A DNA stretch of 64,000 bases. Origin: Neptuniibacter pectenicola (GTDB lineage: Bacteria; Pseudomonadota; Gammaproteobacteria; Pseudomonadales; Balneatricaceae). Shown here piece by piece: positions 1 to 64,000 of the stretch. Under the pieces are notes generated by a model. That model was not told the DNA's origin, made no database searches, and saw only the letters and a list, made by a program, of their open reading frames with translations. The position numbers were made by a program, and so were the translations under genes. The DNA lies in the NCBI RefSeq assembly GCF_001597735.1, contig NZ_LUTS01000003.1, positions 248,001 through 312,000 on the forward strand, written 5' to 3'. Within the stretch, counting starts at the first letter, position 1. The number at the start of each line of letters is the position of its first letter.

Positions 1-2
1 CG

Positions 3-1220
3 ATTGATGATGCTGAGCATTTATCAGAAGACGCGCTGGTGCTACTGCTTAACTTACATGTTGCTGATGCACAAGTGTTGCTGACATCAAGCAATAGCTT
101 TGTTGAGCAGCTGTTTGAGACTGGCGGGCTTAAGCATTTGGAAGGTAGGATCCATCACCTTAAGATTGATCCTATGAGTGCGATTGAAACGGCTGAATAC
201 CTCGAACTCTGCCACCCCGCAGTATCCTCTCTTCCTGAGAAGAAAAAAAATGAGCTGATCCGTTTGTCTGAAGGCGTGCCGGGCCGGGTAGAAACCTTAT
301 TAGCCGGCGGTAAAGTCTCACTCTCTTCCGCGCCGGCTAAGCGTTCACCTTTTCCTCTTCCTGCGTTACATATGCTCGGAGTAGGGGTGCTTCTAATTGG
401 GATTGTTGCGGTTTCTCTATGGCAGTTTCTGCCAGAGAGCGCGCCACCCGCGCCAGAGGTCGTTTCCGATGAACGGGTGTCCGTACCGCTTTCTTTAGCG
501 GTAACTGCATCGGTTGAGGGGCAAAAGGTTGATACATTAGCCGTCGATGAAGGGGAGGGTTCAGCTATCCCCACTGATGGTCCTGAAAACGGGGAAGTAG
601 AGCCCCCGTTAAATGAAAATGAGCTTAATGAAGCGGTTGTTAAGACTGATTTAGCGCTACGGCTACAACAGCAAGAAGCGAAAATTAATAGTGAAAATCA
701 GATCGCCTTGCAAGAAGCATCGCCGTCTATAAAAGCTAAGCCTTCGCCGCTTGAAGCGGAGCTTAGGGCCGTTGTCACTAATAATAGTTTAGCGGTTAAC
801 GAGGCGCCAAAGGTGGCGAAAGAGCAGTCACCTTCTGCTTCTCCAGTTATCAAAAAAACGGTGCAGTCCGCACCTGCTCAGGCTAGTCCTGTGGCGAAGA
901 AAAAGGTGTCGAGTTCCGTATCGTCTGAGCGTGATCTGTTAGCGTGGAAATCATCTGATTATACGTTGCAAATGACAGGTGCTCGATCAAAACAGAGCGC
1001 GTTAGCGTTTATTGCCGCTCAGTCGGATCCTAGTAAGTTTTACTATTTTGAGACTATTTATAAAGGATTGCCTTGGCATGTGGTCATATATGGGCAGTAC
1101 CCTAATCGTGATATTGCCAATGCGGCTATCCGAAAATTGCCAAAATCCCTCCAAAATGTAAAACCTTGGGCAAGAAGTGTTCAGGGTGTTCAGCTCGACA
1201 TAAGAAAGAAAAAATCCTGA
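3..1220 (+). CDS. damX: DamX-like AAA/SPOR-domain cell-division protein (5' end missing)
   Basis: The reading frame is open from the left edge, so the N-terminal half of the ATPase domain lies outside the window. The first visible residues, IDDAEHLSEDALVLL, look like the Walker B region of an ExeA/DamX-type AAA domain. A single hydrophobic segment follows (LGVGVLLIGIVAVSLW), then a long low-complexity Ala/Pro/Lys/Glu linker, then a C-terminal SPOR-like domain from about DYTLQMTG to QLDI, a fold that binds denuded septal peptidoglycan. Position just upstream of gltB matches the aroK-aroB-damX-gltB order known in Pseudomonas and relatives. The role, an inner-membrane septal protein, is inferred from domain order. 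Confidence 0.8.
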   Translation: MDDAEHLSEDALVLLLNLHVADAQVLLTSSNSFVEQLFETGGLKHLEGRIHHLKIDPMSAIETAEYLELCHPAVSSLPEKKKNELIRLSEGVPGRVETLLAGGKVSLSSAPAKRSPFPLPALHMLGVGVLLIGIVAVSLWQFLPESAPPAPEVVSDERVSVPLSLAVTASVEGQKVDTLAVDEGEGSAIPTDGPENGEVEPPLNENELNEAVVKTDLALRLQQQEAKINSENQIALQEASPSIKAKPSPLEAELRAVVTNNSLAVNEAPKVAKEQSPSASPVIKKTVQSAPAQASPVAKKKVSSSVSSERDLLAWKSSDYTLQMTGARSKQSALAFIAAQSDPSKFYYFETIYKGLPWHVVIYGQYPNRDIANAAIRKLPKSLQNVKPWARSVQGVQLDIRKKKS

Positions 1221-1411
1221 TAAAACAACAAGCTATGCTTGATTAGGTTTCTTCTTTTAGTGATTTAATCTTTCCTTATCGTTGTTTGGAATTTGTTCCG
1301 GACAGACTTCGCGTGTAGAATAGCTGTCCCTTTTTGCTGACTGGCGTATATATTGCAGCAGAAAGATTATTAAGATGTTGATTTCGAAGTATTTTTAAGT
1401 GGGAATGGCTT

Positions 1412-4400
1412 ATGAGCAAAGGTCTTTATTGCCCCGGTGAATTTAAAGATAACTGCGGCTTTGGCCTGATGGCGCACATGCAGGGTCAAGCTAGTCACGA
1501 TTTGCTAGATAAAGCAATCGAAGCGCTTGCCTGCATGACACACCGTGGGGGTATAGCTGCAGACGGTAAAACAGGTGACGGTTGTGGCCTGTTGATGCAG
1601 AAACCTGATAGCTTCTTGCGCACAGTTGCACAAGAAGAGTTAGGCACCGAACTAGGCGAATTTTATGCAGTGGGCATGGTGTTTTTGCCGCGCGAAGCTG
1701 CCAAAGCAGAAGCCGCGCGTGCAGCGGTTAATACTGCGATTACTAATGAAGGTCTAGGGGTTGCGGGTTGGCGAGTGGTGCCAACGGATGACTCATGTCT
1801 GGGCCCTATAGCAAAAGATACGCTTCCTCTTATTGAGCAGGTCTTTATTACGGCTGGCGATAAGAGTGAAAGAGAACTGGCTATTAGTCTGTTTATTGCT
1901 CGTCGTAAATCTGAAATTGCGATGGTTGCAGATCCTGATTTTTACATCTGTAGTTTCTCTGACAAGGTTATCTCCTATAAAGGGCTTACCATGCCAGTCG
2001 ATCTGCCGGTGTTCTATCAAGACCTAGCAGATCCGCGATTAGAAACCGCGGTATGTACATATCATCAGCGCTTTTCTACTAACACAGCGCCACGTTGGCC
2101 GTTAGCTCAGCCGTTCCGGTTTTTAGCACATAATGGTGAGATCAACACAGTTGAGGGTAACCGAAACTGGGCTAAAGCACGTGCAAGCAAATTTGCTACT
2201 GACCTGTTGCCTAACCTTGATGAGCTGCAACCTATCGTAAATACGACCGGTTCCGACTCCTCCAGTATGGATAACATGTTGGAGTTCTTGCTCGTTGGTG
2301 GCATGGATATCTATCGTGCGGTACGCATGATCGTTCCACCTGCATGGCAGAACGTTGAGACGATGGATGCAGATCTACGTGCTTTCTATGATTTCAACTC
2401 TATGCATATGGAGCCTTGGGATGGTCCTGCTGGCATGGTAATGACCGATGGTCGTTTTGCTGTCTGCATGCTTGACCGTAACGGGCTGCGTCCATCTCGC
2501 TGGGTGATGACGAAGCAGGGTTATATCTGTACCGCTTCTGAGATTGGTGTATTTAGTTATAAGCCTGAAGATATTGTTGCTCAAGGTCGTGTAGGGCCAG
2601 GCCAAATTTTGGCGATAGATACGGCGACAGGCGATGTGTTGCATACGCAAGATGTGGATAATCGTCTGAAAGCGGCGCAACCGTATAAAAAATGGCTGAA
2701 AGAGAACGCGCTTCGCCTAGAACAGACAATGAACTTGGATGAGGAGTCTAAATCATTTGTAGAGATGTCTGCAGATGAAGTTAAGACCCACATGAAAATG
2801 TTCCAAGTGACATTTGAAGAGCGTGAACAGATTTTACGCCCGCTAGGTGAAAGCGGAATGGAAGCCATAGGCTCGATGGGTGATGACAAGCCGATGGCTG
2901 TTCTGTCCCATCGTGTGCGCTCCGTATATGACTATTTCCGTCAACAATTTGCCCAAGTAACCAATCCGCCTATCGATCCTCTTCGTGAGTCGATTGTGAT
3001 GTCCCTAGAGACATGTATTGGTGCTGAGCGAAATGTATTTGAAGAAACGCCTGAACACGCACACCGTGTGATTTTAACGACACCGGTTCTATCGGCGAGC
3101 AAATTTAATCGTTTGCGCGATAACCGTGAGCCTGGCTTTGACGTTATTCAGATCGATCTTAATTACAACCCTGAAAAGCTCTCATTAAAAGAAGCGATTG
3201 AAGGGATTGCAGATCAAGCTGAGCAAAGTGTACGTGACGGTAAAGTTATTCTTATCCTAACTGATGCCAATATTACACGCGGTCACCTGCCGGTTCATGC
3301 GGCTTTAGCGACGGGTGCTGTACACCACCGTTTAGTCGATAAAGGGTTGCGCTGTGACGCGAACCTTATTATTGAAAGTGGTACGGTCCGTGACCCACAC
3401 CACTTTGCTGTTCTATTTGGTTTTGGTGCGACCGCCGTTTACCCGTACCTTGCGTACCGTGTGTTGAATGACCTGTGCTCTACTGGCGAAATCCAGATGG
3501 AGACGCTGCATTCCCATGAAAATTACCGCAAAGGTATCAATAAAGGTTTAATGAAGATCCTTTCTAAGATGGGTATCTCAACGGTAGCGTCTTACCGTGG
3601 TGCTCAGCTGTTTGAAGCGATTGGTTTAAGCTCTGAAATTGTTAGCTTATGTTTCAAAGGCGTAACAAGCCGTATTGAAGGGGCTCGCTTTGAGGACTTC
3701 CAATTCGAACAAGGCTTGTTGGCGAAAGAAGCTTGGACTGCGCGTAAGCCGATTCAAGCGGGTGGTTTGCTGAAGTATAAGCACGATGGTGAGTATCACG
3801 CATACAATCCAGATGTGGTGCGTACCATTCACGAAGCGGTACAAACCGGTAACCCAGAAGCCTATCAGCGCTATGCCGCGTTAGTAAATAATCGTGGTTA
3901 TGCAACGCTGCGTGATATGTTGGGGCTACGCAAAGACGTGACCCCTATCTCTATTGATGACGTAGAACCGGTAGAGAATATCTTTAAGCGATTTGATTCA
4001 GCTGCGATGTCTTTAGGCGCCTTGTCGCCAGAAGCTCATGAGGCGCTGGCTGTGGCAATGAATGAACTGGGTGGCCGCTCTAACTCCGGTGAGGGTGGGG
4101 AAGATCCTGCGCGTCATGGCACAATGAAACGCTCTAAGATTAAGCAAGTTGCGTCTGGCCGTTTTGGGGTTACACCTGAATACCTGTCGAATGCTGAAGT
4201 ATTGCAGATCAAAGTGGCGCAAGGTGCTAAGCCGGGTGAAGGCGGACAGCTACCAGGGGGTAAGGTGAACAGCCTTATTGCTCGGTTACGTTTCTCTGTA
4301 CCGGGTGTCACGCTTATTTCACCACCGCCTCATCACGATATTTACTCTATCGAAGATTTGGCTCAGCTGATTTTTGACCTTAAACAGGTTAATCCAGAAG

Positions 4401-5863
4401 CGCTTGTGTCGGTAAAATTAGTGTCGCGTCCTGGTGTAGGTACTATCGCCTGTGGTGTTGCTAAGGCCTATGCTGATTTAATTACCATCTCTGGTTATGA
4501 CGGTGGTACAGCAGCCTCGCCAATTACCTCTATCCATTATGCGGGCTCCCCTTGGGAGTTAGGTTTAGCGGATGCGCATCAGTCGCTTCGTGGAAACCAG
4601 TTGCGGGGTAAGATTCGTCTACAAACCGATGGCGGCCTTAAAACCGGCTTAGATGTCATCAAAGGTGCAATCTTAGGTGCTGAAAGCTTTGGCTTTGGTA
4701 CCATGCCGATGGTTGCGTTAGGGTGTAAGTATCTGCGTATTTGTCACCTTAATAACTGCGCAACCGGTGTCGCAACACAAAACGAAAGACTACGTGAAGA
4801 TTATTTCCGTGGTACGGTTGAAATGGTTAAGAACTTCTTCCGTTTTGTTGCAGAAGAAACCCGTCAGATTATGGCTCAACTTGGTGTACGCACTATGGAA
4901 GAGCTGGTCGGTCGAGTGGACCTGCTTGAAACGTTGGAAGGTGAGACGCCTCGCCAGAAAAATTTAGACTTGAGCCCTATTTTAGGCTCAGCCGGTGATG
5001 AATTCCCGAATACCTGCCAAGTTGAGCGTAACGAGCCTTATGATACGGCTCTGTTAAACAATCAAATGATTGAGTTAACTCAGTCCGCGATTGATGCGAA
5101 ACAAGGGGGTGAATGGGCATTAACGATTACCAACTGTGATCGTTCAGTCGGTGCACGTACGTCCGGTGCTATTGCTAAAAAGCATGGCAACCTAGGTATG
5201 TCGGACAAGCCTATTACCTTTAATTTCAAAGGTCATGCTGGACAGTCGTTCGGTGTATGGAATGCGGGTGGTCAACACTTGTACCTTGAAGGCGATGCGA
5301 ATGACTACGTCGGTAAAGGTATGGCGGGCGGTAGAATCGTTATCCGTCCATTTGATGAAGTAACCTTCAAATCAAATGAAACAGCCATTATGGGTAATAC
5401 CTGTTTGTACGGCGCGACGGGCGGCAAATTATTTGCTGCTGGTCAGGCGGGTGAGCGTTTCGGTGTTCGTAACTCCGGCGCTCATGCGGTTGTTGAGGGG
5501 GCAGGTGATCACTGTTGTGAATATATGACAGGTGGTCTCGTGACGGTTCTCGGCGCGACAGGGTATAACTTCGGTGCAGGTATGACCGGTGGTTTTGCAT
5601 ATGTGTTGGATGTTGATAATAACTTTGTGGATAAATATAACCACGAGTTAGTTGAAATTCAGCGTATCCATACTGAAAGTATGGAAGCATATAAAAACCA
5701 TTTACGTTCAGTCATTATCGAATTTACTAAAGAGACTGGCAGTGCTTGGGGTCAAGAGATTATTGATAATCTTGATGACTATATTGGCCGATTCTGGTTG
5801 GTTAAACCGAAAGCCGCTAGCTTAAATGACTTACTGACTAGTATTCGTACACGCCCTGAATAA
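1412..5863 (+). CDS. gltB: Glutamate synthase (NADPH) large subunit
   Basis: This 1483-residue protein is full length for GltB. It transfers the amide of glutamine to 2-oxoglutarate, making two glutamates. The N-terminal Ntn amidotransferase domain begins at [10 protein letters not shown]; Cys15 is the expected catalytic nucleophile exposed by propeptide removal. The central and FMN-binding synthase domains follow, with the cysteines of the [3Fe-4S] cluster in [16 protein letters not shown], and a glycine-rich C-terminal beta-helix (GXXGG repeats). gltD follows 81 bases downstream, separated by a terminator-like hairpin. The ATG follows a GTGGGAATGG stretch that can act as a modest ribosome-binding site. 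Confidence 0.97.
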
Positions 5864-5898
5864 GTGTTACGTACCGCTTGGTATATGAAGAATAATCT

Positions 5899-5930
5899 GC
5901 AACCACCTCGTTTATTGGGTGGTTGCTTTT
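5899..5930 (+). terminator. Hairpin with short T run between gltB and gltD
   Basis: A perfect 9-bp stem (GCAACCACC / GGTGGTTGC) with a 10-base loop is followed by TTTT and then directly by the gltD ribosome-binding site. It has the form of a weak intrinsic terminator or an mRNA-stabilising structure inside the gltBD operon. It could lower gltD expression relative to gltB. Confidence 0.55.
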
Positions 5931-5932
5931 GA

Positions 5933-7366
<1,434 letters not shown>

Positions 7367-7381
7367 ACTTATCTATGATCT

Positions 7382-7410
7382 AAAAAAGGCCGCATTAGCG
7401 GCCTTTTTTA
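7382..7410. terminator. Bidirectional intrinsic terminator after gltD
   Basis: GGCCGC-ATTA-GCGGCC stem flanked by an A run on one side and a T run on the other. It serves gltD on the plus strand and the convergent lipoprotein gene on the minus strand. Confidence 0.9.
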
Positions 7411-7863
7411 TTAGAAGTAGGTACCTGCGGTGACGATTTTTTGATGGATCGACATTAAAAACTGACTAATGGCGACCTCATCTCCTTCCGGTGTATTGGG
7501 GTAAGTCCCTCTAATTAACTCCCTATTTTGCCGGAGTATCGACAGTTGGTACGTGCGTTTATCACTGTCCGTATTAATTTGGCTGACAATAATCAGCCCA
7601 TCGGTGGGCTGGTTGGCCGGATTAACCGTTTTAATATTATGAGCACCATACATCTTAAGGCGATCTTTCAGTTTAAGATTGAAGCGTTTAATTTGTTGGC
7701 TTTTAGCCGTATTAGCACTTGATGTCGTTAACCATACCGTTTCGTGAGCAAACACAGCTAAAGGTGCTGGCGCCAGCGGCGGCGCTTTTGTTGCTTGGCT
7801 TTGGCAGCCTGTTAAAAGGCTCAAGAGTAGTAAAAAATAAAGTGACTGCTTAATCTGTGTCAT
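7411..7863 (-). CDS. Predicted lipoprotein of unknown function
   Basis: A 150-residue protein with a lipoprotein signal: basic start (MTQIKQS), hydrophobic core YFLLLLSLL, and lipobox LTGC with the modified Cys at about residue 20. The residue after Cys is Gln, not Asp, which favours outer-membrane sorting by the Lol rule. The mature part is short, mixed alpha/beta in appearance, and carries no motif I recognise. It is divergent from hemE and convergent with gltD. No good Shine-Dalgarno sequence precedes the ATG. The function is unknown. Confidence 0.7.
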   Translation of the reverse strand: MTQIKQSLYFLLLLSLLTGCQSQATKAPPLAPAPLAVFAHETVWLTTSSANTAKSQQIKRFNLKLKDRLKMYGAHNIKTVNPANQPTDGLIIVSQINTDSDKRTYQLSILRQNRELIRGTYPNTPEGDEVAISQFLMSIHQKIVTAGTYF

Positions 7864-7962
7864 CAGTTATAAAAATTGTTTATTCATTTGCAGGTAATTC
7901 CTGTCAGAAATCGTTAGAATATCGGTCAATTCGAATTTACAAGATATAAGTGGCTGACACAA

Positions 7963-9030
7963 ATGGCTGAACTCAAAAATGATCGTTTTTTACGTGCTCT
8001 TCTTAATGAACCTGTAGATGCAACGCCTGTATGGATGATGCGTCAAGCTGGACGTTACCTCCCAGAATATAGAGAAACGCGTGCTAAAGCAGGTGATTTC
8101 TTAAGCCTTTGCAAAAATAAAGAACTTGCTTGCGAAGTCACTATTCAGCCATTGGAGCGTTATGATCTTGATGCCGCTATTCTTTTCTCGGATATCCTAA
8201 CCATTCCTGATGCTATGGGGCTAGGGCTTTATTTTGAAGTAGGCGAAGGGCCGCGCTTCAAAAAAATCATCCGCACCGAAAAAGATGTCGCAGACCTGCC
8301 TGTACCTGATGCAGTCACCGATCTAGATTATGTGATGAATGCCGTAAAAGAGATTCGTCGTGAGTTAAATGGACGTGTGCCATTGATCGGTTTCTCAGGT
8401 AGCCCGTGGACATTGGCCACGTATATGGTTGAAGGTGGTTCCAGCAAAGATTTTCGCCATGTAAAACAGATGATGTATGCAACGCCAGAGGTTATGCATG
8501 GATTATTGGATAAGTTGGCTCAATCGGTGACGACCTATTTGAATGAACAGATCCGCTCAGGTGCGCAAGCGGTACAGATTTTTGATACATGGGGTGGTGC
8601 GTTAAGCGGCCCGTGCTATCAAGAGTTTTCTTTAAAGTACATGAAGCAGATCGTTGATGGCTTGATTCGTGAGCATGACGGTCGAAAAGTCCCTGTTATT
8701 CTATTTACCAAAAATGGTGGGCAGTGGCTCGAAATGATGGCCGACACCGGTGCTGATGCATTGGGTCTAGATTGGACGACAGATATAGGTAATGCCCGGG
8801 CACGGGTAGGCGATAAAGTTGCTTTGCAAGGTAATATGGACCCAAGTGTCTTATATGCACCGGCAAGCCGTATCGAGCAAGAGGTTGAATTTATTTTAGG
8901 CCAGTATGGTAATGGGTCTGGGCATGTATTTAACCTTGGTCATGGTATTCACCAGTTTGTTGACCCGAAACAGCCTAAAGCGTTTGTTGATGCAGTACAT
9001 GAACTAAGTGCTAAATATCATCAACAATAA
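7963..9030 (+). CDS. hemE: Uroporphyrinogen decarboxylase
   Basis: HemE removes four acetate carboxyl groups from uroporphyrinogen III to give coproporphyrinogen III in haem synthesis; it is cytoplasmic and cofactor-free. The diagnostic N-terminal motif [15 protein letters not shown] is present near residue 20, with the substrate-binding Arg, and [14 protein letters not shown] follows with the conserved catalytic Asp. [13 protein letters not shown] and the C-terminal FNLGHGI motif are also present. Length (355 aa) is typical. The gltBD-hemE neighbourhood is as in Pseudomonas. A UUCG-loop terminator closes the gene. Confidence 0.97.
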
Positions 9031-9040
9031 TCAACATTTT

Positions 9041-9063
9041 AAGAGGGCTTCGGCCCTCTTTTA
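9041..9063 (+). terminator. Intrinsic terminator after hemE
   Basis: AAGAGGGC-TTCG-GCCCTCTT stem with a TTCG tetraloop, running into TTTT. The next gene starts only 16 bases further on. Confidence 0.9.
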
Positions 9064-9078
9064 CTATCAGATGTGACG

Positions 9079-9807
9079 ATGAAACGGCTAACTGAACTAT
9101 TAGAAAGTAACCGCCAGTGGGCGGATAAGATCAACAAGGAGGATCCACTCTTTTTTGAAACATTGGCGCAACAGCAGGCACCTGAATATTTATGGATTGG
9201 CTGTTCTGATAGTCGTGTTCCCGCCAATGAGATTGTGGACATGTTGCCCGGTGAGTTGTTTGTTCACCGGAATGTTTCAAATTTAGTAATTCATACGGAT
9301 ATGAATTGTATGTCTGTCATTCAGTATGCGGTTGAGGTACTGAACGTTAAACATATTATGGTCGTTGGTCACTATGGTTGTGGTGGTGTTAAGGCAGCAA
9401 TAGAAACAGAGCCTCATGGTTTAATTGATAACTGGTTACGCCATATTCGCGATGTGTATAAAAAACACCGTGAGCTGTTATCGGTATGGGATCATTCACA
9501 TCAGCAGCTTGATCGCTTATGTGAGCTAAATGTTATTGAGCAAGCCAGCAATGTTTGCGAAACAACGATTGTTCAGGAAGCATGGTCGAATGAGCAGGAG
9601 TTGACGGTGCACGGTTGGATTTATGGGCTAAATGATGGTCTTGTTAACGACCTTGAATTTAACGCATCGTCTGCGGATGAAGTTGATGAGCAATATGGTT
9701 TAGCGATCAGTAAAATTGAGAAGCTGAAAGAACTTGCCCAAGGCTCAGACAAAGATAATCAAAATGCCCGCTCTTTGTGGGATAAGTTACGCGCGATCTT
9801 TAATTAA
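9079..9807 (+). CDS. can: Beta-class carbonic anhydrase
   Basis: Interconverts CO2 and bicarbonate. The zinc site of beta carbonic anhydrases is visible: Cys and the Asp/Arg dyad in CSDSRVPANE (about residues 40-49) and His/Cys in GHYGCGGV (about 97-104). Length (242 aa) is close to E. coli Can. The ATG at 9079 is chosen over an in-frame GTG six bases upstream because MKRLTELLESN is the family-like start. The gene lies between two intrinsic terminators, so it is probably transcribed alone. Confidence 0.95.
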   Translation: MKRLTELLESNRQWADKINKEDPLFFETLAQQQAPEYLWIGCSDSRVPANEIVDMLPGELFVHRNVSNLVIHTDMNCMSVIQYAVEVLNVKHIMVVGHYGCGGVKAAIETEPHGLIDNWLRHIRDVYKKHRELLSVWDHSHQQLDRLCELNVIEQASNVCETTIVQEAWSNEQELTVHGWIYGLNDGLVNDLEFNASSADEVDEQYGLAISKIEKLKELAQGSDKDNQNARSLWDKLRAIFN

Positions 9808-9827
9808 GCGTTGTTTGTTAGGTTATA

Positions 9828-9868
9828 AAAAAAAACGGTTGGCGCTTTTGCTCTCAACCGTTTTTTTT
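9828..9868. terminator. Convergent terminator between can and metY
   Basis: AACGGTTG stem with CAACCGTT, loop of 13 bases, flanked by a run of A on the left and eight T on the right. It can act in both directions. Confidence 0.85.
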
Positions 9869-9900
9869 GTGCTTAACTGCGGCGAATAATCGCGCGCTGT

Positions 9901-11178
9901 TTAGCTATCTATCGCTGCCAGTGCTTGATCTAAGTCTGCAATTAGGTCATCGATGTGCTCAATACCTATAGATAAACGAATCATTTCAGGAGATACGCCT
10001 GCTGAGGCAAGCTCTTCATCATTTAACTGGCGGTGAGTTGTTTCTGCTGGGATCGATGCCAATGATTTACAATCCCCAATATTCACTAAGCGTAAAAATA
10101 TTTGTAGCGCATCATAGAATTTACGTGTGCCATCCCGGCCGGCTTTGACGCCAAAGCTAAGAATGCCTGAGGCTTGGCCGTTCATATATTTTTGAGCGAG
10201 CGCGTAGTCTTTGTGGCTTTCGAGTCCTGCGTATTTTACCCAGCTAACCGCATCGTGGCTTTCTAAAAAGTTAGCGACTTTACGTGTGTTTTCATTCACG
10301 CGTTCCATACGAAGGCTGAGTGTTTCGAGGCCCTGCAATAATAGGAAAGCATTCATTGGGCTGAGCGCGGCGCCCATATTACGAAGCGGCACAACTCGGC
10401 AGCGTCCAATAAACGCGGCGGGGCCAAACGCCTCGGTATATATCACGCCATGGTAGGAGATGTCCGGTGTGTTTAATAAGGGGAAACGGTCGGCGTTGTC
10501 GGCCCATGGGAAGTTACCCGAATCGATGATAACACCCCCGATAGAGTTGCCGTGACCACCGATATATTTAGTGGCGGCCTGTACAATGATATCTGCGCCG
10601 TGTTCGATCGGACGCCACATCGCGGGGCTCGGCACTGTGTTATCAACAATAAGCGGGATGCCGTTACGGTGAGCGATCTCAGCTAAGGTTTCTATGTCTG
10701 CAATACCACCGGATGGGTTACCAACGGATTCACAATAGATACCTTTAGTACGTTCATCAATTTGTGCTTCGATAGCGGCTGTATCGTCTTTATTCACAAA
10801 ACGGCATTCAATGCCTTGGCGTGGCAATGTATGGGCGAATAAGTTGTATGTGCCGCCGTAAAGTTCGCTGGTTGATATAAAGTTATCACCCGTTTCGGCT
10901 AACGTTTGTATGGTGTATGTAATAGCCGCCATACCTGATGCGACAGCCAGTGCTGCAACGCCACCTTCCATCTCTGCTACGCGTTTTTCAAGCACATCAG
11001 TGGTAGGGTTCATAATGCGGGTGTAGATGTTGCCGGCTACTTTGAGATCAAACAGGTCTGCACCATGTTGAGCATCATCAAAGGCATAAGATGTGGTTTG
11101 GTAAATCGGAACTGCTGCAGATTTGGTGGTTGGATCTACTTCATATCCGCCGTGTATCGCTACCGTTTCCAGCTTCAT
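9901..11178 (-). CDS. metY: O-acetylhomoserine sulfhydrylase (PLP-dependent)
   Basis: A Cys/Met-metabolism PLP enzyme of 425 aa, a length typical of O-acetylhomoserine aminocarboxypropyltransferase, which makes homocysteine from O-acetylhomoserine and sulfide. Visible features are the start KLETVAIHGGYEVDPTT, YTRIMNPTTDVLEKR, the cofactor-contacting GMAAI segment, and the PLP-lysine region QAATKYIGGHGNSIGG. The longer variable region and NTPDISYHG after it fit MetY better than MetB/MetZ. It is monocistronic and divergent from radA. I see no SAM riboswitch in its 170-base leader. Confidence 0.9.
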   Translation of the reverse strand: MKLETVAIHGGYEVDPTTKSAAVPIYQTTSYAFDDAQHGADLFDLKVAGNIYTRIMNPTTDVLEKRVAEMEGGVAALAVASGMAAITYTIQTLAETGDNFISTSELYGGTYNLFAHTLPRQGIECRFVNKDDTAAIEAQIDERTKGIYCESVGNPSGGIADIETLAEIAHRNGIPLIVDNTVPSPAMWRPIEHGADIIVQAATKYIGGHGNSIGGVIIDSGNFPWADNADRFPLLNTPDISYHGVIYTEAFGPAAFIGRCRVVPLRNMGAALSPMNAFLLLQGLETLSLRMERVNENTRKVANFLESHDAVSWVKYAGLESHKDYALAQKYMNGQASGILSFGVKAGRDGTRKFYDALQIFLRLVNIGDCKSLASIPAETTHRQLNDEELASAGVSPEMIRLSIGIEHIDDLIADLDQALAAIDS

Positions 11179-11350
11179 GTTTGTCTCCTAGGGCAGGCCT
11201 GAATTATTGTTAGGCCACTGATTGTAGTGCATCTATTAAATAAATGAAGTTTGCGCGCGTTATTTTTGTCTGTCGCGTCAATGATCAGTAGGTGATAGAC
11301 GCGAGGTTGGGTAAAATTCATCAATAGGTTAACAGCGATGGAGAGTATAA

Positions 11351-12730
11351 ATGGCACGTCAAAAAACAGCTTACGTTTGTAATGACTGTGGAGCGGATTT
11401 CACCAAGTGGCAAGGGCAGTGCACTGAGTGTCATGCGTGGAATACGTTGACGGAGGTCCGTTTATCGACGGCTAAGTCGAGTGCAAATGATGCGCGTAAC
11501 GTCCGTTTTGATGGCTATGCGGGCGGGGCTAAGCAGCAGGCGGTTGTTAGTCTGTCGGAGGTTGCTCTAGAGGAGATGCCTCGCTTTTCATCGGGTGCTG
11601 GGGAGTTAGACCGTGTGCTTGGTGGTGGATTAGTACCCGGTTCTGCCGTATTGATGGGCGGGCACCCCGGTGCCGGTAAAAGTACCTTATTACTGCAAAC
11701 TATGTGCTATTTGGCGGAACAGATGCCTGCCTTGTATGTCACCGGTGAGGAGTCGTTGCAGCAGGTGGCCATGCGTGCGAGTCGGTTAAACTTACCGACG
11801 GGGCAGTTAAAAATGTTGTCGGAAACAAGTGTAGAGGCCATTTGTGAAACCGCGCAAGCTTTAAAGCCAAAAGTAATCGTGATCGACTCTATACAAGTAA
11901 TGCACATGGCTGAGGTGCAGTCGGCACCCGGCTCGGTCTCACAAGTAAGGGAGTCAGCGGCTTACTTAACGCGTTTTGCAAAGCAGACGGGGACGGTACT
12001 GTTTTTGGTTGGGCATGTAACCAAAGATGGCTCGTTAGCTGGCCCTAAAGTGTTAGAGCATATGATTGATTGCTCGCTTCAGCTTGAGGGGTCGGCAGAC
12101 TCCCGCTTTAGAACCCTGCGCTCCCATAAAAACCGTTTTGGGGCTGTGAATGAGCTCGGCGTGTTTGCCATGTTGGGAAATGGTTTGAAGGAGGTCAAAA
12201 ACCCGAGTTCTATCTTCTTGAGCCGAGAAGAGGGGCCAAGCCCTGGTAGTGTGGTCATGGTGGTTTGGGAGGGGACGCGGCCTTTATTGGTAGAGATTCA
12301 AGCGCTGGTAGATCAATCCCATATGAACAATCCACGACGGGTAGCGGTCGGTCTTGAGCAAAATCGCATGGCGATGTTGTTAGCGGTGTTGCATCGTCAT
12401 GGTGGTTTAATGACAGGCGATCAAGATGTGTTTGTTAACGTGGTAGGCGGTGTGAAAGTATTGGAAACCAGCGCAGACCTTGCGTTGTTACTTGCCGTTG
12501 TCTCTAGTTTTCGAGATCAAGCCTTGCCCCATGATTTGATGGTCTTTGGTGAGGTGGGTTTATCCGGCGAGATACGGCCTGTACCTAATGGGCAAGAACG
12601 GATTAGGGAGGCGGCAAAGCATGGTTTTAAGCGTGCAATTGTGCCTAAGGGTAACGTGCCCAAAGACGTATTGGCGGGAATGGAAATTGTGCCCGTAACT
12701 AAATTAACAGAGGCTCTCGAAGCACTTTAG
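11351..12730 (+). CDS. radA: DNA repair protein RadA
   Basis: RadA (Sms) is a RecA-like ATPase that promotes branch migration of recombination intermediates. The sequence shows the N-terminal zinc finger CNDCGADFTKWQGQCTEC, Walker A GGHPGAGKST, the RadA-specific KNRFG motif (about residue 259) and the C-terminal Lon-like domain ending with EIVPVTKLTEALEAL. Length (459 aa) is normal. Its last four bases overlap the end of the convergent PilZ gene. Confidence 0.97.
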   Translation: MARQKTAYVCNDCGADFTKWQGQCTECHAWNTLTEVRLSTAKSSANDARNVRFDGYAGGAKQQAVVSLSEVALEEMPRFSSGAGELDRVLGGGLVPGSAVLMGGHPGAGKSTLLLQTMCYLAEQMPALYVTGEESLQQVAMRASRLNLPTGQLKMLSETSVEAICETAQALKPKVIVIDSIQVMHMAEVQSAPGSVSQVRESAAYLTRFAKQTGTVLFLVGHVTKDGSLAGPKVLEHMIDCSLQLEGSADSRFRTLRSHKNRFGAVNELGVFAMLGNGLKEVKNPSSIFLSREEGPSPGSVVMVVWEGTRPLLVEIQALVDQSHMNNPRRVAVGLEQNRMAMLLAVLHRHGGLMTGDQDVFVNVVGGVKVLETSADLALLLAVVSSFRDQALPHDLMVFGEVGLSGEIRPVPNGQERIREAAKHGFKRAIVPKGNVPKDVLAGMEIVPVTKLTEALEAL

Positions 12731-13107
12731 CGGGCGTCAGTGGCAAAAAAATGATCTAGTTCCCGCTCTAATAGGGTGGGATCGCCTAGATTTAGCTCAA
12801 CGAGCCTACGTAATAGGGTGAGTGAATCAAGGTCTAAGTTTTCAATTAAAAAACCGTACTCCTGTTCATTCTGGTGTGTCAGTATTACCGGGGTACGTAT
12901 GGCAACATCATCGCCCTGTAAGCGGATGGTTGCGAGTGCCTCATCACCTAGCGCCAACTTCAGAGGCGTATCACTTTTGACTAAAATGCCATTAAACGAG
13001 ATATCCACCAAGGTGACCATGTAAAGGTGATCACCCTTCTGTAGTTCTGTGCTGGCATCAAAATCAATGCGCGTAAAGCGGCGACGCTCGTTATCAGGTG
13101 TAGTCAC
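12727..13107 (-). CDS. PilZ-domain c-di-GMP receptor
   Basis: A 126-residue, single-domain PilZ protein. Both c-di-GMP-binding signatures are present: the RxxxR-type loop RRRFTR at residues 8-13, and DISFNG at about 37-42 matching [D/N]xSxxG. Such proteins bind c-di-GMP and alter a partner such as flagellar or adhesion machinery; the target cannot be told here. Translation appears to start at GTG, with AGGGA upstream. It lies back to back with a diguanylate cyclase gene, so the two share a 214-base divergent region. Confidence 0.85.
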   Translation of the reverse strand: MTTPDNERRRFTRIDFDASTELQKGDHLYMVTLVDISFNGILVKSDTPLKLALGDEALATIRLQGDDVAIRTPVILTHQNEQEYGFLIENLDLDSLTLLRRLVELNLGDPTLLERELDHFFATDAR

Positions 13108-13321
13108 AATATTGGTTCCCTATGGTCCGTAGTGATAATGTCATCTTAGTATAGACATAAAGAGAAAAGAAACAGGTGGTGTAAAAGTATTAGGGCGGAT
13201 CAACAGCGTATTGCGCGTCTAGTTGTTGAATAAGTGCTTATAAACTGAGCTATATCATAGTGGTTGGGCGTGTTTGTTTTTAAACTTCCGCACTCAAAAC
13301 CATAGATTAAGTAAGGTTATC

Positions 13322-14416
13322 ATGTTTTTAGAAACTCTGTTGGATGTGTCTAGTGGCAGTCGTCATTCGCGGTATTTTAATCAAACGCGTAGCTATTACT
13401 TGTTTCGGCGTATACGGGTTATCGCCCTATTGCTCGCGCTTATTCAGCCTGCCTGGTTTGTTGTTGATTACTTCTTGTTACCTGATGATATGCTGGACGC
13501 GATCGCGCTGGCCCGCGCTATAGGTGCATTGGGTTGTTTGCTTTTAGCATTGTGGACCTTCAAACGTTATAGCTTACGATTGGCGCAAGTGCGTTTAGCG
13601 ATTCTTGTCATGCTGCTGTCAGGCTTTCAAACAGCGTCGAGTTCGCTGTTGTTGATACATGGTTATGAGTCGAATGTGGCGGGCTATCACTTTTTCCCCT
13701 TTATGATTATTACGATGATGGCTATTTTTCCACTCGCCATTAGTGAGGCCTGTTGTTTTACCTTAGGTGTGTTGTTCATTGAGCTTGTTACCCAGCTATT
13801 GAGAGGAACCGCAGGGAGTGTTGAGGCGATCAATAGTTTGTGGTTACTGGCGGTTTTGGGGTTGATCGCTGGCTGGGCGGCAGTGAACCAGTTGAATATG
13901 TTACTGGGTTTGTATCGGCAAGCGACCCGAGACCCATTGACGGGGTTAGCCAATCGTCGTCAGGCGCTGGATCAGCTATCCCTTGATATATTGCAGAGTC
14001 GCGAGCAGAAACAAGCGTTAAGTGTGTTGCTGTTTGATCTGGATAAGTTCAAGCACTTTAATGATAACTACGGCCATGCGGCGGGCGACCTTGTTTTAAA
14101 GTCATTTGCCAAAGTTATGCGCAAACAAGCCCGTAAACGTATCGACTTAGTGTGTCGGTATGGTGGAGAGGAATTTTTGATGGTGCTGCCGGGCCTGAAC
14201 GCGATGCAAGCTAAAGAGGTGGCAGAGGTTATTCGGTTAGCGTGCCATGATGAAAAAGTGACCGCGCCTAATGGTAATAAAATTGGCTTTACTACCAGTA
14301 CTGGGGTCGCAGAATTGACGGCCAATGATGATATAGAGTCGTTGTTAAGGCGTTCAGATGACGCACTTTATGCCGCCAAAGATTCAGGGCGAGATCAGGT
14401 GTTGGTGGCGGGCTGA
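13322..14416 (+). CDS. Membrane-bound diguanylate cyclase (GGDEF)
   Basis: Makes c-di-GMP from two GTP. The N-terminal half (about residues 30-195) holds roughly five to six hydrophobic segments forming an uncharacterised membrane sensor. The C-terminal half is a GGDEF domain starting near ATRDPLTGLANRR, with active-site CRYGGEEF. The upstream inhibitory position reads KRID, with K where the RxxD I-site has R, so product inhibition may be weakened. An in-frame ATG at 13274 would add 16 residues; the ATG at 13322 is preferred because MFLETLLDVSSG begins a plausible cytoplasmic leader, though no strong ribosome-binding site separates them. Confidence 0.88.
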   Translation: MFLETLLDVSSGSRHSRYFNQTRSYYLFRRIRVIALLLALIQPAWFVVDYFLLPDDMLDAIALARAIGALGCLLLALWTFKRYSLRLAQVRLAILVMLLSGFQTASSSLLLIHGYESNVAGYHFFPFMIITMMAIFPLAISEACCFTLGVLFIELVTQLLRGTAGSVEAINSLWLLAVLGLIAGWAAVNQLNMLLGLYRQATRDPLTGLANRRQALDQLSLDILQSREQKQALSVLLFDLDKFKHFNDNYGHAAGDLVLKSFAKVMRKQARKRIDLVCRYGGEEFLMVLPGLNAMQAKEVAEVIRLACHDEKVTAPNGNKIGFTTSTGVAELTANDDIESLLRRSDDALYAAKDSGRDQVLVAG

Positions 14417-14446
14417 GCGGCGGTATGGGGCTCCGAACCTTGTTAC

Positions 14447-14479
14447 AAAAAAAAACCGAGACAGTGCCTCGGTTTTTTT
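14447..14479. terminator. Convergent terminator between the diguanylate cyclase and ettA
   Basis: AACCGAG-ACAGTGC-CTCGGTT stem with A and T runs on the two sides. Confidence 0.85.
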
Positions 14480-14493
14480 AGGTGCGTCGTGGA

Positions 14494-16161
14494 CTAGCCT
14501 AGATCAACCATACGTTTGTATTTAATACGCTCAGGCTGGTGCTCTTTACCATAACGACGTTTGTAGTCGTCTTGATACTCCGTGTAGTTGCCTTCAAAGA
14601 ACTCAACTTTAGAGTCGCCTTCGTACGCCAACATATGCGTACAAATACGGTCAAGGAACCAACGGTCATGGGAGATCACTACGGCGCAACCAGGGAAGGC
14701 CAGAATCGCTTCCTCTAATGCACGTAAGGTTTCAATATCCAAATCATTGGTTGGCTCATCGAGGAGGAGAACGTTGCCACCCTCTTTGAGCAGTTTGGCC
14801 ATATGTAAGCGGTTACGCTCACCACCGGATAGATCTTTGACAAATTTCTGCTGATCGCCGCCTTTAAAGTTAAAACGACCGCAATAAGCGCGTGATGGTG
14901 TTTGGTAGTTGCCGACCGTAATAATATCTTGGCCATCAGACAGTTCTTCAAACACTGTTTTGTCGCCATTTAGGTCACGGGACTGGTTAACGTAAGCGAG
15001 CTCAACCGTTGAACCAATTTCGATCTCACCGGAATCAGGTTTTTCTTCACCGCTAATCATTTTAAACAGTGTTGATTTACCCGCGCCGTTACCACCAATA
15101 ATGCCGACAATCGCCCCTTGGGGAATCGAGAAGCTTAGGTTTTCAAACAGTACTTTGTCGCCATAGGCTTTAGATATGTTGACGGCATCGATAACTTTTT
15201 CACCTAAACGCGGTCCAGGTGGAATGTAGATCTCTTGGGTTTCGTTACGTGTTTGGAACTCTTTTGAGTTCATCTCTTCAAACTGTTTTAAGCGCGCTTT
15301 TGATTTTGACTGGCGCCCTTTTTGTCCTTGGCGAACCCACTCTAGCTCAGAAGACACCGCTTTATGATGAGCAGCTTCCTGTTTGGCTTCTTGCTCTAGG
15401 CGCTGCTCTTTCTGCTCAAGCCAAGAGGAGTAGTTGCCCTCGTAAGGAATGCCGCGTCCGCGGTCAAGTTCCAAGATCCAGCCCGCCGCGTTATCAAGGA
15501 AGTAACGGTCATGGGTGATCGCAACAACGGTACCCGGATATTCCTGTAAAAAACGTTCAATCCACGCAACGGATTCAGCATCCAGATGGTTAGTTGGCTC
15601 GTCTAGTAGCAGCATGTCTGGCTTATCTAAAAGCAAGCGGCACAAGGCGACACGGCGACGTTCACCACCGGATAAGTTTTTAACCTCAGCATCCCAAGGG
15701 GGAAGGCGCATCGCATCGGCGGCACGTTCAAGTGCGGTGTCTAGGTTATGGCCATCTTTGGCTTGAATCAGGTCTTCAAATTGTGCCTGTTTTTTGGCTA
15801 ATTCATCGAAGTCTGCATCCGGTTCAGCATAAGCAGCATAGACCGCCTCTAAACCATCAAGTGCTTCCTTGACATCAGAAACCGCTTCCTCGATCACTTC
15901 ACGCACGGTTTTTGTTTCGTCTAGCTCAGGTTCCTGAGGCAGGTAACCGATGTTTAGGCCAGGCATTGGCTGCGCTTCGCCGATGATCTCAGTATCCAGT
16001 CCTGCCATGATCTTCAGCAGCGTTGACTTACCGGAGCCGTTTAGGCCGAGCACACCAATTTTGGCGCCTGGGAAGAAAGAGAGAGAGATGTCTTTTAGAA
16101 TTTCGCGTTTTGGCGGTACAACTTTACCAACGCGGTTCATTGAATAAACGAACTGAGCCAT
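14494..16161 (-). CDS. ettA: Energy-dependent translational throttle protein EttA
   Basis: An ABC-F ATPase that binds the ribosomal E site and gates entry into elongation according to ATP/ADP level. Two nucleotide-binding domains are visible: Walker A LGLNGSGKST and GGNGAGKST, signatures LSGGERRRVALC and LSGGERNRLHMAK, and Walker B MLLLDEPTNHLD and VLLLDEPTNDLD. The charged linker between domains (about 240-320) contains the arm and P-site tether region. At 555 aa with start MAQFVYSMNRVGKVVPP it matches EttA rather than Uup or YheS. No membrane domain is present, as expected. Confidence 0.96.
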   Translation of the reverse strand: MAQFVYSMNRVGKVVPPKREILKDISLSFFPGAKIGVLGLNGSGKSTLLKIMAGLDTEIIGEAQPMPGLNIGYLPQEPELDETKTVREVIEEAVSDVKEALDGLEAVYAAYAEPDADFDELAKKQAQFEDLIQAKDGHNLDTALERAADAMRLPPWDAEVKNLSGGERRRVALCRLLLDKPDMLLLDEPTNHLDAESVAWIERFLQEYPGTVVAITHDRYFLDNAAGWILELDRGRGIPYEGNYSSWLEQKEQRLEQEAKQEAAHHKAVSSELEWVRQGQKGRQSKSKARLKQFEEMNSKEFQTRNETQEIYIPPGPRLGEKVIDAVNISKAYGDKVLFENLSFSIPQGAIVGIIGGNGAGKSTLFKMISGEEKPDSGEIEIGSTVELAYVNQSRDLNGDKTVFEELSDGQDIITVGNYQTPSRAYCGRFNFKGGDQQKFVKDLSGGERNRLHMAKLLKEGGNVLLLDEPTNDLDIETLRALEEAILAFPGCAVVISHDRWFLDRICTHMLAYEGDSKVEFFEGNYTEYQDDYKRRYGKEHQPERIKYKRMVDLG

Positions 16162-16481
16162 GCAGTAACCTGTCTGTTTTGTCAGAAATTAATGATGTAA
16201 TTTTAACGGAAATAGACGGTAGAAGGCTATTGTCAGAGTGAATCAATAGGGAAAAGTAGAATTTATATTTATCTTTGGCTAAGAATCGCCCTAGATGTCT
16301 GCAAGTTGAGTGTAATTGAAGTGTTTTTGAGTCTGTTTCAAGTGTAACCCCGTAAATGTTTCGTTATAATACGCGCTTTCCCAATTCTTAACGTGTTCGT
16401 AGCTGTAATTAATCAGCGGTTTTACCGTTGCTGTTTTCAGTTGAACAGAGCCCATATTGTATTCAGGGGACATAAAGTACA
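16162..16481. other. Intergenic region between ettA and glyA
   Basis: A 320-base divergent upstream region. It contains the probable glyA promoter and no stem resembling a glycine riboswitch that I can identify. A 63-codon open frame on the minus strand here has no ribosome-binding site and is judged spurious. Confidence 0.5.
16342..16370 (+). promoter_or_regulatory. Probable sigma70 promoter of glyA
   Basis: A perfect TATAAT lies at 16365-16370. The best -35 candidate, TGTAAC, is poor and sits 16 bases upstream. The transcript would have a leader of about 105 bases before the glyA ATG. Confidence 0.5.
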
Positions 16482-17738
16482 ATGTTTAGCAAAGATATGA
16501 CAATCGCTGATTTCGACGCGGATCTATGGTCTGCCATGCAGGCTGAAACTGTGCGTCAAGAAGAGCACATCGAACTGATTGCATCAGAAAACTATACCAG
16601 TCCTCGCGTTATGGAAGCTCAGGGTTCTGCGCTTACCAATAAATACGCTGAAGGTTACCCTAACAAGCGTTACTACGGTGGCTGCGAACACGTTGATGTT
16701 GTAGAGCAGTTAGCGATTGATCGAGCTAAAGCGTTGTTCGGTGCAACATACGCTAATGTTCAGCCCCATTCTGGTTCGCAAGCAAATGCGGCTGTGTATA
16801 TGGCACTTTGTAAGCCTGGCGATACTATTTTAGGGATGAGCTTGGCACACGGTGGACATTTGACTCATGGTGCAGCGGTATCGTTCTCAGGTCGTATCTA
16901 CAATGCTGTTCAGTATGGTTTGAACCCAGAAACGGGCGAGATTGATTACGATGAGGTTGAGCGTTTAGCGCTTGAGCATAAGCCAACTATGATTGTTGCA
17001 GGTTTCTCTGCGTATTCTCGTATTGTTGATTGGCAGCGTTTCCGTGATATTGCGGATAAAGTTGGTGCATCTCTGTTTGTTGATATGGCACATGTTGCAG
17101 GCTTAGTGGCTGCGGGTGTTTACCCATCACCAATCGGTATTGCCGATGTTGTAACAACAACAACGCATAAAACGCTAGGCGGCCCACGTGGTGGTTTGAT
17201 CTTGTCGGCTCGTGCTGATGAAGAACTACAGAAAAAGCTTAATTTCGCTGTCTTCCCTGAGTCTCAGGGTGGTCCTTTGATGCATGTTATCGCGGGTAAA
17301 GCGGTTTGCTTTAAAGAAGCGATGGAGCCTGAGTGGAAAGAGTACCAAGCGCAAGTGGTTAAAAATGCACAGGCGATGGCGGCTGCCTTCATGAAGCGTG
17401 GTATTAAAATCGTGTCTGAAGGGACAGACGATCATCTTTTCCTTGTTGATCTGATCGATAAAGAGTTTACCGGTAAAGATGCAGATGCGGCGCTAGGCCG
17501 TGCAAACATCACCGTTAACAAAAACTCTGTGCCTAACGATCCACGTTCACCGTTTGTAACATCAGGTTTACGTATTGGTACACCTGCGGTTACTCGCCGT
17601 GGATTCAAAGAAGCTGAAGTGACTGATCTAACAAACTGGATTTGTGACATTCTTGATGACATTAATAACGAAGCCGTGATTGCTCGCGTTAAGTCTCAAG
17701 TAAAAGAGATCTGTGCACGCTACCCTGTTTATAAGTAA
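16482..17738 (+). CDS. glyA: Serine hydroxymethyltransferase
   Basis: PLP enzyme that interconverts serine and glycine while charging tetrahydrofolate with a one-carbon unit. The diagnostic N-terminal [19 protein letters not shown] and [13 protein letters not shown] motifs are present, as is the PLP-lysine segment [16 protein letters not shown] (about residues 222-237). Length, 418 aa, is standard. The ATG has AGGGGA eleven bases upstream. It lies immediately upstream of the nrdR-rib operon, as in many gammaproteobacteria, but is separated from it by a terminator. Confidence 0.97.
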
Positions 17739-17784
17739 TCTGGGTAACTGGCTATAACTTATAGCCGGAAAAATGTACAATCGC

Positions 17785-17832
17785 GGGGCTGTCCTGAACT
17801 TGTTTACATGTTCATTAGGCAGCCCCTTTTTA
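17785..17832 (+). terminator. Intrinsic terminator after glyA
   Basis: GGGGCTG pairs with CAGCCCC, with additional inner pairing (CTGAAC/GTTCA), followed by TTTTTATT. Confidence 0.8.
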
Positions 17833-17937
17833 TTCCCTGAATTTTTTATAGAGGGGAGTAAATAAACGCACCTATATTCGGAATATGACTGCCTTTATTA
17901 TCGGTTATATTCCTCGCTCTTTACGCAGGAAAAGTTG

Positions 17938-18411
17938 ATGCATTGTCCGTTTTGTAATGCCAATGAAACCAAAGTAGTCGACTCTCGTCTGGTGGCAGAA
18001 GGCCAGCAGGTGCGTCGTCGTCGTGAATGCGTAACCTGTAGTGAACGTTTTACCACCTACGAAGCTGCCGAGCTTCTCATGCCCCGCCTAATTAAAGCCG
18101 ATGGTTCACGCCAACCCTTTGATGATGAAAAGTTACGTGCCGGTATCCACCGTGCACTTGAAAAACGACCTGTATCCATTGAAGAAGTCGAGGCGTCAAT
18201 CAGCCGTATCAAACACCGTTTACGCGCGACAGGTGAGCGAGAGCTGCCTTCTCGACAGGTGGGTGAAGAGGTGATGTCTGAACTGCGAAAACTAGATGAA
18301 GTTGCCTATGTGCGCTTTGCTTCCGTGTATCGTAGCTTCCAAGATATAAATGAGTTTAAAGAAGAGATCGAGCGCCTGTCTGAACAACATAAATCAGAAG
18401 GTGAAGGCTAA
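17938..18411 (+). CDS. nrdR: Transcriptional repressor NrdR
   Basis: ATP/dATP-sensing repressor of ribonucleotide reductase genes. The start MHCPFC opens a four-cysteine zinc ribbon (CPFC and CVTC, about residues 3-34) containing [18 protein letters not shown]; an ATP-cone domain follows ([13 protein letters not shown]). An in-frame TTG precedes the ATG, but the family begins at MHCPFC. Length is 157 aa. It opens the riboflavin operon and abuts ribD (stop TAA followed directly by GTG). Confidence 0.96.
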
Positions 18412-19554
18412 GTGTCGGACGAATCTCAGTGGTCAATTGCTGATCGTGAATATATGTCGCGGGCCATTCAATTGGCGCGTAAAGGTATGTATACAACCCA
18501 TCCCAACCCCCGTGTAGGCTGTGTGTTAGTTAAGGATGGGGTCATTGTGGGGGAGGGCTTTCATCTGCGCGCAGGTGAGGGCCATGCTGAAGTGAACGCG
18601 CTGGCCCAAGCGGGTAGTGATGCCAAGAGCGCCACCGCTTATGTCACGCTGGAACCCTGCAGCCACTATGGCAGAACACCCCCCTGTGCCGAAGGGCTGA
18701 TTGCGGCGGGTGTTACGCGGGTTATCTCTGCAATGGTGGACCCAAACCCACAAGTAGCGGGACGTGGCTTAGCGATGTTAGCCCATGCGGGTATTGATAC
18801 CTCTGCCGGGCTGCTCGAAAGTGAAGCGCGGGCGCTTAACCCCGGATTTATCAAACGTATGGAGTCTGGCAAGCCCTTTATTCGGCTGAAGCTGGCGTCC
18901 AGCCTTGATGGGCGTACCGCAATGGCGTCCGGTGAATCCCAGTGGATAACGGGGCCTGCAGCACGCAGTGATGTACAAAAATTAAGAGCGCAGAGCTCAG
19001 TTATCATAACCGGTGTTGAATCGATTATTCATGATGATTCTGCGTTGACGGTACGTGCTGAGCAGCTTGCGCTGCCTGAGGCGCTTGAGATCACAAAGCA
19101 GCAACCTTTACGTGTGGTTGTTGATTCAGCGTTACGCACGCCGCTGAGTGCTAAAATTCTCAAGCAACCCGGACGTACACTAATAGCAACATGTTCAACG
19201 GATCAGTTGTTACAGCGCGCCTTATCCGATGCGGGGGCTGAAGTGATCAGCCTGCCGGAAGCGCAAGGGCGAGTCTCATTACCTGCCTTACTTGATTGGT
19301 TAGTCAGCAGTGGACAGTGTAATGAGGTGTTAGTGGAAACGGGGGCGACCCTCGCGGGTGCGTTTATGGCACAAGGGCTTGTCGATGAGTTACACCTGTA
19401 TTTTGCCATGAAGCTGCTAGGAAGTGATGCTCGGCCCGCATTCTCATTACCTTTTGCTAAAATGTCAGAGCAGATCGAACTGAAACAGATCGATAGTCGA
19501 ATGATTGGCAGTGACCTGAAACTGGTATTAACACCTGTTTATGGAGAGCAATAG
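18412..19554 (+). CDS. ribD: Bifunctional diaminohydroxyphosphoribosylaminopyrimidine deaminase/reductase
   Basis: Catalyses the second and third steps of riboflavin synthesis. The deaminase zinc motif is seen as HAEVNAL and PCSHYGRTPPCAEGL (about residues 58-90); the NADPH-dependent reductase domain follows from about residue 155 (IRLKLASSLDGRTA). The start codon is GTG directly after the nrdR stop, which suggests translational coupling. At 380 aa the length is usual. The next gene, ribE, begins at the base after its stop codon. Confidence 0.95.
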   Translation: MSDESQWSIADREYMSRAIQLARKGMYTTHPNPRVGCVLVKDGVIVGEGFHLRAGEGHAEVNALAQAGSDAKSATAYVTLEPCSHYGRTPPCAEGLIAAGVTRVISAMVDPNPQVAGRGLAMLAHAGIDTSAGLLESEARALNPGFIKRMESGKPFIRLKLASSLDGRTAMASGESQWITGPAARSDVQKLRAQSSVIITGVESIIHDDSALTVRAEQLALPEALEITKQQPLRVVVDSALRTPLSAKILKQPGRTLIATCSTDQLLQRALSDAGAEVISLPEAQGRVSLPALLDWLVSSGQCNEVLVETGATLAGAFMAQGLVDELHLYFAMKLLGSDARPAFSLPFAKMSEQIELKQIDSRMIGSDLKLVLTPVYGEQ

Positions 19555-20220
19555 ATGTTTACCGGAATAATTGAAGCGGTGGGGTCTATCGCCTTAATCG
19601 AACAGCGGTCGGGGGATATGCGCTTATATGTGCGTACCGGCAGCCTAGACCTGAGTGATGTTAAGCTAGGCGATAGTATTGCAACCAACGGTGTGTGTTT
19701 GACTGCCGTTGAGTTACCCGGTGATGGTTTTATTGCCGATGTATCGCGTGAGACGCTTGCCCATACCCGTTTCCATACATTACGTGTGGGAGAGCGGGTT
19801 AATCTTGAAAAAGCCTTGATGCCGACCAGTCGTTTAGGTGGGCATATTGTCACAGGGCATGTCGATGGCTTAGGCGAGATTATCTCCCGTAAAGAAGATG
19901 CCCGTTCTATACGTTTTACGGTTAAGGCACCGTCGAACTTACAACGCTACTTAGCGGCAAAAGGGTCAGTGACGGTTGATGGTATTAGTTTGACGCTGAA
20001 TGCTATTGACGGTGAGTACTTTGAATTGAATATTGTGCCTCACACTGCGCAAGAAACAATTATGACCGAGTATGTTCCGGGACGTTTGATCCATATTGAA
20101 GTGGATATTATTGCGCGCTACTTAGAGCGTTTGCTCGGGCATACTCCGGCGACTAATAATGAACAAAGCGATCAGGGTTTAACAATGGAAACCTTGATGG
20201 CTTGCGGCTTTAACCGCTAA
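19555..20220 (+). CDS. ribE: Riboflavin synthase alpha chain
   Basis: Dismutates two 6,7-dimethyl-8-ribityllumazine molecules into riboflavin and the pyrimidine precursor. The start MFTGIIEAVG is diagnostic. The two lumazine-binding barrels can be seen as repeats: the first with SIATNGVCLTAVEL, the second with SVTVDGISLTLNAID, joined near GGHIVTGHVDG. Length (221 aa) is slightly longer than E. coli RibC at the C terminus. It is tightly spaced in the rib operon. Confidence 0.95.
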   Translation: MFTGIIEAVGSIALIEQRSGDMRLYVRTGSLDLSDVKLGDSIATNGVCLTAVELPGDGFIADVSRETLAHTRFHTLRVGERVNLEKALMPTSRLGGHIVTGHVDGLGEIISRKEDARSIRFTVKAPSNLQRYLAAKGSVTVDGISLTLNAIDGEYFELNIVPHTAQETIMTEYVPGRLIHIEVDIIARYLERLLGHTPATNNEQSDQGLTMETLMACGFNR

Positions 20221-20236
20221 CGATGGTATAAATTAG

Positions 20237-21355
20237 ATGAAACTGAATACACCCGAAGAGTTATTGGAAGATATACGTCAAGGTAAGATGGTTATCTTGA
20301 TGGACGACGAAGATCGTGAAAATGAAGGTGATCTGATCATCGCTGCCGAAATGGTTCGTGCTGATGATATTAACTTCATGGCCACACATGCGCGAGGGCT
20401 TATCTGCTTAACATTGACCCGTGAGCGCTGTGAGCAATTAAAGCTTCCGCTGATGGTCCAGAGTAATGGTGCCCAGTTTGCGACCAACTTTACGTTATCC
20501 ATTGAAGCCGCTGAAGGTGTGACAACGGGTATCTCAGCAGCGGATCGTGCACACACGGTAAGAACTGCAGTGAAAGCGAATGCAACCGCCGATGATATTG
20601 TGCAGCCGGGTCATATCTTTCCTTTGATGGCGCAACCCGGTGGCGTATTGAGCCGAGCGGGACACACTGAAGCGGGTTGTGATCTTGCGCGTATGGCGGG
20701 TTTCACGCCCGCGGCGGCCATCGTCGAAGTGATGAACGATGATGGCACTATGGCACGTCGTCCTGATCTAGAAGAGTTTGCGCAAAAGCACAATTTGAAG
20801 ATCGGTACGATTGCAGATTTGATCCACTACCGTACAGCGAACGAACATACCGTACAGCGTGATGAGGCGGGTGTTATATCTACAGAGTATGGTGATTTCA
20901 ACTATATTACCTACAAAGACGAGATTCAAAACTGCACACACTTAGCGATGACGCTGGGTGAGATCAAAGAAGACCAACCTACCTTTGTACGTGTACACAA
21001 CCGTAATGAAGTCTTGCGCGATGTGGTGGGTGCGGTAGCGCCGGGTGAAGAGCCTAAATGGACGATGCGTAAAGCATTGGCGCGGGTAGCGAAAGAAGGC
21101 CAGGGTGTTGTGTTGTTGCTCGATAATGGCGAACTGGTTGATATGGGTGATTCACTTGAGCTTATGCTTAAAGGTCATCAAAAATCAAAAGTAGATGTGA
21201 GCGCATCGGGCGCCTACTTAACGGTAGGGACTGGTTCGCAAATACTGCGTGACCTGGGTGTCGGTAAAATGAACTTACTCAGTGCACCAATGAAGTTTAA
21301 TGCGATCTCTGGTTTTGACCTTGAGATTGAAAAATATATTCCTTGTGAAGACTAA
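20237..21355 (+). CDS. ribBX: RibBX: 3,4-dihydroxy-2-butanone-4-phosphate synthase with degenerate RibA-like domain
   Basis: The N-terminal domain (residues 1-200) is a full RibB, which makes the four-carbon precursor of riboflavin: MDDEDRENEGDLI, FMATHARGLIC and RAGHTEAGCDLARMAG are all present. The C-terminal half has the length and some fold features of GTP cyclohydrolase II but lacks the zinc-binding CxxD...GSxxCDC motif, so cyclohydrolase activity is unlikely. Such hybrids have been described in Proteobacteria as RibBX. A separate ribA would then be expected elsewhere in the genome. It lies between ribE and ribH. Some annotation would call it ribBA. Confidence 0.88.
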   Translation: MKLNTPEELLEDIRQGKMVILMDDEDRENEGDLIIAAEMVRADDINFMATHARGLICLTLTRERCEQLKLPLMVQSNGAQFATNFTLSIEAAEGVTTGISAADRAHTVRTAVKANATADDIVQPGHIFPLMAQPGGVLSRAGHTEAGCDLARMAGFTPAAAIVEVMNDDGTMARRPDLEEFAQKHNLKIGTIADLIHYRTANEHTVQRDEAGVISTEYGDFNYITYKDEIQNCTHLAMTLGEIKEDQPTFVRVHNRNEVLRDVVGAVAPGEEPKWTMRKALARVAKEGQGVVLLLDNGELVDMGDSLELMLKGHQKSKVDVSASGAYLTVGTGSQILRDLGVGKMNLLSAPMKFNAISGFDLEIEKYIPCED

Positions 21356-21374
21356 TTAGACCGGTACTTGAATC

Positions 21375-21848
21375 ATGGCTGTGAAAACCATTGAAGGTGA
21401 TTTTGTTAACGCTGACGGCAACTACGCTATTGTAGTGGGTCGCTTTAACGCATTTGTTGTAGAAAGCCTATTAGAAGGCGCAATCGATACACTTAAACGT
21501 CACGGCGTAAGCGAAGATAAAATTCGTGTTATCCGTGTTCCTGGTGCTTTCGAAATTCCTTTGGCTGTTAAACGTATTGCTGCACAGAAAAAAGATGATG
21601 CAATTATTGCATTAGGTGCGGTTATTCGTGGTGGCACACCGCATTTTGAATATGTATCAGGTGAAAGCTCTAAAGGTGTTGCTCAAGTATCCCTAGATTA
21701 CGATCTACCGGTTGCTAACGGCATTCTGACGGTGAATAGTATCGAGCAAGCGGTTGAACGCTCCGGTACTAAAATGGGCAATAAGGGTGCTGAAGCTGCG
21801 CTATCTGCCATTGAGATGGTTAGCCTGCTTAAGCAGCTTGAGGTTTAA
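21375..21848 (+). CDS. ribH: 6,7-Dimethyl-8-ribityllumazine synthase
   Basis: Condenses the RibB and RibD products into lumazine; forms 60-mer or pentamer shells. Typical motifs are [45 protein letters not shown] (with the catalytic His) and a C-terminal [13 protein letters not shown]. Length is 157 aa. It is seven bases upstream of nusB, the usual partner. Confidence 0.96.
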
Positions 21849-21854
21849 GTTTAC

Positions 21855-22340
21855 ATGAGTGACAACGACAACAAACCGGTATCAAAGAAAAAAGCCTCCC
21901 TAACGACTCAGCGTCGTAATGCCCGTAGTTATGCGCTACAAGCGCTCTATCAATGGGAGATTGCAGGGCAGCCGGTACATGAGATAGAAGCACAGTTTAG
22001 AGTGGATAACGATATGCGTGATACGGATATCAAACTCTTTTCTCAGCTTTTACATGGCATTGCCGGTGCTAAGAGTGATTTGGATAAATCATACTTAGAT
22101 TTTCTTGATCGCCAAGTTGAAGAGCTTGATCCTATCGAACTAACCGTACTTCGTATCGGCGCGTTTGAGCTGGCTCAACGCATCGAGGTACCTTACCGTG
22201 TTGCTATCAACGAGAGTGTTGAACTAGCGAAGAAGTTTGGCGCGACTGAAAGTCATCGTTACGTTAATGGTGTGCTGGATAAATTGGCTCAGCGTGTACG
22301 TATGGCTGAGATTCGAGATCAACGTCAGCGTAAGTCTTAA
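21855..22340 (+). CDS. nusB: Transcription antitermination factor NusB
   Basis: Small helical protein that with NusE (S10) binds boxA RNA in rRNA antitermination. A basic N-terminal tail (KKKASLTTQRRNARSYALQ) precedes the NusB fold; ELDPIELTVLRIGAFEL and PYRVAINESVELAKKFG are diagnostic of the family. At 161 aa it is somewhat longer than E. coli NusB because of the tail. Confidence 0.95.
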   Translation: MSDNDNKPVSKKKASLTTQRRNARSYALQALYQWEIAGQPVHEIEAQFRVDNDMRDTDIKLFSQLLHGIAGAKSDLDKSYLDFLDRQVEELDPIELTVLRIGAFELAQRIEVPYRVAINESVELAKKFGATESHRYVNGVLDKLAQRVRMAEIRDQRQRKS

Positions 22341-22345
22341 GCTTC

Positions 22346-23308
22346 ATGTCACTGAGTGAGTTTGAGCTGATCCAGCGCTATTTTGCAGAAGCATCTACGG
22401 ATGCTTCTGTTGCGTTGGGTATAGGTGATGATTGTGCCGTGCTGTCGGTGCCGACAGGGCAGCAACTCGCTGTCTCCATTGATTCCTTAGTGCAAGGGAC
22501 TCACTTTCTTGAAGGAACCCCCGCCGATCTGCTGGCCAGCCGCCTTTTTGGTTCGGCATTAAGTGATCTAGCGGCGATGGGGGCGACACCGGCATGGTTG
22601 ACCTTAGCCCTCACACTCCCAGAGCCCGATGAAGACTGGCTACAGCTATTTAGTAGCCGTTTAGCGCAGCTGTGTAATGAATACCATGTGTCGTTGGTGG
22701 GAGGGGATACCACAAAAGGTCCGTTAACATTATCGGCACAAGTACATGGTTTTCTACCGCGTGATCATCGCTTAACCCGTGCGGGGGCAAAGGTCGGTGA
22801 TCTTATCTGTGTCAGTGGTTGTTTGGGAGATAGCCGAGGTGGTTTAGACGGTTTACTGAATGGTTTTGAGAATCATACAGAGGCTGGCTATCTGCTCGAA
22901 CGCTTTTATGCGCCGACACCACGTATTGAGCTGGGAAAAATACTGTTAGGCAAGGCCAATAGCTGTATTGATATCTCCGATGGGCTATTGTCTGATCTGT
23001 CACATATTCTAAAAGCGAGCGGTGGTTTAGGGGCGCGTTTACAGTTAGAGGCTGTGCCGATCTCCTCTCAGCTTATCGCTACGTTTGGCGAGGAGAGTGC
23101 TCGACAATGGGCGCTGACGGGGGGAGAGGACTTTGAGTTGTGCTTTACGCTTCCGCCTAACTACCTCGCCCTTTTGTCGCAGCTACCGGTTCCTGTTACT
23201 GTCATAGGCAAAGTGACGGATCGGGCGGATATCGAACTATTTCTTCGTGGCGAGCCTTGTCAGATACAGGGCTCCGGTTACGATCATTTTCAGCGAACAG
23301 ATGACTAA
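22346..23308 (+). CDS. thiL: Thiamine-monophosphate kinase
   Basis: Phosphorylates thiamine monophosphate to the diphosphate cofactor. The metal/ATP-binding motifs GIGDDCAVL (about residue 26) and VGGDTTKGPL, with DSLVQGTHF and DISDGLLSDL, match the ThiL/PurM superfamily. Length, 320 aa, is normal. Only five bases separate it from nusB and seven from the following pgpA frame. Confidence 0.95.
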   Translation: MSLSEFELIQRYFAEASTDASVALGIGDDCAVLSVPTGQQLAVSIDSLVQGTHFLEGTPADLLASRLFGSALSDLAAMGATPAWLTLALTLPEPDEDWLQLFSSRLAQLCNEYHVSLVGGDTTKGPLTLSAQVHGFLPRDHRLTRAGAKVGDLICVSGCLGDSRGGLDGLLNGFENHTEAGYLLERFYAPTPRIELGKILLGKANSCIDISDGLLSDLSHILKASGGLGARLQLEAVPISSQLIATFGEESARQWALTGGEDFELCFTLPPNYLALLSQLPVPVTVIGKVTDRADIELFLRGEPCQIQGSGYDHFQRTDD

Positions 23309-23321
23309 ATGAGGAGTGTAC

Positions 23322-23798
23322 GTGAATAAAGTACCGGCCAGTGTCTGGAAAAACCCTATCCATTTCTTAGCGTTCGGTTTGGGGAGTGGGGCAGCCCCTT
23401 GGGCGCCGGGCACGTTTGGAACACTTGCTGCCGTTATTCCTTATTTCTGGTTTCAACAGTTAAGCCTGCCGTGGTATCTGTTGATGTTAGTGGTAACGAC
23501 GTTGATCGGTATCTGGCTGTGTGACCGTACCAGTAAAGATATTGGTGTGCATGATCATGGTGGTATTGTCTGGGATGAGTTTGTTGGGTTTTGGATTACG
23601 ATGACATTAGCACCGGCGGGTGTGTTGTGGATTGTGATTGGTTTTGTGCTCTTTCGACTATTCGATATTATCAAACCGTGGCCGATAAAGTGGGCTGACC
23701 AAAAAGTGTCAGGCGGGCTTGGCGTGATGCTAGATGATGTTATTGCCGGTATTTTTGCCGCGATTGTCTTGCAGTGTATCGCTTTCTTCTGGTTGTAA
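23322..23798 (+). CDS. pgpA: Phosphatidylglycerophosphatase A
   Basis: Inner-membrane phosphatase that makes phosphatidylglycerol. The motif FGLGSGAAPWAPGTFGTLAA near the N terminus and DEFVGFWITM (about residues 86-95) are diagnostic, and about three hydrophobic segments are seen. The GTG at 23322 is chosen over the GTG at 23316 because AGGAG at 23312-23316 is then correctly spaced. It closes the nrdR-to-pgpA operon and ends two bases from the end of the convergent dxs gene. Confidence 0.92.
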   Translation: MNKVPASVWKNPIHFLAFGLGSGAAPWAPGTFGTLAAVIPYFWFQQLSLPWYLLMLVVTTLIGIWLCDRTSKDIGVHDHGGIVWDEFVGFWITMTLAPAGVLWIVIGFVLFRLFDIIKPWPIKWADQKVSGGLGVMLDDVIAGIFAAIVLQCIAFFWL

Positions 23799-23800
23799 AC

Positions 23801-25573
23801 TTAGCGGGTCAACGCTTTCTCTATCGCTTGCGCTATGCCGGCTTGATCTAAACCGCATTCAGCCAGTTGCTCTTCTCGGGTAGCATGGCCTATCCATTTA
23901 TCAGGGATACCTAAGGTTAACAGTAGCGTATTGCTTTGTATATGGTGTAAATGCTCACTTACCTCTGATCCTGCTCCACCTATAATGCTGTGATCTTCTA
24001 ATGTGACTAGAAGCTGGTGGTTGTTCGCCAGTTTTTCCACCATCTTGCCATCAAGGGGCTTAACAAAACGCATATCCACTAAGCTGTAATTCTGGCTGTC
24101 GGCAACCGCCTGTGCTGTTTTGAGTAGGGGGCCAAAATTAAGTAGCGCGACCTTTTCTCCTTTACGTATTTGCAGGCTACGGCCAATCTCGAGGGGCTCC
24201 ATTTCGCCTTCGACATGGGCGATCGCGGACCCTCTAGGGTAGCGTACAGCGGCCAATCCCTTGTAAAGAAACCCGGTGTATAACATGTTGCGTAGCTCTT
24301 GCGCACTTGAGGGCGTCATGATCACGGCTTTAGGTAAGCCGCGTAGCATACTGATATCGAGGACGCCGCTATGGGTTGCACCATCCTCACCCACTAAGCC
24401 TGCTCGATCTATGGCCAGTAGAAGGTCCAAGTCTTGAATCGAGATGTCATGGATTAACTGGTCATAGGCCCGTTGTAAAAAGGTAGAGTAGATCGCGACA
24501 ACCGGTTTTATCTTTTGGCATGCCATACCTGCGGCAAGGGTAAGCGCATGTTGCTCTGCGATGGCCACATCAAAAAAGCGATTAGGGTATTGGGTGGCAA
24601 ACGCAACAAGGTCAGACCCCTCTTTCATAGCGGGTGTGATCGCTGTTACGTGTGGGTTTGATTGCGCGATCTCACAGATCCAACGGCCAAAAATGTTGGA
24701 GTAGGTGACTTTTTTCTCTTTTGGCTGGTGGATAGGGCTTATTTTAGTAATTGCATGGTAACCCACAGGGTCATCTTCGGCGGGTTTAAAGCCTTTACCT
24801 TTTTTGGTGATGAGGTGGAGAAATTGTGGGCCGTCTTTGCTCAGGACCGCTGAAAGTTTTGACAGTAGCGTTGGTAGATCATGGCCATCTACGGGGCCGG
24901 TATATTCAAAATCTAAAGCTTCAAAGAGCGCTGCGGTGGTTTCGCCTTCACTTTTTTGTTTGATGTTTTTTGCTAAGTAGGTCGCCAAGCCTCCCTCATT
25001 ATGTGATATCGACATATCATTATCATTGAGGATAACCAACAGATCGGTGTCGGTATGGGCGGCATGGTTGAGGGCTTCAAATGCCATCCCAGCGGTCATG
25101 GCACCATCACCAATGACGGCAACTGTTTTACTTTTTTGCCCGCGGAGTTTGTCCGCGATCGCCATACCCAACGCGGCGCTAATCGAGGTGCTTGAGTGGC
25201 CTACACCAAAGTCGTCATAGGGACTTTCTGATCGTTTCGGGAACGGGGAAGGCCCTCCTTTTTGACGGATATGGAGCATGTTTTCCCGTCGTCCCGTTAG
25301 TATCTTATGGGGGTAGCATTGGTGTCCTACGTCCCAAACGAGATGATCGTCGGGTGTGTTTAATAGGTAATGTAAGGCGATTGTTAATTCGACAACGCCT
25401 AAGCCCGCGCCAAAATGTCCACCACTTTGCCCAACGCTATAGAGTAAATATGCCCTCAACTGTTCTGCGAGCTCAGGTAGTTGGTCCGCAGGGAGTTGGC
25501 GAAGTTGTTTTGGATCATTAACCTGATCTAGTAGTGGAGTACTAGGACGAGACGCGGGGATCGTGAGAAACAT
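23801..25573 (-). CDS. dxs: 1-Deoxy-D-xylulose-5-phosphate synthase (short linker form)
   Basis: First enzyme of the methylerythritol phosphate pathway; thiamine-diphosphate dependent. The cofactor motif GDGAMTAGMAFEALNHA, VGHSSTSIS, and the transketolase-type YSTFLQRAYDQ and IDRAGLVGEDGATH are all intact. At 590 aa it is about 30 residues shorter than E. coli Dxs; the missing part is the linker between the ILNDNDMSIS motif and TGPVDGHD, a segment that is mobile in known structures. Catalytic residues appear complete, so it should be active. It is last in the xseB-ispA-dxs operon. Confidence 0.95.
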   Translation of the reverse strand: MFLTIPASRPSTPLLDQVNDPKQLRQLPADQLPELAEQLRAYLLYSVGQSGGHFGAGLGVVELTIALHYLLNTPDDHLVWDVGHQCYPHKILTGRRENMLHIRQKGGPSPFPKRSESPYDDFGVGHSSTSISAALGMAIADKLRGQKSKTVAVIGDGAMTAGMAFEALNHAAHTDTDLLVILNDNDMSISHNEGGLATYLAKNIKQKSEGETTAALFEALDFEYTGPVDGHDLPTLLSKLSAVLSKDGPQFLHLITKKGKGFKPAEDDPVGYHAITKISPIHQPKEKKVTYSNIFGRWICEIAQSNPHVTAITPAMKEGSDLVAFATQYPNRFFDVAIAEQHALTLAAGMACQKIKPVVAIYSTFLQRAYDQLIHDISIQDLDLLLAIDRAGLVGEDGATHSGVLDISMLRGLPKAVIMTPSSAQELRNMLYTGFLYKGLAAVRYPRGSAIAHVEGEMEPLEIGRSLQIRKGEKVALLNFGPLLKTAQAVADSQNYSLVDMRFVKPLDGKMVEKLANNHQLLVTLEDHSIIGGAGSEVSEHLHHIQSNTLLLTLGIPDKWIGHATREEQLAECGLDQAGIAQAIEKALTR

Positions 25574-25589
25574 AAAGGGTCTTTTAAAG

Positions 25590-26471
25590 TTAATGATCGC
25601 GGTGAACGATAAAATCAGCCAGTGCGTTTAATTCCGATGCGGATGAACCGAATGGGGCTAAGGCTTGGGTCGCATCGTCGTGTAGCTGTTGTAGTTTCAG
25701 CTTAGCACTTTCAAGCCCTAATAGGGCAGGATAGGTCGGTTTTTTTTGTGCTAGGTCTGAGCCTTGGGGTTTGCCGATAACTGCAGAGTCGCCCTCAATA
25801 TCAAGAATGTCATCTTGCACTTGGAATGCTAAGCCTATGGCTTTTGCATAATCGGTTAACGCGCTGAGCTGGGCTTGGCTCGCTTTACCGCTGATGATAG
25901 CCCCCATAATAACTGAGCATTGTAAAAGCGCACCGGTTTTGTGTTGGTGCATGGCTTCTAATTGCACCAGATTCAACGGTTTTCCTACATTACGCAGGTC
26001 AAAGGACTGGCCTACCGCCATGCCTTGATAGCCCGAGGCGATACTTAGCTCTTTCACTAACGCGACTTTATCCTCAGCGTTAAGGTAGGGATCAACGGCG
26101 ATCAGTTCAAAGGCGAGGCTCTGTAGTGCATCACCCGCCAGAATTGCGGTTGCCTCATCATAGGCGATATGACAGGTTGGCTTACCCCGTCTTAGGTCGT
26201 CATCATCCATAGCAGGCAGGTCATCGTGAACGAGGGAGTAGCTATGGATACATTCGATCGCGGCGGCGGCACTGTCAGCGTGACGCATATCGCCACCTAA
26301 CATTGAATTTACCATGTGCACTAAGGTGGGCCTAACGCGCTTGCCGCCATTAAAAAGTGAATACAGCATCGACGCCTGTAAAATGGGGTCGATACTTTCT
26401 TGGCTGATGCATGTTTTAAGGTAACTATCGACACGCTCGCTGTATTGGTTGAGCAGGCTGCGAATGTCCAA
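25590..26471 (-). CDS. ispA: Farnesyl diphosphate synthase (polyprenyl synthetase)
   Basis: Builds C15 farnesyl diphosphate from IPP and DMAPP. First Asp-rich motif DDLPAMDDDDLRRG and second motif DDILDIEGD are both intact; KRVRPTLVHM precedes them. I place the start at TTG 26471, one base after the xseB stop and with GAAGAGGG upstream, giving 293 aa and suggesting translational coupling; an upstream in-frame TTG (26495) would overlap xseB by 23 bases. Between xseB and dxs, as in most gammaproteobacteria. Confidence 0.93.
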   Translation of the reverse strand: MDIRSLLNQYSERVDSYLKTCISQESIDPILQASMLYSLFNGGKRVRPTLVHMVNSMLGGDMRHADSAAAAIECIHSYSLVHDDLPAMDDDDLRRGKPTCHIAYDEATAILAGDALQSLAFELIAVDPYLNAEDKVALVKELSIASGYQGMAVGQSFDLRNVGKPLNLVQLEAMHQHKTGALLQCSVIMGAIISGKASQAQLSALTDYAKAIGLAFQVQDDILDIEGDSAVIGKPQGSDLAQKKPTYPALLGLESAKLKLQQLHDDATQALAPFGSSASELNALADFIVHRDH

Positions 26472-26472
26472 G

Positions 26473-26715
26473 TTAGCTACCCTCTTCAGGATCAAAGGGT
26501 TCGGTTTTTAGCTCACCGCCTGATTCCATCAATAGTTGAACCTTTTGTTCTGCTTGGGCAAGGATATTTTGACATTCGCGTGTGAGGCTTACCCCTTCTT
26601 CAAATGCTTTAAGAGAGTCCTCTAAAGACAGCTCACCTTGTTCCATCTGTGTAACGATTGATTCGAGATCTTGTAAAGATTGCTCGAAATCGGTTGTTTT
26701 CTTTTTACGAGGCAT
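26473..26715 (-). CDS. xseB: Exodeoxyribonuclease VII small subunit
   Basis: An 80-residue acidic helical protein, the regulatory subunit of exonuclease VII. The family pattern [20 protein letters not shown] and [18 protein letters not shown] is present. It heads the ispA-dxs operon. Confidence 0.94.
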
Positions 26716-26897
26716 GGGAATGAATCCACATTGAAAGGGCTAAACTTACCGAAGCATCGGTCTAGAATCAATTATACCTAAAGAATAACTGTTAAACCTA
26801 TGAAGAGTGGGTGATTGTTTGTGCTTTTTTGCTATGATAAGCAGTTCGTTAGATAGGGCATGAACAGTGTTCATTGGCTGGTATGAGGGAGTACTGA

Positions 26898-27656
26898 GTG
26901 GATATAGCTACGCTCGTCGGTTTATTAGGCAGTTTCGGTATTGTCATCGCTGCGATTGTCACGGGTGGTGATCCAGGTGTTTTTATCAATCCACCGTCAT
27001 TATTGATTGTTATTGGCGGTAGTATTTTTGTTGTGTTGATGAAGTTTACCTTAGGCCAGTTTTTAGGTGCAGGTAAAGTGGCCGCTAAGGCCTTCATGTA
27101 CAAGTCTTTAAACCCTGAAGATATTATTGCTGAAACCGTTGAGTTAGCGGATGCTGCGCGTAAAGGCGGGTTGCTTTCGTTAGAAGATAAAACGGTTAGC
27201 AGTGATTTTATGCAGCGGGGTATTCAGTTATTGGTGGATGGCCATGATCCTGAAGTAGTTAAAACACTGCTCAAAAAAGAAGCGAAACTTACCAGTGATC
27301 GCCATGAATTTGGTGCGTCGGTCTTTTCTGCCGTTGGGGATGTAGGTCCTTCGATGGGGATGATCGGTACACTCGTTGGTTTAGTGCAGATGCTATCTAA
27401 CATGAGTGACCCAAAATCCATTGGTCCCGCCATGGCGGTTGCGCTGTTAACAACGCTTTATGGGGCCATGCTCGCAACAATGGTTGCGCTTCCTATGGCA
27501 GATAAACTCAATGTCAGAAAAAATGAAGAGGCGCTCAATGCGTCTTTAGTGATTGATGGCTTATTGGCTATTCAAGCAGGTCAAAACCCGCGCGTGATCG
27601 AGCAGATGTTGAGAAACTATCTGCCAGAGAAAAAACGTGTGGCGGCTGAAGGTTAA
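26898..27656 (+). CDS. pomA: Flagellar motor stator protein PomA/MotA
   Basis: Forms the ion channel of the flagellar stator with PomB. Four membrane segments are visible (about residues 5-22, 33-52, 150-170, 182-200), with a large charged cytoplasmic loop that contacts the rotor. Start MDIATLVGLLGSFGIVIAAI, PGVFINPPSLLIVIGGS and VGPSMGMIGTLVGLVQML match PomA-type stators, which are usually Na+-driven; ion choice is inferred from likeness and marine context. Starts at GTG with GAGGGAG upstream. 19 bases before pomB. Confidence 0.93.
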   Translation: MDIATLVGLLGSFGIVIAAIVTGGDPGVFINPPSLLIVIGGSIFVVLMKFTLGQFLGAGKVAAKAFMYKSLNPEDIIAETVELADAARKGGLLSLEDKTVSSDFMQRGIQLLVDGHDPEVVKTLLKKEAKLTSDRHEFGASVFSAVGDVGPSMGMIGTLVGLVQMLSNMSDPKSIGPAMAVALLTTLYGAMLATMVALPMADKLNVRKNEEALNASLVIDGLLAIQAGQNPRVIEQMLRNYLPEKKRVAAEG

Positions 27657-27675
27657 TTCGGTAAGGAGCTGAGCA

Positions 27676-28617
27676 ATGAGTGATGATACCGAAGAGCAAG
27701 AATGCCCCCCCTGTCCTGCAGGGTTACCTGGTTGGTTAGCAACCTTCGGCGACTTAATGTCGCTGTTGATGTGTTTCTTTGTTCTACTTTTATCCTTTTC
27801 GGAAATGGACGTCTTAAAGTTTAAACAACTGGCGGGCTCCATGCGTGAAGCGTTTGGTGTGCAAAATCAAATTAAAGTTGAAGACATACCTAAAGGCACC
27901 TCGATTATTGCGCAGGAGTTTAGCCCCGGTCGTCCTGAACCTACGCCCTTGAACGAAATCCGTCAGATGACGGTCAATAATGATATGAATACATTAGATG
28001 TTCGTTCAAAAGAGGGGGAGAGTGATACACCGGATCAAGAAGCAGGCATTGATCAAGCACTGCAAAAAGAACAAGAGCAACAAGCAAAAGAGGATGCGGT
28101 CGAGTTCGCCGCCGCTTTAGCCGAAGAGATTGGCGAGGGCAGTGTTGAAGTTGAAACGGATGGTAAGAAAATTATTATTCGTATTAAAGAGAAAGGGTCT
28201 TTTGACTCAGGTTCTGCCGAACTGAAATATGAGTCCATTCCTGTCTTGGCGAAAATTAGAGATGTATTGCTGGATGTGAAAGGCAATGTCGCTATCGAAG
28301 GCCACAGTGATAATATTCCCTATGCGGGGCGTCGCTTTGAGTCTAACTGGGACCTTTCTGTTGCCCGTGCTTTAGCGGTGGCGCATGAGTTATTTGGTGA
28401 CCCTCGGATTGAACAATCCCGCTTTAGGGTGTTGGGTTATGCGGATACAAAACCTTTAGTGCCAAACAGCACGCGTGAAAATAGAATCAAAAATCGCCGT
28501 GTAGAAATTATTGTGCAGAAAGGAAAAGACCAAGAGTTGTTAGAGAAATTGCAGGCGAGTCCCGAGGGCGATCCTAATGGTCAGTTGCGAGACTTATCGC
28601 CAACCGATATTTTTTAA
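27676..28617 (+). CDS. pomB: Flagellar motor stator protein PomB/MotB
   Basis: Partner of PomA; anchors the stator to peptidoglycan. A single membrane helix is seen at about residues 24-42, with the ion-carrying Asp in FGDLMSLLMCFFVLLLSF. A charged linker (residues 100-160, Glu/Gln/Ala rich) precedes an OmpA/MotB peptidoglycan-binding domain with EGHSDNIPYAGRRFESNWDL and NRIKNRRVEI. Length is 313 aa. Operon with pomA, closed by a terminator; no other flagellar gene is in the window. Confidence 0.93.
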   Translation: MSDDTEEQECPPCPAGLPGWLATFGDLMSLLMCFFVLLLSFSEMDVLKFKQLAGSMREAFGVQNQIKVEDIPKGTSIIAQEFSPGRPEPTPLNEIRQMTVNNDMNTLDVRSKEGESDTPDQEAGIDQALQKEQEQQAKEDAVEFAAALAEEIGEGSVEVETDGKKIIIRIKEKGSFDSGSAELKYESIPVLAKIRDVLLDVKGNVAIEGHSDNIPYAGRRFESNWDLSVARALAVAHELFGDPRIEQSRFRVLGYADTKPLVPNSTRENRIKNRRVEIIVQKGKDQELLEKLQASPEGDPNGQLRDLSPTDIF

Positions 28618-28632
28618 CAGTACTATAGAGAC

Positions 28633-28663
28633 AAAAAAAAACCGCCTATTAGGCGGTTTTTTT
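28633..28663. terminator. Convergent terminator between pomB and cytochrome c5 gene
   Basis: ACCGCCT-ATT-AGGCGGT stem flanked by A and T runs. Confidence 0.88.
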
Positions 28664-28680
28664 ATGCATGTAAATAACGC

Positions 28681-28986
28681 TTATTTAGAGTTATCTAACA
28701 TGTACTGGATGGCTGCTTTAAGTTCGTTATCGTTACAGTCCATGCATAGGCCTGAAGGAGGCATAGCGCCTTTACCTTTTTTAGCTGTTGCCAATAGTGT
28801 ATCAATACCCTGAGTCGCACGTGCGCCCCAATCCGCCGAATCACCTAGTTTAGGTGCGCCAGCATTACCTGAAGCATGACATACGCCACATTTAGTGTTG
28901 TATACCGTTAGACCATCACGCTCAGCCATGGCTGCTGCAGGTAACATCAGAGTCGCAGCAGCTGCTGCAATAAGTACTTTTTTCAT
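28681..28986 (-). CDS. Cytochrome c5 family periplasmic electron carrier
   Basis: A 101-residue monohaem cytochrome c. The signal peptide MKKVLIAAAAATLMLPAAAMA is cut before ERDGL; the haem motif CGVCH is near residue 33; the extra Cys pair CMDC near residue 80, preceded by MPPSG with the axial Met, is typical of cytochrome c5. The start at 28986 is chosen because longer in-frame starts would put a hydrophilic stretch ahead of the signal peptide. Expressed alone. Confidence 0.93.
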   Translation of the reverse strand: MKKVLIAAAAATLMLPAAAMAERDGLTVYNTKCGVCHASGNAGAPKLGDSADWGARATQGIDTLLATAKKGKGAMPPSGLCMDCNDNELKAAIQYMLDNSK

Positions 28987-29206
28987 TGTAATTTTCCTAT
29001 AAGTGCTCATCAATTTTTTATTGGGACTAACGGGCTTTCCCCACAAAAATCAGCCTGCTACATCGTTAGGGATGTGTTTGCTTGTCCCTAGTAGCTAACA
29101 TTAATACACCAAACAAGGTGAATTGTATCTGAATGAAATCAATAGAAGAAATGAATAATGCTAAAGAATATAGGAAAATGGTTCATAGGTAGGGTAGGTG
29201 GTTAAA

Positions 29207-29410
29207 TTAACCACCTAAGCGCATAGCAAAATTTGCTTGGTTATGCTGTGTACGCAATGTTTGATCTTGAATCCGCTGATCTGCGTTGTATTCTGAAATA
29301 GCTTGATCGACTAAATGCTTGGGTGCAATGCCTAGATTAAGCACATCAATTTCTGAGTAACCACGATTCAGCAACTGTTTCAGCTGAGTTTTTAACGTAT
29401 TTTCTGTCAT
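29207..29410 (-). CDS. Small protein of unknown function
   Basis: A 67-residue, soluble, mostly helical protein with AGAGG at ribosome-binding distance from its ATG. It contains LKQLLNRGYSEIDVLNLGI, which resembles a short helix-turn-helix-like or degenerate three-helix segment, but I do not recognise the family. It lies between the cytochrome c5 gene and ppk2, all on the minus strand, with no obvious coupling. Confidence 0.6.
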   Translation of the reverse strand: MTENTLKTQLKQLLNRGYSEIDVLNLGIAPKHLVDQAISEYNADQRIQDQTLRTQHNQANFAMRLGG

Positions 29411-29482
29411 TTATCTTCGCCTCTTTGTAAGTGAGGCTAATGATGCCAACGGATTGTTACAAAATTATGGCAGTGGCGCGGG

Positions 29483-30310
29483 TTAGTCTGATATCTTTAT
29501 GCCTAAGGCTTGATAAGCCTCGCGAATCACGTCTGGGTCCACCGGTGGTGGGCTAATATCCATACCGTCGGATAGTTGAGCCGCGATGGTTTTTAAAACC
29601 TCTGTACGGGCATACCATTTATGGTTGGCGGCGATAATATGCCAAGGTGCCGCTTGGGTGGAGGTGTATGTGAACATATCGTTCATTGCCTCATGATATT
29701 CAGGCCACTTCATGCGGTTTCTAATATCTTCTGTGGTGAGCTTCCAGCGTTTAACCGGGTTGTTGAGTCGTTCGTCAAAGCGTTTAAGTTGCTCGTCTGG
29801 GTCGATATGCATAAAGATCTTAATGATCTTTGCGCCATCATCAATCAGGCTACGTTCAAATTCGTTAATCTCTTGATAAGCCCGCTGCCATGCGTGTTCT
29901 GATGCAAATCCTTCTACGCGCTCGACTAATACTCTGCCGTACCATGAGCGGTCAAAGATAGCGATGGTGCCGGCTTCAGGTAAGCGCGCTTGAAAACGCT
30001 GTAAGTAATGTTTGCTTTGCTCTTCAGGCGAGGGGGCGCTAATGGGGTACACTTTAACGCCGCGAGGGTCTAATTTTTCTGTTAAACGGCGGATGGCTCC
30101 CCCTTTACCGCTGGCATCCCAGCCTTCAAACACCAAAATAGCTCGACGTTTTTGATGGTAATAGGCTTGCTGTATGCTCAATATCTTCTTTTGTAGTTTT
30201 TTCTGTGTCTTTAAGTAGGCTTGCTTATCGGTTAACAGTGCATCGGTAAAGTCGACAGTATTCAACGAGGGCGGGTTTTCTTGCAGAATGATAGGACTAG
30301 GTTGATGCAT
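29483..30310 (-). CDS. ppk2: Polyphosphate kinase 2 family protein
   Basis: PPK2 enzymes use polyphosphate to phosphorylate nucleotides. Walker A FEGWDASGKGGAI (about residues 63-75), the catalytic FDRSWYGRVLVERVEGF segment and the lid region NNPVKRWKLTTED are all present, and the length (275 aa) is that of a single-domain PPK2. Whether it acts on AMP, ADP or GDP cannot be told from these motifs. It stands alone; no ppk1 or exopolyphosphatase is nearby. Confidence 0.9.
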   Translation of the reverse strand: MHQPSPIILQENPPSLNTVDFTDALLTDKQAYLKTQKKLQKKILSIQQAYYHQKRRAILVFEGWDASGKGGAIRRLTEKLDPRGVKVYPISAPSPEEQSKHYLQRFQARLPEAGTIAIFDRSWYGRVLVERVEGFASEHAWQRAYQEINEFERSLIDDGAKIIKIFMHIDPDEQLKRFDERLNNPVKRWKLTTEDIRNRMKWPEYHEAMNDMFTYTSTQAAPWHIIAANHKWYARTEVLKTIAAQLSDGMDISPPPVDPDVIREAYQALGIKISD

Positions 30311-30384
30311 GTTATGACTCCATAAAGGGACATCGGCGCTTGTTCAGGGTGCGTGTTTTATTTTACTGAAGAGTTTACGGCGCT

Positions 30385-31869
30385 TCAGCGCGTTGGTGTC
30401 TCTTTGTCTTTGTACATAGAGATATCCGCGTGGGATATCCATTGTTGAATATCAGTGATGCTGGAGTCGATCTCATAGACCCCATAGGAGATCCCGATAG
30501 AAAGTGGTGTACCTGAGAGGTTACAGGTCACGTCAATACTATTGCCCACTCGTGTATAAAACTCTTTAGCGTCACTGGCTGAGCTGTTATTTAACAGCAC
30601 AACAAACTCATCACCGCCATAGCGCCCTAATACATCGGTCTGTCTAATGTTAGCGGATAATACCTTCGCTAACGTGACCAAGGTGTTGTCGCCGGTAATA
30701 TGCCCGTGATTGTCATTAATCTCTTTGAACTGATTCAGGTCGATAAAAATTAAGGTTGCTGGGGTTTGATAACGGTTAAAGCGCTCATAAGCATCGCTTA
30801 AGTGCTCAATAAAGGCTGAGCGGTTTAAAGCACCCGTTAAGCCATCTTTCTGAGACAGTTCTTCTAACGCTTTGTAGGCCGCTTCCAATTTAAGTAGGGA
30901 CTCATCTAGCTGCTGCTGACGGTTCATAATATCGGTGCGGTCGACCGCGGAACCAACCAGAAAGAGGGGTTCGCCATTTTGTATAATACCAAAACCGACA
31001 TTATGGATATGGCGTATCTCACCGTCGTCACGAACAATACGGAAATCGATATTCCAGTTGCTGTCAGGGCTGAGGCTAAAGATCTCTTCGACGGCCTGTT
31101 TGTCGTCGGGGTGAACAATATCTAAAAAGCTTTTTGGGTCTTGATAGAGGGAGTCGACCGAGCGTCCCCACTGTTTCTCATAACCTTGGTTTACATAAAG
31201 CATCTCACGCATGCCGGTGGTCGACATCCAGATGACAACTTCATCAGAGACCGCCTCTACGATCGTTTTAAATTTCTCTTCTGATTGGCGAAGAAGCATC
31301 TCTGTGCTTTTTAGCTCGGCTATATCTTGAATGGAGGAGACAAAGTAATCGGGTTCGCCGCGCTCATTTTTAACCAGTATTGTAGTGAGTTTTGCCCAGA
31401 TTAAACGTTTATCTTTATGGTAGTAACGCTTGATTTTAGAGAACTCCTCAACCTCTTCCCCCGCCAAAGCCGCTCTTATCCAGCGAAAACTGTCTTCTAG
31501 GTCTTCCGGTAATGAAAGGGCTTGAAACGTTGTAGCGAGTAGTTCGTCTTCGGTATAGCCTAAAAAACGACAAAGGTTGTTATTAACACGGATGAAACGG
31601 CCTTTTTTGTCAACATGGGCGAGCCCTATAGCCGCCTTCTCGAAGGTGTCTTGGAAGGATTTGTCGGGTTGTTGTTCTGTGTTGTTGGAGAGTAACCGGC
31701 GCGTTTTTTTAGAAAAATAATAATGGGGTAATAAACTGCTAGTGCCAGCAGCGATCAGTATTAACGAGGCGAACGAATCTTGGTGACTGATGTTTAAATA
31801 CAGTCCCGCCATGACCATCAAAGCGCTCATTAGGATAAATGTGAAGCTTACAATGCGTCCACTATCCAT
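30385..31869 (-). CDS. PAS-PAS-GGDEF diguanylate cyclase
   Basis: A 494-residue sensor. Two hydrophobic segments at about residues 7-25 and 33-50 anchor it; PAS 1 (FEKAAIGLAHVDKKGRFIRV, about 72-185) and PAS 2 (about 195-315) follow, then a GGDEF domain starting at KDGLTGALNR. The active site GRYGGDEF is intact and RQTD at the I-site position matches RxxD, so product feedback is expected. No EAL domain. It lies just downstream of a second, larger c-di-GMP sensor on the same strand, separated by 283 bases in which I see nothing clear. Confidence 0.92.
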   Translation of the reverse strand: MDSGRIVSFTFILMSALMVMAGLYLNISHQDSFASLILIAAGTSSLLPHYYFSKKTRRLLSNNTEQQPDKSFQDTFEKAAIGLAHVDKKGRFIRVNNNLCRFLGYTEDELLATTFQALSLPEDLEDSFRWIRAALAGEEVEEFSKIKRYYHKDKRLIWAKLTTILVKNERGEPDYFVSSIQDIAELKSTEMLLRQSEEKFKTIVEAVSDEVVIWMSTTGMREMLYVNQGYEKQWGRSVDSLYQDPKSFLDIVHPDDKQAVEEIFSLSPDSNWNIDFRIVRDDGEIRHIHNVGFGIIQNGEPLFLVGSAVDRTDIMNRQQQLDESLLKLEAAYKALEELSQKDGLTGALNRSAFIEHLSDAYERFNRYQTPATLIFIDLNQFKEINDNHGHITGDNTLVTLAKVLSANIRQTDVLGRYGGDEFVVLLNNSSASDAKEFYTRVGNSIDVTCNLSGTPLSIGISYGVYEIDSSITDIQQWISHADISMYKDKETPTR

Positions 31870-32152
31870 GGTTTAACCGGGTGATTAACCTGCTGTTATT
31901 ACTCAACGAGATATGCATCCTGTATATCTGATTTATCTACAATAATTATATTGTAGTAGCGGTTCAATAATTATTAACGAATACGTCGTTAATATGTGGG
32001 GTTAAGCGTGTTGATCTAGTGTGCCATGCTGAGTCAATGGTGCCCTACTCAATAGGCTTTCAGCCTGTTAGCTAGCTGAGAATATCTATAGGGCGATGAC
32101 TAAGCTCGCGTCGTGCTGGTTTTAGTCATCATAATGTATCACTTAGTTTACG

Positions 32153-35100
32153 TTATACATTGTTTCTTAGTAGCTCAAGCATTTGTTCTTCTTTAACCGG
32201 CCGTGAGAAGAGGTACCCTTGTATCATTGGGGAGCCTAATTTTTTCAGTGTGGCTAATTGTGCTTGGGTTTCGACCCCTTCAATCACCGTTGATAGGGAT
32301 AACGAATTGGCTAACGATAAAATGCCCGACACTAAGGCCAGATCATCAACATCAGTGACAATCTCATCGATGAATATTTTATCAACTTTTAGTCGTTTAA
32401 TGGGGTATTTTTTTAGATAACTGAGTGATGAATAACCCGTTCCAAAATCATCTATGGCCAGCTCAACGCCCAGTGCAACAATGTTTTTAAGTTGCAAATA
32501 GATATCTTCCTGGTCGGAAAGTAAAAGATTTTCAGTAATCTCAGCGATTAAGTTGGCCCCTTTTAGGTTATTGTTTTCGAGTTCTCTTTTAATGATTTCA
32601 ACAACGCCCCCTTTCATAAACTGAGCGCTTGAAATGTTGACGCTGATTGAGGGAGGGGTACCGCCTTCTAAGCTAATTTTGCGCGCAAACTTACAGGCTT
32701 CTTTAATGACCCATTCGCCGATTGCGATGATCTGTCCGGACTCTTCTGTGATCGGTATAAAGTCAGCGGGGGAGATGAGTCCACGGGTCGGGTGCTGCCA
32801 CCTAATTAGGGCCTCAATTGAGTGTATATGCTGCCCATCAATGGACCAGATAGGCTGGTAGACGAGGTGAAACTCGTTTCGTTCGATGGCGCAGTAGATA
32901 TCTTTTTCAAGTAAATTACGCTCTCTATTTTTGGCATTTAATGCTTCATCAAAAAATTCGTAGCGATTGCGGCCTTTGGTTTTGGCTTTGTACATTGCGC
33001 TGTCGGCGTTATAAATCAGCTCTTCCAATGAAATGTTGTCATTTGTATGCACCACGATACCAATGCTGCATGAGATGTATGCGTGGTTGCCATCTAAGAC
33101 AAAGGGTTCGGTTAAGCTTGATAATATTTTCTTGGCAATCTTTTCAACCAGAATGGCGCTGCTGAGCTCGGGGATAATAATTGCAAATTCATCGCCGCCT
33201 AATCGCGCGACGGTATCACTTTTACGAATACAGGCGGTGAGGCGGGTTGCGACTAATTTAAGGAGCGTATCGCCTGCAATATGACCGAAGGTGTCATTCA
33301 CATACTTAAAACGATCTAAGTCGAGAAAAAGAAGGGCGGCTTCTGTTTTATTTCTATCGCAGAGGGTTTTAGATTGGATTAGCCGGTCTTCAAAAAGGTT
33401 ACGGTTCGGTAAGCCCGTTAGGGCATCGTAATTGGCTTGGTGGGTAATGACCGCTTGGTCACGTTTTCGTTTCGTAATATCACTAAAGAGAGCAACATAG
33501 CCCTCGATATTACCGTCTAAATCAAAGCGGGAGGAGATAACCAGCCATTCGGGATACACTTCACCGTTTTTACGCTTATTCCAAATCTCACCTTCCCAGA
33601 GGTGATGGGTCTTGAGTTGGTTGTAAATATTTTCATAAAACTCGGGGCTATGTTTTCCTGATTTTAACAGTGAGGGTGTTTTACCCAGAACGTCGGCTTC
33701 AGAGTAGCCCGTAATTTTTTGGAACGAAGGGTTCACCATCTGAATACGGTTATTCTTATCCGTAACTAATATCGCTTCGGCCGCCGTATTGAAAACATCA
33801 GAGGCTAAACGTAGCTTGTCTTGGAACTCTTTTTCTTCGGTGATCTCTTGTTTTAATGCAATAAAATGAGTGATCTCGTTATGATCATTAATCAGAGGGC
33901 TGATGGATGCCCTTTCCCAATAAAAGCGCCCGTCCTTACGTTTGCTCTGTAGCTCTCCGTGCCAGCTGTTACCGGTGTTAAGTGTGCGAGACATTGCCGC
34001 GTACTCTTGTTCTGACATCTCGCCGGACTTAAACATACGCGAGGTTTGACCTAGCACCTCGTCCTTTTTGTATCCGGAAATCGCTTCAAAACTATTGTTC
34101 ACATATTGAATCTGGCCTTCGCGGTTTGTAATGATAATAACCGTAGGATTATTCTCGACCACCTCCGATAACAGGTGTACTTCCTCTTTCATTTCTAGCG
34201 CACTGTTATTGATTCTGACGATGTAGACCGTGCCAATAATCAGTGTTGCGATTGCCGCGCCTAATATTAATAAAAAGATGCGTTTTTGCTCGATCCATAC
34301 AGCAAATGAACCCTTAAAATCGGTGACAATCGATACGGCGAGAGGGTACTTGGTTAGTAGACGAGTCGTGGTGATGTTGAGGGGGAGGATATCGTATGCC
34401 GTTGTACTGACGCCTTCATCCTTTCCGCTATGTAAAATAGTCGTTAAGTGAGCGATAACATTCTCTCTATTCGGGCCATACAGGCCTGTCTGGAGAAGAG
34501 CGTTTCCCTGAAAATCGGTTAAATACACCTGATTGTTATCATCGAGCTGTAAGTCAGTGATATAGCGTTTTACGTAGTGTGAGTTAAATGCTGCAACGAT
34601 AAGTACCTTTTCACCCGCGTTAGTTCGGGTCCAAAAGCCAATGGGGATAAACTCTAGTTTTATTGACTCGTCTGGGTATGAATCGCGTAGGGGTAAAAAC
34701 CGACCATGGAGGGCGGTGCCAATATGAAGGCCTAACGAATACGCATGGGGTGAGGGGGCTTGTAAGCCTAAGATACTTAAATTGATATTTTGAGGCTGGG
34801 ACTGCTGAGTATCAATGAGGGTGTTGCTATCTTTAACGATGACGATCTGCCTAAGCTGGGGCGCAAAGGCTAAAATTTTGAGGGCTTTCTCACGAAGGCT
34901 TTGTAGATGAGAGGGGCTTAACTCGCCACCTTTTAAATCATCAGATAACGAGTGTAAACTGATCTCCAGTGCCTCAAAGGTTCTTGTCACTGTGCTTTCA
35001 ATCATGCGAGCGTGAAGGACTGAGCGTTCAGTTCGTTCAGTGATGCTTTGAATGAGGCTAAACCAAAGTACACTGCCAATTAATAAGATTGAGCTTAAAA

Positions 35101-35158
35101 CACCTGCAAAGATCCAGTTTGAAATGGATTGAGGGTTTATGACTTTATAATCTTTCAT
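32153..35158 (-). CDS. Sensor protein with periplasmic domain, two PAS, GGDEF and EAL domains
   Basis: A 1001-residue c-di-GMP signalling protein. A membrane helix near residues 15-37 and a second near 290-312 enclose a periplasmic sensor region of about 250 residues (Cache-like in size and position). Two PAS domains follow (about 330-440 and 455-565), then GGDEF (ARLGGDEFAII, with RKSD at the I-site) and EAL (EALIRWQHPTRG, AIDDFGTGYSSLSYLKKYP, LKVDKIFI, EGVETQAQL). Both catalytic domains look complete, so it may make and break c-di-GMP. It is divergent from a periplasmic solute-binding protein, a likely partner. Confidence 0.92.
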   Translation of the reverse strand: MKDYKVINPQSISNWIFAGVLSSILLIGSVLWFSLIQSITERTERSVLHARMIESTVTRTFEALEISLHSLSDDLKGGELSPSHLQSLREKALKILAFAPQLRQIVIVKDSNTLIDTQQSQPQNINLSILGLQAPSPHAYSLGLHIGTALHGRFLPLRDSYPDESIKLEFIPIGFWTRTNAGEKVLIVAAFNSHYVKRYITDLQLDDNNQVYLTDFQGNALLQTGLYGPNRENVIAHLTTILHSGKDEGVSTTAYDILPLNITTTRLLTKYPLAVSIVTDFKGSFAVWIEQKRIFLLILGAAIATLIIGTVYIVRINNSALEMKEEVHLLSEVVENNPTVIIITNREGQIQYVNNSFEAISGYKKDEVLGQTSRMFKSGEMSEQEYAAMSRTLNTGNSWHGELQSKRKDGRFYWERASISPLINDHNEITHFIALKQEITEEKEFQDKLRLASDVFNTAAEAILVTDKNNRIQMVNPSFQKITGYSEADVLGKTPSLLKSGKHSPEFYENIYNQLKTHHLWEGEIWNKRKNGEVYPEWLVISSRFDLDGNIEGYVALFSDITKRKRDQAVITHQANYDALTGLPNRNLFEDRLIQSKTLCDRNKTEAALLFLDLDRFKYVNDTFGHIAGDTLLKLVATRLTACIRKSDTVARLGGDEFAIIIPELSSAILVEKIAKKILSSLTEPFVLDGNHAYISCSIGIVVHTNDNISLEELIYNADSAMYKAKTKGRNRYEFFDEALNAKNRERNLLEKDIYCAIERNEFHLVYQPIWSIDGQHIHSIEALIRWQHPTRGLISPADFIPITEESGQIIAIGEWVIKEACKFARKISLEGGTPPSISVNISSAQFMKGGVVEIIKRELENNNLKGANLIAEITENLLLSDQEDIYLQLKNIVALGVELAIDDFGTGYSSLSYLKKYPIKRLKVDKIFIDEIVTDVDDLALVSGILSLANSLSLSTVIEGVETQAQLATLKKLGSPMIQGYLFSRPVKEEQMLELLRNNV

Positions 35159-35276
35159 GCAGACTGAGCTCGCTAATAACTACCTTGGTAGTATAACGAA
35201 GAAATATCTTGTTGTGTTTACCAAAAGCAGTGAGCGCTAAAAAATATAACCTAAGGCTATTTGGAGCTAAGTTGTA

Positions 35277-36077
35277 ATGTATTTCGGGCATAAAATCATT
35301 CATCTGGTGGTACTCCTGACTATCCTGTTATTCACACATACGACTGCCGCCAGTGTTCGAAGTGAGCAGATAATCGAACGAGGGGAGCTTAACGTTTGTT
35401 ACTGGCCTGACTACTTTGCCATTAGTTACAAGAATCCTCGGACCGGTCGTTTAGAGGGGATCGATATCGATATGGCGAGGGAATTCGCCGTCTCAATGGG
35501 GGTAAAGCTGACGTTTGTTGAGAGCTCTTTTTCAAATCTAATAGAGAACTTAGCGAACAATGCCTGCGATATCGCCATGCACGGTATTGGGATAAGAGAC
35601 AACCGTAAACCCTATATGACCTTTTCTACCCCTTACCTGGTGAGTGGTATTTACGCGGTTGGGGTAAAAGATAACCAGTATATAGCGAGCTGGGATGATA
35701 TCGATAAACATGGTCATGTGGTGGTTGTGCAGCAGGGCACCTTTATGGAGCCCGTTATAAAACGCTATATTAAAAACGCCCAAGTGACCGTTGTGGATAG
35801 TTTTAAAGCGCGGGAGCAAGAGGTGCTGAGTGGCCGGGCCGACGTATTTATGGCGGACTACCCCTACGGAAAACGCATGACACAGCTCACCTCATGGGCG
35901 GTGCTATTTAAACCGAAGCAACCACTCGCACCCACTGAATATGCCTATGCTGTACCTAAAGGTGAACTAGATTGGTTGGCGGAGGTTAATGCCTTTTTGT
36001 TAACCATGAAACAAACCGGCAAACTTGCAGCGTTCGCTGAAAAAAACGGCCTGAGTGAAATTGTTGTGAATGATTAA
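35277..36077 (+). CDS. Periplasmic solute-binding protein, family 3
   Basis: A 266-residue protein with an N-terminal signal peptide ending near HTTAAS. The mature part has the family 3 pattern: RGELNVCYWPDYFAISYKN, GIDIDMAREFAVSMG, CDIAMHGIGIRDNRKPYMTF and a C-terminal half with SGRADVFMADYP. Such proteins bind amino acids or similar small molecules. There is no permease or ATPase next to it, while a periplasm-sensing GGDEF/EAL protein is divergent from it 118 bases away, which suggests a sensory rather than transport role (inference). Confidence 0.87.
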   Translation: MYFGHKIIHLVVLLTILLFTHTTAASVRSEQIIERGELNVCYWPDYFAISYKNPRTGRLEGIDIDMAREFAVSMGVKLTFVESSFSNLIENLANNACDIAMHGIGIRDNRKPYMTFSTPYLVSGIYAVGVKDNQYIASWDDIDKHGHVVVVQQGTFMEPVIKRYIKNAQVTVVDSFKAREQEVLSGRADVFMADYPYGKRMTQLTSWAVLFKPKQPLAPTEYAYAVPKGELDWLAEVNAFLLTMKQTGKLAAFAEKNGLSEIVVND

Positions 36078-36130
36078 AAGGTGATGGCCTAACCGCATTA
36101 AGCGTAGAACGCAGTGTGTGAGATAGGATC

Positions 36131-36640
36131 ACCTCATTCCCATGCTCCTGCGTGGGAATGCACGTCAGCATCGGCTACCACGCAGAGCGTGGGAGACAGG
36201 TCGAAATTCAGGTTCACCTCGTTCCCATGCTCCTGCGTGGGAATGCACGTCAGCATTAGCTACCACGCAGAGTGTGGGAGCTAGGTCGAGATTCAGGATC
36301 ACCTCGTTCCCCTGCTCCTGCGTGGGAATGCAAGTCAGCATCGGCTACCACGCAGAGCGTGGGAGCTAGGTTGAGATTCAGGTTCACCTCGTTCCCATGC
36401 CCCTACGTGGGAATGCACGTCAGTATCAGCTACCACGCAGAGCGTGGGAGCTAGGTCGAGACTCAGGTTCACCTCGTTCCCATGCTCCTGCGTGGGAATG
36501 CACGTCAGTATCAGCTACCACGCAGAGCGTGGGAGTCAGGTCGAGATTCAGGTTCACCTCGTTCCGGTGCTCTTGCGTGGGAATGCAAGTCAGCATCGGC
36601 TACCACGCAGAGCGTGGGAGCGAAGTTGTGTGTGAGTGTT
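36131..36640. repeat. Six tandem copies of an 85-bp palindromic repeat
   Basis: Copies start at 36131, 36216, 36301, 36386, 36471 and 36556, exactly 85 bases apart, with roughly 90% identity by eye. Each unit carries two inverted repeats: TTCCCA...TGGGAA around a CTCCTGCG core, and CCACGC-AGA-GCGTGG. The unit is not a multiple of three, and overlapping open frames in all three phases across it (RGNARQ..LPRRAWE-type peptides) are by-products. There are no unique spacers, so this is not a CRISPR array. It resembles a REP/BIME-type element expanded in tandem, lying between the solute-binding protein gene and the ssrA-type terminator. Confidence 0.95.
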
Positions 36641-36658
36641 TGAGATAGGCTAGATAAC

Positions 36659-36685
36659 AAAAAGCCCCGATTAACGGGGCTTTTT
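36659..36685. terminator. Bidirectional terminator, probably the original ssrA terminator
   Basis: AAAAAGCCCCG-ATTAA-CGGGGCTTTTT, a perfect 11-bp stem. On the minus strand it follows within seven bases a CCACCAAAT sequence that looks like a leftover tmRNA 3' end, which suggests it served ssrA before the element inserted. Confidence 0.85.
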
Positions 36686-37238
36686 GCGGTATTTGGTGGG
36701 ATGGCGTCTAACGAATAACCTTTATAACTACATGTTTTAAAATAGATATGCTTGTTTTTTATTGTGCTTGTACCCCCAAATGTACCCCCAGCTTTGTATG
36801 GCTACCTACTTATTAGCTGCTTTCTTTTTAAAAAATGAATTCGCTGGTGGATGTCACAAAGTCTTATAAATTTACTGACTGTATCCGCTGGGCGGGTCTA
36901 CGCCCTCGCATGGTTTTAAGGTTGTAGGAAGAACCTACTAGGGGGCTGGTGTTAATGTTGCATTGCTAGTGCTACGTTGCTTTGGTCTCGTTTGGATTTA
37001 ATTTTTAATTTTGTCCATGTAAAAATCTATCTACAGTGGCGGTGTCCGAGTTGTAAGCGTATAGAGATTCTATCCCCCCCCATACCTTATTGTGTACGCT
37101 CGCTGATTCTATGTGCCTATGTGTTTGTAGATGATCGGTTCCTCATGTTGAGTAACCGTTATTACGTTTTGTTTTAGTTGGTTGTATAGAGTAAAAAGCA
37201 CCACGAACCTGAAACGCTTGAAAGGCAGGCTGTAGCTA
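36686..37238. other. Non-coding distal end of the ssrA-integrated element
   Basis: This stretch of about 550 bases holds the att-like remnant (36692-36706) and two TACCCCC heptamers (36771-36777, 36783-36789) that also occur near the integrase end. The remainder, about 36800-37238, has no gene I can support; a 66-codon open frame at 36977-37177 lacks a ribosome-binding site and family features. Confidence 0.5.
36692..36706 (-). other. Putative distal attachment site (tmRNA 3'-end remnant)
   Basis: TTTGGTGGGATGGCG matches the tmRNA 3' end at 40807-40822 (TTTGGTGGAGATGGCG) with one missing A, in the same orientation. Adjacency to a terminator on one side and an integrase-bearing element on the other supports an att site. 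The short length leaves some doubt. Confidence 0.6.
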
Positions 37239-37811
37239 TTAGAGAGCCTTCTTTAGTTCGTCCCATGACGGTGGTGCCGTTTTCTTTTGTACTGTGTTTG
37301 ATGTCTCTGTCGGTAAGTGTATGGATTCGTTTTGTGGCTGGTGCTGAACGACTTCACTTATCGATTCTATTCTTGATTCTATTCTTGATTCGGGTGACAT
37401 GGTGTCAGGGCAGGGATGACAATTTGTCACCCCTTCGGACATACTGTCACCCCTTAAAGACAAATTGTCACCCTTAGATTTGTTTGCCTGAGTTGGTGAG
37501 GGATGACATTTTGTCATCCCTACAGCACCCGCTGATTCACGGTAATCTATATTGAGTTTGTATCTTGTGGACCTCTTCCCCTTTCCTTTTTCAAGGACAT
37601 CAATATATTTTAGCTTTACTAGCTCTTTGAGTATCCGAGGGATATTTCTCTCACTCATTCCGGAAAGTTTGGCAAGTCTTGAAGTGCTAGGCCAGCATTC
37701 AAGGTGTTCTCTTTGATCGTTCACATGTTTGGCGATGGCTAATAAAACCATTTTTGGTCCATGTTTAAGCCTAACGTTTTCCATGATGTGATCTTGTGAT
37801 AAATAGCCCAT
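37239..37811 (-). CDS. Helix-turn-helix protein, Rep-like, of the integrative element
   Basis: A 190-residue protein. The N-terminal 75 residues look like a winged helix of the kind found in phage and plasmid replication proteins: GPKMVLLAIAKHVND, CWPSTSRLAKLSGMSERNI, and LVKLKYIDVLEKGKGKR. The rest is low-complexity. Residues about 97-140 are encoded by DNA carrying five inverted repeats, so this segment may be an origin or operator as much as a protein domain. Its ATG overlaps the upstream stop codon (TGATG). A role in replication or regulation of the element is inference. Confidence 0.65.
   Translation of the reverse strand: MGYLSQDHIMENVRLKHGPKMVLLAIAKHVNDQREHLECWPSTSRLAKLSGMSERNIPRILKELVKLKYIDVLEKGKGKRSTRYKLNIDYRESAGAVGMTKCHPSPTQANKSKGDNLSLRGDSMSEGVTNCHPCPDTMSPESRIESRIESISEVVQHQPQNESIHLPTETSNTVQKKTAPPSWDELKKAL
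37395..37516. repeat. Five iteron-like inverted repeats inside the Rep-like gene
   Basis: The 13-bp motif TGACA-NNN-TGTCA occurs at 37395, 37417, 37437, 37458 and 37504; the left arm is degenerate in the third and fourth copies, and four of five are followed by a CCC-type extension. Start-to-start spacings are 22, 20, 21 and 46 bases, close to two helical turns. This is the layout of replication iterons or of a cooperative operator. Confidence 0.7.
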
Positions 37812-38260
37812 CAAAGCAGGTCCTTAGCTGTTACGGATAGGGGCAGTTCGGGATTTGTAAGGGCGGACGGGTATTGAGCTAATAAGCTCGTGGTTTCAGC
37901 CCTATCTAAATGGGGTTCTCCACGCTTGCTTCGTAGTTGATTTAACATCTCTAAAGCCTGCTCTGCTTCTCTTTTACTTGGGAACCAGTACCAGCAAAAT
38001 GGGCTATTACCACCAGATGTATTTATATGTGGTCGTTTCTCGCGTTCAATTATTAGCTTTCGCTTTAACCCAAGTTCAGAAATTGTCGTGTTTAGACAGG
38101 TATCATGATAAGTGTTCAGGACTATCAGTTGATTGATACCATTAGTTCCGGCCCTCAGTAATTCATGAATACATAGTTCATGCTTAGTAGGGGTTGAGGT
38201 AGACTTTTTTTGATTGTTTTTTCTGGTGGCACCTGTGGTAGGAGTTGCTGGCTTATTCAT
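37811..38260 (-). CDS. Unknown protein of the integrative element
   Basis: A 149-residue soluble protein. The first 25 residues are a basic Thr/Lys-rich tail; the middle (HELCIHELLRAGTNGINQLI, then NTTISELGLKRKLIIER) has the look of a winged helix that could bind DNA. I do not recognise the family. It is two bases downstream of the AlpA-like gene and overlaps the Rep-like gene by one base, so the three form one transcript. Confidence 0.6.
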   Translation of the reverse strand: MNKPATPTTGATRKNNQKKSTSTPTKHELCIHELLRAGTNGINQLIVLNTYHDTCLNTTISELGLKRKLIIEREKRPHINTSGGNSPFCWYWFPSKREAEQALEMLNQLRSKRGEPHLDRAETTSLLAQYPSALTNPELPLSVTAKDLL

Positions 38261-38262
38261 CG

Positions 38263-38454
38263 TTACGCCCCCCCTGCTTCTTCAATGCGTGCTTTGATCC
38301 AATCCTGAATATCTTGCTCAAGCCAGCCAACTAATCGCCCACCTAAAGGTACTGGCTGAGGGAATGTTCCTTGCTCGAGTCTTGAATAGATAGTGCTTCT
38401 GGATAATCCCACCAGCTTTTCAACTTCAGGGCGTCTTAGAATTCGAATAGTCAT
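38263..38454 (-). CDS. AlpA-family HTH regulator / excisionase-like
   Basis: A 63-residue MerR/AlpA-type helix-turn-helix protein: ILRRPEVEKLVGLSRSTIYS followed by FPQPVPLGGRLVGWLEQDIQ is the AlpA signature. In P4-like elements AlpA activates integrase expression and excision. AGGAAAG precedes the ATG. It is the first gene of a three-gene run and close to the tyrosine integrase, as usual in such elements. Confidence 0.88.
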   Translation of the reverse strand: MTIRILRRPEVEKLVGLSRSTIYSRLEQGTFPQPVPLGGRLVGWLEQDIQDWIKARIEEAGGA

Positions 38455-38543
38455 GCTCTGCTTTCCTATGTTGTTATCGGAAGAGAGCTAATACTAAAAT
38501 ATCTAAACTGTATGGATGTACAGATAAAAAGTGATCATTTTTT

Positions 38544-39338
38544 TTAGGTATGTATTTGGTTTATAGATATATGACTGCGTAGGTCGCTAAGAAACGGCTC
38601 GCTGATAGCCTCTCGAGCAAGAGATATGTAAACATCATTAAGCTTGTCGTAATCCACGCTCAAAAGCCTAGCAACTTCACTAGGTTTTATTGTGTGATTT
38701 TGTGTTTCTTGCCATATGAGTAGATCTAAAATAGGTAAAACATAGTATCGGCTAAGGTTTTGCAGTTTGTTGCCAATTGAAGGGGTTTTTGCTTTTGGGC
38801 CTTTTGACTTTAATTGTCTAATATATTTCTTAAATGCTTTTTCTAAAGTTGTATTTGGAAGTGATAAATCAACCTTCATGTAGTGTTCGTCATACGGGTA
38901 GCACATATAGCCTATGCGCATGCTTCCGTGCTTAGCGTGTTCATAAATATAATCATCAATACATTGTCGTCTATCGTGCCCTCCGTTATCTCTATAGGGG
39001 CCTTTATTTGTAATCCCTTCGCTTTCTGTTTCGCCTCTTTCCTTGATAATATGCTGTCCCATAACATGAACGAAACTAGTTCGAACGGGTTGAATTGGTG
39101 AAGTAAAAAAAACATCGTGCTTTTCAGGGTTTCTGGTTATAACTTCGAATTGTAATGGGTTGTTTAAATGATTCAGGAACCCTTCCACAAAGATTCCCTG
39201 CGTCCCAGTTTCTACTTCCCTTAATGCTGATCGCCTGTCACTTAAGGCAAAAAACCAATCCACTGGCGTATAGCTTTTTAGAGCATCATATTTAGATAAA
39301 CTGAACCAGTCAGGAATAGATAAATATTCCATACTCAT
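38544..39338 (-). CDS. Unknown 264-aa protein, DUF6387-like in appearance
   Basis: Soluble protein without signal or membrane segment. The start IPDWFSLSKYDALKSYTPVDWF followed by RRSAL resembles proteins of integrative elements annotated as DUF6387; I recall this only from general likeness, so the family name is tentative. Codon use is more AT-rich than in the surrounding core genes. It sits between the AlpA-like gene and the integrase, the usual place for cargo or accessory regulation. No enzymatic motif is visible. Confidence 0.6.
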   Translation of the reverse strand: MSMEYLSIPDWFSLSKYDALKSYTPVDWFFALSDRRSALREVETGTQGIFVEGFLNHLNNPLQFEVITRNPEKHDVFFTSPIQPVRTSFVHVMGQHIIKERGETESEGITNKGPYRDNGGHDRRQCIDDYIYEHAKHGSMRIGYMCYPYDEHYMKVDLSLPNTTLEKAFKKYIRQLKSKGPKAKTPSIGNKLQNLSRYYVLPILDLLIWQETQNHTIKPSEVARLLSVDYDKLNDVYISLAREAISEPFLSDLRSHISINQIHT

Positions 39339-39390
39339 TTTCCATGCTTATTTTTTGGTAACAGCTTTGAGGTGGTTTTACGTTTCATCG

Positions 39391-40614
39391 CTAAGCCTTC
39401 CTAAAGTTGGCAGTAATAACGTTACCCGCCAACGCTTGAGCTTTAAGCTGATCTAAGTAATCGGCCCAACGTTGCATCATTTCGGTACGTTGTTCTAAGT
39501 GTTTAGTTCGGTTGTAGGCTCGCCCGTTGGCGTCTTTAACCGCATGGGCTAATTGCTGCTCTATCCATTCCACACGGTAGTTCAATGCTTCATCTAATAG
39601 CGTTCGGGCCATTGCTCTGAAGCCGTGAGGGGTCATGGTGTCGTTGTCATAGCCCATTGATCTAAGGGCAACCCTGATTGCGTTTTCAGACATACAGCGA
39701 CTACGGCCACGGGCGGATGGAAAAATATATTCTCCCTTACCTGTGATGGGGTGGAGGTCCTGAAGTATTGAAATAGCCTGTTCACTTAATGGGATAATAT
39801 GTTGCTGGTGGGTTTTCTCTGCCACCAGCTCAATGCGTAATTCATCATGGTTTATATCGGACCATTTGAGGTGACGAAGTTCGCCAGGTCGACAGAAGAA
39901 GAGAGCTGAAAGCTTTAGTGCTGAACGGACTACCTCAGTGCCTTGAAATAGGTCGATAGCGGCCATTAACTGACCAGCTTCTTTTGGTGTGGTGATCGCT
40001 GAAAAGTGTTTGGTTTTAGCTGGTTTTAAGGCCCCTTTTAGATCGGGGGTGGGGTCTCGTTCAGCTCGTCCGGTAGCAATGGCATACCTGAACACTTGCC
40101 CAGCAATTTGTTTATCTCTGTGGGCGGTTTCTATTGCGCCTCGATCTTCGACCTTTCTAAGGGCTCCAAGTAGCATGGGTGCTGTTACTTCGTTTATGGG
40201 GGTATCGCCAATAGAAGGGAATAGGTCGTGTTCTAGGGCGCGTAAAACTCGTTTTTGGTATCCAAGGGTTTTATCGCTTTGTTGTGTTTCAAACCATTCA
40301 AGAGCAATAGACTGAAAAGAATTAGTGGCTCGTAGTTTCTCAGAGGCTTTGTTTGCTTTCTTGTGGGCGGATGGGTCAATACCGTCAGCTAACAGTAAAC
40401 GGGCTTCGTCACGCTTTTCTCTGGCTTTCTTTAGTGTTATTTCAGGGAATACGCCAAATGATAAAAGCTTCTCTTTCCCTTGGAAGCGGTACTTCATGCG
40501 CCAGTATTTAGCACCGTTAGTTTTGATCAGTAAAAACAAGCCTTTTTCGTCAGATAGCTTGTATTCCTTTTCTCTTGGAGTTGCTGCTTGCGCTTCTTTT
40601 ACTGTCAGCGGCAT
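39391..40614 (-). CDS. int: P4-type tyrosine integrase
   Basis: Site-specific recombinase of 407 aa. The N-terminal DUF4102 arm-binding domain is seen (PLTVKEAQAATPREKEYKL, then GKEKLLSFGVFPEITLKKAR), followed by a SAM-like core-binding domain and the catalytic domain: Arg in FFCRPGELRHLKWSD, HxxR in PHGFRAMARTLL, and Tyr in DANGRAYNRTKHLEQR. The ATG at 40614 is preferred to a GTG six bases upstream. It is oriented away from ssrA and lies about 190 bases from its 3' end, matching integrases that target tmRNA. Confidence 0.95.
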   Translation of the reverse strand: MPLTVKEAQAATPREKEYKLSDEKGLFLLIKTNGAKYWRMKYRFQGKEKLLSFGVFPEITLKKAREKRDEARLLLADGIDPSAHKKANKASEKLRATNSFQSIALEWFETQQSDKTLGYQKRVLRALEHDLFPSIGDTPINEVTAPMLLGALRKVEDRGAIETAHRDKQIAGQVFRYAIATGRAERDPTPDLKGALKPAKTKHFSAITTPKEAGQLMAAIDLFQGTEVVRSALKLSALFFCRPGELRHLKWSDINHDELRIELVAEKTHQQHIIPLSEQAISILQDLHPITGKGEYIFPSARGRSRCMSENAIRVALRSMGYDNDTMTPHGFRAMARTLLDEALNYRVEWIEQQLAHAVKDANGRAYNRTKHLEQRTEMMQRWADYLDQLKAQALAGNVITANFRKA

Positions 40615-40646
40615 ACCCACGCCCTCTTGTGGAAATATCCGATTTT

Positions 40647-40717
40647 GGGGGTACCAACTTTTGGGGGTATAAAGTACCCCCAGATGTACCCCTAGATACG
40701 TGTTGTAGTTGGGGGTA
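40647..40717. repeat. Cluster of GGGGGTA heptamers next to the integrase (putative arm sites)
   Basis: GGGGGTA or its complement occurs at 40647, 40663, 40675, 40711, with one near-match at 40687. The same heptamer occurs twice at the far end of the element (36771, 36783). Repeats at both ends of an element suggest integrase or excisionase arm sites. Confidence 0.5.
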
Positions 40718-40808
40718 TAAGATGGAATTCATAGGAAGAGAGAATAGACCGCAAGCCTTGGTATTTCAAGGCCTGCGGGACCTGTTTGGAAGTTACAGGA
40801 TTTGCGTT

Positions 40809-41167
40809 TGGTGGAGATGGCGGGGGTCGAACCCGCGTCCGTCAATCCTCCGCCTCAAGATCTACATGTTTAGGCTTCTCTATTTAATTAACCCGTCACG
40901 ACCCGAGAGCCAGGGTGTTATGGGCGAGCTTCTTTAGTTTTAACCGTTCGGCTTGAAGCAAAGCGTCCGGGCGATTCTGTCTCGAATGATACCGCAAAAT
41001 CCTTTAGTTACAGACACCTGAAGGAGCGGCACAAGCCGGCTTAAGCGGCTAGAGCGTAGTTATCGTCGTTTGCAACTATAACTGTGTAGTGAGGGATTTA
41101 CGAGAATCACTACATTCTCGACATGCACCTAAGGTTTTGTAATCAGCGTCGAAGCCAAGTCATCCCC
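40809..41167 (-). ncRNA. ssrA: Transfer-messenger RNA (tmRNA)
   Basis: About 359 nt with a one-piece tmRNA layout. The 5' end GGGGATGACTTGGC pairs with 3' CCATCTCC-ACCA to give the alanyl acceptor stem; the T arm reads GCGGGTTCGACCCCCGC. The resume codon GCA starts a tag reading frame ANDDNYALAA followed by TAA, so the full tag is AANDDNYALAA, one residue from E. coli. A TATAAT box is present ten bases upstream of the 5' end. The 3' end has been rebuilt by an integrated element, which separates the gene from its likely original terminator 4.1 kb away. Confidence 0.97.
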
Positions 41168-41177
41168 AGATGTGCGT

Positions 41178-41183
41178 ATTATA
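41178..41183 (-). promoter_or_regulatory. -10 box of ssrA promoter
   Basis: A perfect TATAAT on the minus strand, ten bases upstream of the mature tmRNA 5' end. The -35 region is weak (TTAGGC at 18 bases). Confidence 0.65.
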
Positions 41184-41232
41184 GCGGTTGTTTCCGTTTG
41201 TGCCTAAGTCTTTCTTTAATAAATTTATTTAT

Positions 41233-42663
41233 CTATTGCTGACGACCTAATTGGTCGCAATAGCTTTCTAGGTCTTTACTCGCTTTTGATGCGGTTTTAT
41301 CCAGTGAGGCTAAGTTATTTTCAACAAAGGCGGCAAGTACCGCAGGTCTGGCGCTTTGTGGAATATTTTTCTGTTCCATAACGGTATCGAAGGCGGTTGA
41401 GAGCTCTTCGCGCTTTTCGGGTGTCATCGAATTAAGCTTTTCCCAAAGGGCAGTGAAGCCTGCGCTTTCGCGGCTTGAGGGGGCCAAAGCGCCGACCGCT
41501 TCTAGAATAGTAGATAAGGTCGCGCCGGCAATCTGGCCTCCTACATTTGATGTTTGGCCAATGAAGCTTCCCACACCGTTAGGAATTAATATGCCGGCTA
41601 TGTAAGTACCGGTAGACCAGTTTTGAGACGAGGTTGCGCGCTCTATGGCTTGGTCGTCCATGATACCAGAGGCTTCGCCAATGCGGGCTTCATCGACTGC
41701 GCGGATAGATTGCAGTAAACCGGGGAGACCCATGACAGCACTGGTGCTAGCCCCTGCGAGTAGGCCTAGTACTAAAGGCGTGCTTGCCCCTCCTGTAATG
41801 ATACCTACCGCTATGCCGGCCGTGATACCAGAAATTGACCGTACCCAACTTTCGGTACTGAGTTGTGATTCACCTCGGCTGACGGCTTGATTGATACAGA
41901 GAACAATAAAGCTGCTTTGGCTCGCGCCGAGTGAGCGGATAAGGCTCTCTTTTGCGCCGGGAAGCTGGGAGATAGTTTTAAACAAGTTTTGCGGGGCGAT
42001 AATACGAAAGTTTTCGAGGGTGTCAGTTATAAGGCGGCTGGTGGCGCGAATGCCGCTTGCCATTCTATCGCTGCTGTCGAGGGCGACGACTGATTCTATT
42101 CCTAGCCCATCCATCAGCTGTTGTCCTGCTTGTTGCGTGGTTGGGTTGGATGAGGTGACCATGGCTCTTAGACGGTCTCTCCATGTGCTGAGTTGAGCTT
42201 CATTAGATGCCAGCGCATTGAGTGATCTAACTGCTTGATCCATCATGCTGACCGCTTGGGAGTGGGTTTCCCAGGCGAGTTGACCGCTTAACGAGTCTCT
42301 AACTTTATCGCGTAGGAATACATTAAGGGTGCCCCGATGATCTTGACTCATGTTCGCGTAGCGGCGTCCGATGGCATTCCAGATGTTATTGTTGACTTGG
42401 TCTTGAGTGTGGCTGGCCGCAAAGGTTCTAAATGCTTGGGCGCGAAGGGCTCGGTTAAATGAATCGGTATGGTCGACGTAGTGTTCAAGGCTGTTAACCG
42501 AATCCCAGAAGTAACCCTCATCAATAGGGTGCGCACTAAGCGTGGCGACAATGCGATCAAATGCATTAATCGTGAGTGATTGTTGGGGCGTAATTCGGTT
42601 GTTTAAACCATCGCTACCGGCGCGGGATAGGGCGGCCGAAACGTCGTGTCCTGGATTGCACAT
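41233..42663 (-). CDS. Unknown 476-aa protein with two Gly/Ala-rich hydrophobic segments
   Basis: Last gene of the smpB-ssrA cluster. No signal peptide. Residues 1-270 are polar and helical with several Trp; residues 277-318 (GITAGIAVGIITGG, GLLAGASTSAVMG) and 352-393 (TYIAGILIPNGVG, GGQIAGATLST) are long Gly/Ala-rich hydrophobic stretches that could form helical hairpins inserting in a membrane; a charged helical tail follows. This layout recalls pore-forming or delivered proteins but I recognise no family. A strong AAGGAGG precedes the ATG, suggesting high translation. Confidence 0.75.
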   Translation of the reverse strand: MCNPGHDVSAALSRAGSDGLNNRITPQQSLTINAFDRIVATLSAHPIDEGYFWDSVNSLEHYVDHTDSFNRALRAQAFRTFAASHTQDQVNNNIWNAIGRRYANMSQDHRGTLNVFLRDKVRDSLSGQLAWETHSQAVSMMDQAVRSLNALASNEAQLSTWRDRLRAMVTSSNPTTQQAGQQLMDGLGIESVVALDSSDRMASGIRATSRLITDTLENFRIIAPQNLFKTISQLPGAKESLIRSLGASQSSFIVLCINQAVSRGESQLSTESWVRSISGITAGIAVGIITGGASTPLVLGLLAGASTSAVMGLPGLLQSIRAVDEARIGEASGIMDDQAIERATSSQNWSTGTYIAGILIPNGVGSFIGQTSNVGGQIAGATLSTILEAVGALAPSSRESAGFTALWEKLNSMTPEKREELSTAFDTVMEQKNIPQSARPAVLAAFVENNLASLDKTASKASKDLESYCDQLGRQQ

Positions 42664-42755
42664 GTTGCCTCCTTATGGCGATTTATAGCCAAAATTTTTA
42701 TCGTTTTTTACTGCATTTGATCCATCAATGTTGTGCTGAAAATGTTTCGTTTTAG

Positions 42756-43064
42756 CTAGTCAGTTATCTGTCCATTATTAATGGCGCGCTCTATGCTCGG
42801 TGTTAATTGCTCAGACAGTGAGCTGAGTTGGGACGCGTCTAAATTACTTAAAGCACTTAGTTTATGTAGGGAACCCTGTAAGGCTGAGCTGTCGGCTACG
42901 TCGTTTTGTCTAGGGTCGGAAAATGTAGTGCCAAGTGAACTTAATAGTTGTTCGACATTGGGTGTTGGCGGGCTCGATCCGTTTGGGCTTTGTGCGGGTT
43001 GCTGCGATGGGTTGGCAAGGCGGCGTAGCAGGTTAGCGAGCTGAGGGGCTGAAATATTCATCAT
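42756..43064 (-). CDS. Small unknown protein of the smpB-ssrA cluster
   Basis: About 102 residues, soluble, Ser/Pro/Gln-rich in the middle (ANPSQQPAQSPNGSSPPTP) with a helical start (APQLANLLRRLA) and a helical end (LSSLSEQLTPSIERAI). The start is uncertain: GTG 43070, ATG 43064 and ATG 43061 are all in frame; 43064 is chosen because GCGAG lies upstream. It starts nine bases after the previous stop, so it belongs to the same transcript. Function unknown. Confidence 0.6.
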   Translation of the reverse strand: MMNISAPQLANLLRRLANPSQQPAQSPNGSSPPTPNVEQLLSSLGTTFSDPRQNDVADSSALQGSLHKLSALSNLDASQLSSLSEQLTPSIERAINNGQITD

Positions 43065-43073
43065 ATACACTCG

Positions 43074-43652
43074 CTAAATCTTTAGGGTTAAGACCTGATC
43101 AGCTTCTATCAGTTCACCTGCCTGAGGATCGGTGGTGGTGACGATTTTGCTATCAGATACGTTTTTAGGGCTGAAGTTGTAACTAATACCTAAGCGTTGG
43201 AGTAGCACTTTTGCGGTGGCTAAAGGTTGCCCGATTATATTCGGGACAATGTTAAGATCATCCACCTGTGTGGGGGCGGGCACCGGTAGGAATTTAATGG
43301 TTAGTTTGCTACTGGCCTGTACATTAAAATCATATTGATTCTGGTAGCTTGCATCGACCGTGGTGCCTTGTAGTTCAGTAGTTGTTTTACCATTGCTGTC
43401 TAAGGTTTGTCTAAGTGAGAGCGCCATATTGATCTCAGCGGTGGCCTCTGGAATGACATACCATGTTGGGCGATAGCCGATGTTTCTTAACTCAGTGATG
43501 GTTTCGTCATCACTGCGGTAGATTTCCTTCATGTTCTCAAGTGTTCTAGCATCGATGGCGTACTGAGCATTTGCGATGCCTGTACCAATTTCGGCGACCA
43601 TGTCACCAAGGGGTGCTGCTAACACATCCTGAAAGATATTCTTTTGTGACAT
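43074..43652 (-). CDS. Paralogous module protein with C-terminal PASTA-like domain
   Basis: 192 residues. Residues 1-130 match the module shared by four other genes in the cluster: PLGDMVAEIGTGIANAQYAID, then NIGYRPTWYVIPEATAEINM, then YQNQYDFNVQASSKLTIKFLPVPAP. Residues 135-192 (VPNIIGQPLATAKVLLQRLG ... DPQAGELIEADQVLTLKI) have the PASTA pattern. PASTA domains usually lie outside the cell on penicillin-binding proteins and kinases; here there is no signal or membrane segment. ATG follows CAGGAG and lies two bases from the upstream stop. Confidence 0.75.
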   Translation of the reverse strand: MSQKNIFQDVLAAPLGDMVAEIGTGIANAQYAIDARTLENMKEIYRSDDETITELRNIGYRPTWYVIPEATAEINMALSLRQTLDSNGKTTTELQGTTVDASYQNQYDFNVQASSKLTIKFLPVPAPTQVDDLNIVPNIIGQPLATAKVLLQRLGISYNFSPKNVSDSKIVTTTDPQAGELIEADQVLTLKI

Positions 43653-43654
43653 GT

Positions 43655-44767
43655 TTAAGCTCCTGTACTGGGGGAAACCCCGATAATTAACATGATTTCA
43701 GTGTCGGGATCGATTGCAGCGCCTGCTTTTGGCGCTTGGCTAATAATTTTTCCGGTTTCACTTTGTTGCTCTTTTGTCAGTTGCTGGTTGTACCACTGGG
43801 CATCGAGCTGCATCTCTTCGAGTCTTCGGTTTGCCAAGCTGCGGGTGTAGCCTGTTAAATCCGGCATTTTGGTTTTGTGTGGCGTAACCGTTTCTTGATG
43901 GCCTGGCACGTCTAAGTCGAGTATCAGTGTTGAGAGCATGGCGGGGTCAATTAGGGTCAGGCTGTTCGAGTCTTTAACCAGTCGTATTTTGTCTTTGCTG
44001 CTGCCGGGCAGTACTTTTAGATCCATGCGTGCACTTTTTAACTGGAAACGCCCGTTATTGTCATGGTCCGCTTTGTTCAGGGCGGCCATGGCGGATGAGA
44101 TCATTTCGTCTTTACTGAGCTCTTCTGTTTTTAAGGTTGCTTTGGCATTGGGGTCGATTCGTTCGAGCTCTTTAATACGGTTCTCTTTGCCTTTGAGCTG
44201 TTCGGTTAGGTTTTTGTTGTGTAGCTGAAGCGTCGACAGTTGCTTTGTTAGGGCAGGGTCTATTTTTGGGTTTTGAGTGACCTTTCGTAACTGGTCAATT
44301 TCAAGTTTTAGCGTAGATTCCGCTTTTTTACTGGCTTGTAGCTGTTTTTCGAGTGTTTGATTAGAGACTTTAAGCGTGTTTAGTTGTTTTAGGCTTTCGG
44401 GGTTAGCTTTAGTTGTGACGCCAGTTATTGATGATGGAATCGTATGAAAGATGGTGTTGGCAACGGTTAGAACGGGGGTGAAGCTGACTTTTACGTTTCC
44501 AAAATCCAGTTTGCTGCTGCTGTAGCTTTTAGGTGTGTTGGTGAGATTTAACCAGTTGTTCTTATGCAAGGTACGAAGAAGTACACGTGGTAAGTAATCA
44601 CTTACTTTCGTGCTGCTTTGGGCTTTAAATTGACCATTTGCTAGGGTTTTTCCTGAGGCTATACTTTTTATACGGCCGTTTGCCGCGTAGAAACAGACAT
44701 CTACTGTGGCATTGTTTAAGGCTTTGCCGTTACTATCAAGAAGTTTGGCTGTAATTGTCAGTGCCAT
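43655..44767 (-). CDS. Multidomain protein: Ig-like, coiled coil, PASTA-like
   Basis: 370 residues without signal or membrane segment. Residues 1-100 look like a beta-sandwich of Ig/transthyretin type (LTITAKLLDSNGKALNNATV); residues 125-205 are a coiled coil (LKLEIDQLRKV, LQLHNKNLTEQLKGKE); residues 215-290 include DEMISSAMAALNKAD and FQLKSARMDLKV, echoing the helix-then-strand order of the paralogous module; residues 301-364 are PASTA-like (MPDLTGYTRSLANRRLEEM ... QAPKAGAAIDPDTEIMLII). It may be an elongated connector; this is inference from shape only. AGGAG precedes the ATG. Confidence 0.75.
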   Translation of the reverse strand: MALTITAKLLDSNGKALNNATVDVCFYAANGRIKSIASGKTLANGQFKAQSSTKVSDYLPRVLLRTLHKNNWLNLTNTPKSYSSSKLDFGNVKVSFTPVLTVANTIFHTIPSSITGVTTKANPESLKQLNTLKVSNQTLEKQLQASKKAESTLKLEIDQLRKVTQNPKIDPALTKQLSTLQLHNKNLTEQLKGKENRIKELERIDPNAKATLKTEELSKDEMISSAMAALNKADHDNNGRFQLKSARMDLKVLPGSSKDKIRLVKDSNSLTLIDPAMLSTLILDLDVPGHQETVTPHKTKMPDLTGYTRSLANRRLEEMQLDAQWYNQQLTKEQQSETGKIISQAPKAGAAIDPDTEIMLIIGVSPSTGA

Positions 44768-44777
44768 TATTTATCTC

Positions 44778-45425
44778 CTATTGATGTCTGTATAGCAGTG
44801 TTTCGGTTTGCGAAAACAGGTCGGCGCTGATGGCGATAATCTGGTTTTTGGGTTCGGTCTTGGCTATGTTGAGTTGGCATGAGGCGTAGCCTTGGGCGTC
44901 CAGTGTTAATGTGGCCAAACTGAGCTGAGTCCCTCTATTTAGCCCGCCTCGCTGCTCCTGTTTGTTGAGCTTTGCGGAGAGTTCGCGGTCGATATTTATT
45001 TCGACCACACTGTTACTTAACGGCTCTCCTAAACTGTTGCGGCCACGTACTTCTAATTTGACGCGGGAGGTGGATGATTTTTCCGCTGATAATATGATGA
45101 CCGGGGTTGGGCGACCTGAGTCTATAGGGGTGGCGACCATGACGCCGCGAATGACACTGCTGGCGCTTTGGGTCTGGTTTGTGGGTGATGATGGCCTAAA
45201 CGCCAGTTTTGTTTTACTGCTTTGTTTTGCGCTCGATGATGAGGTTGAGGTCATATCTAGCTTTAGCTCAAATTCCATTTTGGGAATATGGTAAACCAGT
45301 GCCTCTTGACCGTATGCATTGAGTACAGGTGCGCGATTAAGCCGACTTTGCGCTTGGGTTAGGCCGTCAGCCAAGTTGATCAGGAAATCATCTAAATTTT
45401 GCCCTTGGGCAACCTGATTTGACAT
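44778..45425 (-). CDS. Paralogous-module-like protein with Ig-like C-terminal domain
   Basis: 215 residues. The N terminus LDDFLINLADGLTQAQSRLN and then YHIPKMEFELKLDM repeat, in degenerate form, the helix/AQ/strand order of the cluster module. Residues 65-105 are a Ser/Thr/Gln-rich linker. Residues about 110-213 look like a bacterial Ig-like domain (VKLEVRGRNSLGEPLSNSVV, ATLTLDAQGYASCQL). GGAG precedes the ATG. Ten bases upstream of the next gene, so co-transcribed. Confidence 0.72.
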   Translation of the reverse strand: MSNQVAQGQNLDDFLINLADGLTQAQSRLNRAPVLNAYGQEALVYHIPKMEFELKLDMTSTSSSSAKQSSKTKLAFRPSSPTNQTQSASSVIRGVMVATPIDSGRPTPVIILSAEKSSTSRVKLEVRGRNSLGEPLSNSVVEINIDRELSAKLNKQEQRGGLNRGTQLSLATLTLDAQGYASCQLNIAKTEPKNQIIAISADLFSQTETLLYRHQ

Positions 45426-45452
45426 GTTATCTACTCCACCAATTCATTGGAT

Positions 45453-46343
45453 CTAAAATCCCCAGCGGGCACTTTCAGCTCGCTTGTCCATGTGTTTTTG
45501 CAGTGCGCGTTGTCGCCGTTTCTCATCGTTTAGCTGCTGTTGGCGCTCTTCTTCTTTTCTGCGAGCTACGCGTTCTTGATGTCTGTTTTGCCGTTGTTCG
45601 AGTTCTTTATCCGCCGTCATTTTTTTAGTGTCGAGTGCAGAATCGATCGGTTTTTGTTTGAGCCTTTCTTCCCGTAGTAGGTAGTCGGCTAAACGTTGTT
45701 TGTTTTCTAATGCCACTTTTTGCGCTTGCTGTTTTTGCATCTCTATACGTTGTTGCTCAGCGGCAATACGTTTTAATGCGTCCTGTCTTTGTTGCGCGAG
45801 GCGTTGCTGCCGTTCTCGCTGTAATGCTTCGTTGCGTTGTCGTTGCAACTGTTGTTGACTTAGGGCCTCACGTTTTAGCTGATCCAGTTTTTGCTGGCGC
45901 TGTTGTTTGTTTTTATGCTCAATTTTTTTGCGAATGAGCTGGTCCATCTTTAGGGCTTTCGCTTGGTTCTCTTTTTTCTCTTCTTGCTTACGTTTTAGCT
46001 TTAATTGTTCCAGCCACCTTTTTTTCTGCTCGGCTTGTAGTAGTTCTATTTTTACCGCTTGCTTGTCTTTTAGGCGTGATTTAGCTGTGTGAACGGGCAT
46101 GGGGAAACGTAAGCTGTCCCAGCTGTTCTCCTCTGCTTTTGATCGGCCTAATAACTGACCCATCTCCTGCTCAAGGGTTTGGTGGTGAGCGATGAGTTGT
46201 TTTAGCTCATCTGAAACCTGATCCAGTTGAAGTAGGTCTGAGAGTGACTTTTTATCGCTGTCGCCAGGTAGTGCAGGCGAAGAGAGAGGGGAGGGGGTAC
46301 CCTCCTCTTCCAGCAGGTCGTTCCAGTCTAGATAATCACTCAT
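45453..46343 (-). CDS. Highly charged coiled-coil protein
   Basis: 296 residues. After an acidic N terminus (DYLDWNDLLEEEG) and a segment with helical heptads (SDELKQLIAHHQTLEQEMG), residues about 90-290 form one long Gln/Arg/Lys/Glu-rich helix (KKRWLEQLKLKRKQEEKKEN and many similar stretches), probably a single-alpha-helix or coiled-coil rod. It could scaffold or measure length, but composition alone does not show a function. No membrane segment. It lies in the middle of the cluster transcript, 12 bases after the preceding stop. Confidence 0.75.
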   Translation of the reverse strand: MSDYLDWNDLLEEEGTPSPLSSPALPGDSDKKSLSDLLQLDQVSDELKQLIAHHQTLEQEMGQLLGRSKAEENSWDSLRFPMPVHTAKSRLKDKQAVKIELLQAEQKKRWLEQLKLKRKQEEKKENQAKALKMDQLIRKKIEHKNKQQRQQKLDQLKREALSQQQLQRQRNEALQRERQQRLAQQRQDALKRIAAEQQRIEMQKQQAQKVALENKQRLADYLLREERLKQKPIDSALDTKKMTADKELEQRQNRHQERVARRKEEERQQQLNDEKRRQRALQKHMDKRAESARWGF

Positions 46344-46355
46344 CGTTTCGACTTC

Positions 46356-46913
46356 TTACTCTGCGTCAGGTTTGTTACGTTCAACAATCGCCCTAATGCG
46401 TTCTTCTAAAACGGCAGGGGGCGGTGTCGGCATAATGCGGCTTCGCATTAAGCTAGAGCCTTCTGCCGAGTAGTTGTATTTGTTGGCATAGCGAGCACTG
46501 ACGGAGGTGGTTCTCACTTTGGCATGTGCGCCTATGATAAAACCGGTCGCTGTCGCGCTTACCGATTTGCTCGAACTCTTACGTTCGAACTCGGACTGTT
46601 CGGTAAAACTGATCGAGATTTTTATCTCTATGGTGGTGTCGGTAAATTGATAAAATGTTGGGGTGAAACCAAGTTCAATTAAGGACATTTTCTGGCCATC
46701 AAAATGAACAAGGGATTCCTTTTTGGTGACGGATGTGGTGCCTGTAATGGGATCTATTTCGGTGACTTCATATTCACCGCTCATCATCTGGGCAAGGCGT
46801 AGACCGCTTTCATCCATGGCATATTGTGCTTCTGCGATCGCCATTCCCATACCGGTGATCATTTCACCAAAAGGGACATCACTCAATTCACGTCCAATGC
46901 TTCTGCGAGGCAT
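46356..46913 (-). CDS. Paralogous module protein (copy D)
   Basis: 185 residues built entirely of the shared module: IGRELSDVPFGEMITGMGMA with IAEAQYAMDESG, then ELGFTPTFYQFTDTTIEIKI, then YANKYNYSAEGSSLMRSRI and PTPPPAVLEERIRAIVE. It is closest to the next gene upstream (46942-47514), sharing IGR-L--VP-GEMI, LGF-PTFYQFT and KYNYSAEG-SL. The middle (about 115-145) is a variable loop. No signal peptide or known domain. AGGAG lies upstream of the ATG. Confidence 0.75.
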   Translation of the reverse strand: MPRRSIGRELSDVPFGEMITGMGMAIAEAQYAMDESGLRLAQMMSGEYEVTEIDPITGTTSVTKKESLVHFDGQKMSLIELGFTPTFYQFTDTTIEIKISISFTEQSEFERKSSSKSVSATATGFIIGAHAKVRTTSVSARYANKYNYSAEGSSLMRSRIMPTPPPAVLEERIRAIVERNKPDAE

Positions 46914-46941
46914 AATCTATTGCTCCTATATTAGTTTGACA

Positions 46942-47514
46942 TTAGGTCTCATCGGATAGGTTGTCATTATCGAGTAGCGCACGAACACGCTCTTCAAACA
47001 TAGCCGGTGCAGGAATTGGGACTAAGTTACAGCGCAGTAAACTGGCCCCTTCAGCGCTGTAGTTGTATTTGCTTGAGTAGGTGGCATCGACGGTGGTTGT
47101 CCCCACTTTTGTTTTACTGCCAAATAAGCGACCAAAGAAACTTGAGCTTTTTTTGTAGTTGTCTCGGCTGCTATTGGTTGTGGTTGTACGTTCAATTTCA
47201 CGGGACATTTTGATCGCAATTTTTACTTCAATAATATTGTTGGTGAACTGGTAAAAGGTCGGCGAGAAACCGAGCTCCATCATGCTGAGTTTTTGTGATT
47301 TACCCTCTTCATCTTTACCAAAATAAACCCGCGTATCTTCTGTGCCGGTGATGTTGCCGTTGTCATCGAGTATAGGTAATCGTCCGCCCATCATTTGGGC
47401 TACATGTACACTGGCTTGGTCGAGTTCATATTGTGCATCGGCAATGGCGAAAGCCATCTCTCGGATCATCTCCCCCATGGGGACATTTAGTAGATCTCTT
47501 CCTATGTTTGACAT
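46942..47514 (-). CDS. Paralogous module protein (copy C)
   Basis: 190 residues of the same module: NIGRDLLNVPMGEMIREMAF, IADAQYELDQASVHVAQMMG, MELGFSPTFYQFTNNIIEVK, a Ser/Lys-rich variable loop (RDNYKKSSSFFGRLFGSKTK), and KYNYSAEGASLLRCNLVPIP followed by an acidic helical tail. The overall order (N-terminal helix with AQ, LGF..FY strand, variable loop, strand plus PxPxP) is vaguely like DUF2589 proteins, but that is an impression only. CAGGAG precedes the ATG. Confidence 0.75.
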   Translation of the reverse strand: MSNIGRDLLNVPMGEMIREMAFAIADAQYELDQASVHVAQMMGGRLPILDDNGNITGTEDTRVYFGKDEEGKSQKLSMMELGFSPTFYQFTNNIIEVKIAIKMSREIERTTTTNSSRDNYKKSSSFFGRLFGSKTKVGTTTVDATYSSKYNYSAEGASLLRCNLVPIPAPAMFEERVRALLDNDNLSDET

Positions 47515-47542
47515 GATTTAACTCCTGTAAATATGCGCTAAT

Positions 47543-48034
47543 TTATTCGTTAGTATCATTATTGGTTGAGGTTGATTGCCGACTGGCAAGCCAGTTTTGA
47601 AAAGCGTTTGGCGGTGGAATGGATGAAATACGTGCTGTAATTGAGCTGCTTGCTTCAGAAGAAAAGCTGTACTTGCTACTGAAGGATGCGCTCACGGTTG
47701 CAGCAAACATGACGAAATAGGCGGTTCCTCCGGCCATAACAGAGGTGCCAAAACTGGCTTCTGTGGTGGTTGAAGAGGAGAGGGATACTTTTAGATCGAT
47801 GGTGGCTTCGGTGAAGTGATAAAACACGGGGGCAAAGCCAAGGCTAATCAGCGATTGTTTTTCGCCATTACCGACATCGACACCGTGACCTTCAGCATCG
47901 CCGAGTTGCATCGCCATATTAATGGAGTTGAGATCAAGCTCACGCTGCGCTGATGCGATAGCCGTACCTAATTGGTTAAGGAGACCGGGCAGTGGAGATT
48001 GTTCTAAACTTGCCATCACTTTGTTATGTGACAT
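47543..48034 (-). CDS. Paralogous module protein (copy B, shortest)
   Basis: 163 residues. Module motifs: LLNQLGTAIASAQRELDLNS, SLGFAPVFYHFTEATIDLKV, FSSKYSFSSEASSSITARIS and SIPPPNAFQNWL. The variable loop here is hydrophobic (MAGGTAYFVMFAATVSASF), unlike the charged loop of copy C, which suggests different partners or positions. TGGAG lies upstream of the ATG. It is 14 bases downstream of copy A. Confidence 0.74.
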   Translation of the reverse strand: MSHNKVMASLEQSPLPGLLNQLGTAIASAQRELDLNSINMAMQLGDAEGHGVDVGNGEKQSLISLGFAPVFYHFTEATIDLKVSLSSSTTTEASFGTSVMAGGTAYFVMFAATVSASFSSKYSFSSEASSSITARISSIPPPNAFQNWLASRQSTSTNNDTNE

Positions 48035-48048
48035 TTTAGTGCTCCAGG

Positions 48049-48681
48049 TTAGCCGTCGGTATCCGTGTCGCCATTGTCGGTCGGTGTGTCGTTATCTGCA
48101 GGTGTATCACTATCAGCTGGGTTAACCGGAATAGGGTCAACTAATGGCGCAGGGTTTGGCTCGGCTGAAATACGGCCACCGCCGTTGGCTGCGTGTGTTT
48201 TTATCGCATCCAAAAATGCTTGTGGAGGTGGTACTGAGCGCATGGTGGTTTTAATACGGGAGACGGCTTCCATATCAAACTCATATTTGTGGTGTAGGTC
48301 GAAAGAGATGCTGCCTGCAAATGCGACAGGGAAGCTTGAGTTTTCTTGTGTACCTGCTTCGAGCTCACCACCAATATCTATCCCAGATTCAACGCGTACT
48401 GAAATGGTAACTTTGAACTCCATCTCTGTTTCAGTGAAGTGATAGAACTGTGGGATAAAACCGAGCTCAAGTAAGCTCCTGTCGCGAGGTACGCCTTGGG
48501 CATCGTTAAAGGTGACTTGTGTTTCACTAAGGAGCGTGGCGGCGCGTACTGAGGTTGCGTCAAGCTCATATTGTGCGGAGGCAATTGCTTTGGCTGTGTT
48601 CTCTATCAGTTTAGGGATAGGCACGTCCATGAGGGCCTGCCCCGGTGTCATGCCGGCGACTTCATTATCAAAATTCATCAT
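48049..48681 (-). CDS. Paralogous module protein (copy A, first of the array)
   Basis: 210 residues. Module motifs: MDVPIPKLIENTAKAIASAQ, YELDATSVRAATLL, LLELGFIPQFYHFTETEMEF, LHHKYEFDMEAVSRIKTTM and SVPPPQAFLDAI. It ends with a Pro/Asp/Thr-rich tail of PADSDTPADNDTPTDNGDTD type that is likely disordered. Two adjacent ATG codons follow GGGAG; the first is taken. A 138-base gap upstream, with a palindrome, suggests this gene may begin a second transcript. Confidence 0.75.
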   Translation of the reverse strand: MMNFDNEVAGMTPGQALMDVPIPKLIENTAKAIASAQYELDATSVRAATLLSETQVTFNDAQGVPRDRSLLELGFIPQFYHFTETEMEFKVTISVRVESGIDIGGELEAGTQENSSFPVAFAGSISFDLHHKYEFDMEAVSRIKTTMRSVPPPQAFLDAIKTHAANGGGRISAEPNPAPLVDPIPVNPADSDTPADNDTPTDNGDTDTDG

Positions 48682-48716
48682 ACTCTCCCTTTCTTGATCA
48701 GCGCGGAGCTAATCGC

Positions 48717-48734
48717 TTGATCTATACAGATCAA
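48717..48734. promoter_or_regulatory. Palindrome upstream of the paralog array
   Basis: TTGATC-TATACA-GATCAA, six-base arms about 36 bases before the ATG of the first paralog. It could be an operator. No clear -35/-10 pair was found next to it. Confidence 0.3.
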
Positions 48735-48819
48735 TTGCGTTTGTTACTGCGGGTATGCAGTAAGAGAAATCCTTTCTACAGCAATGTATACATTCGTTTC
48801 AGCGCAAAAGCTGATAGGG

Positions 48820-49350
48820 CTAACTAAATGCTTTTGCGCCCTCCCGAACAAGTTGGTCGGAGAGATGGAATAGCCCCAAGCTTTGTTGTTCTTGTGTTAA
48901 ACGGCCAGAGGATGCACTGCTATATCGGTTGATACGATTGATTACGGGTTGCAAACTGGTTTGTTGTTGAGCATTGCAGAGCGACAGAAGGTGTTTGTTT
49001 TGTGTGCTGAGTTGATTACGCATATCAAGTTTTATCAGCAAACACAGTTTTCTCATCTCAAGTGCAATGAGGTCTTTTTGGGCTTCGGCTGACAGTTCAT
49101 CCGGCGCGTCTGTGTATTGGGCTAGGCTGTGTTCACAAATGTCGAGCGCGGTGTTCAGCTGCCCGCACAGCTCTAAAGATTCCATGCTCAATTCGGCCAA
49201 GTAGCGTTGCAATATTAGTTGAATGTTTTGCCGCATTGCCGCTTGGCTAAGTACATGAATGGCTTGTACTGCGGGCTCGTACTGTCGTCTTTTTAACAGC
49301 GAGGCGATCTCTTCTAGTGCCTTCGCGAATGTATTGGGTTTGGCATCCAT
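48820..49350 (-). CDS. Helical protein of unknown function
   Basis: 176 residues, all-helical in appearance and soluble: KALEEIASLLKRRQYEPAVQ and LAELSMESLELCGQLNTALD are TPR-like in spacing, but no full TPR consensus is present. The ATG at 49350 with GGGAG upstream is chosen over an in-frame start eight codons earlier, which would overlap the preceding gene. Four bases separate it from that gene. It could be an adaptor for the cluster; this is a guess from shape. Confidence 0.68.
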   Translation of the reverse strand: MDAKPNTFAKALEEIASLLKRRQYEPAVQAIHVLSQAAMRQNIQLILQRYLAELSMESLELCGQLNTALDICEHSLAQYTDAPDELSAEAQKDLIALEMRKLCLLIKLDMRNQLSTQNKHLLSLCNAQQQTSLQPVINRINRYSSASSGRLTQEQQSLGLFHLSDQLVREGAKAFS

Positions 49351-49354
49351 GACA

Positions 49355-50482
49355 CTATCTCCCTTTTTTCTCATTGGACGGAATTAAGCGCGCCTGCAAG
49401 CCGGTTTTTTTAGCTTCATGGGTAATCCAAAGGCCTTGGTGGGTATTGGCGGATAACGGAATGAGCTGCGGGCTTTCGCCTGTTTTTGTTATAGGGATTG
49501 TTCGTCCCATGATGCTATTGCATAAGTGCTCTAAGGCTGGCTTTACCTCGGGGGGTAGGGCTTTAAGTTCGATATTGTATTTCTCGCCTGCGACCGATAT
49601 GGCGCTGCCTTTACAGCCGAGGGTATGCATTTCGGCAAGTCGTTGTTGTGCTTTCTCAAGGGGAATTGAGCGTTCTAATATAATGGGCAGGGCGTTTATC
49701 AGTTTGTTATGTATTTGGGTCGGGATCGAAAAGCTGTCGGTTAACCATTGGGATAGTTGTTCAGTGTTGATGTCGGTTGATGTGCTGTCCATCGATAAGT
49801 TGAACCGGAAGTAGTCATGATTTTGAATAATGACGGGGAGGTGAAGTGCGCTTGCTTTTTGCCATATAGCTTGCGCTGAGGCGTAACTTAAATTATTAGC
49901 CGACCATTGTTCGCAGGTGATTTCGTTGTTGTTTGGTTTAAGGCCGAGGCTAATGTATTGGCTTCGGACCGACTCGTTGTAGCTGGGCATAAAAGCCATC
50001 ACGGTATAAAGCGCGGTTGCGGGGGCGGATGCAATGAGTTCTATGCCCGGCCTACTGAAGCGCTCTATGAGGTCATCAGCCACGGTTTTGGATAGTCGGC
50101 CTAAAAGGATGGCGGGGACTTGGGTTAAGCTTTTAATGATCTCTTCGCCGGTTTGCCCTGTGAAGGCTGCTATCTCAGCGGCAAATTCGGCGGCGTAATC
50201 AAATTTTGTGATGTGTGCTGCGAGTTCGTAGCGCGCGTTGTCTGTGGTAACGGTGGCATCATTGTCGACGATCTCGCAAGGGAGCTTAAAATCGCTTAGG
50301 GCCGCTTTTAGTTGTAGTGCGCGCTCTTTGCTTAAGTTTGACTGCAAGATTGAAGGTGAGGTGAGAATGCGTTGGATACACTCTTGTTTTGATAGGCCGA
50401 AGTGATCATGGGCTGCACTAATCGTAAGTGCATTGGCGTCACCTATTCCGTTGACCTGTAATTGGTATCCTTGTGATTGCAC
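49355..50482 (-). CDS. Unknown protein with L7/L12-C-terminal-like repeats
   Basis: 375 residues, soluble, first gene of the cluster. Three segments have the pattern helix, P-x-I/V-L, K/E-A-x-x-L, then strand, seen in the L7/L12 C-terminal domain: about 29-76 (CIQRILTSPSILQSNLSKER), 110-152 (EIIKSLTQVPAILLGRLSKT) and 255-300 (IHNKLINALPIILERSIPLE). Such folds bind other proteins. The region 160-245 includes a possible further alpha/beta domain. No enzymatic motif is seen. Confidence 0.7.
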   Translation of the reverse strand: MQSQGYQLQVNGIGDANALTISAAHDHFGLSKQECIQRILTSPSILQSNLSKERALQLKAALSDFKLPCEIVDNDATVTTDNARYELAAHITKFDYAAEFAAEIAAFTGQTGEEIIKSLTQVPAILLGRLSKTVADDLIERFSRPGIELIASAPATALYTVMAFMPSYNESVRSQYISLGLKPNNNEITCEQWSANNLSYASAQAIWQKASALHLPVIIQNHDYFRFNLSMDSTSTDINTEQLSQWLTDSFSIPTQIHNKLINALPIILERSIPLEKAQQRLAEMHTLGCKGSAISVAGEKYNIELKALPPEVKPALEHLCNSIMGRTIPITKTGESPQLIPLSANTHQGLWITHEAKKTGLQARLIPSNEKKGR

Positions 50483-50786
50483 AGTATTCTCCCTGAATTC
50501 CCGAGTGCAGTCAGCCTGCTGGGGTGCTCGTTATGGAGTAAACTATTGCACTAGAAATAACCAATATCAAGAAAGGTAAACGTTTATTTAAAACAGGTGT
50601 TTTGTTTTTTTGTGAGGTACTTTTAACGAAAGCGGAAGGAGATTTTATTAAGTTGTTGATTATTCGACGGGTTGTAGATTGTTACGTTGCAGTGCAGCGT
50701 GACTCGTCTTCATTAGATCGGAGGATGACGTGAGAAAAAAGATACTTGGCAGATGTTAGGTGCCCGAGTGAGCACCTTGACCGATT
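50483..50786. other. Intergenic region between the cluster and smpB
   Basis: A 304-base gap that holds the probable cluster promoter and, at 50758-50777, a weak hairpin (AGGTGC/GCACCT) without a T run that may follow smpB. I see no gene in it. Confidence 0.4.
50542..50570 (-). promoter_or_regulatory. Candidate sigma70 promoter of the unknown cluster
   Basis: On the minus strand, TTGATA (-35) and AATAGT (-10) are 17 bases apart, about 60 bases before the first ATG of the cluster. Five of six and four of six consensus bases match. Confidence 0.4.
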
Positions 50787-51260
50787 TTATCGTGCAGACA
50801 TGAGGCGTTGTTTTTGCAGAGCCCAGTCTTTATCTTTATCCGCAGCACGTTTGTCATGCTGCTTTTTACCTTTGGCTAAGGCGATTTCACATTTAATGTG
50901 ATTACCTTTCCAATAGAGCGCAAGCGGGACGCAGGTAAGGCCCTTTGCATTGATTGCGCTAATGATCTTAACCAACTCTCGGTGATTTAAGAGTAGCTTT
51001 CTTTGACGTGTAGGATCAGCGACCACATGGGTGCAGGCTGTCTTTAACGGTGTGAAATGGGCGCCAACAAGCCACGCTTCTCCCTTATGAATATTCACAT
51101 AAGATTCAACGAGCTGTGCGCGACCTTCGCGTAAACTTTTTACTTCCCATCCGGTCAGCACTAAACCCGCCTCGAATTTATCCTCAATAAGGAACTCGTG
51201 ACGTGCTTTTTTGTTTTGACAGATGGTGTTGCCTGATGGGGCTTTTTTCTTTTTAGCCAT
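50787..51260 (-). CDS. smpB: SsrA-binding protein SmpB
   Basis: Partner of tmRNA in ribosome rescue. Family motifs are [52 protein letters not shown] and the basic C-terminal tail [20 protein letters not shown]. Length, 157 aa, is normal. It is on the same strand as ssrA, but 9.6 kb away because twelve unknown genes lie between. It diverges from the NSS symporter rather than directly from ratA. Confidence 0.96.
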
Positions 51261-51449
51261 GGCGGGCGATTATATAGTGAGGCTCACAGCAAAGAAAGCA
51301 GTTCTAATAATATTTACCGTTGTGTTAAATGGCGTTGCTGTACTTTATTTAATGGATGGCAGTGATTATTTTTCGTTGTGCTTTTGAGGTATAGATGAAA
51401 GAATTTCGCTATCTGTTGATCATAAGAAGAAATAGAGAGCTATCAGCTT

Positions 51450-52814
51450 ATGCAAGACAAAACATCTATTCATGGTGCTTGGACATCTCGTTGGATCTTT
51501 ATATTAGCGGCTACGGGATCGGCTGTAGGCTTAGGTAATATTTGGAAGTTTCCCTATATTACGGGTGAAAACGGGGGTGGGGCGTTTGTTTTAGTTTACC
51601 TCTGTTGCATTCTGCTGGTGGGGGTTCCCATCATGATGGCCGAAGTGCTTGTGGGCCGTCGTGGTCGTCAAAGTCCTATCAATGCAATGAAAGATGTTGC
51701 CCTTGAGGCGGGGCGCTCCCGTTACTGGTCGTTGGTGGGCTGGATCGGTGTGCTGGCGGGCTTTATGATTTTTTCTTTCTATTCGGTTGTCGCTGGTTGG
51801 GTGTTGTACTACATCGCCGGTATGGGTGTGGGCGATTTTATCGCTATCGGTAGTGACGATGCGAACGGGGTGTTTAATGATCTTTTAGCTAATCCGCAGA
51901 CCTTAATTATCTGGCATTCTATCTTCGTTATGATGGTGATGTTGGTGATTGTTGGGGGGGTTAAAAAAGGATTAGAAAACGCTGTTAAGTTTCTTATGCC
52001 TGCGCTATTTGTGCTGCTGTTGGTCATGCTTGCTTACTCCTCTCAAACCGAGGGTTTTGCCGCAGGTTGGGATTTTCTGTTCCATTATGACCCTTCGGAG
52101 TTAACTGCAGAATCTGTGCTGGTGGCGCTAGGGCACTCCTTCTTTACCTTGTCTTTAGGTATGGGAGCGATCATGGCCTATGGGTCATATATGCCGAAGA
52201 AAACATCCATAGGCAGTGCCGTCATCTGGATCGCCATCATGGATACGCTTGTTGCGTTAATTGCCGGGTTGGTTATTTTTCCCATTGTCTTTACCAATGG
52301 CATGGACCCCGGCAAAGGCCCTGGCCTGATGTTTGTTACCTTGCCTGTTGCGTTTGGGCAGATGCCCGGCGGTCAGATCTTTGGTTTTGTCTTCTTCCTG
52401 TTAGTGGGGGTTGCCGCATGGACGTCCGCGATCTCTTTGATGGAGCCCGCAACGGCTTGGTTGGTCGAGAAGTTTAACTGGCACCGAGTGCCTGCCTGTA
52501 TTGTCCTTGGTCTTATTGTCTGGGGCTTAGGTGTTGCGGCGTTGGGCTCATTTAACTTTATCTCCGATGTGAAATTGGCCGGATTTAGCATCTTTGACTT
52601 CTTAGATTTTGTGACGGCGAATATCATGCTGCCGTTGGGTGGTCTGTGTATTGCGATCTTTGTTGGTTGGATTATTACACGTAAAATGGCCGCCAATGAG
52701 TTGGCAATCTCTTCCCCTCTGCTGTTTAATGCGTGGTATATTGCGCTGCGTTTTATTGCGCCAGTAGGCGTGTTGGTGATCTTTATTTTCAGCTTAGTTG
52801 AGAAGTTTAAGTAA
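51450..52814 (+). CDS. Sodium-dependent transporter, NSS (neurotransmitter:sodium symporter) family
   Basis: A 454-residue inner-membrane symporter with about eleven to twelve hydrophobic segments. TM1 carries the unwound Na+-site motif ATGSAVGLGNIWKFPY, and the family motif GGGAFVLVYL follows; GHSFFTLSLGMGAIMAYGSY matches TM6. LeuT-like proteins of this kind take up amino acids with Na+; the substrate cannot be assigned. It lies between smpB and ratA, which are commonly adjacent, so it appears to be an insertion in that block. Confidence 0.93.
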   Translation: MQDKTSIHGAWTSRWIFILAATGSAVGLGNIWKFPYITGENGGGAFVLVYLCCILLVGVPIMMAEVLVGRRGRQSPINAMKDVALEAGRSRYWSLVGWIGVLAGFMIFSFYSVVAGWVLYYIAGMGVGDFIAIGSDDANGVFNDLLANPQTLIIWHSIFVMMVMLVIVGGVKKGLENAVKFLMPALFVLLLVMLAYSSQTEGFAAGWDFLFHYDPSELTAESVLVALGHSFFTLSLGMGAIMAYGSYMPKKTSIGSAVIWIAIMDTLVALIAGLVIFPIVFTNGMDPGKGPGLMFVTLPVAFGQMPGGQIFGFVFFLLVGVAAWTSAISLMEPATAWLVEKFNWHRVPACIVLGLIVWGLGVAALGSFNFISDVKLAGFSIFDFLDFVTANIMLPLGGLCIAIFVGWIITRKMAANELAISSPLLFNAWYIALRFIAPVGVLVIFIFSLVEKFK

Positions 52815-52830
52815 GGGGCGTTTTGCAGGT

Positions 52831-53262
52831 ATGGCTCAGGTAGATCGCAGTGCATTGGTATTGCACACAGCAGAACAGATGTTTGATCTTATTAATGATG
52901 TAGAACGATACCCTGAGTTTTTACCTTGGTGTGCAAAGACCGAGGTTGTTAGCCGCTCTGATGATGCAGTGGTGGCAACGCTTTACTTAGCTAAGGCGGG
53001 ACTTAAATACAGTTTTACCACACGGAATCAGCTAAAGCGGCCTGTTCAAATGACGCTGGAGTTGGTCGAGGGGCCATTTTCTTCTCTTGTCGGCGTTTGG
53101 GACTTTAAAGTACTCAGTGATGAGGCTTGTAAGGTCAGCCTTAATCTTCAGTTTGAATTTTCTGGTAAAATTGCGGCGATGGCGATGGGAAAAGTCTTTA
53201 ACCAAGTAGCGACCACGCTGGTTGATGCGTTTGTCAGTCGCGCTGATGAAATTTACGATTAA
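52831..53262 (+). CDS. ratA: RatA-type START/COQ10-domain protein
   Basis: A 143-residue Polyketide-cyclase/START-like protein. Motifs are MAQVDRSALVLHTAEQMFDL, INDVERYPEFLPWC and LELVEGPFSSLVGVWDF. In E. coli it is reported as RatA, affecting 70S ribosome association, and homologues act in ubiquinone binding. The ATG at 52831 is chosen because MAQV is the family start; the longer frame would overlap the symporter gene. Pairs with rnfH as usual. Confidence 0.92.
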   Translation: MAQVDRSALVLHTAEQMFDLINDVERYPEFLPWCAKTEVVSRSDDAVVATLYLAKAGLKYSFTTRNQLKRPVQMTLELVEGPFSSLVGVWDFKVLSDEACKVSLNLQFEFSGKIAAMAMGKVFNQVATTLVDAFVSRADEIYD

Positions 53263-53271
53263 GAGCTCGAT

Positions 53272-53583
53272 ATGATTGTAGAAGTTGCGTTTGCCCTACC
53301 TACCGAACAAAAAATCATCTCTTTGAATGTGCCGGACGAGTGCACCGCTTATGAGGCCGTGATTAAATCCGGCATTGTTGATTTTTTTCCTGAGATCGAC
53401 CCCGAAACAGCGCCTATGGGGATTTTTGCTAAAGCGATTAAAAATCCTAAGGAGACTGTTCTGCGTGAAGGACAGAGAGTAGAAATTTATAGGCCGTTAA
53501 TTGCCGACCCCAAAGAGGTGAGAGCAAAACGCGCAGCTAAGATGAAAGCAAAAAAAGAGGCTGAAGAAGCCGCTGCGCGTTAG
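53272..53583 (+). CDS. rnfH: RnfH family ubiquitin-like protein
   Basis: A 103-residue protein of the RnfH (UPF0125, RatB) family with a beta-grasp fold: EVAFALPTEQKIISLNVPD, GIFAKAIKNPKETVLREG and QRVEIYRPLIADPKEVR are typical. The C-terminal tail is a Lys/Ala/Glu-rich helix. Nine bases after ratA; ends nine bases from the convergent bamE. Confidence 0.93.
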   Translation: MIVEVAFALPTEQKIISLNVPDECTAYEAVIKSGIVDFFPEIDPETAPMGIFAKAIKNPKETVLREGQRVEIYRPLIADPKEVRAKRAAKMKAKKEAEEAAAR

Positions 53584-53592
53584 TGTGTGAAA

Positions 53593-53937
53593 TTAGTTTT
53601 CGCTTTTACCACCTGGGCGGAAGTCGCCATTTAGGCCGGATAGTTTGCCGTCAGTGAAGTAAAGGGATATACGTTCGCGGATATAACCACCATCGCCTTC
53701 TGACCCGCCTTTCTTGCTATATAAATAATCCCAGCGGCCTTCGTGGAAGGTGTCGGTCATAAGCGGGCTGCCCATAATGAAACGGACTTGGTTTTCAGTC
53801 ATTCCAGGACGTAATTGGTCAACCATCTCTTGGTTCACAACATTGCCTTGTGGAATATCAATTTTATAAACCCCAGGAAAACCGGAACAGCCAGACAGTG
53901 CTATAGTGAGTACTGCGACAATAAGTAATTTTTGCAT
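53593..53937 (-). CDS. bamE: Outer membrane protein assembly factor BamE
   Basis: Small lipoprotein of the BAM complex that inserts beta-barrels in the outer membrane. Start [17 protein letters not shown] gives a lipobox with Cys at about residue 17; mature motifs are [36 protein letters not shown] and [10 protein letters not shown]. The start at 53937 is chosen as the one directly before the signal peptide; in-frame starts further upstream add a basic, non-signal extension. 114 aa. Divergent from fur. Confidence 0.94.
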
Positions 53938-54054
53938 CTGTTTTTGCTTCCACATTTGTGCGTAAATGCGGATAATAAAGTTTCGTACGCATTTGAACAA
54001 GTTATTAAGCTTGTTATGCCTACTTGTTATCACCAAATAGCCTAGAGAATTATT

Positions 54055-54480
54055 ATGTCACTTGAAAATCAGGAACTTCGAAAAGCAGGCCTTAAAGTTA
54101 CCCTGCCTCGTGTAAAAATCTATCAAATACTGGAAAAGGCAGGTGAGGGCGATCATTTCAGTGCTGAAGATATTTATAAGTTGCTGATGGAAAAGGGGGA
54201 AGATGTTGGCTTAGCGACGGTTTATCGAGTACTCACTCAGTTTGAAGCCGCCGGTTTAGTGACACGCCACCATTTTGAAGGTGGGCACTCTGTCTTTGAA
54301 TTAGCGCGCGATGAAGCCCATGATCACATTGTGTGTGTTAAAAGCGGTATGGTAAGAGAATTTAACGACCCTCGTTTGAATGTTTTATTAAACGAAATCG
54401 CCGAGTCTATGGGATTTGTTGTGACAGATAGAACACTTTATCTTTATGGCATCCATAAAGATTCTATCGGGAAAAAATAA
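54055..54480 (+). CDS. fur: Ferric uptake regulator Fur (CxxS variant)
   Basis: Fe2+-dependent repressor of iron uptake. The winged-helix domain ([36 protein letters not shown]) and the metal-binding [12 protein letters not shown] and DEAHDHIVC are intact. The structural-zinc CxxC found in many Fur proteins reads C94-V-K-S97, so one cysteine is replaced by Ser; there is no second CxxC pair at the C terminus. Some active Fur proteins, such as that of Pseudomonas, lack this zinc site, so function is still expected. 141 aa; the fur/bamE divergent arrangement is conserved. Confidence 0.95.
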
Positions 54481-54506
54481 GCAGCAAGCTCTCAGCTACG
54501 GTGAAC

Positions 54507-54540
54507 ACTAAAAGACCAGCGATTATGCTGGTCTTTTAGT
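54507..54540. terminator. Convergent terminator between fur and recN
   Basis: ACTAAAAGACCAGC-GATTAT-GCTGGTCTTTTAGT, a perfect 14-bp stem acting in both directions. Confidence 0.9.
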
Positions 54541-54568
54541 ATCTACTATAACCTTCTATTTCATAAGG

Positions 54569-56233
54569 TTAAGATTGTAGGTCTAGCATCTCTCTCGCAT
54601 GTTCTATTGAGCGTTCCGTAATGGATATGCCGCCCAGCATGCGTGCGATCTCTTCTATCCGTCTTTCTTCTGTTAATTGATCTATCTGTGTATGGGTCTG
54701 CTGCTTGTCGCTACGCTTGCTAACAAACAGGTGCTGATGCCCTTGGGATGCAACTTGTGGTTGGTGTGTGACGCACAGGATCTGAGCGCTCTCCCCAAGT
54801 TTTTTCAAAAGCTTCCCGACAACTTCAGCGATCGCGCCGCCGATACCTACATCCACCTCATCGAAAATGAGTGTTGGCGTGGTGGATGTTTGTGCGGTGA
54901 TGACTTGAATAGCAAGACTGATACGGGATAACTCACCGCCGGACGCTATTTTTCCTAGCGGTTTAGCGGGCTGACCTTGGTTGGTTACGATTAAGAACTC
55001 CACATCTTCCATACCGTGGGCGGTTGGTCGCTCAAGGGGTGATAGTTGCACGGTGAGGGAGGCGGCCGGCATACCTAAGCTATGAAGTTGTTGGTCTACT
55101 AATTTGCTGAGCTGTTTAGCCCCTTTGCGTCGTTTTTCACTCAGTTTATTTGCGCACTCAATCAGCTGGGCATAAGTGGTTTCGACCGCTTTCTCTAACT
55201 GCTCAAGCTCTTCATCGGTGCGGCTAAGGGATGCAAACTCCTGTTGGAGAGTTTGGTGGAGTGTCGTAATCTCGTCCGGTTTAATGCGATGTTTGCGCGC
55301 GATCTCAAAAATGGTTGAGAGGCGTTCTTCAACCTCCAGCTGGCGCGTTGGGTTAACCTCTACTCTTTCTAAGTAGTGGCGCATCTCAGTGCTAGCTTCC
55401 TCGACTTGGATTAGTGCGGAATCGAGCATCTCAGCAGCTTGGCGTACGGAGGGTGATTCTGATTGAATATTGGCAAGAAGTTGGCGGCACTGGTTGAGTG
55501 ACTGAACGCAGTTACTGCTTTCGTCTTCGCTTGCAAGACTAATAAATTGGTGGCCCGTGCTGAGGATCTCGCCAGCATTGGCTAAGGTTTTTTGTTCTTG
55601 CTCAAGCTGCTTTAGCTCATTCTCGTGTAACGCCAGTTGATCGAGTTCTTCAATTTGGTAGCTGAGTAATTGAATGCGTGCTGTCTGTTCTGTGCTTTGT
55701 TCAGAAAGATGGGTGAGCTCTGTATTGAGCTTTGACCAGTGTTGAAACGCCTGACGGGTTTGTTCAGCGAGCTTTGTGAGCCCAGAAAAGTCGTCAAGGA
55801 GTGTGCGGTGGTGATCTTTCTTTAATAGCCGCTGGTGCTCATGTTGTCCGTGAATAGCGATTAAGTGTTCCCCCAAGGCTTTAACGCTATTGGCCGGTGA
55901 GGGTCGACCATTAATGTAGCAGCGAGAGCGCCCCTCTTTTGTGATGACGCGTCTTAATATGCATTCGCCGCAGTTATCAAGATCATTATCACGTAACCAC
56001 TGTTCAGCACTTGGGATCTCAGCAATATTAAAGCTTGCTGTAATGTCCGCTTTTTCGGCGCCTAAACGAACGGTGCCGGTTTCTGCGCGGTTGCCCAGCG
56101 TGAGGCCTAGCGCGTCCAGCATGATGGATTTACCGGCTCCTGTTTCTCCGCTCACCACGGTCATGCCTTGGTTAAGTTCTAAGTCAAGGCTTTCAACAAT
56201 TGCAAAGTCACGAATAGTCAGTTGATTCAGCAT
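54569..56233 (-). CDS. recN: DNA repair protein RecN
   Basis: SMC-like ATPase for double-strand-break repair. The N terminus MLNQLTIRDFAIVESLDLEL and Walker A VVSGETGAGKSIMLDALGL are diagnostic; a long coiled coil (about 150-370) separates it from the C-terminal ABC half with LGKIASGGELSRISLAIQ and Walker B LIFDEVDVGIGG. Length, 554 aa, is normal. A LexA-like box lies ten bases upstream of the ATG and no clear Shine-Dalgarno sequence is present. Between fur and grpE, as in other gammaproteobacteria. Confidence 0.96.
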   Translation of the reverse strand: MLNQLTIRDFAIVESLDLELNQGMTVVSGETGAGKSIMLDALGLTLGNRAETGTVRLGAEKADITASFNIAEIPSAEQWLRDNDLDNCGECILRRVITKEGRSRCYINGRPSPANSVKALGEHLIAIHGQHEHQRLLKKDHHRTLLDDFSGLTKLAEQTRQAFQHWSKLNTELTHLSEQSTEQTARIQLLSYQIEELDQLALHENELKQLEQEQKTLANAGEILSTGHQFISLASEDESSNCVQSLNQCRQLLANIQSESPSVRQAAEMLDSALIQVEEASTEMRHYLERVEVNPTRQLEVEERLSTIFEIARKHRIKPDEITTLHQTLQQEFASLSRTDEELEQLEKAVETTYAQLIECANKLSEKRRKGAKQLSKLVDQQLHSLGMPAASLTVQLSPLERPTAHGMEDVEFLIVTNQGQPAKPLGKIASGGELSRISLAIQVITAQTSTTPTLIFDEVDVGIGGAIAEVVGKLLKKLGESAQILCVTHQPQVASQGHQHLFVSKRSDKQQTHTQIDQLTEERRIEEIARMLGGISITERSIEHAREMLDLQS

Positions 56234-56243
56234 AATTAATTAC

Positions 56244-56259
56244 ATGTGTTTTTATACAG
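56244..56259 (-). promoter_or_regulatory. Putative LexA (SOS) box of recN
   Basis: On the minus strand CTGTATAAAAACACAT matches 12 of 16 positions of the CTG-(TA)5-CAG consensus, with a perfect left half. recN is a classical SOS gene. Confidence 0.6.
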
Positions 56260-56333
56260 TACTTTTATATAAGCTTTTTTTGATAGTGATGCAATATTTA
56301 TCTGTTTTTTACTTAAAAAAAGCGCTTTTAAGT

Positions 56334-56361
56334 GTTGAAAGGTGTGTTTATGACCCCATAT
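56334..56361 (+). promoter_or_regulatory. Sigma32-type heat-shock promoter of grpE
   Basis: GTTGAAA (-35) and CCCCATAT (-10) with a 13-base spacer, very close to the heat-shock consensus CTTGAAA / CCCCATNT. The transcript would start about 60 bases before the grpE ATG. Confidence 0.85.
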
Positions 56362-56428
56362 ATGCTGCAAATGAAATTAATACCTAGACTTCCCGTGGTA
56401 TTAACACGGAGCTGGCTGGAGAGTACCA

Positions 56429-57025
56429 ATGGCACATGAAGAAAAGACACCACAAGATGAACAGCAAGCGAAACCGGTAAACGATGAGCAGGCTGATGCC
56501 GTAGAGGCTTCAGCTGAAGCACCGGCTGAGGAGGGCGCAGCAGCCGACGAATCAATGGATGCTGAGCAACTGGCTAAAGAGTTGGCCGCTGCGGTTGCAG
56601 AGGTTGAGTCTTTAAAAGATCAGATGCTTCGTACCCATGCTGAGGCTCAGAATGTTCGCCGCCGTGCTGAACAGGATGTAGAAAAAGCGCATAAGTTTGG
56701 TGTAGAAAAATTTGCCAATGAGATGCTGCCTATTGTGGATAGCCTTGAGCGCGCAATAGAAGCGTTTGGCGATGATGAAGCATTGCAGCCTATGCGTGAA
56801 GGCGTTGAGATGACGATGAAGATGTTCTTGTCGGGGCTGGAAAAGTTCAAGATGGAACAGGTTACTCCGTTAGGGGAAACGTTTGATCCCGCATTACATC
56901 AAGCAATGTCTATGGTCGATGCACCCGATGCAGAGCCAAACAGTGTCATTGCAGTAATGCAGAAAGGCTACACATTACATGGTCGTTTAGTACGTCCTGC
57001 AATGGTTGTTGTTGCCAAAGGATAA
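56429..57025 (+). CDS. grpE: Nucleotide exchange factor GrpE
   Basis: Releases ADP from DnaK. The N-terminal 50 residues are acidic and Ala-rich (disordered), followed by a long helix ([39 protein letters not shown]) and the C-terminal beta wing ([34 protein letters not shown]). 198 aa. Downstream of a sigma32-type promoter and followed by dnaK in the same direction. Confidence 0.97.
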
Positions 57026-57045
57026 TAATTTTTTCGTTTTGTGCC

Positions 57046-57073
57046 CTTGAAACCTCACAAAACGTACTTATAT
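57046..57073 (+). promoter_or_regulatory. Probable sigma32 promoter of dnaK
   Basis: A perfect CTTGAAA -35 box, a 14-base spacer and CTTATAT as a weak -10. It would give dnaK its own heat-shock start in addition to read-through from grpE. Confidence 0.55.
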
Positions 57074-57090
57074 AGATTGCATAGCATGAG

Positions 57091-57122
57091 AGATAGTTGG
57101 GAGCACATATGTGCAACTATCT
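57091..57122 (+). other. Leader hairpin upstream of dnaK
   Basis: AGATAGTTG pairs with CAACTATCT (nine bases), with a smaller CACAT/ATGTG pairing inside. It is about 60 bases before the dnaK ATG and lacks a T run. It does not match the CIRCE operator. Confidence 0.5.
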
Positions 57123-57181
57123 ATTACACGTATTAAAGACTGCTCGTCATACTCGGGCAGCGCGAATTGGAGCAGATACAA

Positions 57182-59107
57182 ATGGGTAAAATCATCGGTA
57201 TTGACTTAGGAACCACAAACTCTTGTGTTTCTGTTTTAGATGGTGACACAACTAAAGTTATTGAAAACGCTGAAGGCGATCGTACAACACCTTCAGTTAT
57301 CGCTTATACAGAAGATGGCGAAATCCTAGTAGGCCAGCCGGCTAAACGTCAGGCGGTTACTAACCCAAACAACACATTGTTTGCGATCAAGCGTTTAATC
57401 GGTCGTCGTTTCAAAGATGAAGTTGTACAGAAAGACATCAAAATGGTGCCGTACAAAATTATCGAAGCAGACAACGGTGATGCTTGGGTTGAAGTAAAAG
57501 GTGAAAAACTAGCTGCACCTCAGATCTCTGCTGAGATTCTGAAAAAGATGAAGAAAACAGCTGAAGATTACTTAGGCGAAGCGGTAACTGAAGCCGTGGT
57601 TACAGTACCTGCGTACTTTAACGATGCTCAGCGCCAAGCTACTAAAGATGCGGGCCGCATTGCCGGTTTAGACGTTAAACGTATCATTAACGAACCGACT
57701 GCCGCTGCACTCGCTTACGGTATGGATAAGTCTAAAGGCGATAAAACAATCGCGGTTTATGACTTAGGTGGTGGTACGTTTGATATCTCTATCATCGAGA
57801 TTGCTGAAGTTGATGGCGAGCACCAGTTTGAAGTGCTATCAACCAACGGTGATACATTCCTTGGTGGTGAAGACTTTGACTCTCGCTTGATCGAGTTCTT
57901 AGCAGCAGAGTTTAAGAAAGACACAGGTATTGACCTGCACAATGACCCTCTAGCGCTACAGCGTCTTAAAGAGGGTGCAGAGAAAGCTAAAGTTGAACTG
58001 TCATCTGCACAGAGCACTGATGTTAACTTGCCATACATCACAGCGGATGCATCAGGTCCTAAGCATCTTAATGTTAAAATTAGCCGTTCAAAACTTGAAT
58101 CTTTGGTTGAAGAGCTGGTTGAGCGTTCACTTGAGCCTTGCCGTCTAGCACTTAAAGACTCTGGCTTGAGCATGTCTGAAATCGACGAAGTTATCCTTGT
58201 TGGTGGTCAGACACGTATGCCAATGGTTCAGGCGAAAGTATCTGAGTTCTTCGGTAAAGAGCCACGTAAAGATGTTAACCCTGATGAAGCAGTCGCTATG
58301 GGTGCTGCAATTCAAGGTGCGGTACTTGCGGGTGATGTTAAAGACGTTCTACTACTTGACGTAACACCGCTAACACTGGGTATCGAAACAATGGGTGGCG
58401 TTGCTACGCCAGTTATTGAGAAGAACACGACTATTCCTACGAAAAAGTCTCAGATCTTCTCAACTGCAGACGACAACCAGAACGCTGTGACAATCCATGT
58501 TGTTCAGGGTGAGCGTAAGCAAGCGGCACAGAACAAATCACTAGGTCGCTTTGACTTGGCTGAGATTCCACCGGCACCACGTGGTGTTCCACAGATCGAA
58601 GTAACATTTGATTTGGATGCCAACGGTATCTTGAATGTATCGGCTCAGGATAAAGCAACAGGCAAGCAGCAATCGATCGTGATCAAGTCGTCTTCAGGTT
58701 TGAGCGATGATGAAATTGATCAGATGGTTAATGATGCTGAAGCGCATGCTGAAGAAGATAAAAAGTTTGAAGAGCTAACTCAGGCTCGTAACCAAGGCGA
58801 TGCCATGGTTCACTCCGCTAAGAAAACAATGGAAGAAGCGGGTGATAAAGCGACTGAGGAAGAGAAAGCGGCTGTTGAAGCAGCGACTGCTGAGTTGGAA
58901 GAAGTCTTGAAAGCGGATGATAAAGACGCGATCGAAGCTAAAACCACGGCATTAACTGAAGCGGTCTCCACTGTTGCACAGAAAATGTATGCAGAAGCAG
59001 CACAACAAGCTGAAGCAGCTCAAGGTGCGGCAGGAGAGGAACAGACCGGCGGTAACGATGATGCAGTAGATGCTGAATTTGAAGAAGTGAAAGACGACAA
59101 AAAATAA
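57182..59107 (+). CDS. dnaK: Chaperone DnaK (Hsp70)
   Basis: ATP-driven folding chaperone. The N terminus [20 protein letters not shown], phosphate-binding [11 protein letters not shown], and the adenosine-binding [12 protein letters not shown] are intact, as is the interdomain linker [15 protein letters not shown]. The C-terminal lid ends with a Gln/Ala-rich disordered segment and the EEVKDDKK tail. Start at the ATG 57182 (family start), five codons inside the longest frame, with TTGGAGC upstream. 641 aa. Confidence 0.98.
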
Positions 59108-59247
59108 GTCGTATTGACGCTGATTTAAAGGCTCTATTTAGCATTGGCTTTCCGGTTTTTATAGCCGGAAAGCAGATTTACTCGGCACCGCGGGCTTTAT
59201 GCCCGCGTTGTCATATCCGGCATTAAGCCCTGACAAGTGTTGTGACC

Positions 59248-60381
59248 ATGTCGAAACGAGATTATTACGAAGTATTAGGTGTTTCCCGAGATTCATCTGA
59301 TCGGGATATCAAAAAAGCTTTTCGCCGTATGGCGATGAAGTATCACCCGGACCGTAATCCGGATGATAAAGAGTCCGAAGATAAGTTCAAAGAGGTGAAC
59401 GAAGCCTACGAAGTCCTTTCGGATGCGCAGAAAAAAGCAGCTTATGATCAATACGGTCATGCGGGTGTCGATCCGAATATGCGTGGTGGTCAAGGTGGCG
59501 GCTTTGACGGTAACTTCTCAGATATCTTCGGTGATGTCTTTGGGGATATCTTTGGCGGCGGTGGTGGCCGTGGTGGTCGTAGCTCCGTGCAACGTGGCGC
59601 TGATCTACGCTACAACATGGAGATGACACTCGAAGAAGCGGTACGCGGTGTTGAGAAAAGCATTCAGATTCCTACGCTGGTGGCCTGTGAAACTTGTGAC
59701 GGTACGGGTGCTAAACCAGGAACCTCTGCCAAAGTGTGTGGTACCTGTGGCGGCCAAGGCCAAGTGCGTATGCAGCAAGGCTTCTTCTCAGTACAGCAAA
59801 CCTGTCCTACCTGTCATGGTGAAGGTAAGGTTATCTCTGATCCATGTAATGACTGTCATGGTCATGGCCGTAAAGAGAAAACTAAAACCTTATCCGTTAA
59901 GATCCCAGCAGGGGTTGATACCGGCGATCGTATTCGCTTAGCGGGTGAAGGGGAAGCGGGTACACATGGGGGCCCTGCGGGCGACCTATATGTACAAGTG
60001 CATGTTAAAGATCATCCGATCTTTGAACGTGACGGTAAGCACCTTTACTGTGAAGTGCCGATCAGTTTTGTTGATGCCGCCTTGGGTGGCGAACTTGAAG
60101 TTCCAACCTTAGATGGCCGTGTTAAGCTGAAAGTGCCGACCGAAACTCAAACCGGAAAAATGTTCCGTTTGCGTGGTAAAGGAATTGCACCGGTACGCGG
60201 TGGATCTGTTGGTGACCTATTGGTTAAGGTTGTTGTTGAAACACCGGTTAAACTAAGTAGTCGTCAAAAAGAGTTGTTGCGTGAGTTCCAAGATGAGATG
60301 GAGCAAGGTACACGTAAACACAGTCCTAAAAAGCATGGCTTCTTTGATTCCGTGAAGAAATTCTTTGAAGACATGACCTAA
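59248..60381 (+). CDS. dnaJ: Co-chaperone DnaJ (Hsp40)
   Basis: Stimulates DnaK ATPase. The J domain with HPD ([10 protein letters not shown], about residues 31-40), a Gly/Phe-rich linker ([20 protein letters not shown]), four zinc-finger CxxCxGxG repeats ([40 protein letters not shown]) and the C-terminal substrate domain are all seen. The ATG at 59248 begins [11 protein letters not shown]; an upstream GTG is ignored. 377 aa. Confidence 0.98.
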
Positions 60382-60390
60382 TGTTGTCCT

Positions 60391-60434
60391 AAATACTCAA
60401 GTGGGTAGACGTTGTTCTACCCACTTGAGTATTT
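60391..60434. terminator. Long perfect hairpin after dnaJ
   Basis: An 18-bp perfect stem (AAATACTCAAGTGGGTAG and its complement) with an eight-base loop. Its A- and T-rich ends allow bidirectional termination, though no long T run follows. It separates the chaperone genes from cysE. Confidence 0.7.
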
Positions 60435-60454
60435 ACTAGATCATCGGAGATGGC

Positions 60455-61258
60455 ATGAGCCTGAATCCAGAATGCCGAGATTGGCTTTGGCAAGAGATTA
60501 CCGCAGAAGCCGAACAGGAAGTTATTGATGAGCCTGTTTTAGCGGGTTACTACCACGCCAATATATTGGGCCATCAAAGCTTATGCTCTGCACTTGCCTA
60601 CCTATTAAGTCGAAAACTCTATGACGACGCAGTACCTGCAGTCACGTTCCGTTTAGTCATCGAAGAGGTTTTTCGTGATGCGCCGGAAATTATCGCGGCT
60701 GTTTGTGCTGATATAGCGGCGGTACGTACACGTGACCCTGCTATCGATAAATATTCTACTGTTTTACTCTACCTTAAAGGGTTTCACGCTATCCAAGCCT
60801 ACCGTGTTGCGCATTATATGTGGAAGCAGGGGCGTAAGAGCATGGCAATGTATATTCAAAGCCGTGTCAGTAGTGTGCTTCAGGTGGATATACACCCCGG
60901 TGCAATCATCGGCCAAGGGGTTATGTTTGACCATGCAACCGGTATTGTTGTGGGTGAAACGAGTGTGATTGAAAACGATGTATCGATTTTACAGTCGGTT
61001 ACTTTAGGTGGTACGGGTAAAGCTACGGGCGATAGGCATCCTAAGATCCGCGAAGGTGTCATGATCGCTGCAGGTGCAAAGATTTTCGGTAATATTGAAA
61101 TCGGTGCAGGTGCTAAAATTGGCGGCGGGAGTGTTGTGCTTGATGATGTCGCTGCACATACCACTGTTGTTGGCGTACCCGCACGGGCTGTCGGTCATCC
61201 ATCCTGTGATAAGCCCGCACTGGATATGGATCAAAATATTCTGCATGACAAAGACTAA
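60455..61258 (+). CDS. cysE: Serine O-acetyltransferase
   Basis: Makes O-acetylserine for cysteine synthesis. The N-terminal helical domain (CRDWLWQEITAEAEQE) and the left-handed beta-helix with hexapeptide repeats (DIHPGAIIGQGVMFDHATGI, NDVSILQSVTLGGTGK, RHPKIREGVMIAAGAKIFG) match CysE; the catalytic His and Asp lie in DIHPGA and DHATG. 267 aa. It sits between dnaJ and dapB, which are usually adjacent, so it is an insertion relative to the common order. 12 bases before dapB. Confidence 0.95.
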   Translation: MSLNPECRDWLWQEITAEAEQEVIDEPVLAGYYHANILGHQSLCSALAYLLSRKLYDDAVPAVTFRLVIEEVFRDAPEIIAAVCADIAAVRTRDPAIDKYSTVLLYLKGFHAIQAYRVAHYMWKQGRKSMAMYIQSRVSSVLQVDIHPGAIIGQGVMFDHATGIVVGETSVIENDVSILQSVTLGGTGKATGDRHPKIREGVMIAAGAKIFGNIEIGAGAKIGGGSVVLDDVAAHTTVVGVPARAVGHPSCDKPALDMDQNILHDKD

Positions 61259-61267
61259 TGGAATTAA

Positions 61268-62077
<810 letters not shown>

Positions 62078-62099
62078 AACAGACAGATAATAGATAACG

Positions 62100-62126
62100 A
62101 AAACCGCTTTTTAAGCGGTTTTTTTA
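62100..62126 (+). terminator. Intrinsic terminator after dapB
   Basis: AAACCGCTT-TTT-AAGCGGTTT followed by TTTT. It separates dapB from the electron-transfer genes. Confidence 0.9.
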
Positions 62127-62241
62127 TGCCTGCTGATGGGGATTTTAAAAATTAGCTAAATCTAATCTTCTTGCGCTTAATTATGGCCAATGGGGTAGGA
62201 GTAGTTTACTCTCAAAGAAGATACAAACTTGGGAGTCGTTT

Positions 62242-63348
62242 ATGGAGAGGCAAGCCCCACGTTTTTTAGCCCGTCAGAATTTTCCACTACTGCTTGAGCA
62301 ACTGGTGGAACATGGCTATCGCTTACACGGCCCTCAAGTGCGTGATGGCGCGATTGTGTATGATACCTTTCACTCGGTTGATCAGCTGCCTAGAGGGGTT
62401 CAAGATCAGCAGCAGGTTGGCTCATATCGCCTTATAACATCCTCCAATAAGCGCCTCTTCCATTGGGCCAACGGCCCGCAAGCGTTAAAACCCTTATTGC
62501 AGCCCGCACGTGAGGTCTTATGGCAAGCGAAGCGTGATGCCAACGGCGCTTTGGCGTTTATGGTTCCTGAATCGTCTATCGCTAAGGTTGCTGTTATTGG
62601 TGTTAAGGCCTGTGATATGGCGGCATTAGCGTTACAAGATCAGCACTTTTTACAGGGTGAATATGAAGATCCCGGGTACAGAGCGCGCAGGGAGGGTTTG
62701 TTTCTTGTAGCGGTTGATTGTAGCTATGCCGCAGACACCTGTTTTTGTGCGTCAACGGGCGATGGCCCCTCCGCTCAGACCGGTTTCGATCTGGTATTAA
62801 CGGAGCTTGAAACGGGCTATCTCATCGCCGCAGGGTCGGATAAAGGCCTGTCGATTTTACCTCATCTACCTTTACTCGATGCGCAGCCTCAAGATTTGGA
62901 TATAGCACAACAGCAGCATGCCGATGTTGTCGCGATGCAGTCCCGTGCCCTTCAGCCTATCCCCATTGGTGGGCTTGATCGTCAGCGTGGGCACCCGCAA
63001 TGGCAAGATATTGCAGATCGTTGTTTAGGTTGTGGTAACTGCACTATGGTTTGTCCTACGTGTTTTTGTCACCATCAAAAAGATGAGTTGGCGATAAAAG
63101 GGGATGAAAGCCAGCATGTGCGTGAGTGGGATAGTTGTTTTGGTGAGTCCCATGGTGAACTGACGGGGTTTCAAGTTAGAAAAACCATTAAACATCGTTA
63201 TCAACAGTGGATGATCCATAAACTCGACAGTTGGCAGGAGCAGTATGGACGTTCGGGTTGCACAGGGTGTGGTCGTTGTATGAGTTGGTGTCCCGCTGAT
63301 ATCGACTTTGTGAAAGAGGCAAACGTGCTGGGGGGTGGGTCGGAATGA
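62242..63348 (+). CDS. Fe-S electron-transfer subunit (HydB/AsrA-like)
   Basis: A 368-residue protein of the 4Fe-4S dicluster type found as beta subunit of group 3b [NiFe] hydrogenases and of anaerobic sulfite reductase. Two [4Fe-4S] motifs are at the C terminus: CLGCGNCTMVCPTCFC (about residues 258-273) and CTGCGRCMSWCPADID. Upstream, GVKACDMAALALQDQHFL and VDCSYAADTCFCAS are further conserved cysteine segments of the family. The next gene encodes the matching flavin subunit (4-base overlap, ATGA). Hydrogenase versus sulfite reductase cannot be decided without the next genes. Confidence 0.82.
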   Translation: MERQAPRFLARQNFPLLLEQLVEHGYRLHGPQVRDGAIVYDTFHSVDQLPRGVQDQQQVGSYRLITSSNKRLFHWANGPQALKPLLQPAREVLWQAKRDANGALAFMVPESSIAKVAVIGVKACDMAALALQDQHFLQGEYEDPGYRARREGLFLVAVDCSYAADTCFCASTGDGPSAQTGFDLVLTELETGYLIAAGSDKGLSILPHLPLLDAQPQDLDIAQQQHADVVAMQSRALQPIPIGGLDRQRGHPQWQDIADRCLGCGNCTMVCPTCFCHHQKDELAIKGDESQHVREWDSCFGESHGELTGFQVRKTIKHRYQQWMIHKLDSWQEQYGRSGCTGCGRCMSWCPADIDFVKEANVLGGGSE

Positions 63349-64000
63349 GTCGCGACTATCAGACGCAGACGCCTATCGCTGCCCGTGTGGTGGAATTTAT
63401 CCAAGAATCGGACGCTATTTTTACCTTACGTTTACAGCTAGAGGATGCCGCTGAACGGGCGCGTTACCAGTTTATGCCGGGGCAGTTCAACATGTTGTAT
63501 CTGTTTGGTGTAGGCGAGGTCCCCATCTCTATTGTGTCTGATCCGTTAGATGACGACATTATTGATCATACTGTCCGCGTTGTTGGTCGTGTTACACGGG
63601 GTTTGGCACAGTTAAAAAAAGGGGATCGCTTAGGTTTGCGGGGACCCTTTGGTCATGGTTGGCCGTTAGCACTTGCGAGGGATAAAGATCTTTTAATTGT
63701 GACGGGTGGCTTGGGGTGTGCGCCGGTGGTATCGGCGATTAATTATGCCCTTAAACGCCCAGAACATTATCGAAAGCTAAGTATTGTGCAGGGGGTTAAG
63801 CATGCGAATGATCTTATTTGGCAGCACCGCTATGATGATTGGCGTGAACGGGAGGGTGTTGAGGTGCTACTTGCCGCAGATGAAGCGGGGCCCGCGTGGC
63901 CGTTTCATGTAGGACGTATCACGGAGCTGCTGGATCATGTGACAACGGCGTATGACAACTGTGTGGTGATGATCTGTGGACCGGAAGGGCTTATGCAGCG
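63345..64000 (+). CDS. FAD/NAD(P)-binding reductase subunit (HydG/AsrB-like), 3' end missing
   Basis: Open to the right edge; 218 codons visible. A ferredoxin-reductase-like fold: flavin-binding FMPGQFNMLYLFG and GLRGPFGHGWPL, then a nucleotide-binding segment LLIVTGGLGCAPVVSAINYA and CGPEGLMQ. It would take electrons from NAD(P)H for the Fe-S subunit, whose stop codon its ATG overlaps. A missing C-terminal cysteine cluster that binds [2Fe-2S] is expected beyond the edge. Confidence 0.82.
   Translation, partial: MSRDYQTQTPIAARVVEFIQESDAIFTLRLQLEDAAERARYQFMPGQFNMLYLFGVGEVPISIVSDPLDDDIIDHTVRVVGRVTRGLAQLKKGDRLGLRGPFGHGWPLALARDKDLLIVTGGLGCAPVVSAINYALKRPEHYRKLSIVQGVKHANDLIWQHRYDDWREREGVEVLLAADEAGPAWPFHVGRITELLDHVTTAYDNCVVMICGPEGLMQ

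Follow-up and report, generated by a model that had tools for sequence, protein, structure and literature searches.

A conserved ten-gene bacterial operon of hairpin-module proteins as a candidate wall-binding assembly

Ten of twelve adjacent genes in Neptuniibacter pectenicola, from g12 to g3, form the core of an operon that recurs in scattered genomes of many bacterial phyla. These genes were found in a 64,000-nucleotide stretch of DNA, which we call the window. A scan of 84,980 species gave 274 matching stretches. The core order was kept at 57 of the best 80 loci (47 exactly), spanning eight phylum-level groups; any open reading frame of at least 90 amino acids satisfied the rod and g4 positions in this comparison. 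Retention of the ten-gene order at these 57 relative loci strongly supports the view that the core encodes a single multi-protein system. The last two genes, g2 and g1, are variable accessory genes outside the shared core; co-occurrence of the set, which the first-pass annotation had proposed as a check on its twelve-gene cluster, held widely for ten genes but not for these two. Ten genes in nearly fixed order in many phyla, among which Pfam recognized only PASTA domains in two proteins (g3 and g4), point to an undescribed bacterial machine, and such an operon was undescribed in the literature searched, which was mostly outside subscription journals and excluded bioRxiv preprints. We tentatively favor the explanation that the operon was acquired horizontally and encodes a wall-binding assembly that would be built in the cytoplasm, would have lytic or membrane-active partners, and would be released by lysis to act on the envelopes of other bacteria. 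A more specific form of this idea, which we hold with greater doubt, is a new class of non-phage particle made of DUF2589-related hairpins, with peptidoglycan-binding tips, tagged interchangeable cargo, an operon passed between phyla, release by lysis, and breaching of envelopes. If real, a released, wall-breaching particle would represent a novel type of antibacterial weapon whose cargo can be exchanged.

In the window, all 12 open reading frames are on the minus strand (41233–50482), as are all coordinates given here, and are separated from their neighbors by –20 to +138 bases. They are flanked upstream by smpB (50787–51260; Pfam SmpB, 3.7e-55) and downstream by the tmRNA gene ssrA (40809–41167), in agreement with the initial description of twelve co-oriented, closely spaced genes between smpB and ssrA. 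Between g1 and ssrA, immediately ahead of the latter, is a TATAAT box. The twelve-gene cluster is an insertion, because ssrA adjoins smpB in all seven Neptuniibacter genomes that lack the cluster. Whether the site is always smpB-ssrA had also been raised, and it is not: tmRNA was nearby at three of 40 loci checked, all three from Neptuniibacter. The site is genus-specific and incidental; the genes themselves are not genus-specific. Targeting of the cluster to ssrA by an integrase was considered and rejected, as the integrase lies on the opposite side of ssrA and none was found in the DNA beside ssrA at two other loci (L023 and L024), and we therefore treat integrase and cluster as independent. 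Orthologs of all 12 genes are present in three further Neptuniibacter genomes, and dN/dS against two of these was 0.01–0.28 for the computable pairs (g12 and g11 were not computable in both pairs, nor g10, g7, g6, g3, and g2 in one of the two). Ribosome-binding sites, described at first as good throughout, were GGAG-like upstream of nine of the 12 listed starts and absent for g11, g6, and g2; g11 acquires such a site if it starts at 49350.

The operon occurred rarely and in scattered genomes (1 in a set of 398 and 3 in a set of 369, its own genome counted). In a tree of 56 g12 proteins, Neptuniibacter/Amphritea, Nitrincola, and Marinobacterium fell into separate starred groups, though all are Oceanospirillaceae, and alphaproteobacterial rows were joined with gammaproteobacterial rows. 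Together with the smpB/ssrA insertion, this tree is the basis for proposing horizontal acquisition and movement between lineages, a proposal that shares the tentative standing of the whole explanation to which it belongs.

Five core proteins have a common module, a helix followed by a long β-hairpin: g10 (48049–48681), g9 (47543–48034; the smallest), g8 (46942–47514), g7 (46356–46913), and g3 (43074–43652), the last core gene, in which the module is joined to PASTA. A module profile matched exactly these five proteins in their own genome, confirming the five clear paralogs noted originally, and the module had no significant match in Pfam or the PDB. The predicted structure of g7 consists of helix 15–44, hairpin 87–115/136–163, and then a C-terminal helix; in the module structure model, pTM was low (0.58) and the hairpin tip is unreliable. 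Two degenerate modules had also been proposed. Profile comparison supported that of g5 (44778–45425; probability 77, score 40.0, highest of 100 column shuffles 21.0), whose C-terminal part looks Ig-like by eye, and gave a weaker result for g4 (43655–44767; probability 16.9, score 30.5, shuffle maximum 19.9), which has a weak trace of the module helix. The g4 protein also has a C-terminal PASTA region, a weak Ig-like match at its N-terminus (Big_1, E 0.004), and a coiled coil judged by eye. A viral model in BFVD (A0A516MP19) resembles the module with an E of 7.8e-5.

The remaining core proteins are of other kinds. The first, g12 (49355–50482; 375 residues), contains five β-α-(α)-β-α-β repeats, and repeats 1 and 4 match the L7/L12 C-terminal/ClpS fold in a predicted fold with a pLDDT of 92.9, which supports the L7/L12-like repeats seen earlier; unlike the ribosomal L7/L12 C-terminal domain or ClpS, g12 is composed of stand-alone tandem repeats, and no common function is implied. 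The helical g11 protein (48820–49374) belongs to the TPR family of other loci, and its true start is likely to be 49350, giving 176 residues. The g6 product (45453–46343) is a charged rod whose N-terminal segment is conserved. Outside the core, g2 (42756–43070) encodes a small protein found in Neptuniibacter, and an Amphritea small protein at the same position is weakly similar to it. The Gly/Ala-rich hydrophobic part ascribed to g1 (41233–42663) corresponds to a single 19-residue stretch above the hydropathy threshold, making g1 candidate membrane-active cargo; g1 of Neptuniibacter and its 720-residue Amphritea counterpart had no detectable relationship. Two absences first reported from the sequence also held, as Pfam recognized no enzyme domain in the core, and the window proteins had no evident signal peptides or export signals by N-terminal hydropathy, the sole measure used in place of a predictor.

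Multiple observations link the core to the cell wall. First, of 56 distinct g10-type proteins of the long kind, 55 have a module split by an insert of 334–549 residues, which enters the loop connecting the two long strands, the tip of the hairpin, and Pfam recognized an OmpA domain in 54 of these 56 proteins; the window copy of g10 has no OmpA insert. Second, in an OmpA alignment of g10 relatives, Asp309 and Arg324, 15 positions apart, are at least 90% invariant, and we take these residues to be the diaminopimelate-binding positions of OmpA. Third, PASTA was found in 85 of the 95 g3/g4 proteins scanned, and in both window proteins for which it had been claimed. These PASTA domains do not signify a PASTA Ser/Thr kinase, as NF033483 aligned over the PASTA region only and no Pfam kinase family was recognized. 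With OmpA at g10 tips and PASTA ending g3 and g4, the assembly would be expected to bind peptidoglycan. We make no general claim that hairpin tips display inserts, because the long inserts of g8-type proteins were off the tip in the rows shown. These wall-binding families bear directly on another reading, in which the operon encodes an intracellular scaffold that is never released and acts on the envelope or stress physiology of its producer. The lack of evident signal peptides by hydropathy fits such a scaffold, proteins with TPRs or an L7/L12 fold typically serve as adaptors, and at many loci the examined side carried neither a lysis gene nor a hydrolase gene. OmpA and PASTA, however, bind ligands located outside the cytoplasm, and the rare, scattered occurrence of the operon is unlike that of a housekeeping structure; we consider this reading unlikely.

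A wall-hydrolase-like or wall-binding gene was close by at 15 or more of the best 80 loci. The flanking genes scanned were those chosen by eye or on the basis of similarity, so this figure represents neither a random nor a complete sample, and several of the matches are marginal. Amidase_2 was found at L046, L064 (two genes, one slightly below cut-off), L073, L075, L094, and L095; an M74 endopeptidase with PG_binding at L032; CHAP with PG_binding at L033; M15_4 with PG_binding at L049 and L057; PG_binding with sub-threshold CHAP at L052; PG_binding at L101 and, slightly below cut-off, at L091; and a C39-like peptidase one gene away at L063. The L052, L101, and L063 hydrolase genes are on the opposite strand. 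As background, 19 relative genomes (about 70 Mb) contained 39 PF01471 and 18 PF01510 matches, or roughly 0.1% of genes, a rate that applies to relatives of the window only. The examined sides of L038, L060, L083, L087, L102, and other loci carried seemingly ordinary chromosomal genes, and hydrolases are therefore optional or located elsewhere. The accessory gene at the end of the window locus encodes the hydrophobic g1 protein and not a recognized wall hydrolase. Together with the OmpA and PASTA domains, the hydrolase neighbors give the ten-gene core a testable function.

Hydrolases could also serve release only, lysing the producer together with a holin in the manner of type 10 secretion, with the assembly acting as a toxin carrier, matrix, or adhesin. 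At L072, GH108 and GTA_holin_3TM genes directly follow the last module gene, other loci have wall hydrolases nearby, and the window proteins, like type 10 substrates, lack evident export signals by hydropathy. In the window, where g1 has its one hydrophobic stretch, holin and endolysin genes were not recognized. T10SS-dependent release of a large complex is described in two reports (PMC10847048, PMC10847046). By contrast with type 10 systems, a holin was recognized at L072 only, and the core proteins resemble no family searched. Wall-binding-family domains within the core itself also argue against a role in release only, as do the terminal segments that some hydrolases have in common with neighboring proteins, which suggest that hydrolases ride with the assembly. 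On balance, we regard release only as a possibility of fairly low probability.

The terminal segments, 32–36 residues in length, are common to neighboring cargo proteins at L091 and at L032, and suggest a loading tag. At L091, the segment of a 493-residue protein clearly matches a 660-residue protein (BLAST 2.6e-6; 0 of 1000 shuffles as high); the segment in a 666-residue protein was missed by BLAST but scored 55, against a shuffle maximum of 48 (0 of 1000), and the 660- and 666-residue proteins are homologous to each other. At L032, two proteins have 36 N-terminal residues in common (0 of 500 shuffles) and are similar elsewhere as well (3.1e-7). A tag linking g2 to other cargo was rejected: 8 of 500 shuffles scored as high as window g2 against L080 cargo, and 66 of 500 as high as the L024 g2 against the same cargo. 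Comparison of window g2 with an Amphritea small protein was equaled by 3 of 500 shuffles, that of L025 g2 with another Amphritea small protein by none of 500, that of the L091 tag with Amphritea by 488 of 500, and that of the L091 666-residue protein with g1 by 2 of 500; profile comparison of the g2 and Amphritea small-protein families gave a probability of 7. Based upon these shuffle and profile results, we retain the tag idea only within L091 and L032.

In the explanation that we favor, five full and two degenerate modules, the rod, and the PASTA proteins would come together in the cytoplasm, where g12 and g11 would help to assemble or load the complex. The base would consist of packed helices and the long hairpins would point outwards, binding peptidoglycan through OmpA at the g10 tips in most lineages and through terminal PASTA of g3 and g4. 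The partners of this assembly would be enzymes that cleave the wall in several lineages and possibly membrane-active g1 in the window. As export signals are not evident, exit would occur by cell lysis, followed by action on the envelope of other bacteria.

Profile searches placed the genes in no described system. The earlier suggestion of a particle, filament, or injection-like device fared unevenly. A particle or filament is plausible, given paralogous hairpin proteins, a rod, and no recognized core enzyme domain; for an injection-like device, sequence profiles, the sole test applied, detected no sheath, tube, baseplate, spike, or ATPase family in the window proteins (Pfam for all twelve; NCBIfam and PHROGs for ten). 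Extracellular contractile injection systems and tailocins resemble the locus in having a structural-looking operon without export signals and variable terminal accessory genes, but differ in those unrecognized families. Encapsulin, microcompartment, and gas vesicle shell families were likewise absent (Pfam, twelve proteins; NCBIfam, ten). If the locus were what remains of a phage, tailocin, or contractile injection system, this could account for co-directional, small, structural-looking genes, the single lysis cassette at L072, and the likeness to the BFVD model, and a DUF2589 relative occurs in one 4-kb unannotated phage record. Such a remnant is nevertheless very improbable, as the best PHROGs E value among ten window proteins was 0.033, g8 had no tblastn match in 50,697 phage records, and none of 22 pattern matches in viral_contigs was confirmed; these tests of phage origin covered g8 or its alignment and ten window proteins.

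The module is a remote relative of DUF2589 (PF11655), a family of unknown function mentioned once in the literature searched. Profile comparison gave a collinear match over 147 columns, with probabilities of 71.7 and 87.1 and scores of 37.1 and 42.4 in the two directions, whereas the highest score among 100 column shuffles was 17.1; reversed controls were also run, and nine DUF2589 sequences were used. At an E of 0.1, PF11655 itself matched none of 127 module proteins, and in a search of 200 genomes it matched five, excluding that of the window. Unlike the ten-gene operon, the DUF2589 loci examined carry one or two such genes (two adjacent genes in four of the five genomes). They share wall-hydrolase neighbors with the operon: DUF2589 genes adjoin GH19 at L113 and L116 and Amidase_3 at L114, and no hydrolase was seen at L112 and L115. 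Proximity to lysozyme-like genes, together with the rare, scattered occurrence of the operon and its wall-hydrolase neighbors at some loci, would also suit an abortive defense system acting by programmed lysis. We judge this improbable, as Pfam recognized no nuclease, ATPase, or sensor family in the core, and PADLOC-DB had no family covering a core protein and gave partial matches only (eight of twelve window proteins); the partial matches were PD-T4-6 over g4 PASTA (8.6e-6), ZorB over the OmpA domain of an L039 protein (0.0019), and PtuB1 and MTase_II at 0.03–0.04. The wall-binding context of the operon offers a first hypothesis for DUF2589. Among four plasmid DUF2589 records, a peptidoglycan-binding gene lay within 3 kb in two and not in a third, and the fourth was unannotated.

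Twelve minus-strand ORFs occupy positions 41233-50482, with smpB on one side and ssrA on the other. Numbered by position, they run from g12 (375 aa), the first transcribed, to g1 (476 aa), the last, with spacings of -20 to +138 bases between neighbors, in agreement with the co-oriented, closely spaced set described in the first-pass annotation. The closest named relatives are from Neptuniibacter. The genes look functional, as all twelve have orthologs in three further Neptuniibacter genomes and the computable comparisons (15 of 24) gave dN/dS values of 0.01-0.28. A profile match to a described system was not found: among all twelve proteins only PASTA, in g3 and g4, passed the Pfam cut-off, and NCBIfam and PHROGs gave no convincing match outside the PASTA region for ten of the proteins (all except g6 and g11). 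A description of the operon was not found in the literature searched. Because it matches no known system tested, we regard the operon as apparently new, with a putative function.

Ten of the genes, g12 to g3, form a core that recurs far beyond this genus. A profile-guided scan covering 84,980 species yielded 274 stretches that encode g8 relatives; a locus can contribute more than one stretch, and the best 80 loci were kept. The core order (L7/L12-like protein, TPR protein, four modules, rod, g5, g4, module) was present in 57 of these 80 and exact in 47; for the rod and for g4, any ORF of 90 aa or longer was accepted. According to the record titles, these 57 loci belong to Pseudomonadota, Myxococcota, Bacteroidota, Balneolota, Acidobacteriota, Gemmatimonadota, Verrucomicrobiota, and SAR324; the remaining 23 include Planctomycetota, Latescibacterota, and Chloroflexota. 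Read by eye, 12 of these 23 are interrupted by contig ends, eight have one called ORF missing or extra or an overlong ORF call, and three (L065, L079, L089) are differently arranged. Co-occurrence of the genes, which the first-pass annotation made a test, holds widely for the core, and for the complete set in the three other Neptuniibacter genomes. The core is rare, being present in 1 of 398 genomes phylum-wide and 3 of 369 class-wide, with the window's own genome counted in both. The g12 tree separates three Oceanospirillaceae groups and joins alpha- with gamma-proteobacteria, which suggests transfer of the core between lineages, more than one change in this tree being no proof of it. A Sphaerotilus plasmid (pSna507_unt10; L017:14646-17425) carries a mini-cluster of five genes, two of them for module proteins, in which no g12, TPR, or PASTA gene was recognized.

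The smpB-ssrA position, in contrast to the core, did not recur at the loci compared outside Neptuniibacter. We searched for smpB in 11 Neptuniibacter genomes. In all seven without a module match, ssrA starts ~50-120 bases from smpB; in all four with the cluster, the cluster parts the two genes. A TATAAT box, inexact at locus L127, directly precedes ssrA whether the cluster is present or absent. Within the sequence around the loci compared, tmRNA (3 of 40 loci) and smpB (3 of 82) were confined to the same three Neptuniibacter loci, and the site therefore appears genus-specific. A tyrosine integrase gene (39391-40620) beyond the 3' end of ssrA suggests an ssrA-attached island separate from the cluster. 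A relative also adjoins ssrA at locus L025, but none was detected at L023 and L024.

Among 127 module proteins, the best Pfam E value was 0.0037, no family was common to more than three members, and PDB sequences gave no match at E 1. In the AlphaFold2 model of g7 (pLDDT 74.7, pTM 0.58; hairpin tip unreliable), helix 15-44 is followed by small strands, a hairpin of two 28-29-residue strands (87-115/136-163), and a C-terminal helix. Structural comparison of this model (46356-46913) gave a single significant match, A0A516MP19 (E 7.8e-5, TM ~0.48, rmsd 11.9), the model of an unnamed viral protein. Profile comparison aligned the module with DUF2589 over almost its full length (probabilities 71.7 and 87.1, scores 37.1 and 42.4; controls at most 17.1 in 100 column shuffles and 19.2 with reversed profiles). 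The same approach shows a degenerate module copy within g5 (probability 77; score 40.0 against a shuffle maximum of 21.0) and a weak trace of one in g4 (probability 16.9; score 30.5 against 19.9).

Of the 56 distinct long proteins of the g10 type (57 rows, as L016 and L075 are one record), 55 have the module in two parts separated by 334-549 residues (median 427); in L100 a single part is visible. The break, at model positions ~100-126 (g7 residues 110-136), coincides with the loop joining the two long hairpin strands. OmpA domains, in which Asp309 and Arg324 are 90% or more invariant, occur in 54 of the 56. The g10 proteins of the window and of Amphritea, both ~210 aa, have no insert.

Genes 3' of g3, and at times 5' of g12, vary from locus to locus. 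A wall-hydrolase-like or wall-binding gene lies beside the core at no fewer than 15 of 80 loci (L032, L033, L046, L049, L052, L057, L063, L064, L072, L073, L075, L091, L094, L095, L101), a lower bound with flanking ORFs chosen by eye and similarity. At L052, L063, and L101 this gene lies on the strand opposite to the core, the C39-like gene of L063 is one gene away, and the L091 match and one L064 match fall slightly below Pfam cut-offs. In 19 genomes of the window's relatives (~70 Mb), the sole source of this background, the two most frequent families, PF01471 with 39 matches and PF01510 with 18, amount to ~0.1% of genes, and therefore well under one wall gene would be expected by chance for two flanking genes at 80 loci. 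At L072, GTA_holin_3TM is directly 3' of a GH108 gene. The window and Amphritea have hydrophobic accessory proteins instead of wall genes. Neighboring cargo proteins have common short terminal segments in L091 and L032; in L091, ~30 residues at the C-terminal end of one protein (18938-20419) are found again close to the N-terminus of the neighboring protein (16910-18892; BLAST 2.6e-6), the two being dissimilar elsewhere. In two related genomes (Ectothiorhodospiraceae bacterium and Methylonatrum; L094:14684-15793 and L095:14715-15752), a single ORF adjoining the cluster fuses Amidase_2 with CobU (cobinamide kinase).

A cell-wall theme appears threefold: in the core (OmpA, PASTA), in its neighbors (hydrolases, holin), and at DUF2589 loci. 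Given this theme and subunits with no evident export signals, the most economical reading is that the subunits would form an assembly, which lysis would free and which would then reach peptidoglycan. That it attacks other cells we give slightly less than an even chance; it may instead aid release or act on the producer. Three of five DUF2589 loci have a hydrolase neighbor (GH19, GH19, Amidase_3), L115 has DUF922, and no family was recognized among the neighbors at L112. The pairs of DUF2589 genes that other Pseudomonadota carry beside a GH19 or Amidase_3 gene (L113, L114, L116) possibly represent such a system in minimal form. In the literature searched, available in part, DUF2589 is mentioned once, in a single paper. 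Of four plasmid DUF2589 records, two have an annotated peptidoglycan-binding gene within 3 kb, one does not, and one is unannotated. On Vibrio sp. 16 plasmid pVDT1 (L138), genes for an HlyD adaptor and for an ABC transporter with a peptidase domain lie a few genes upstream of the DUF2589 genes, surroundings that resemble bacteriocin export loci.
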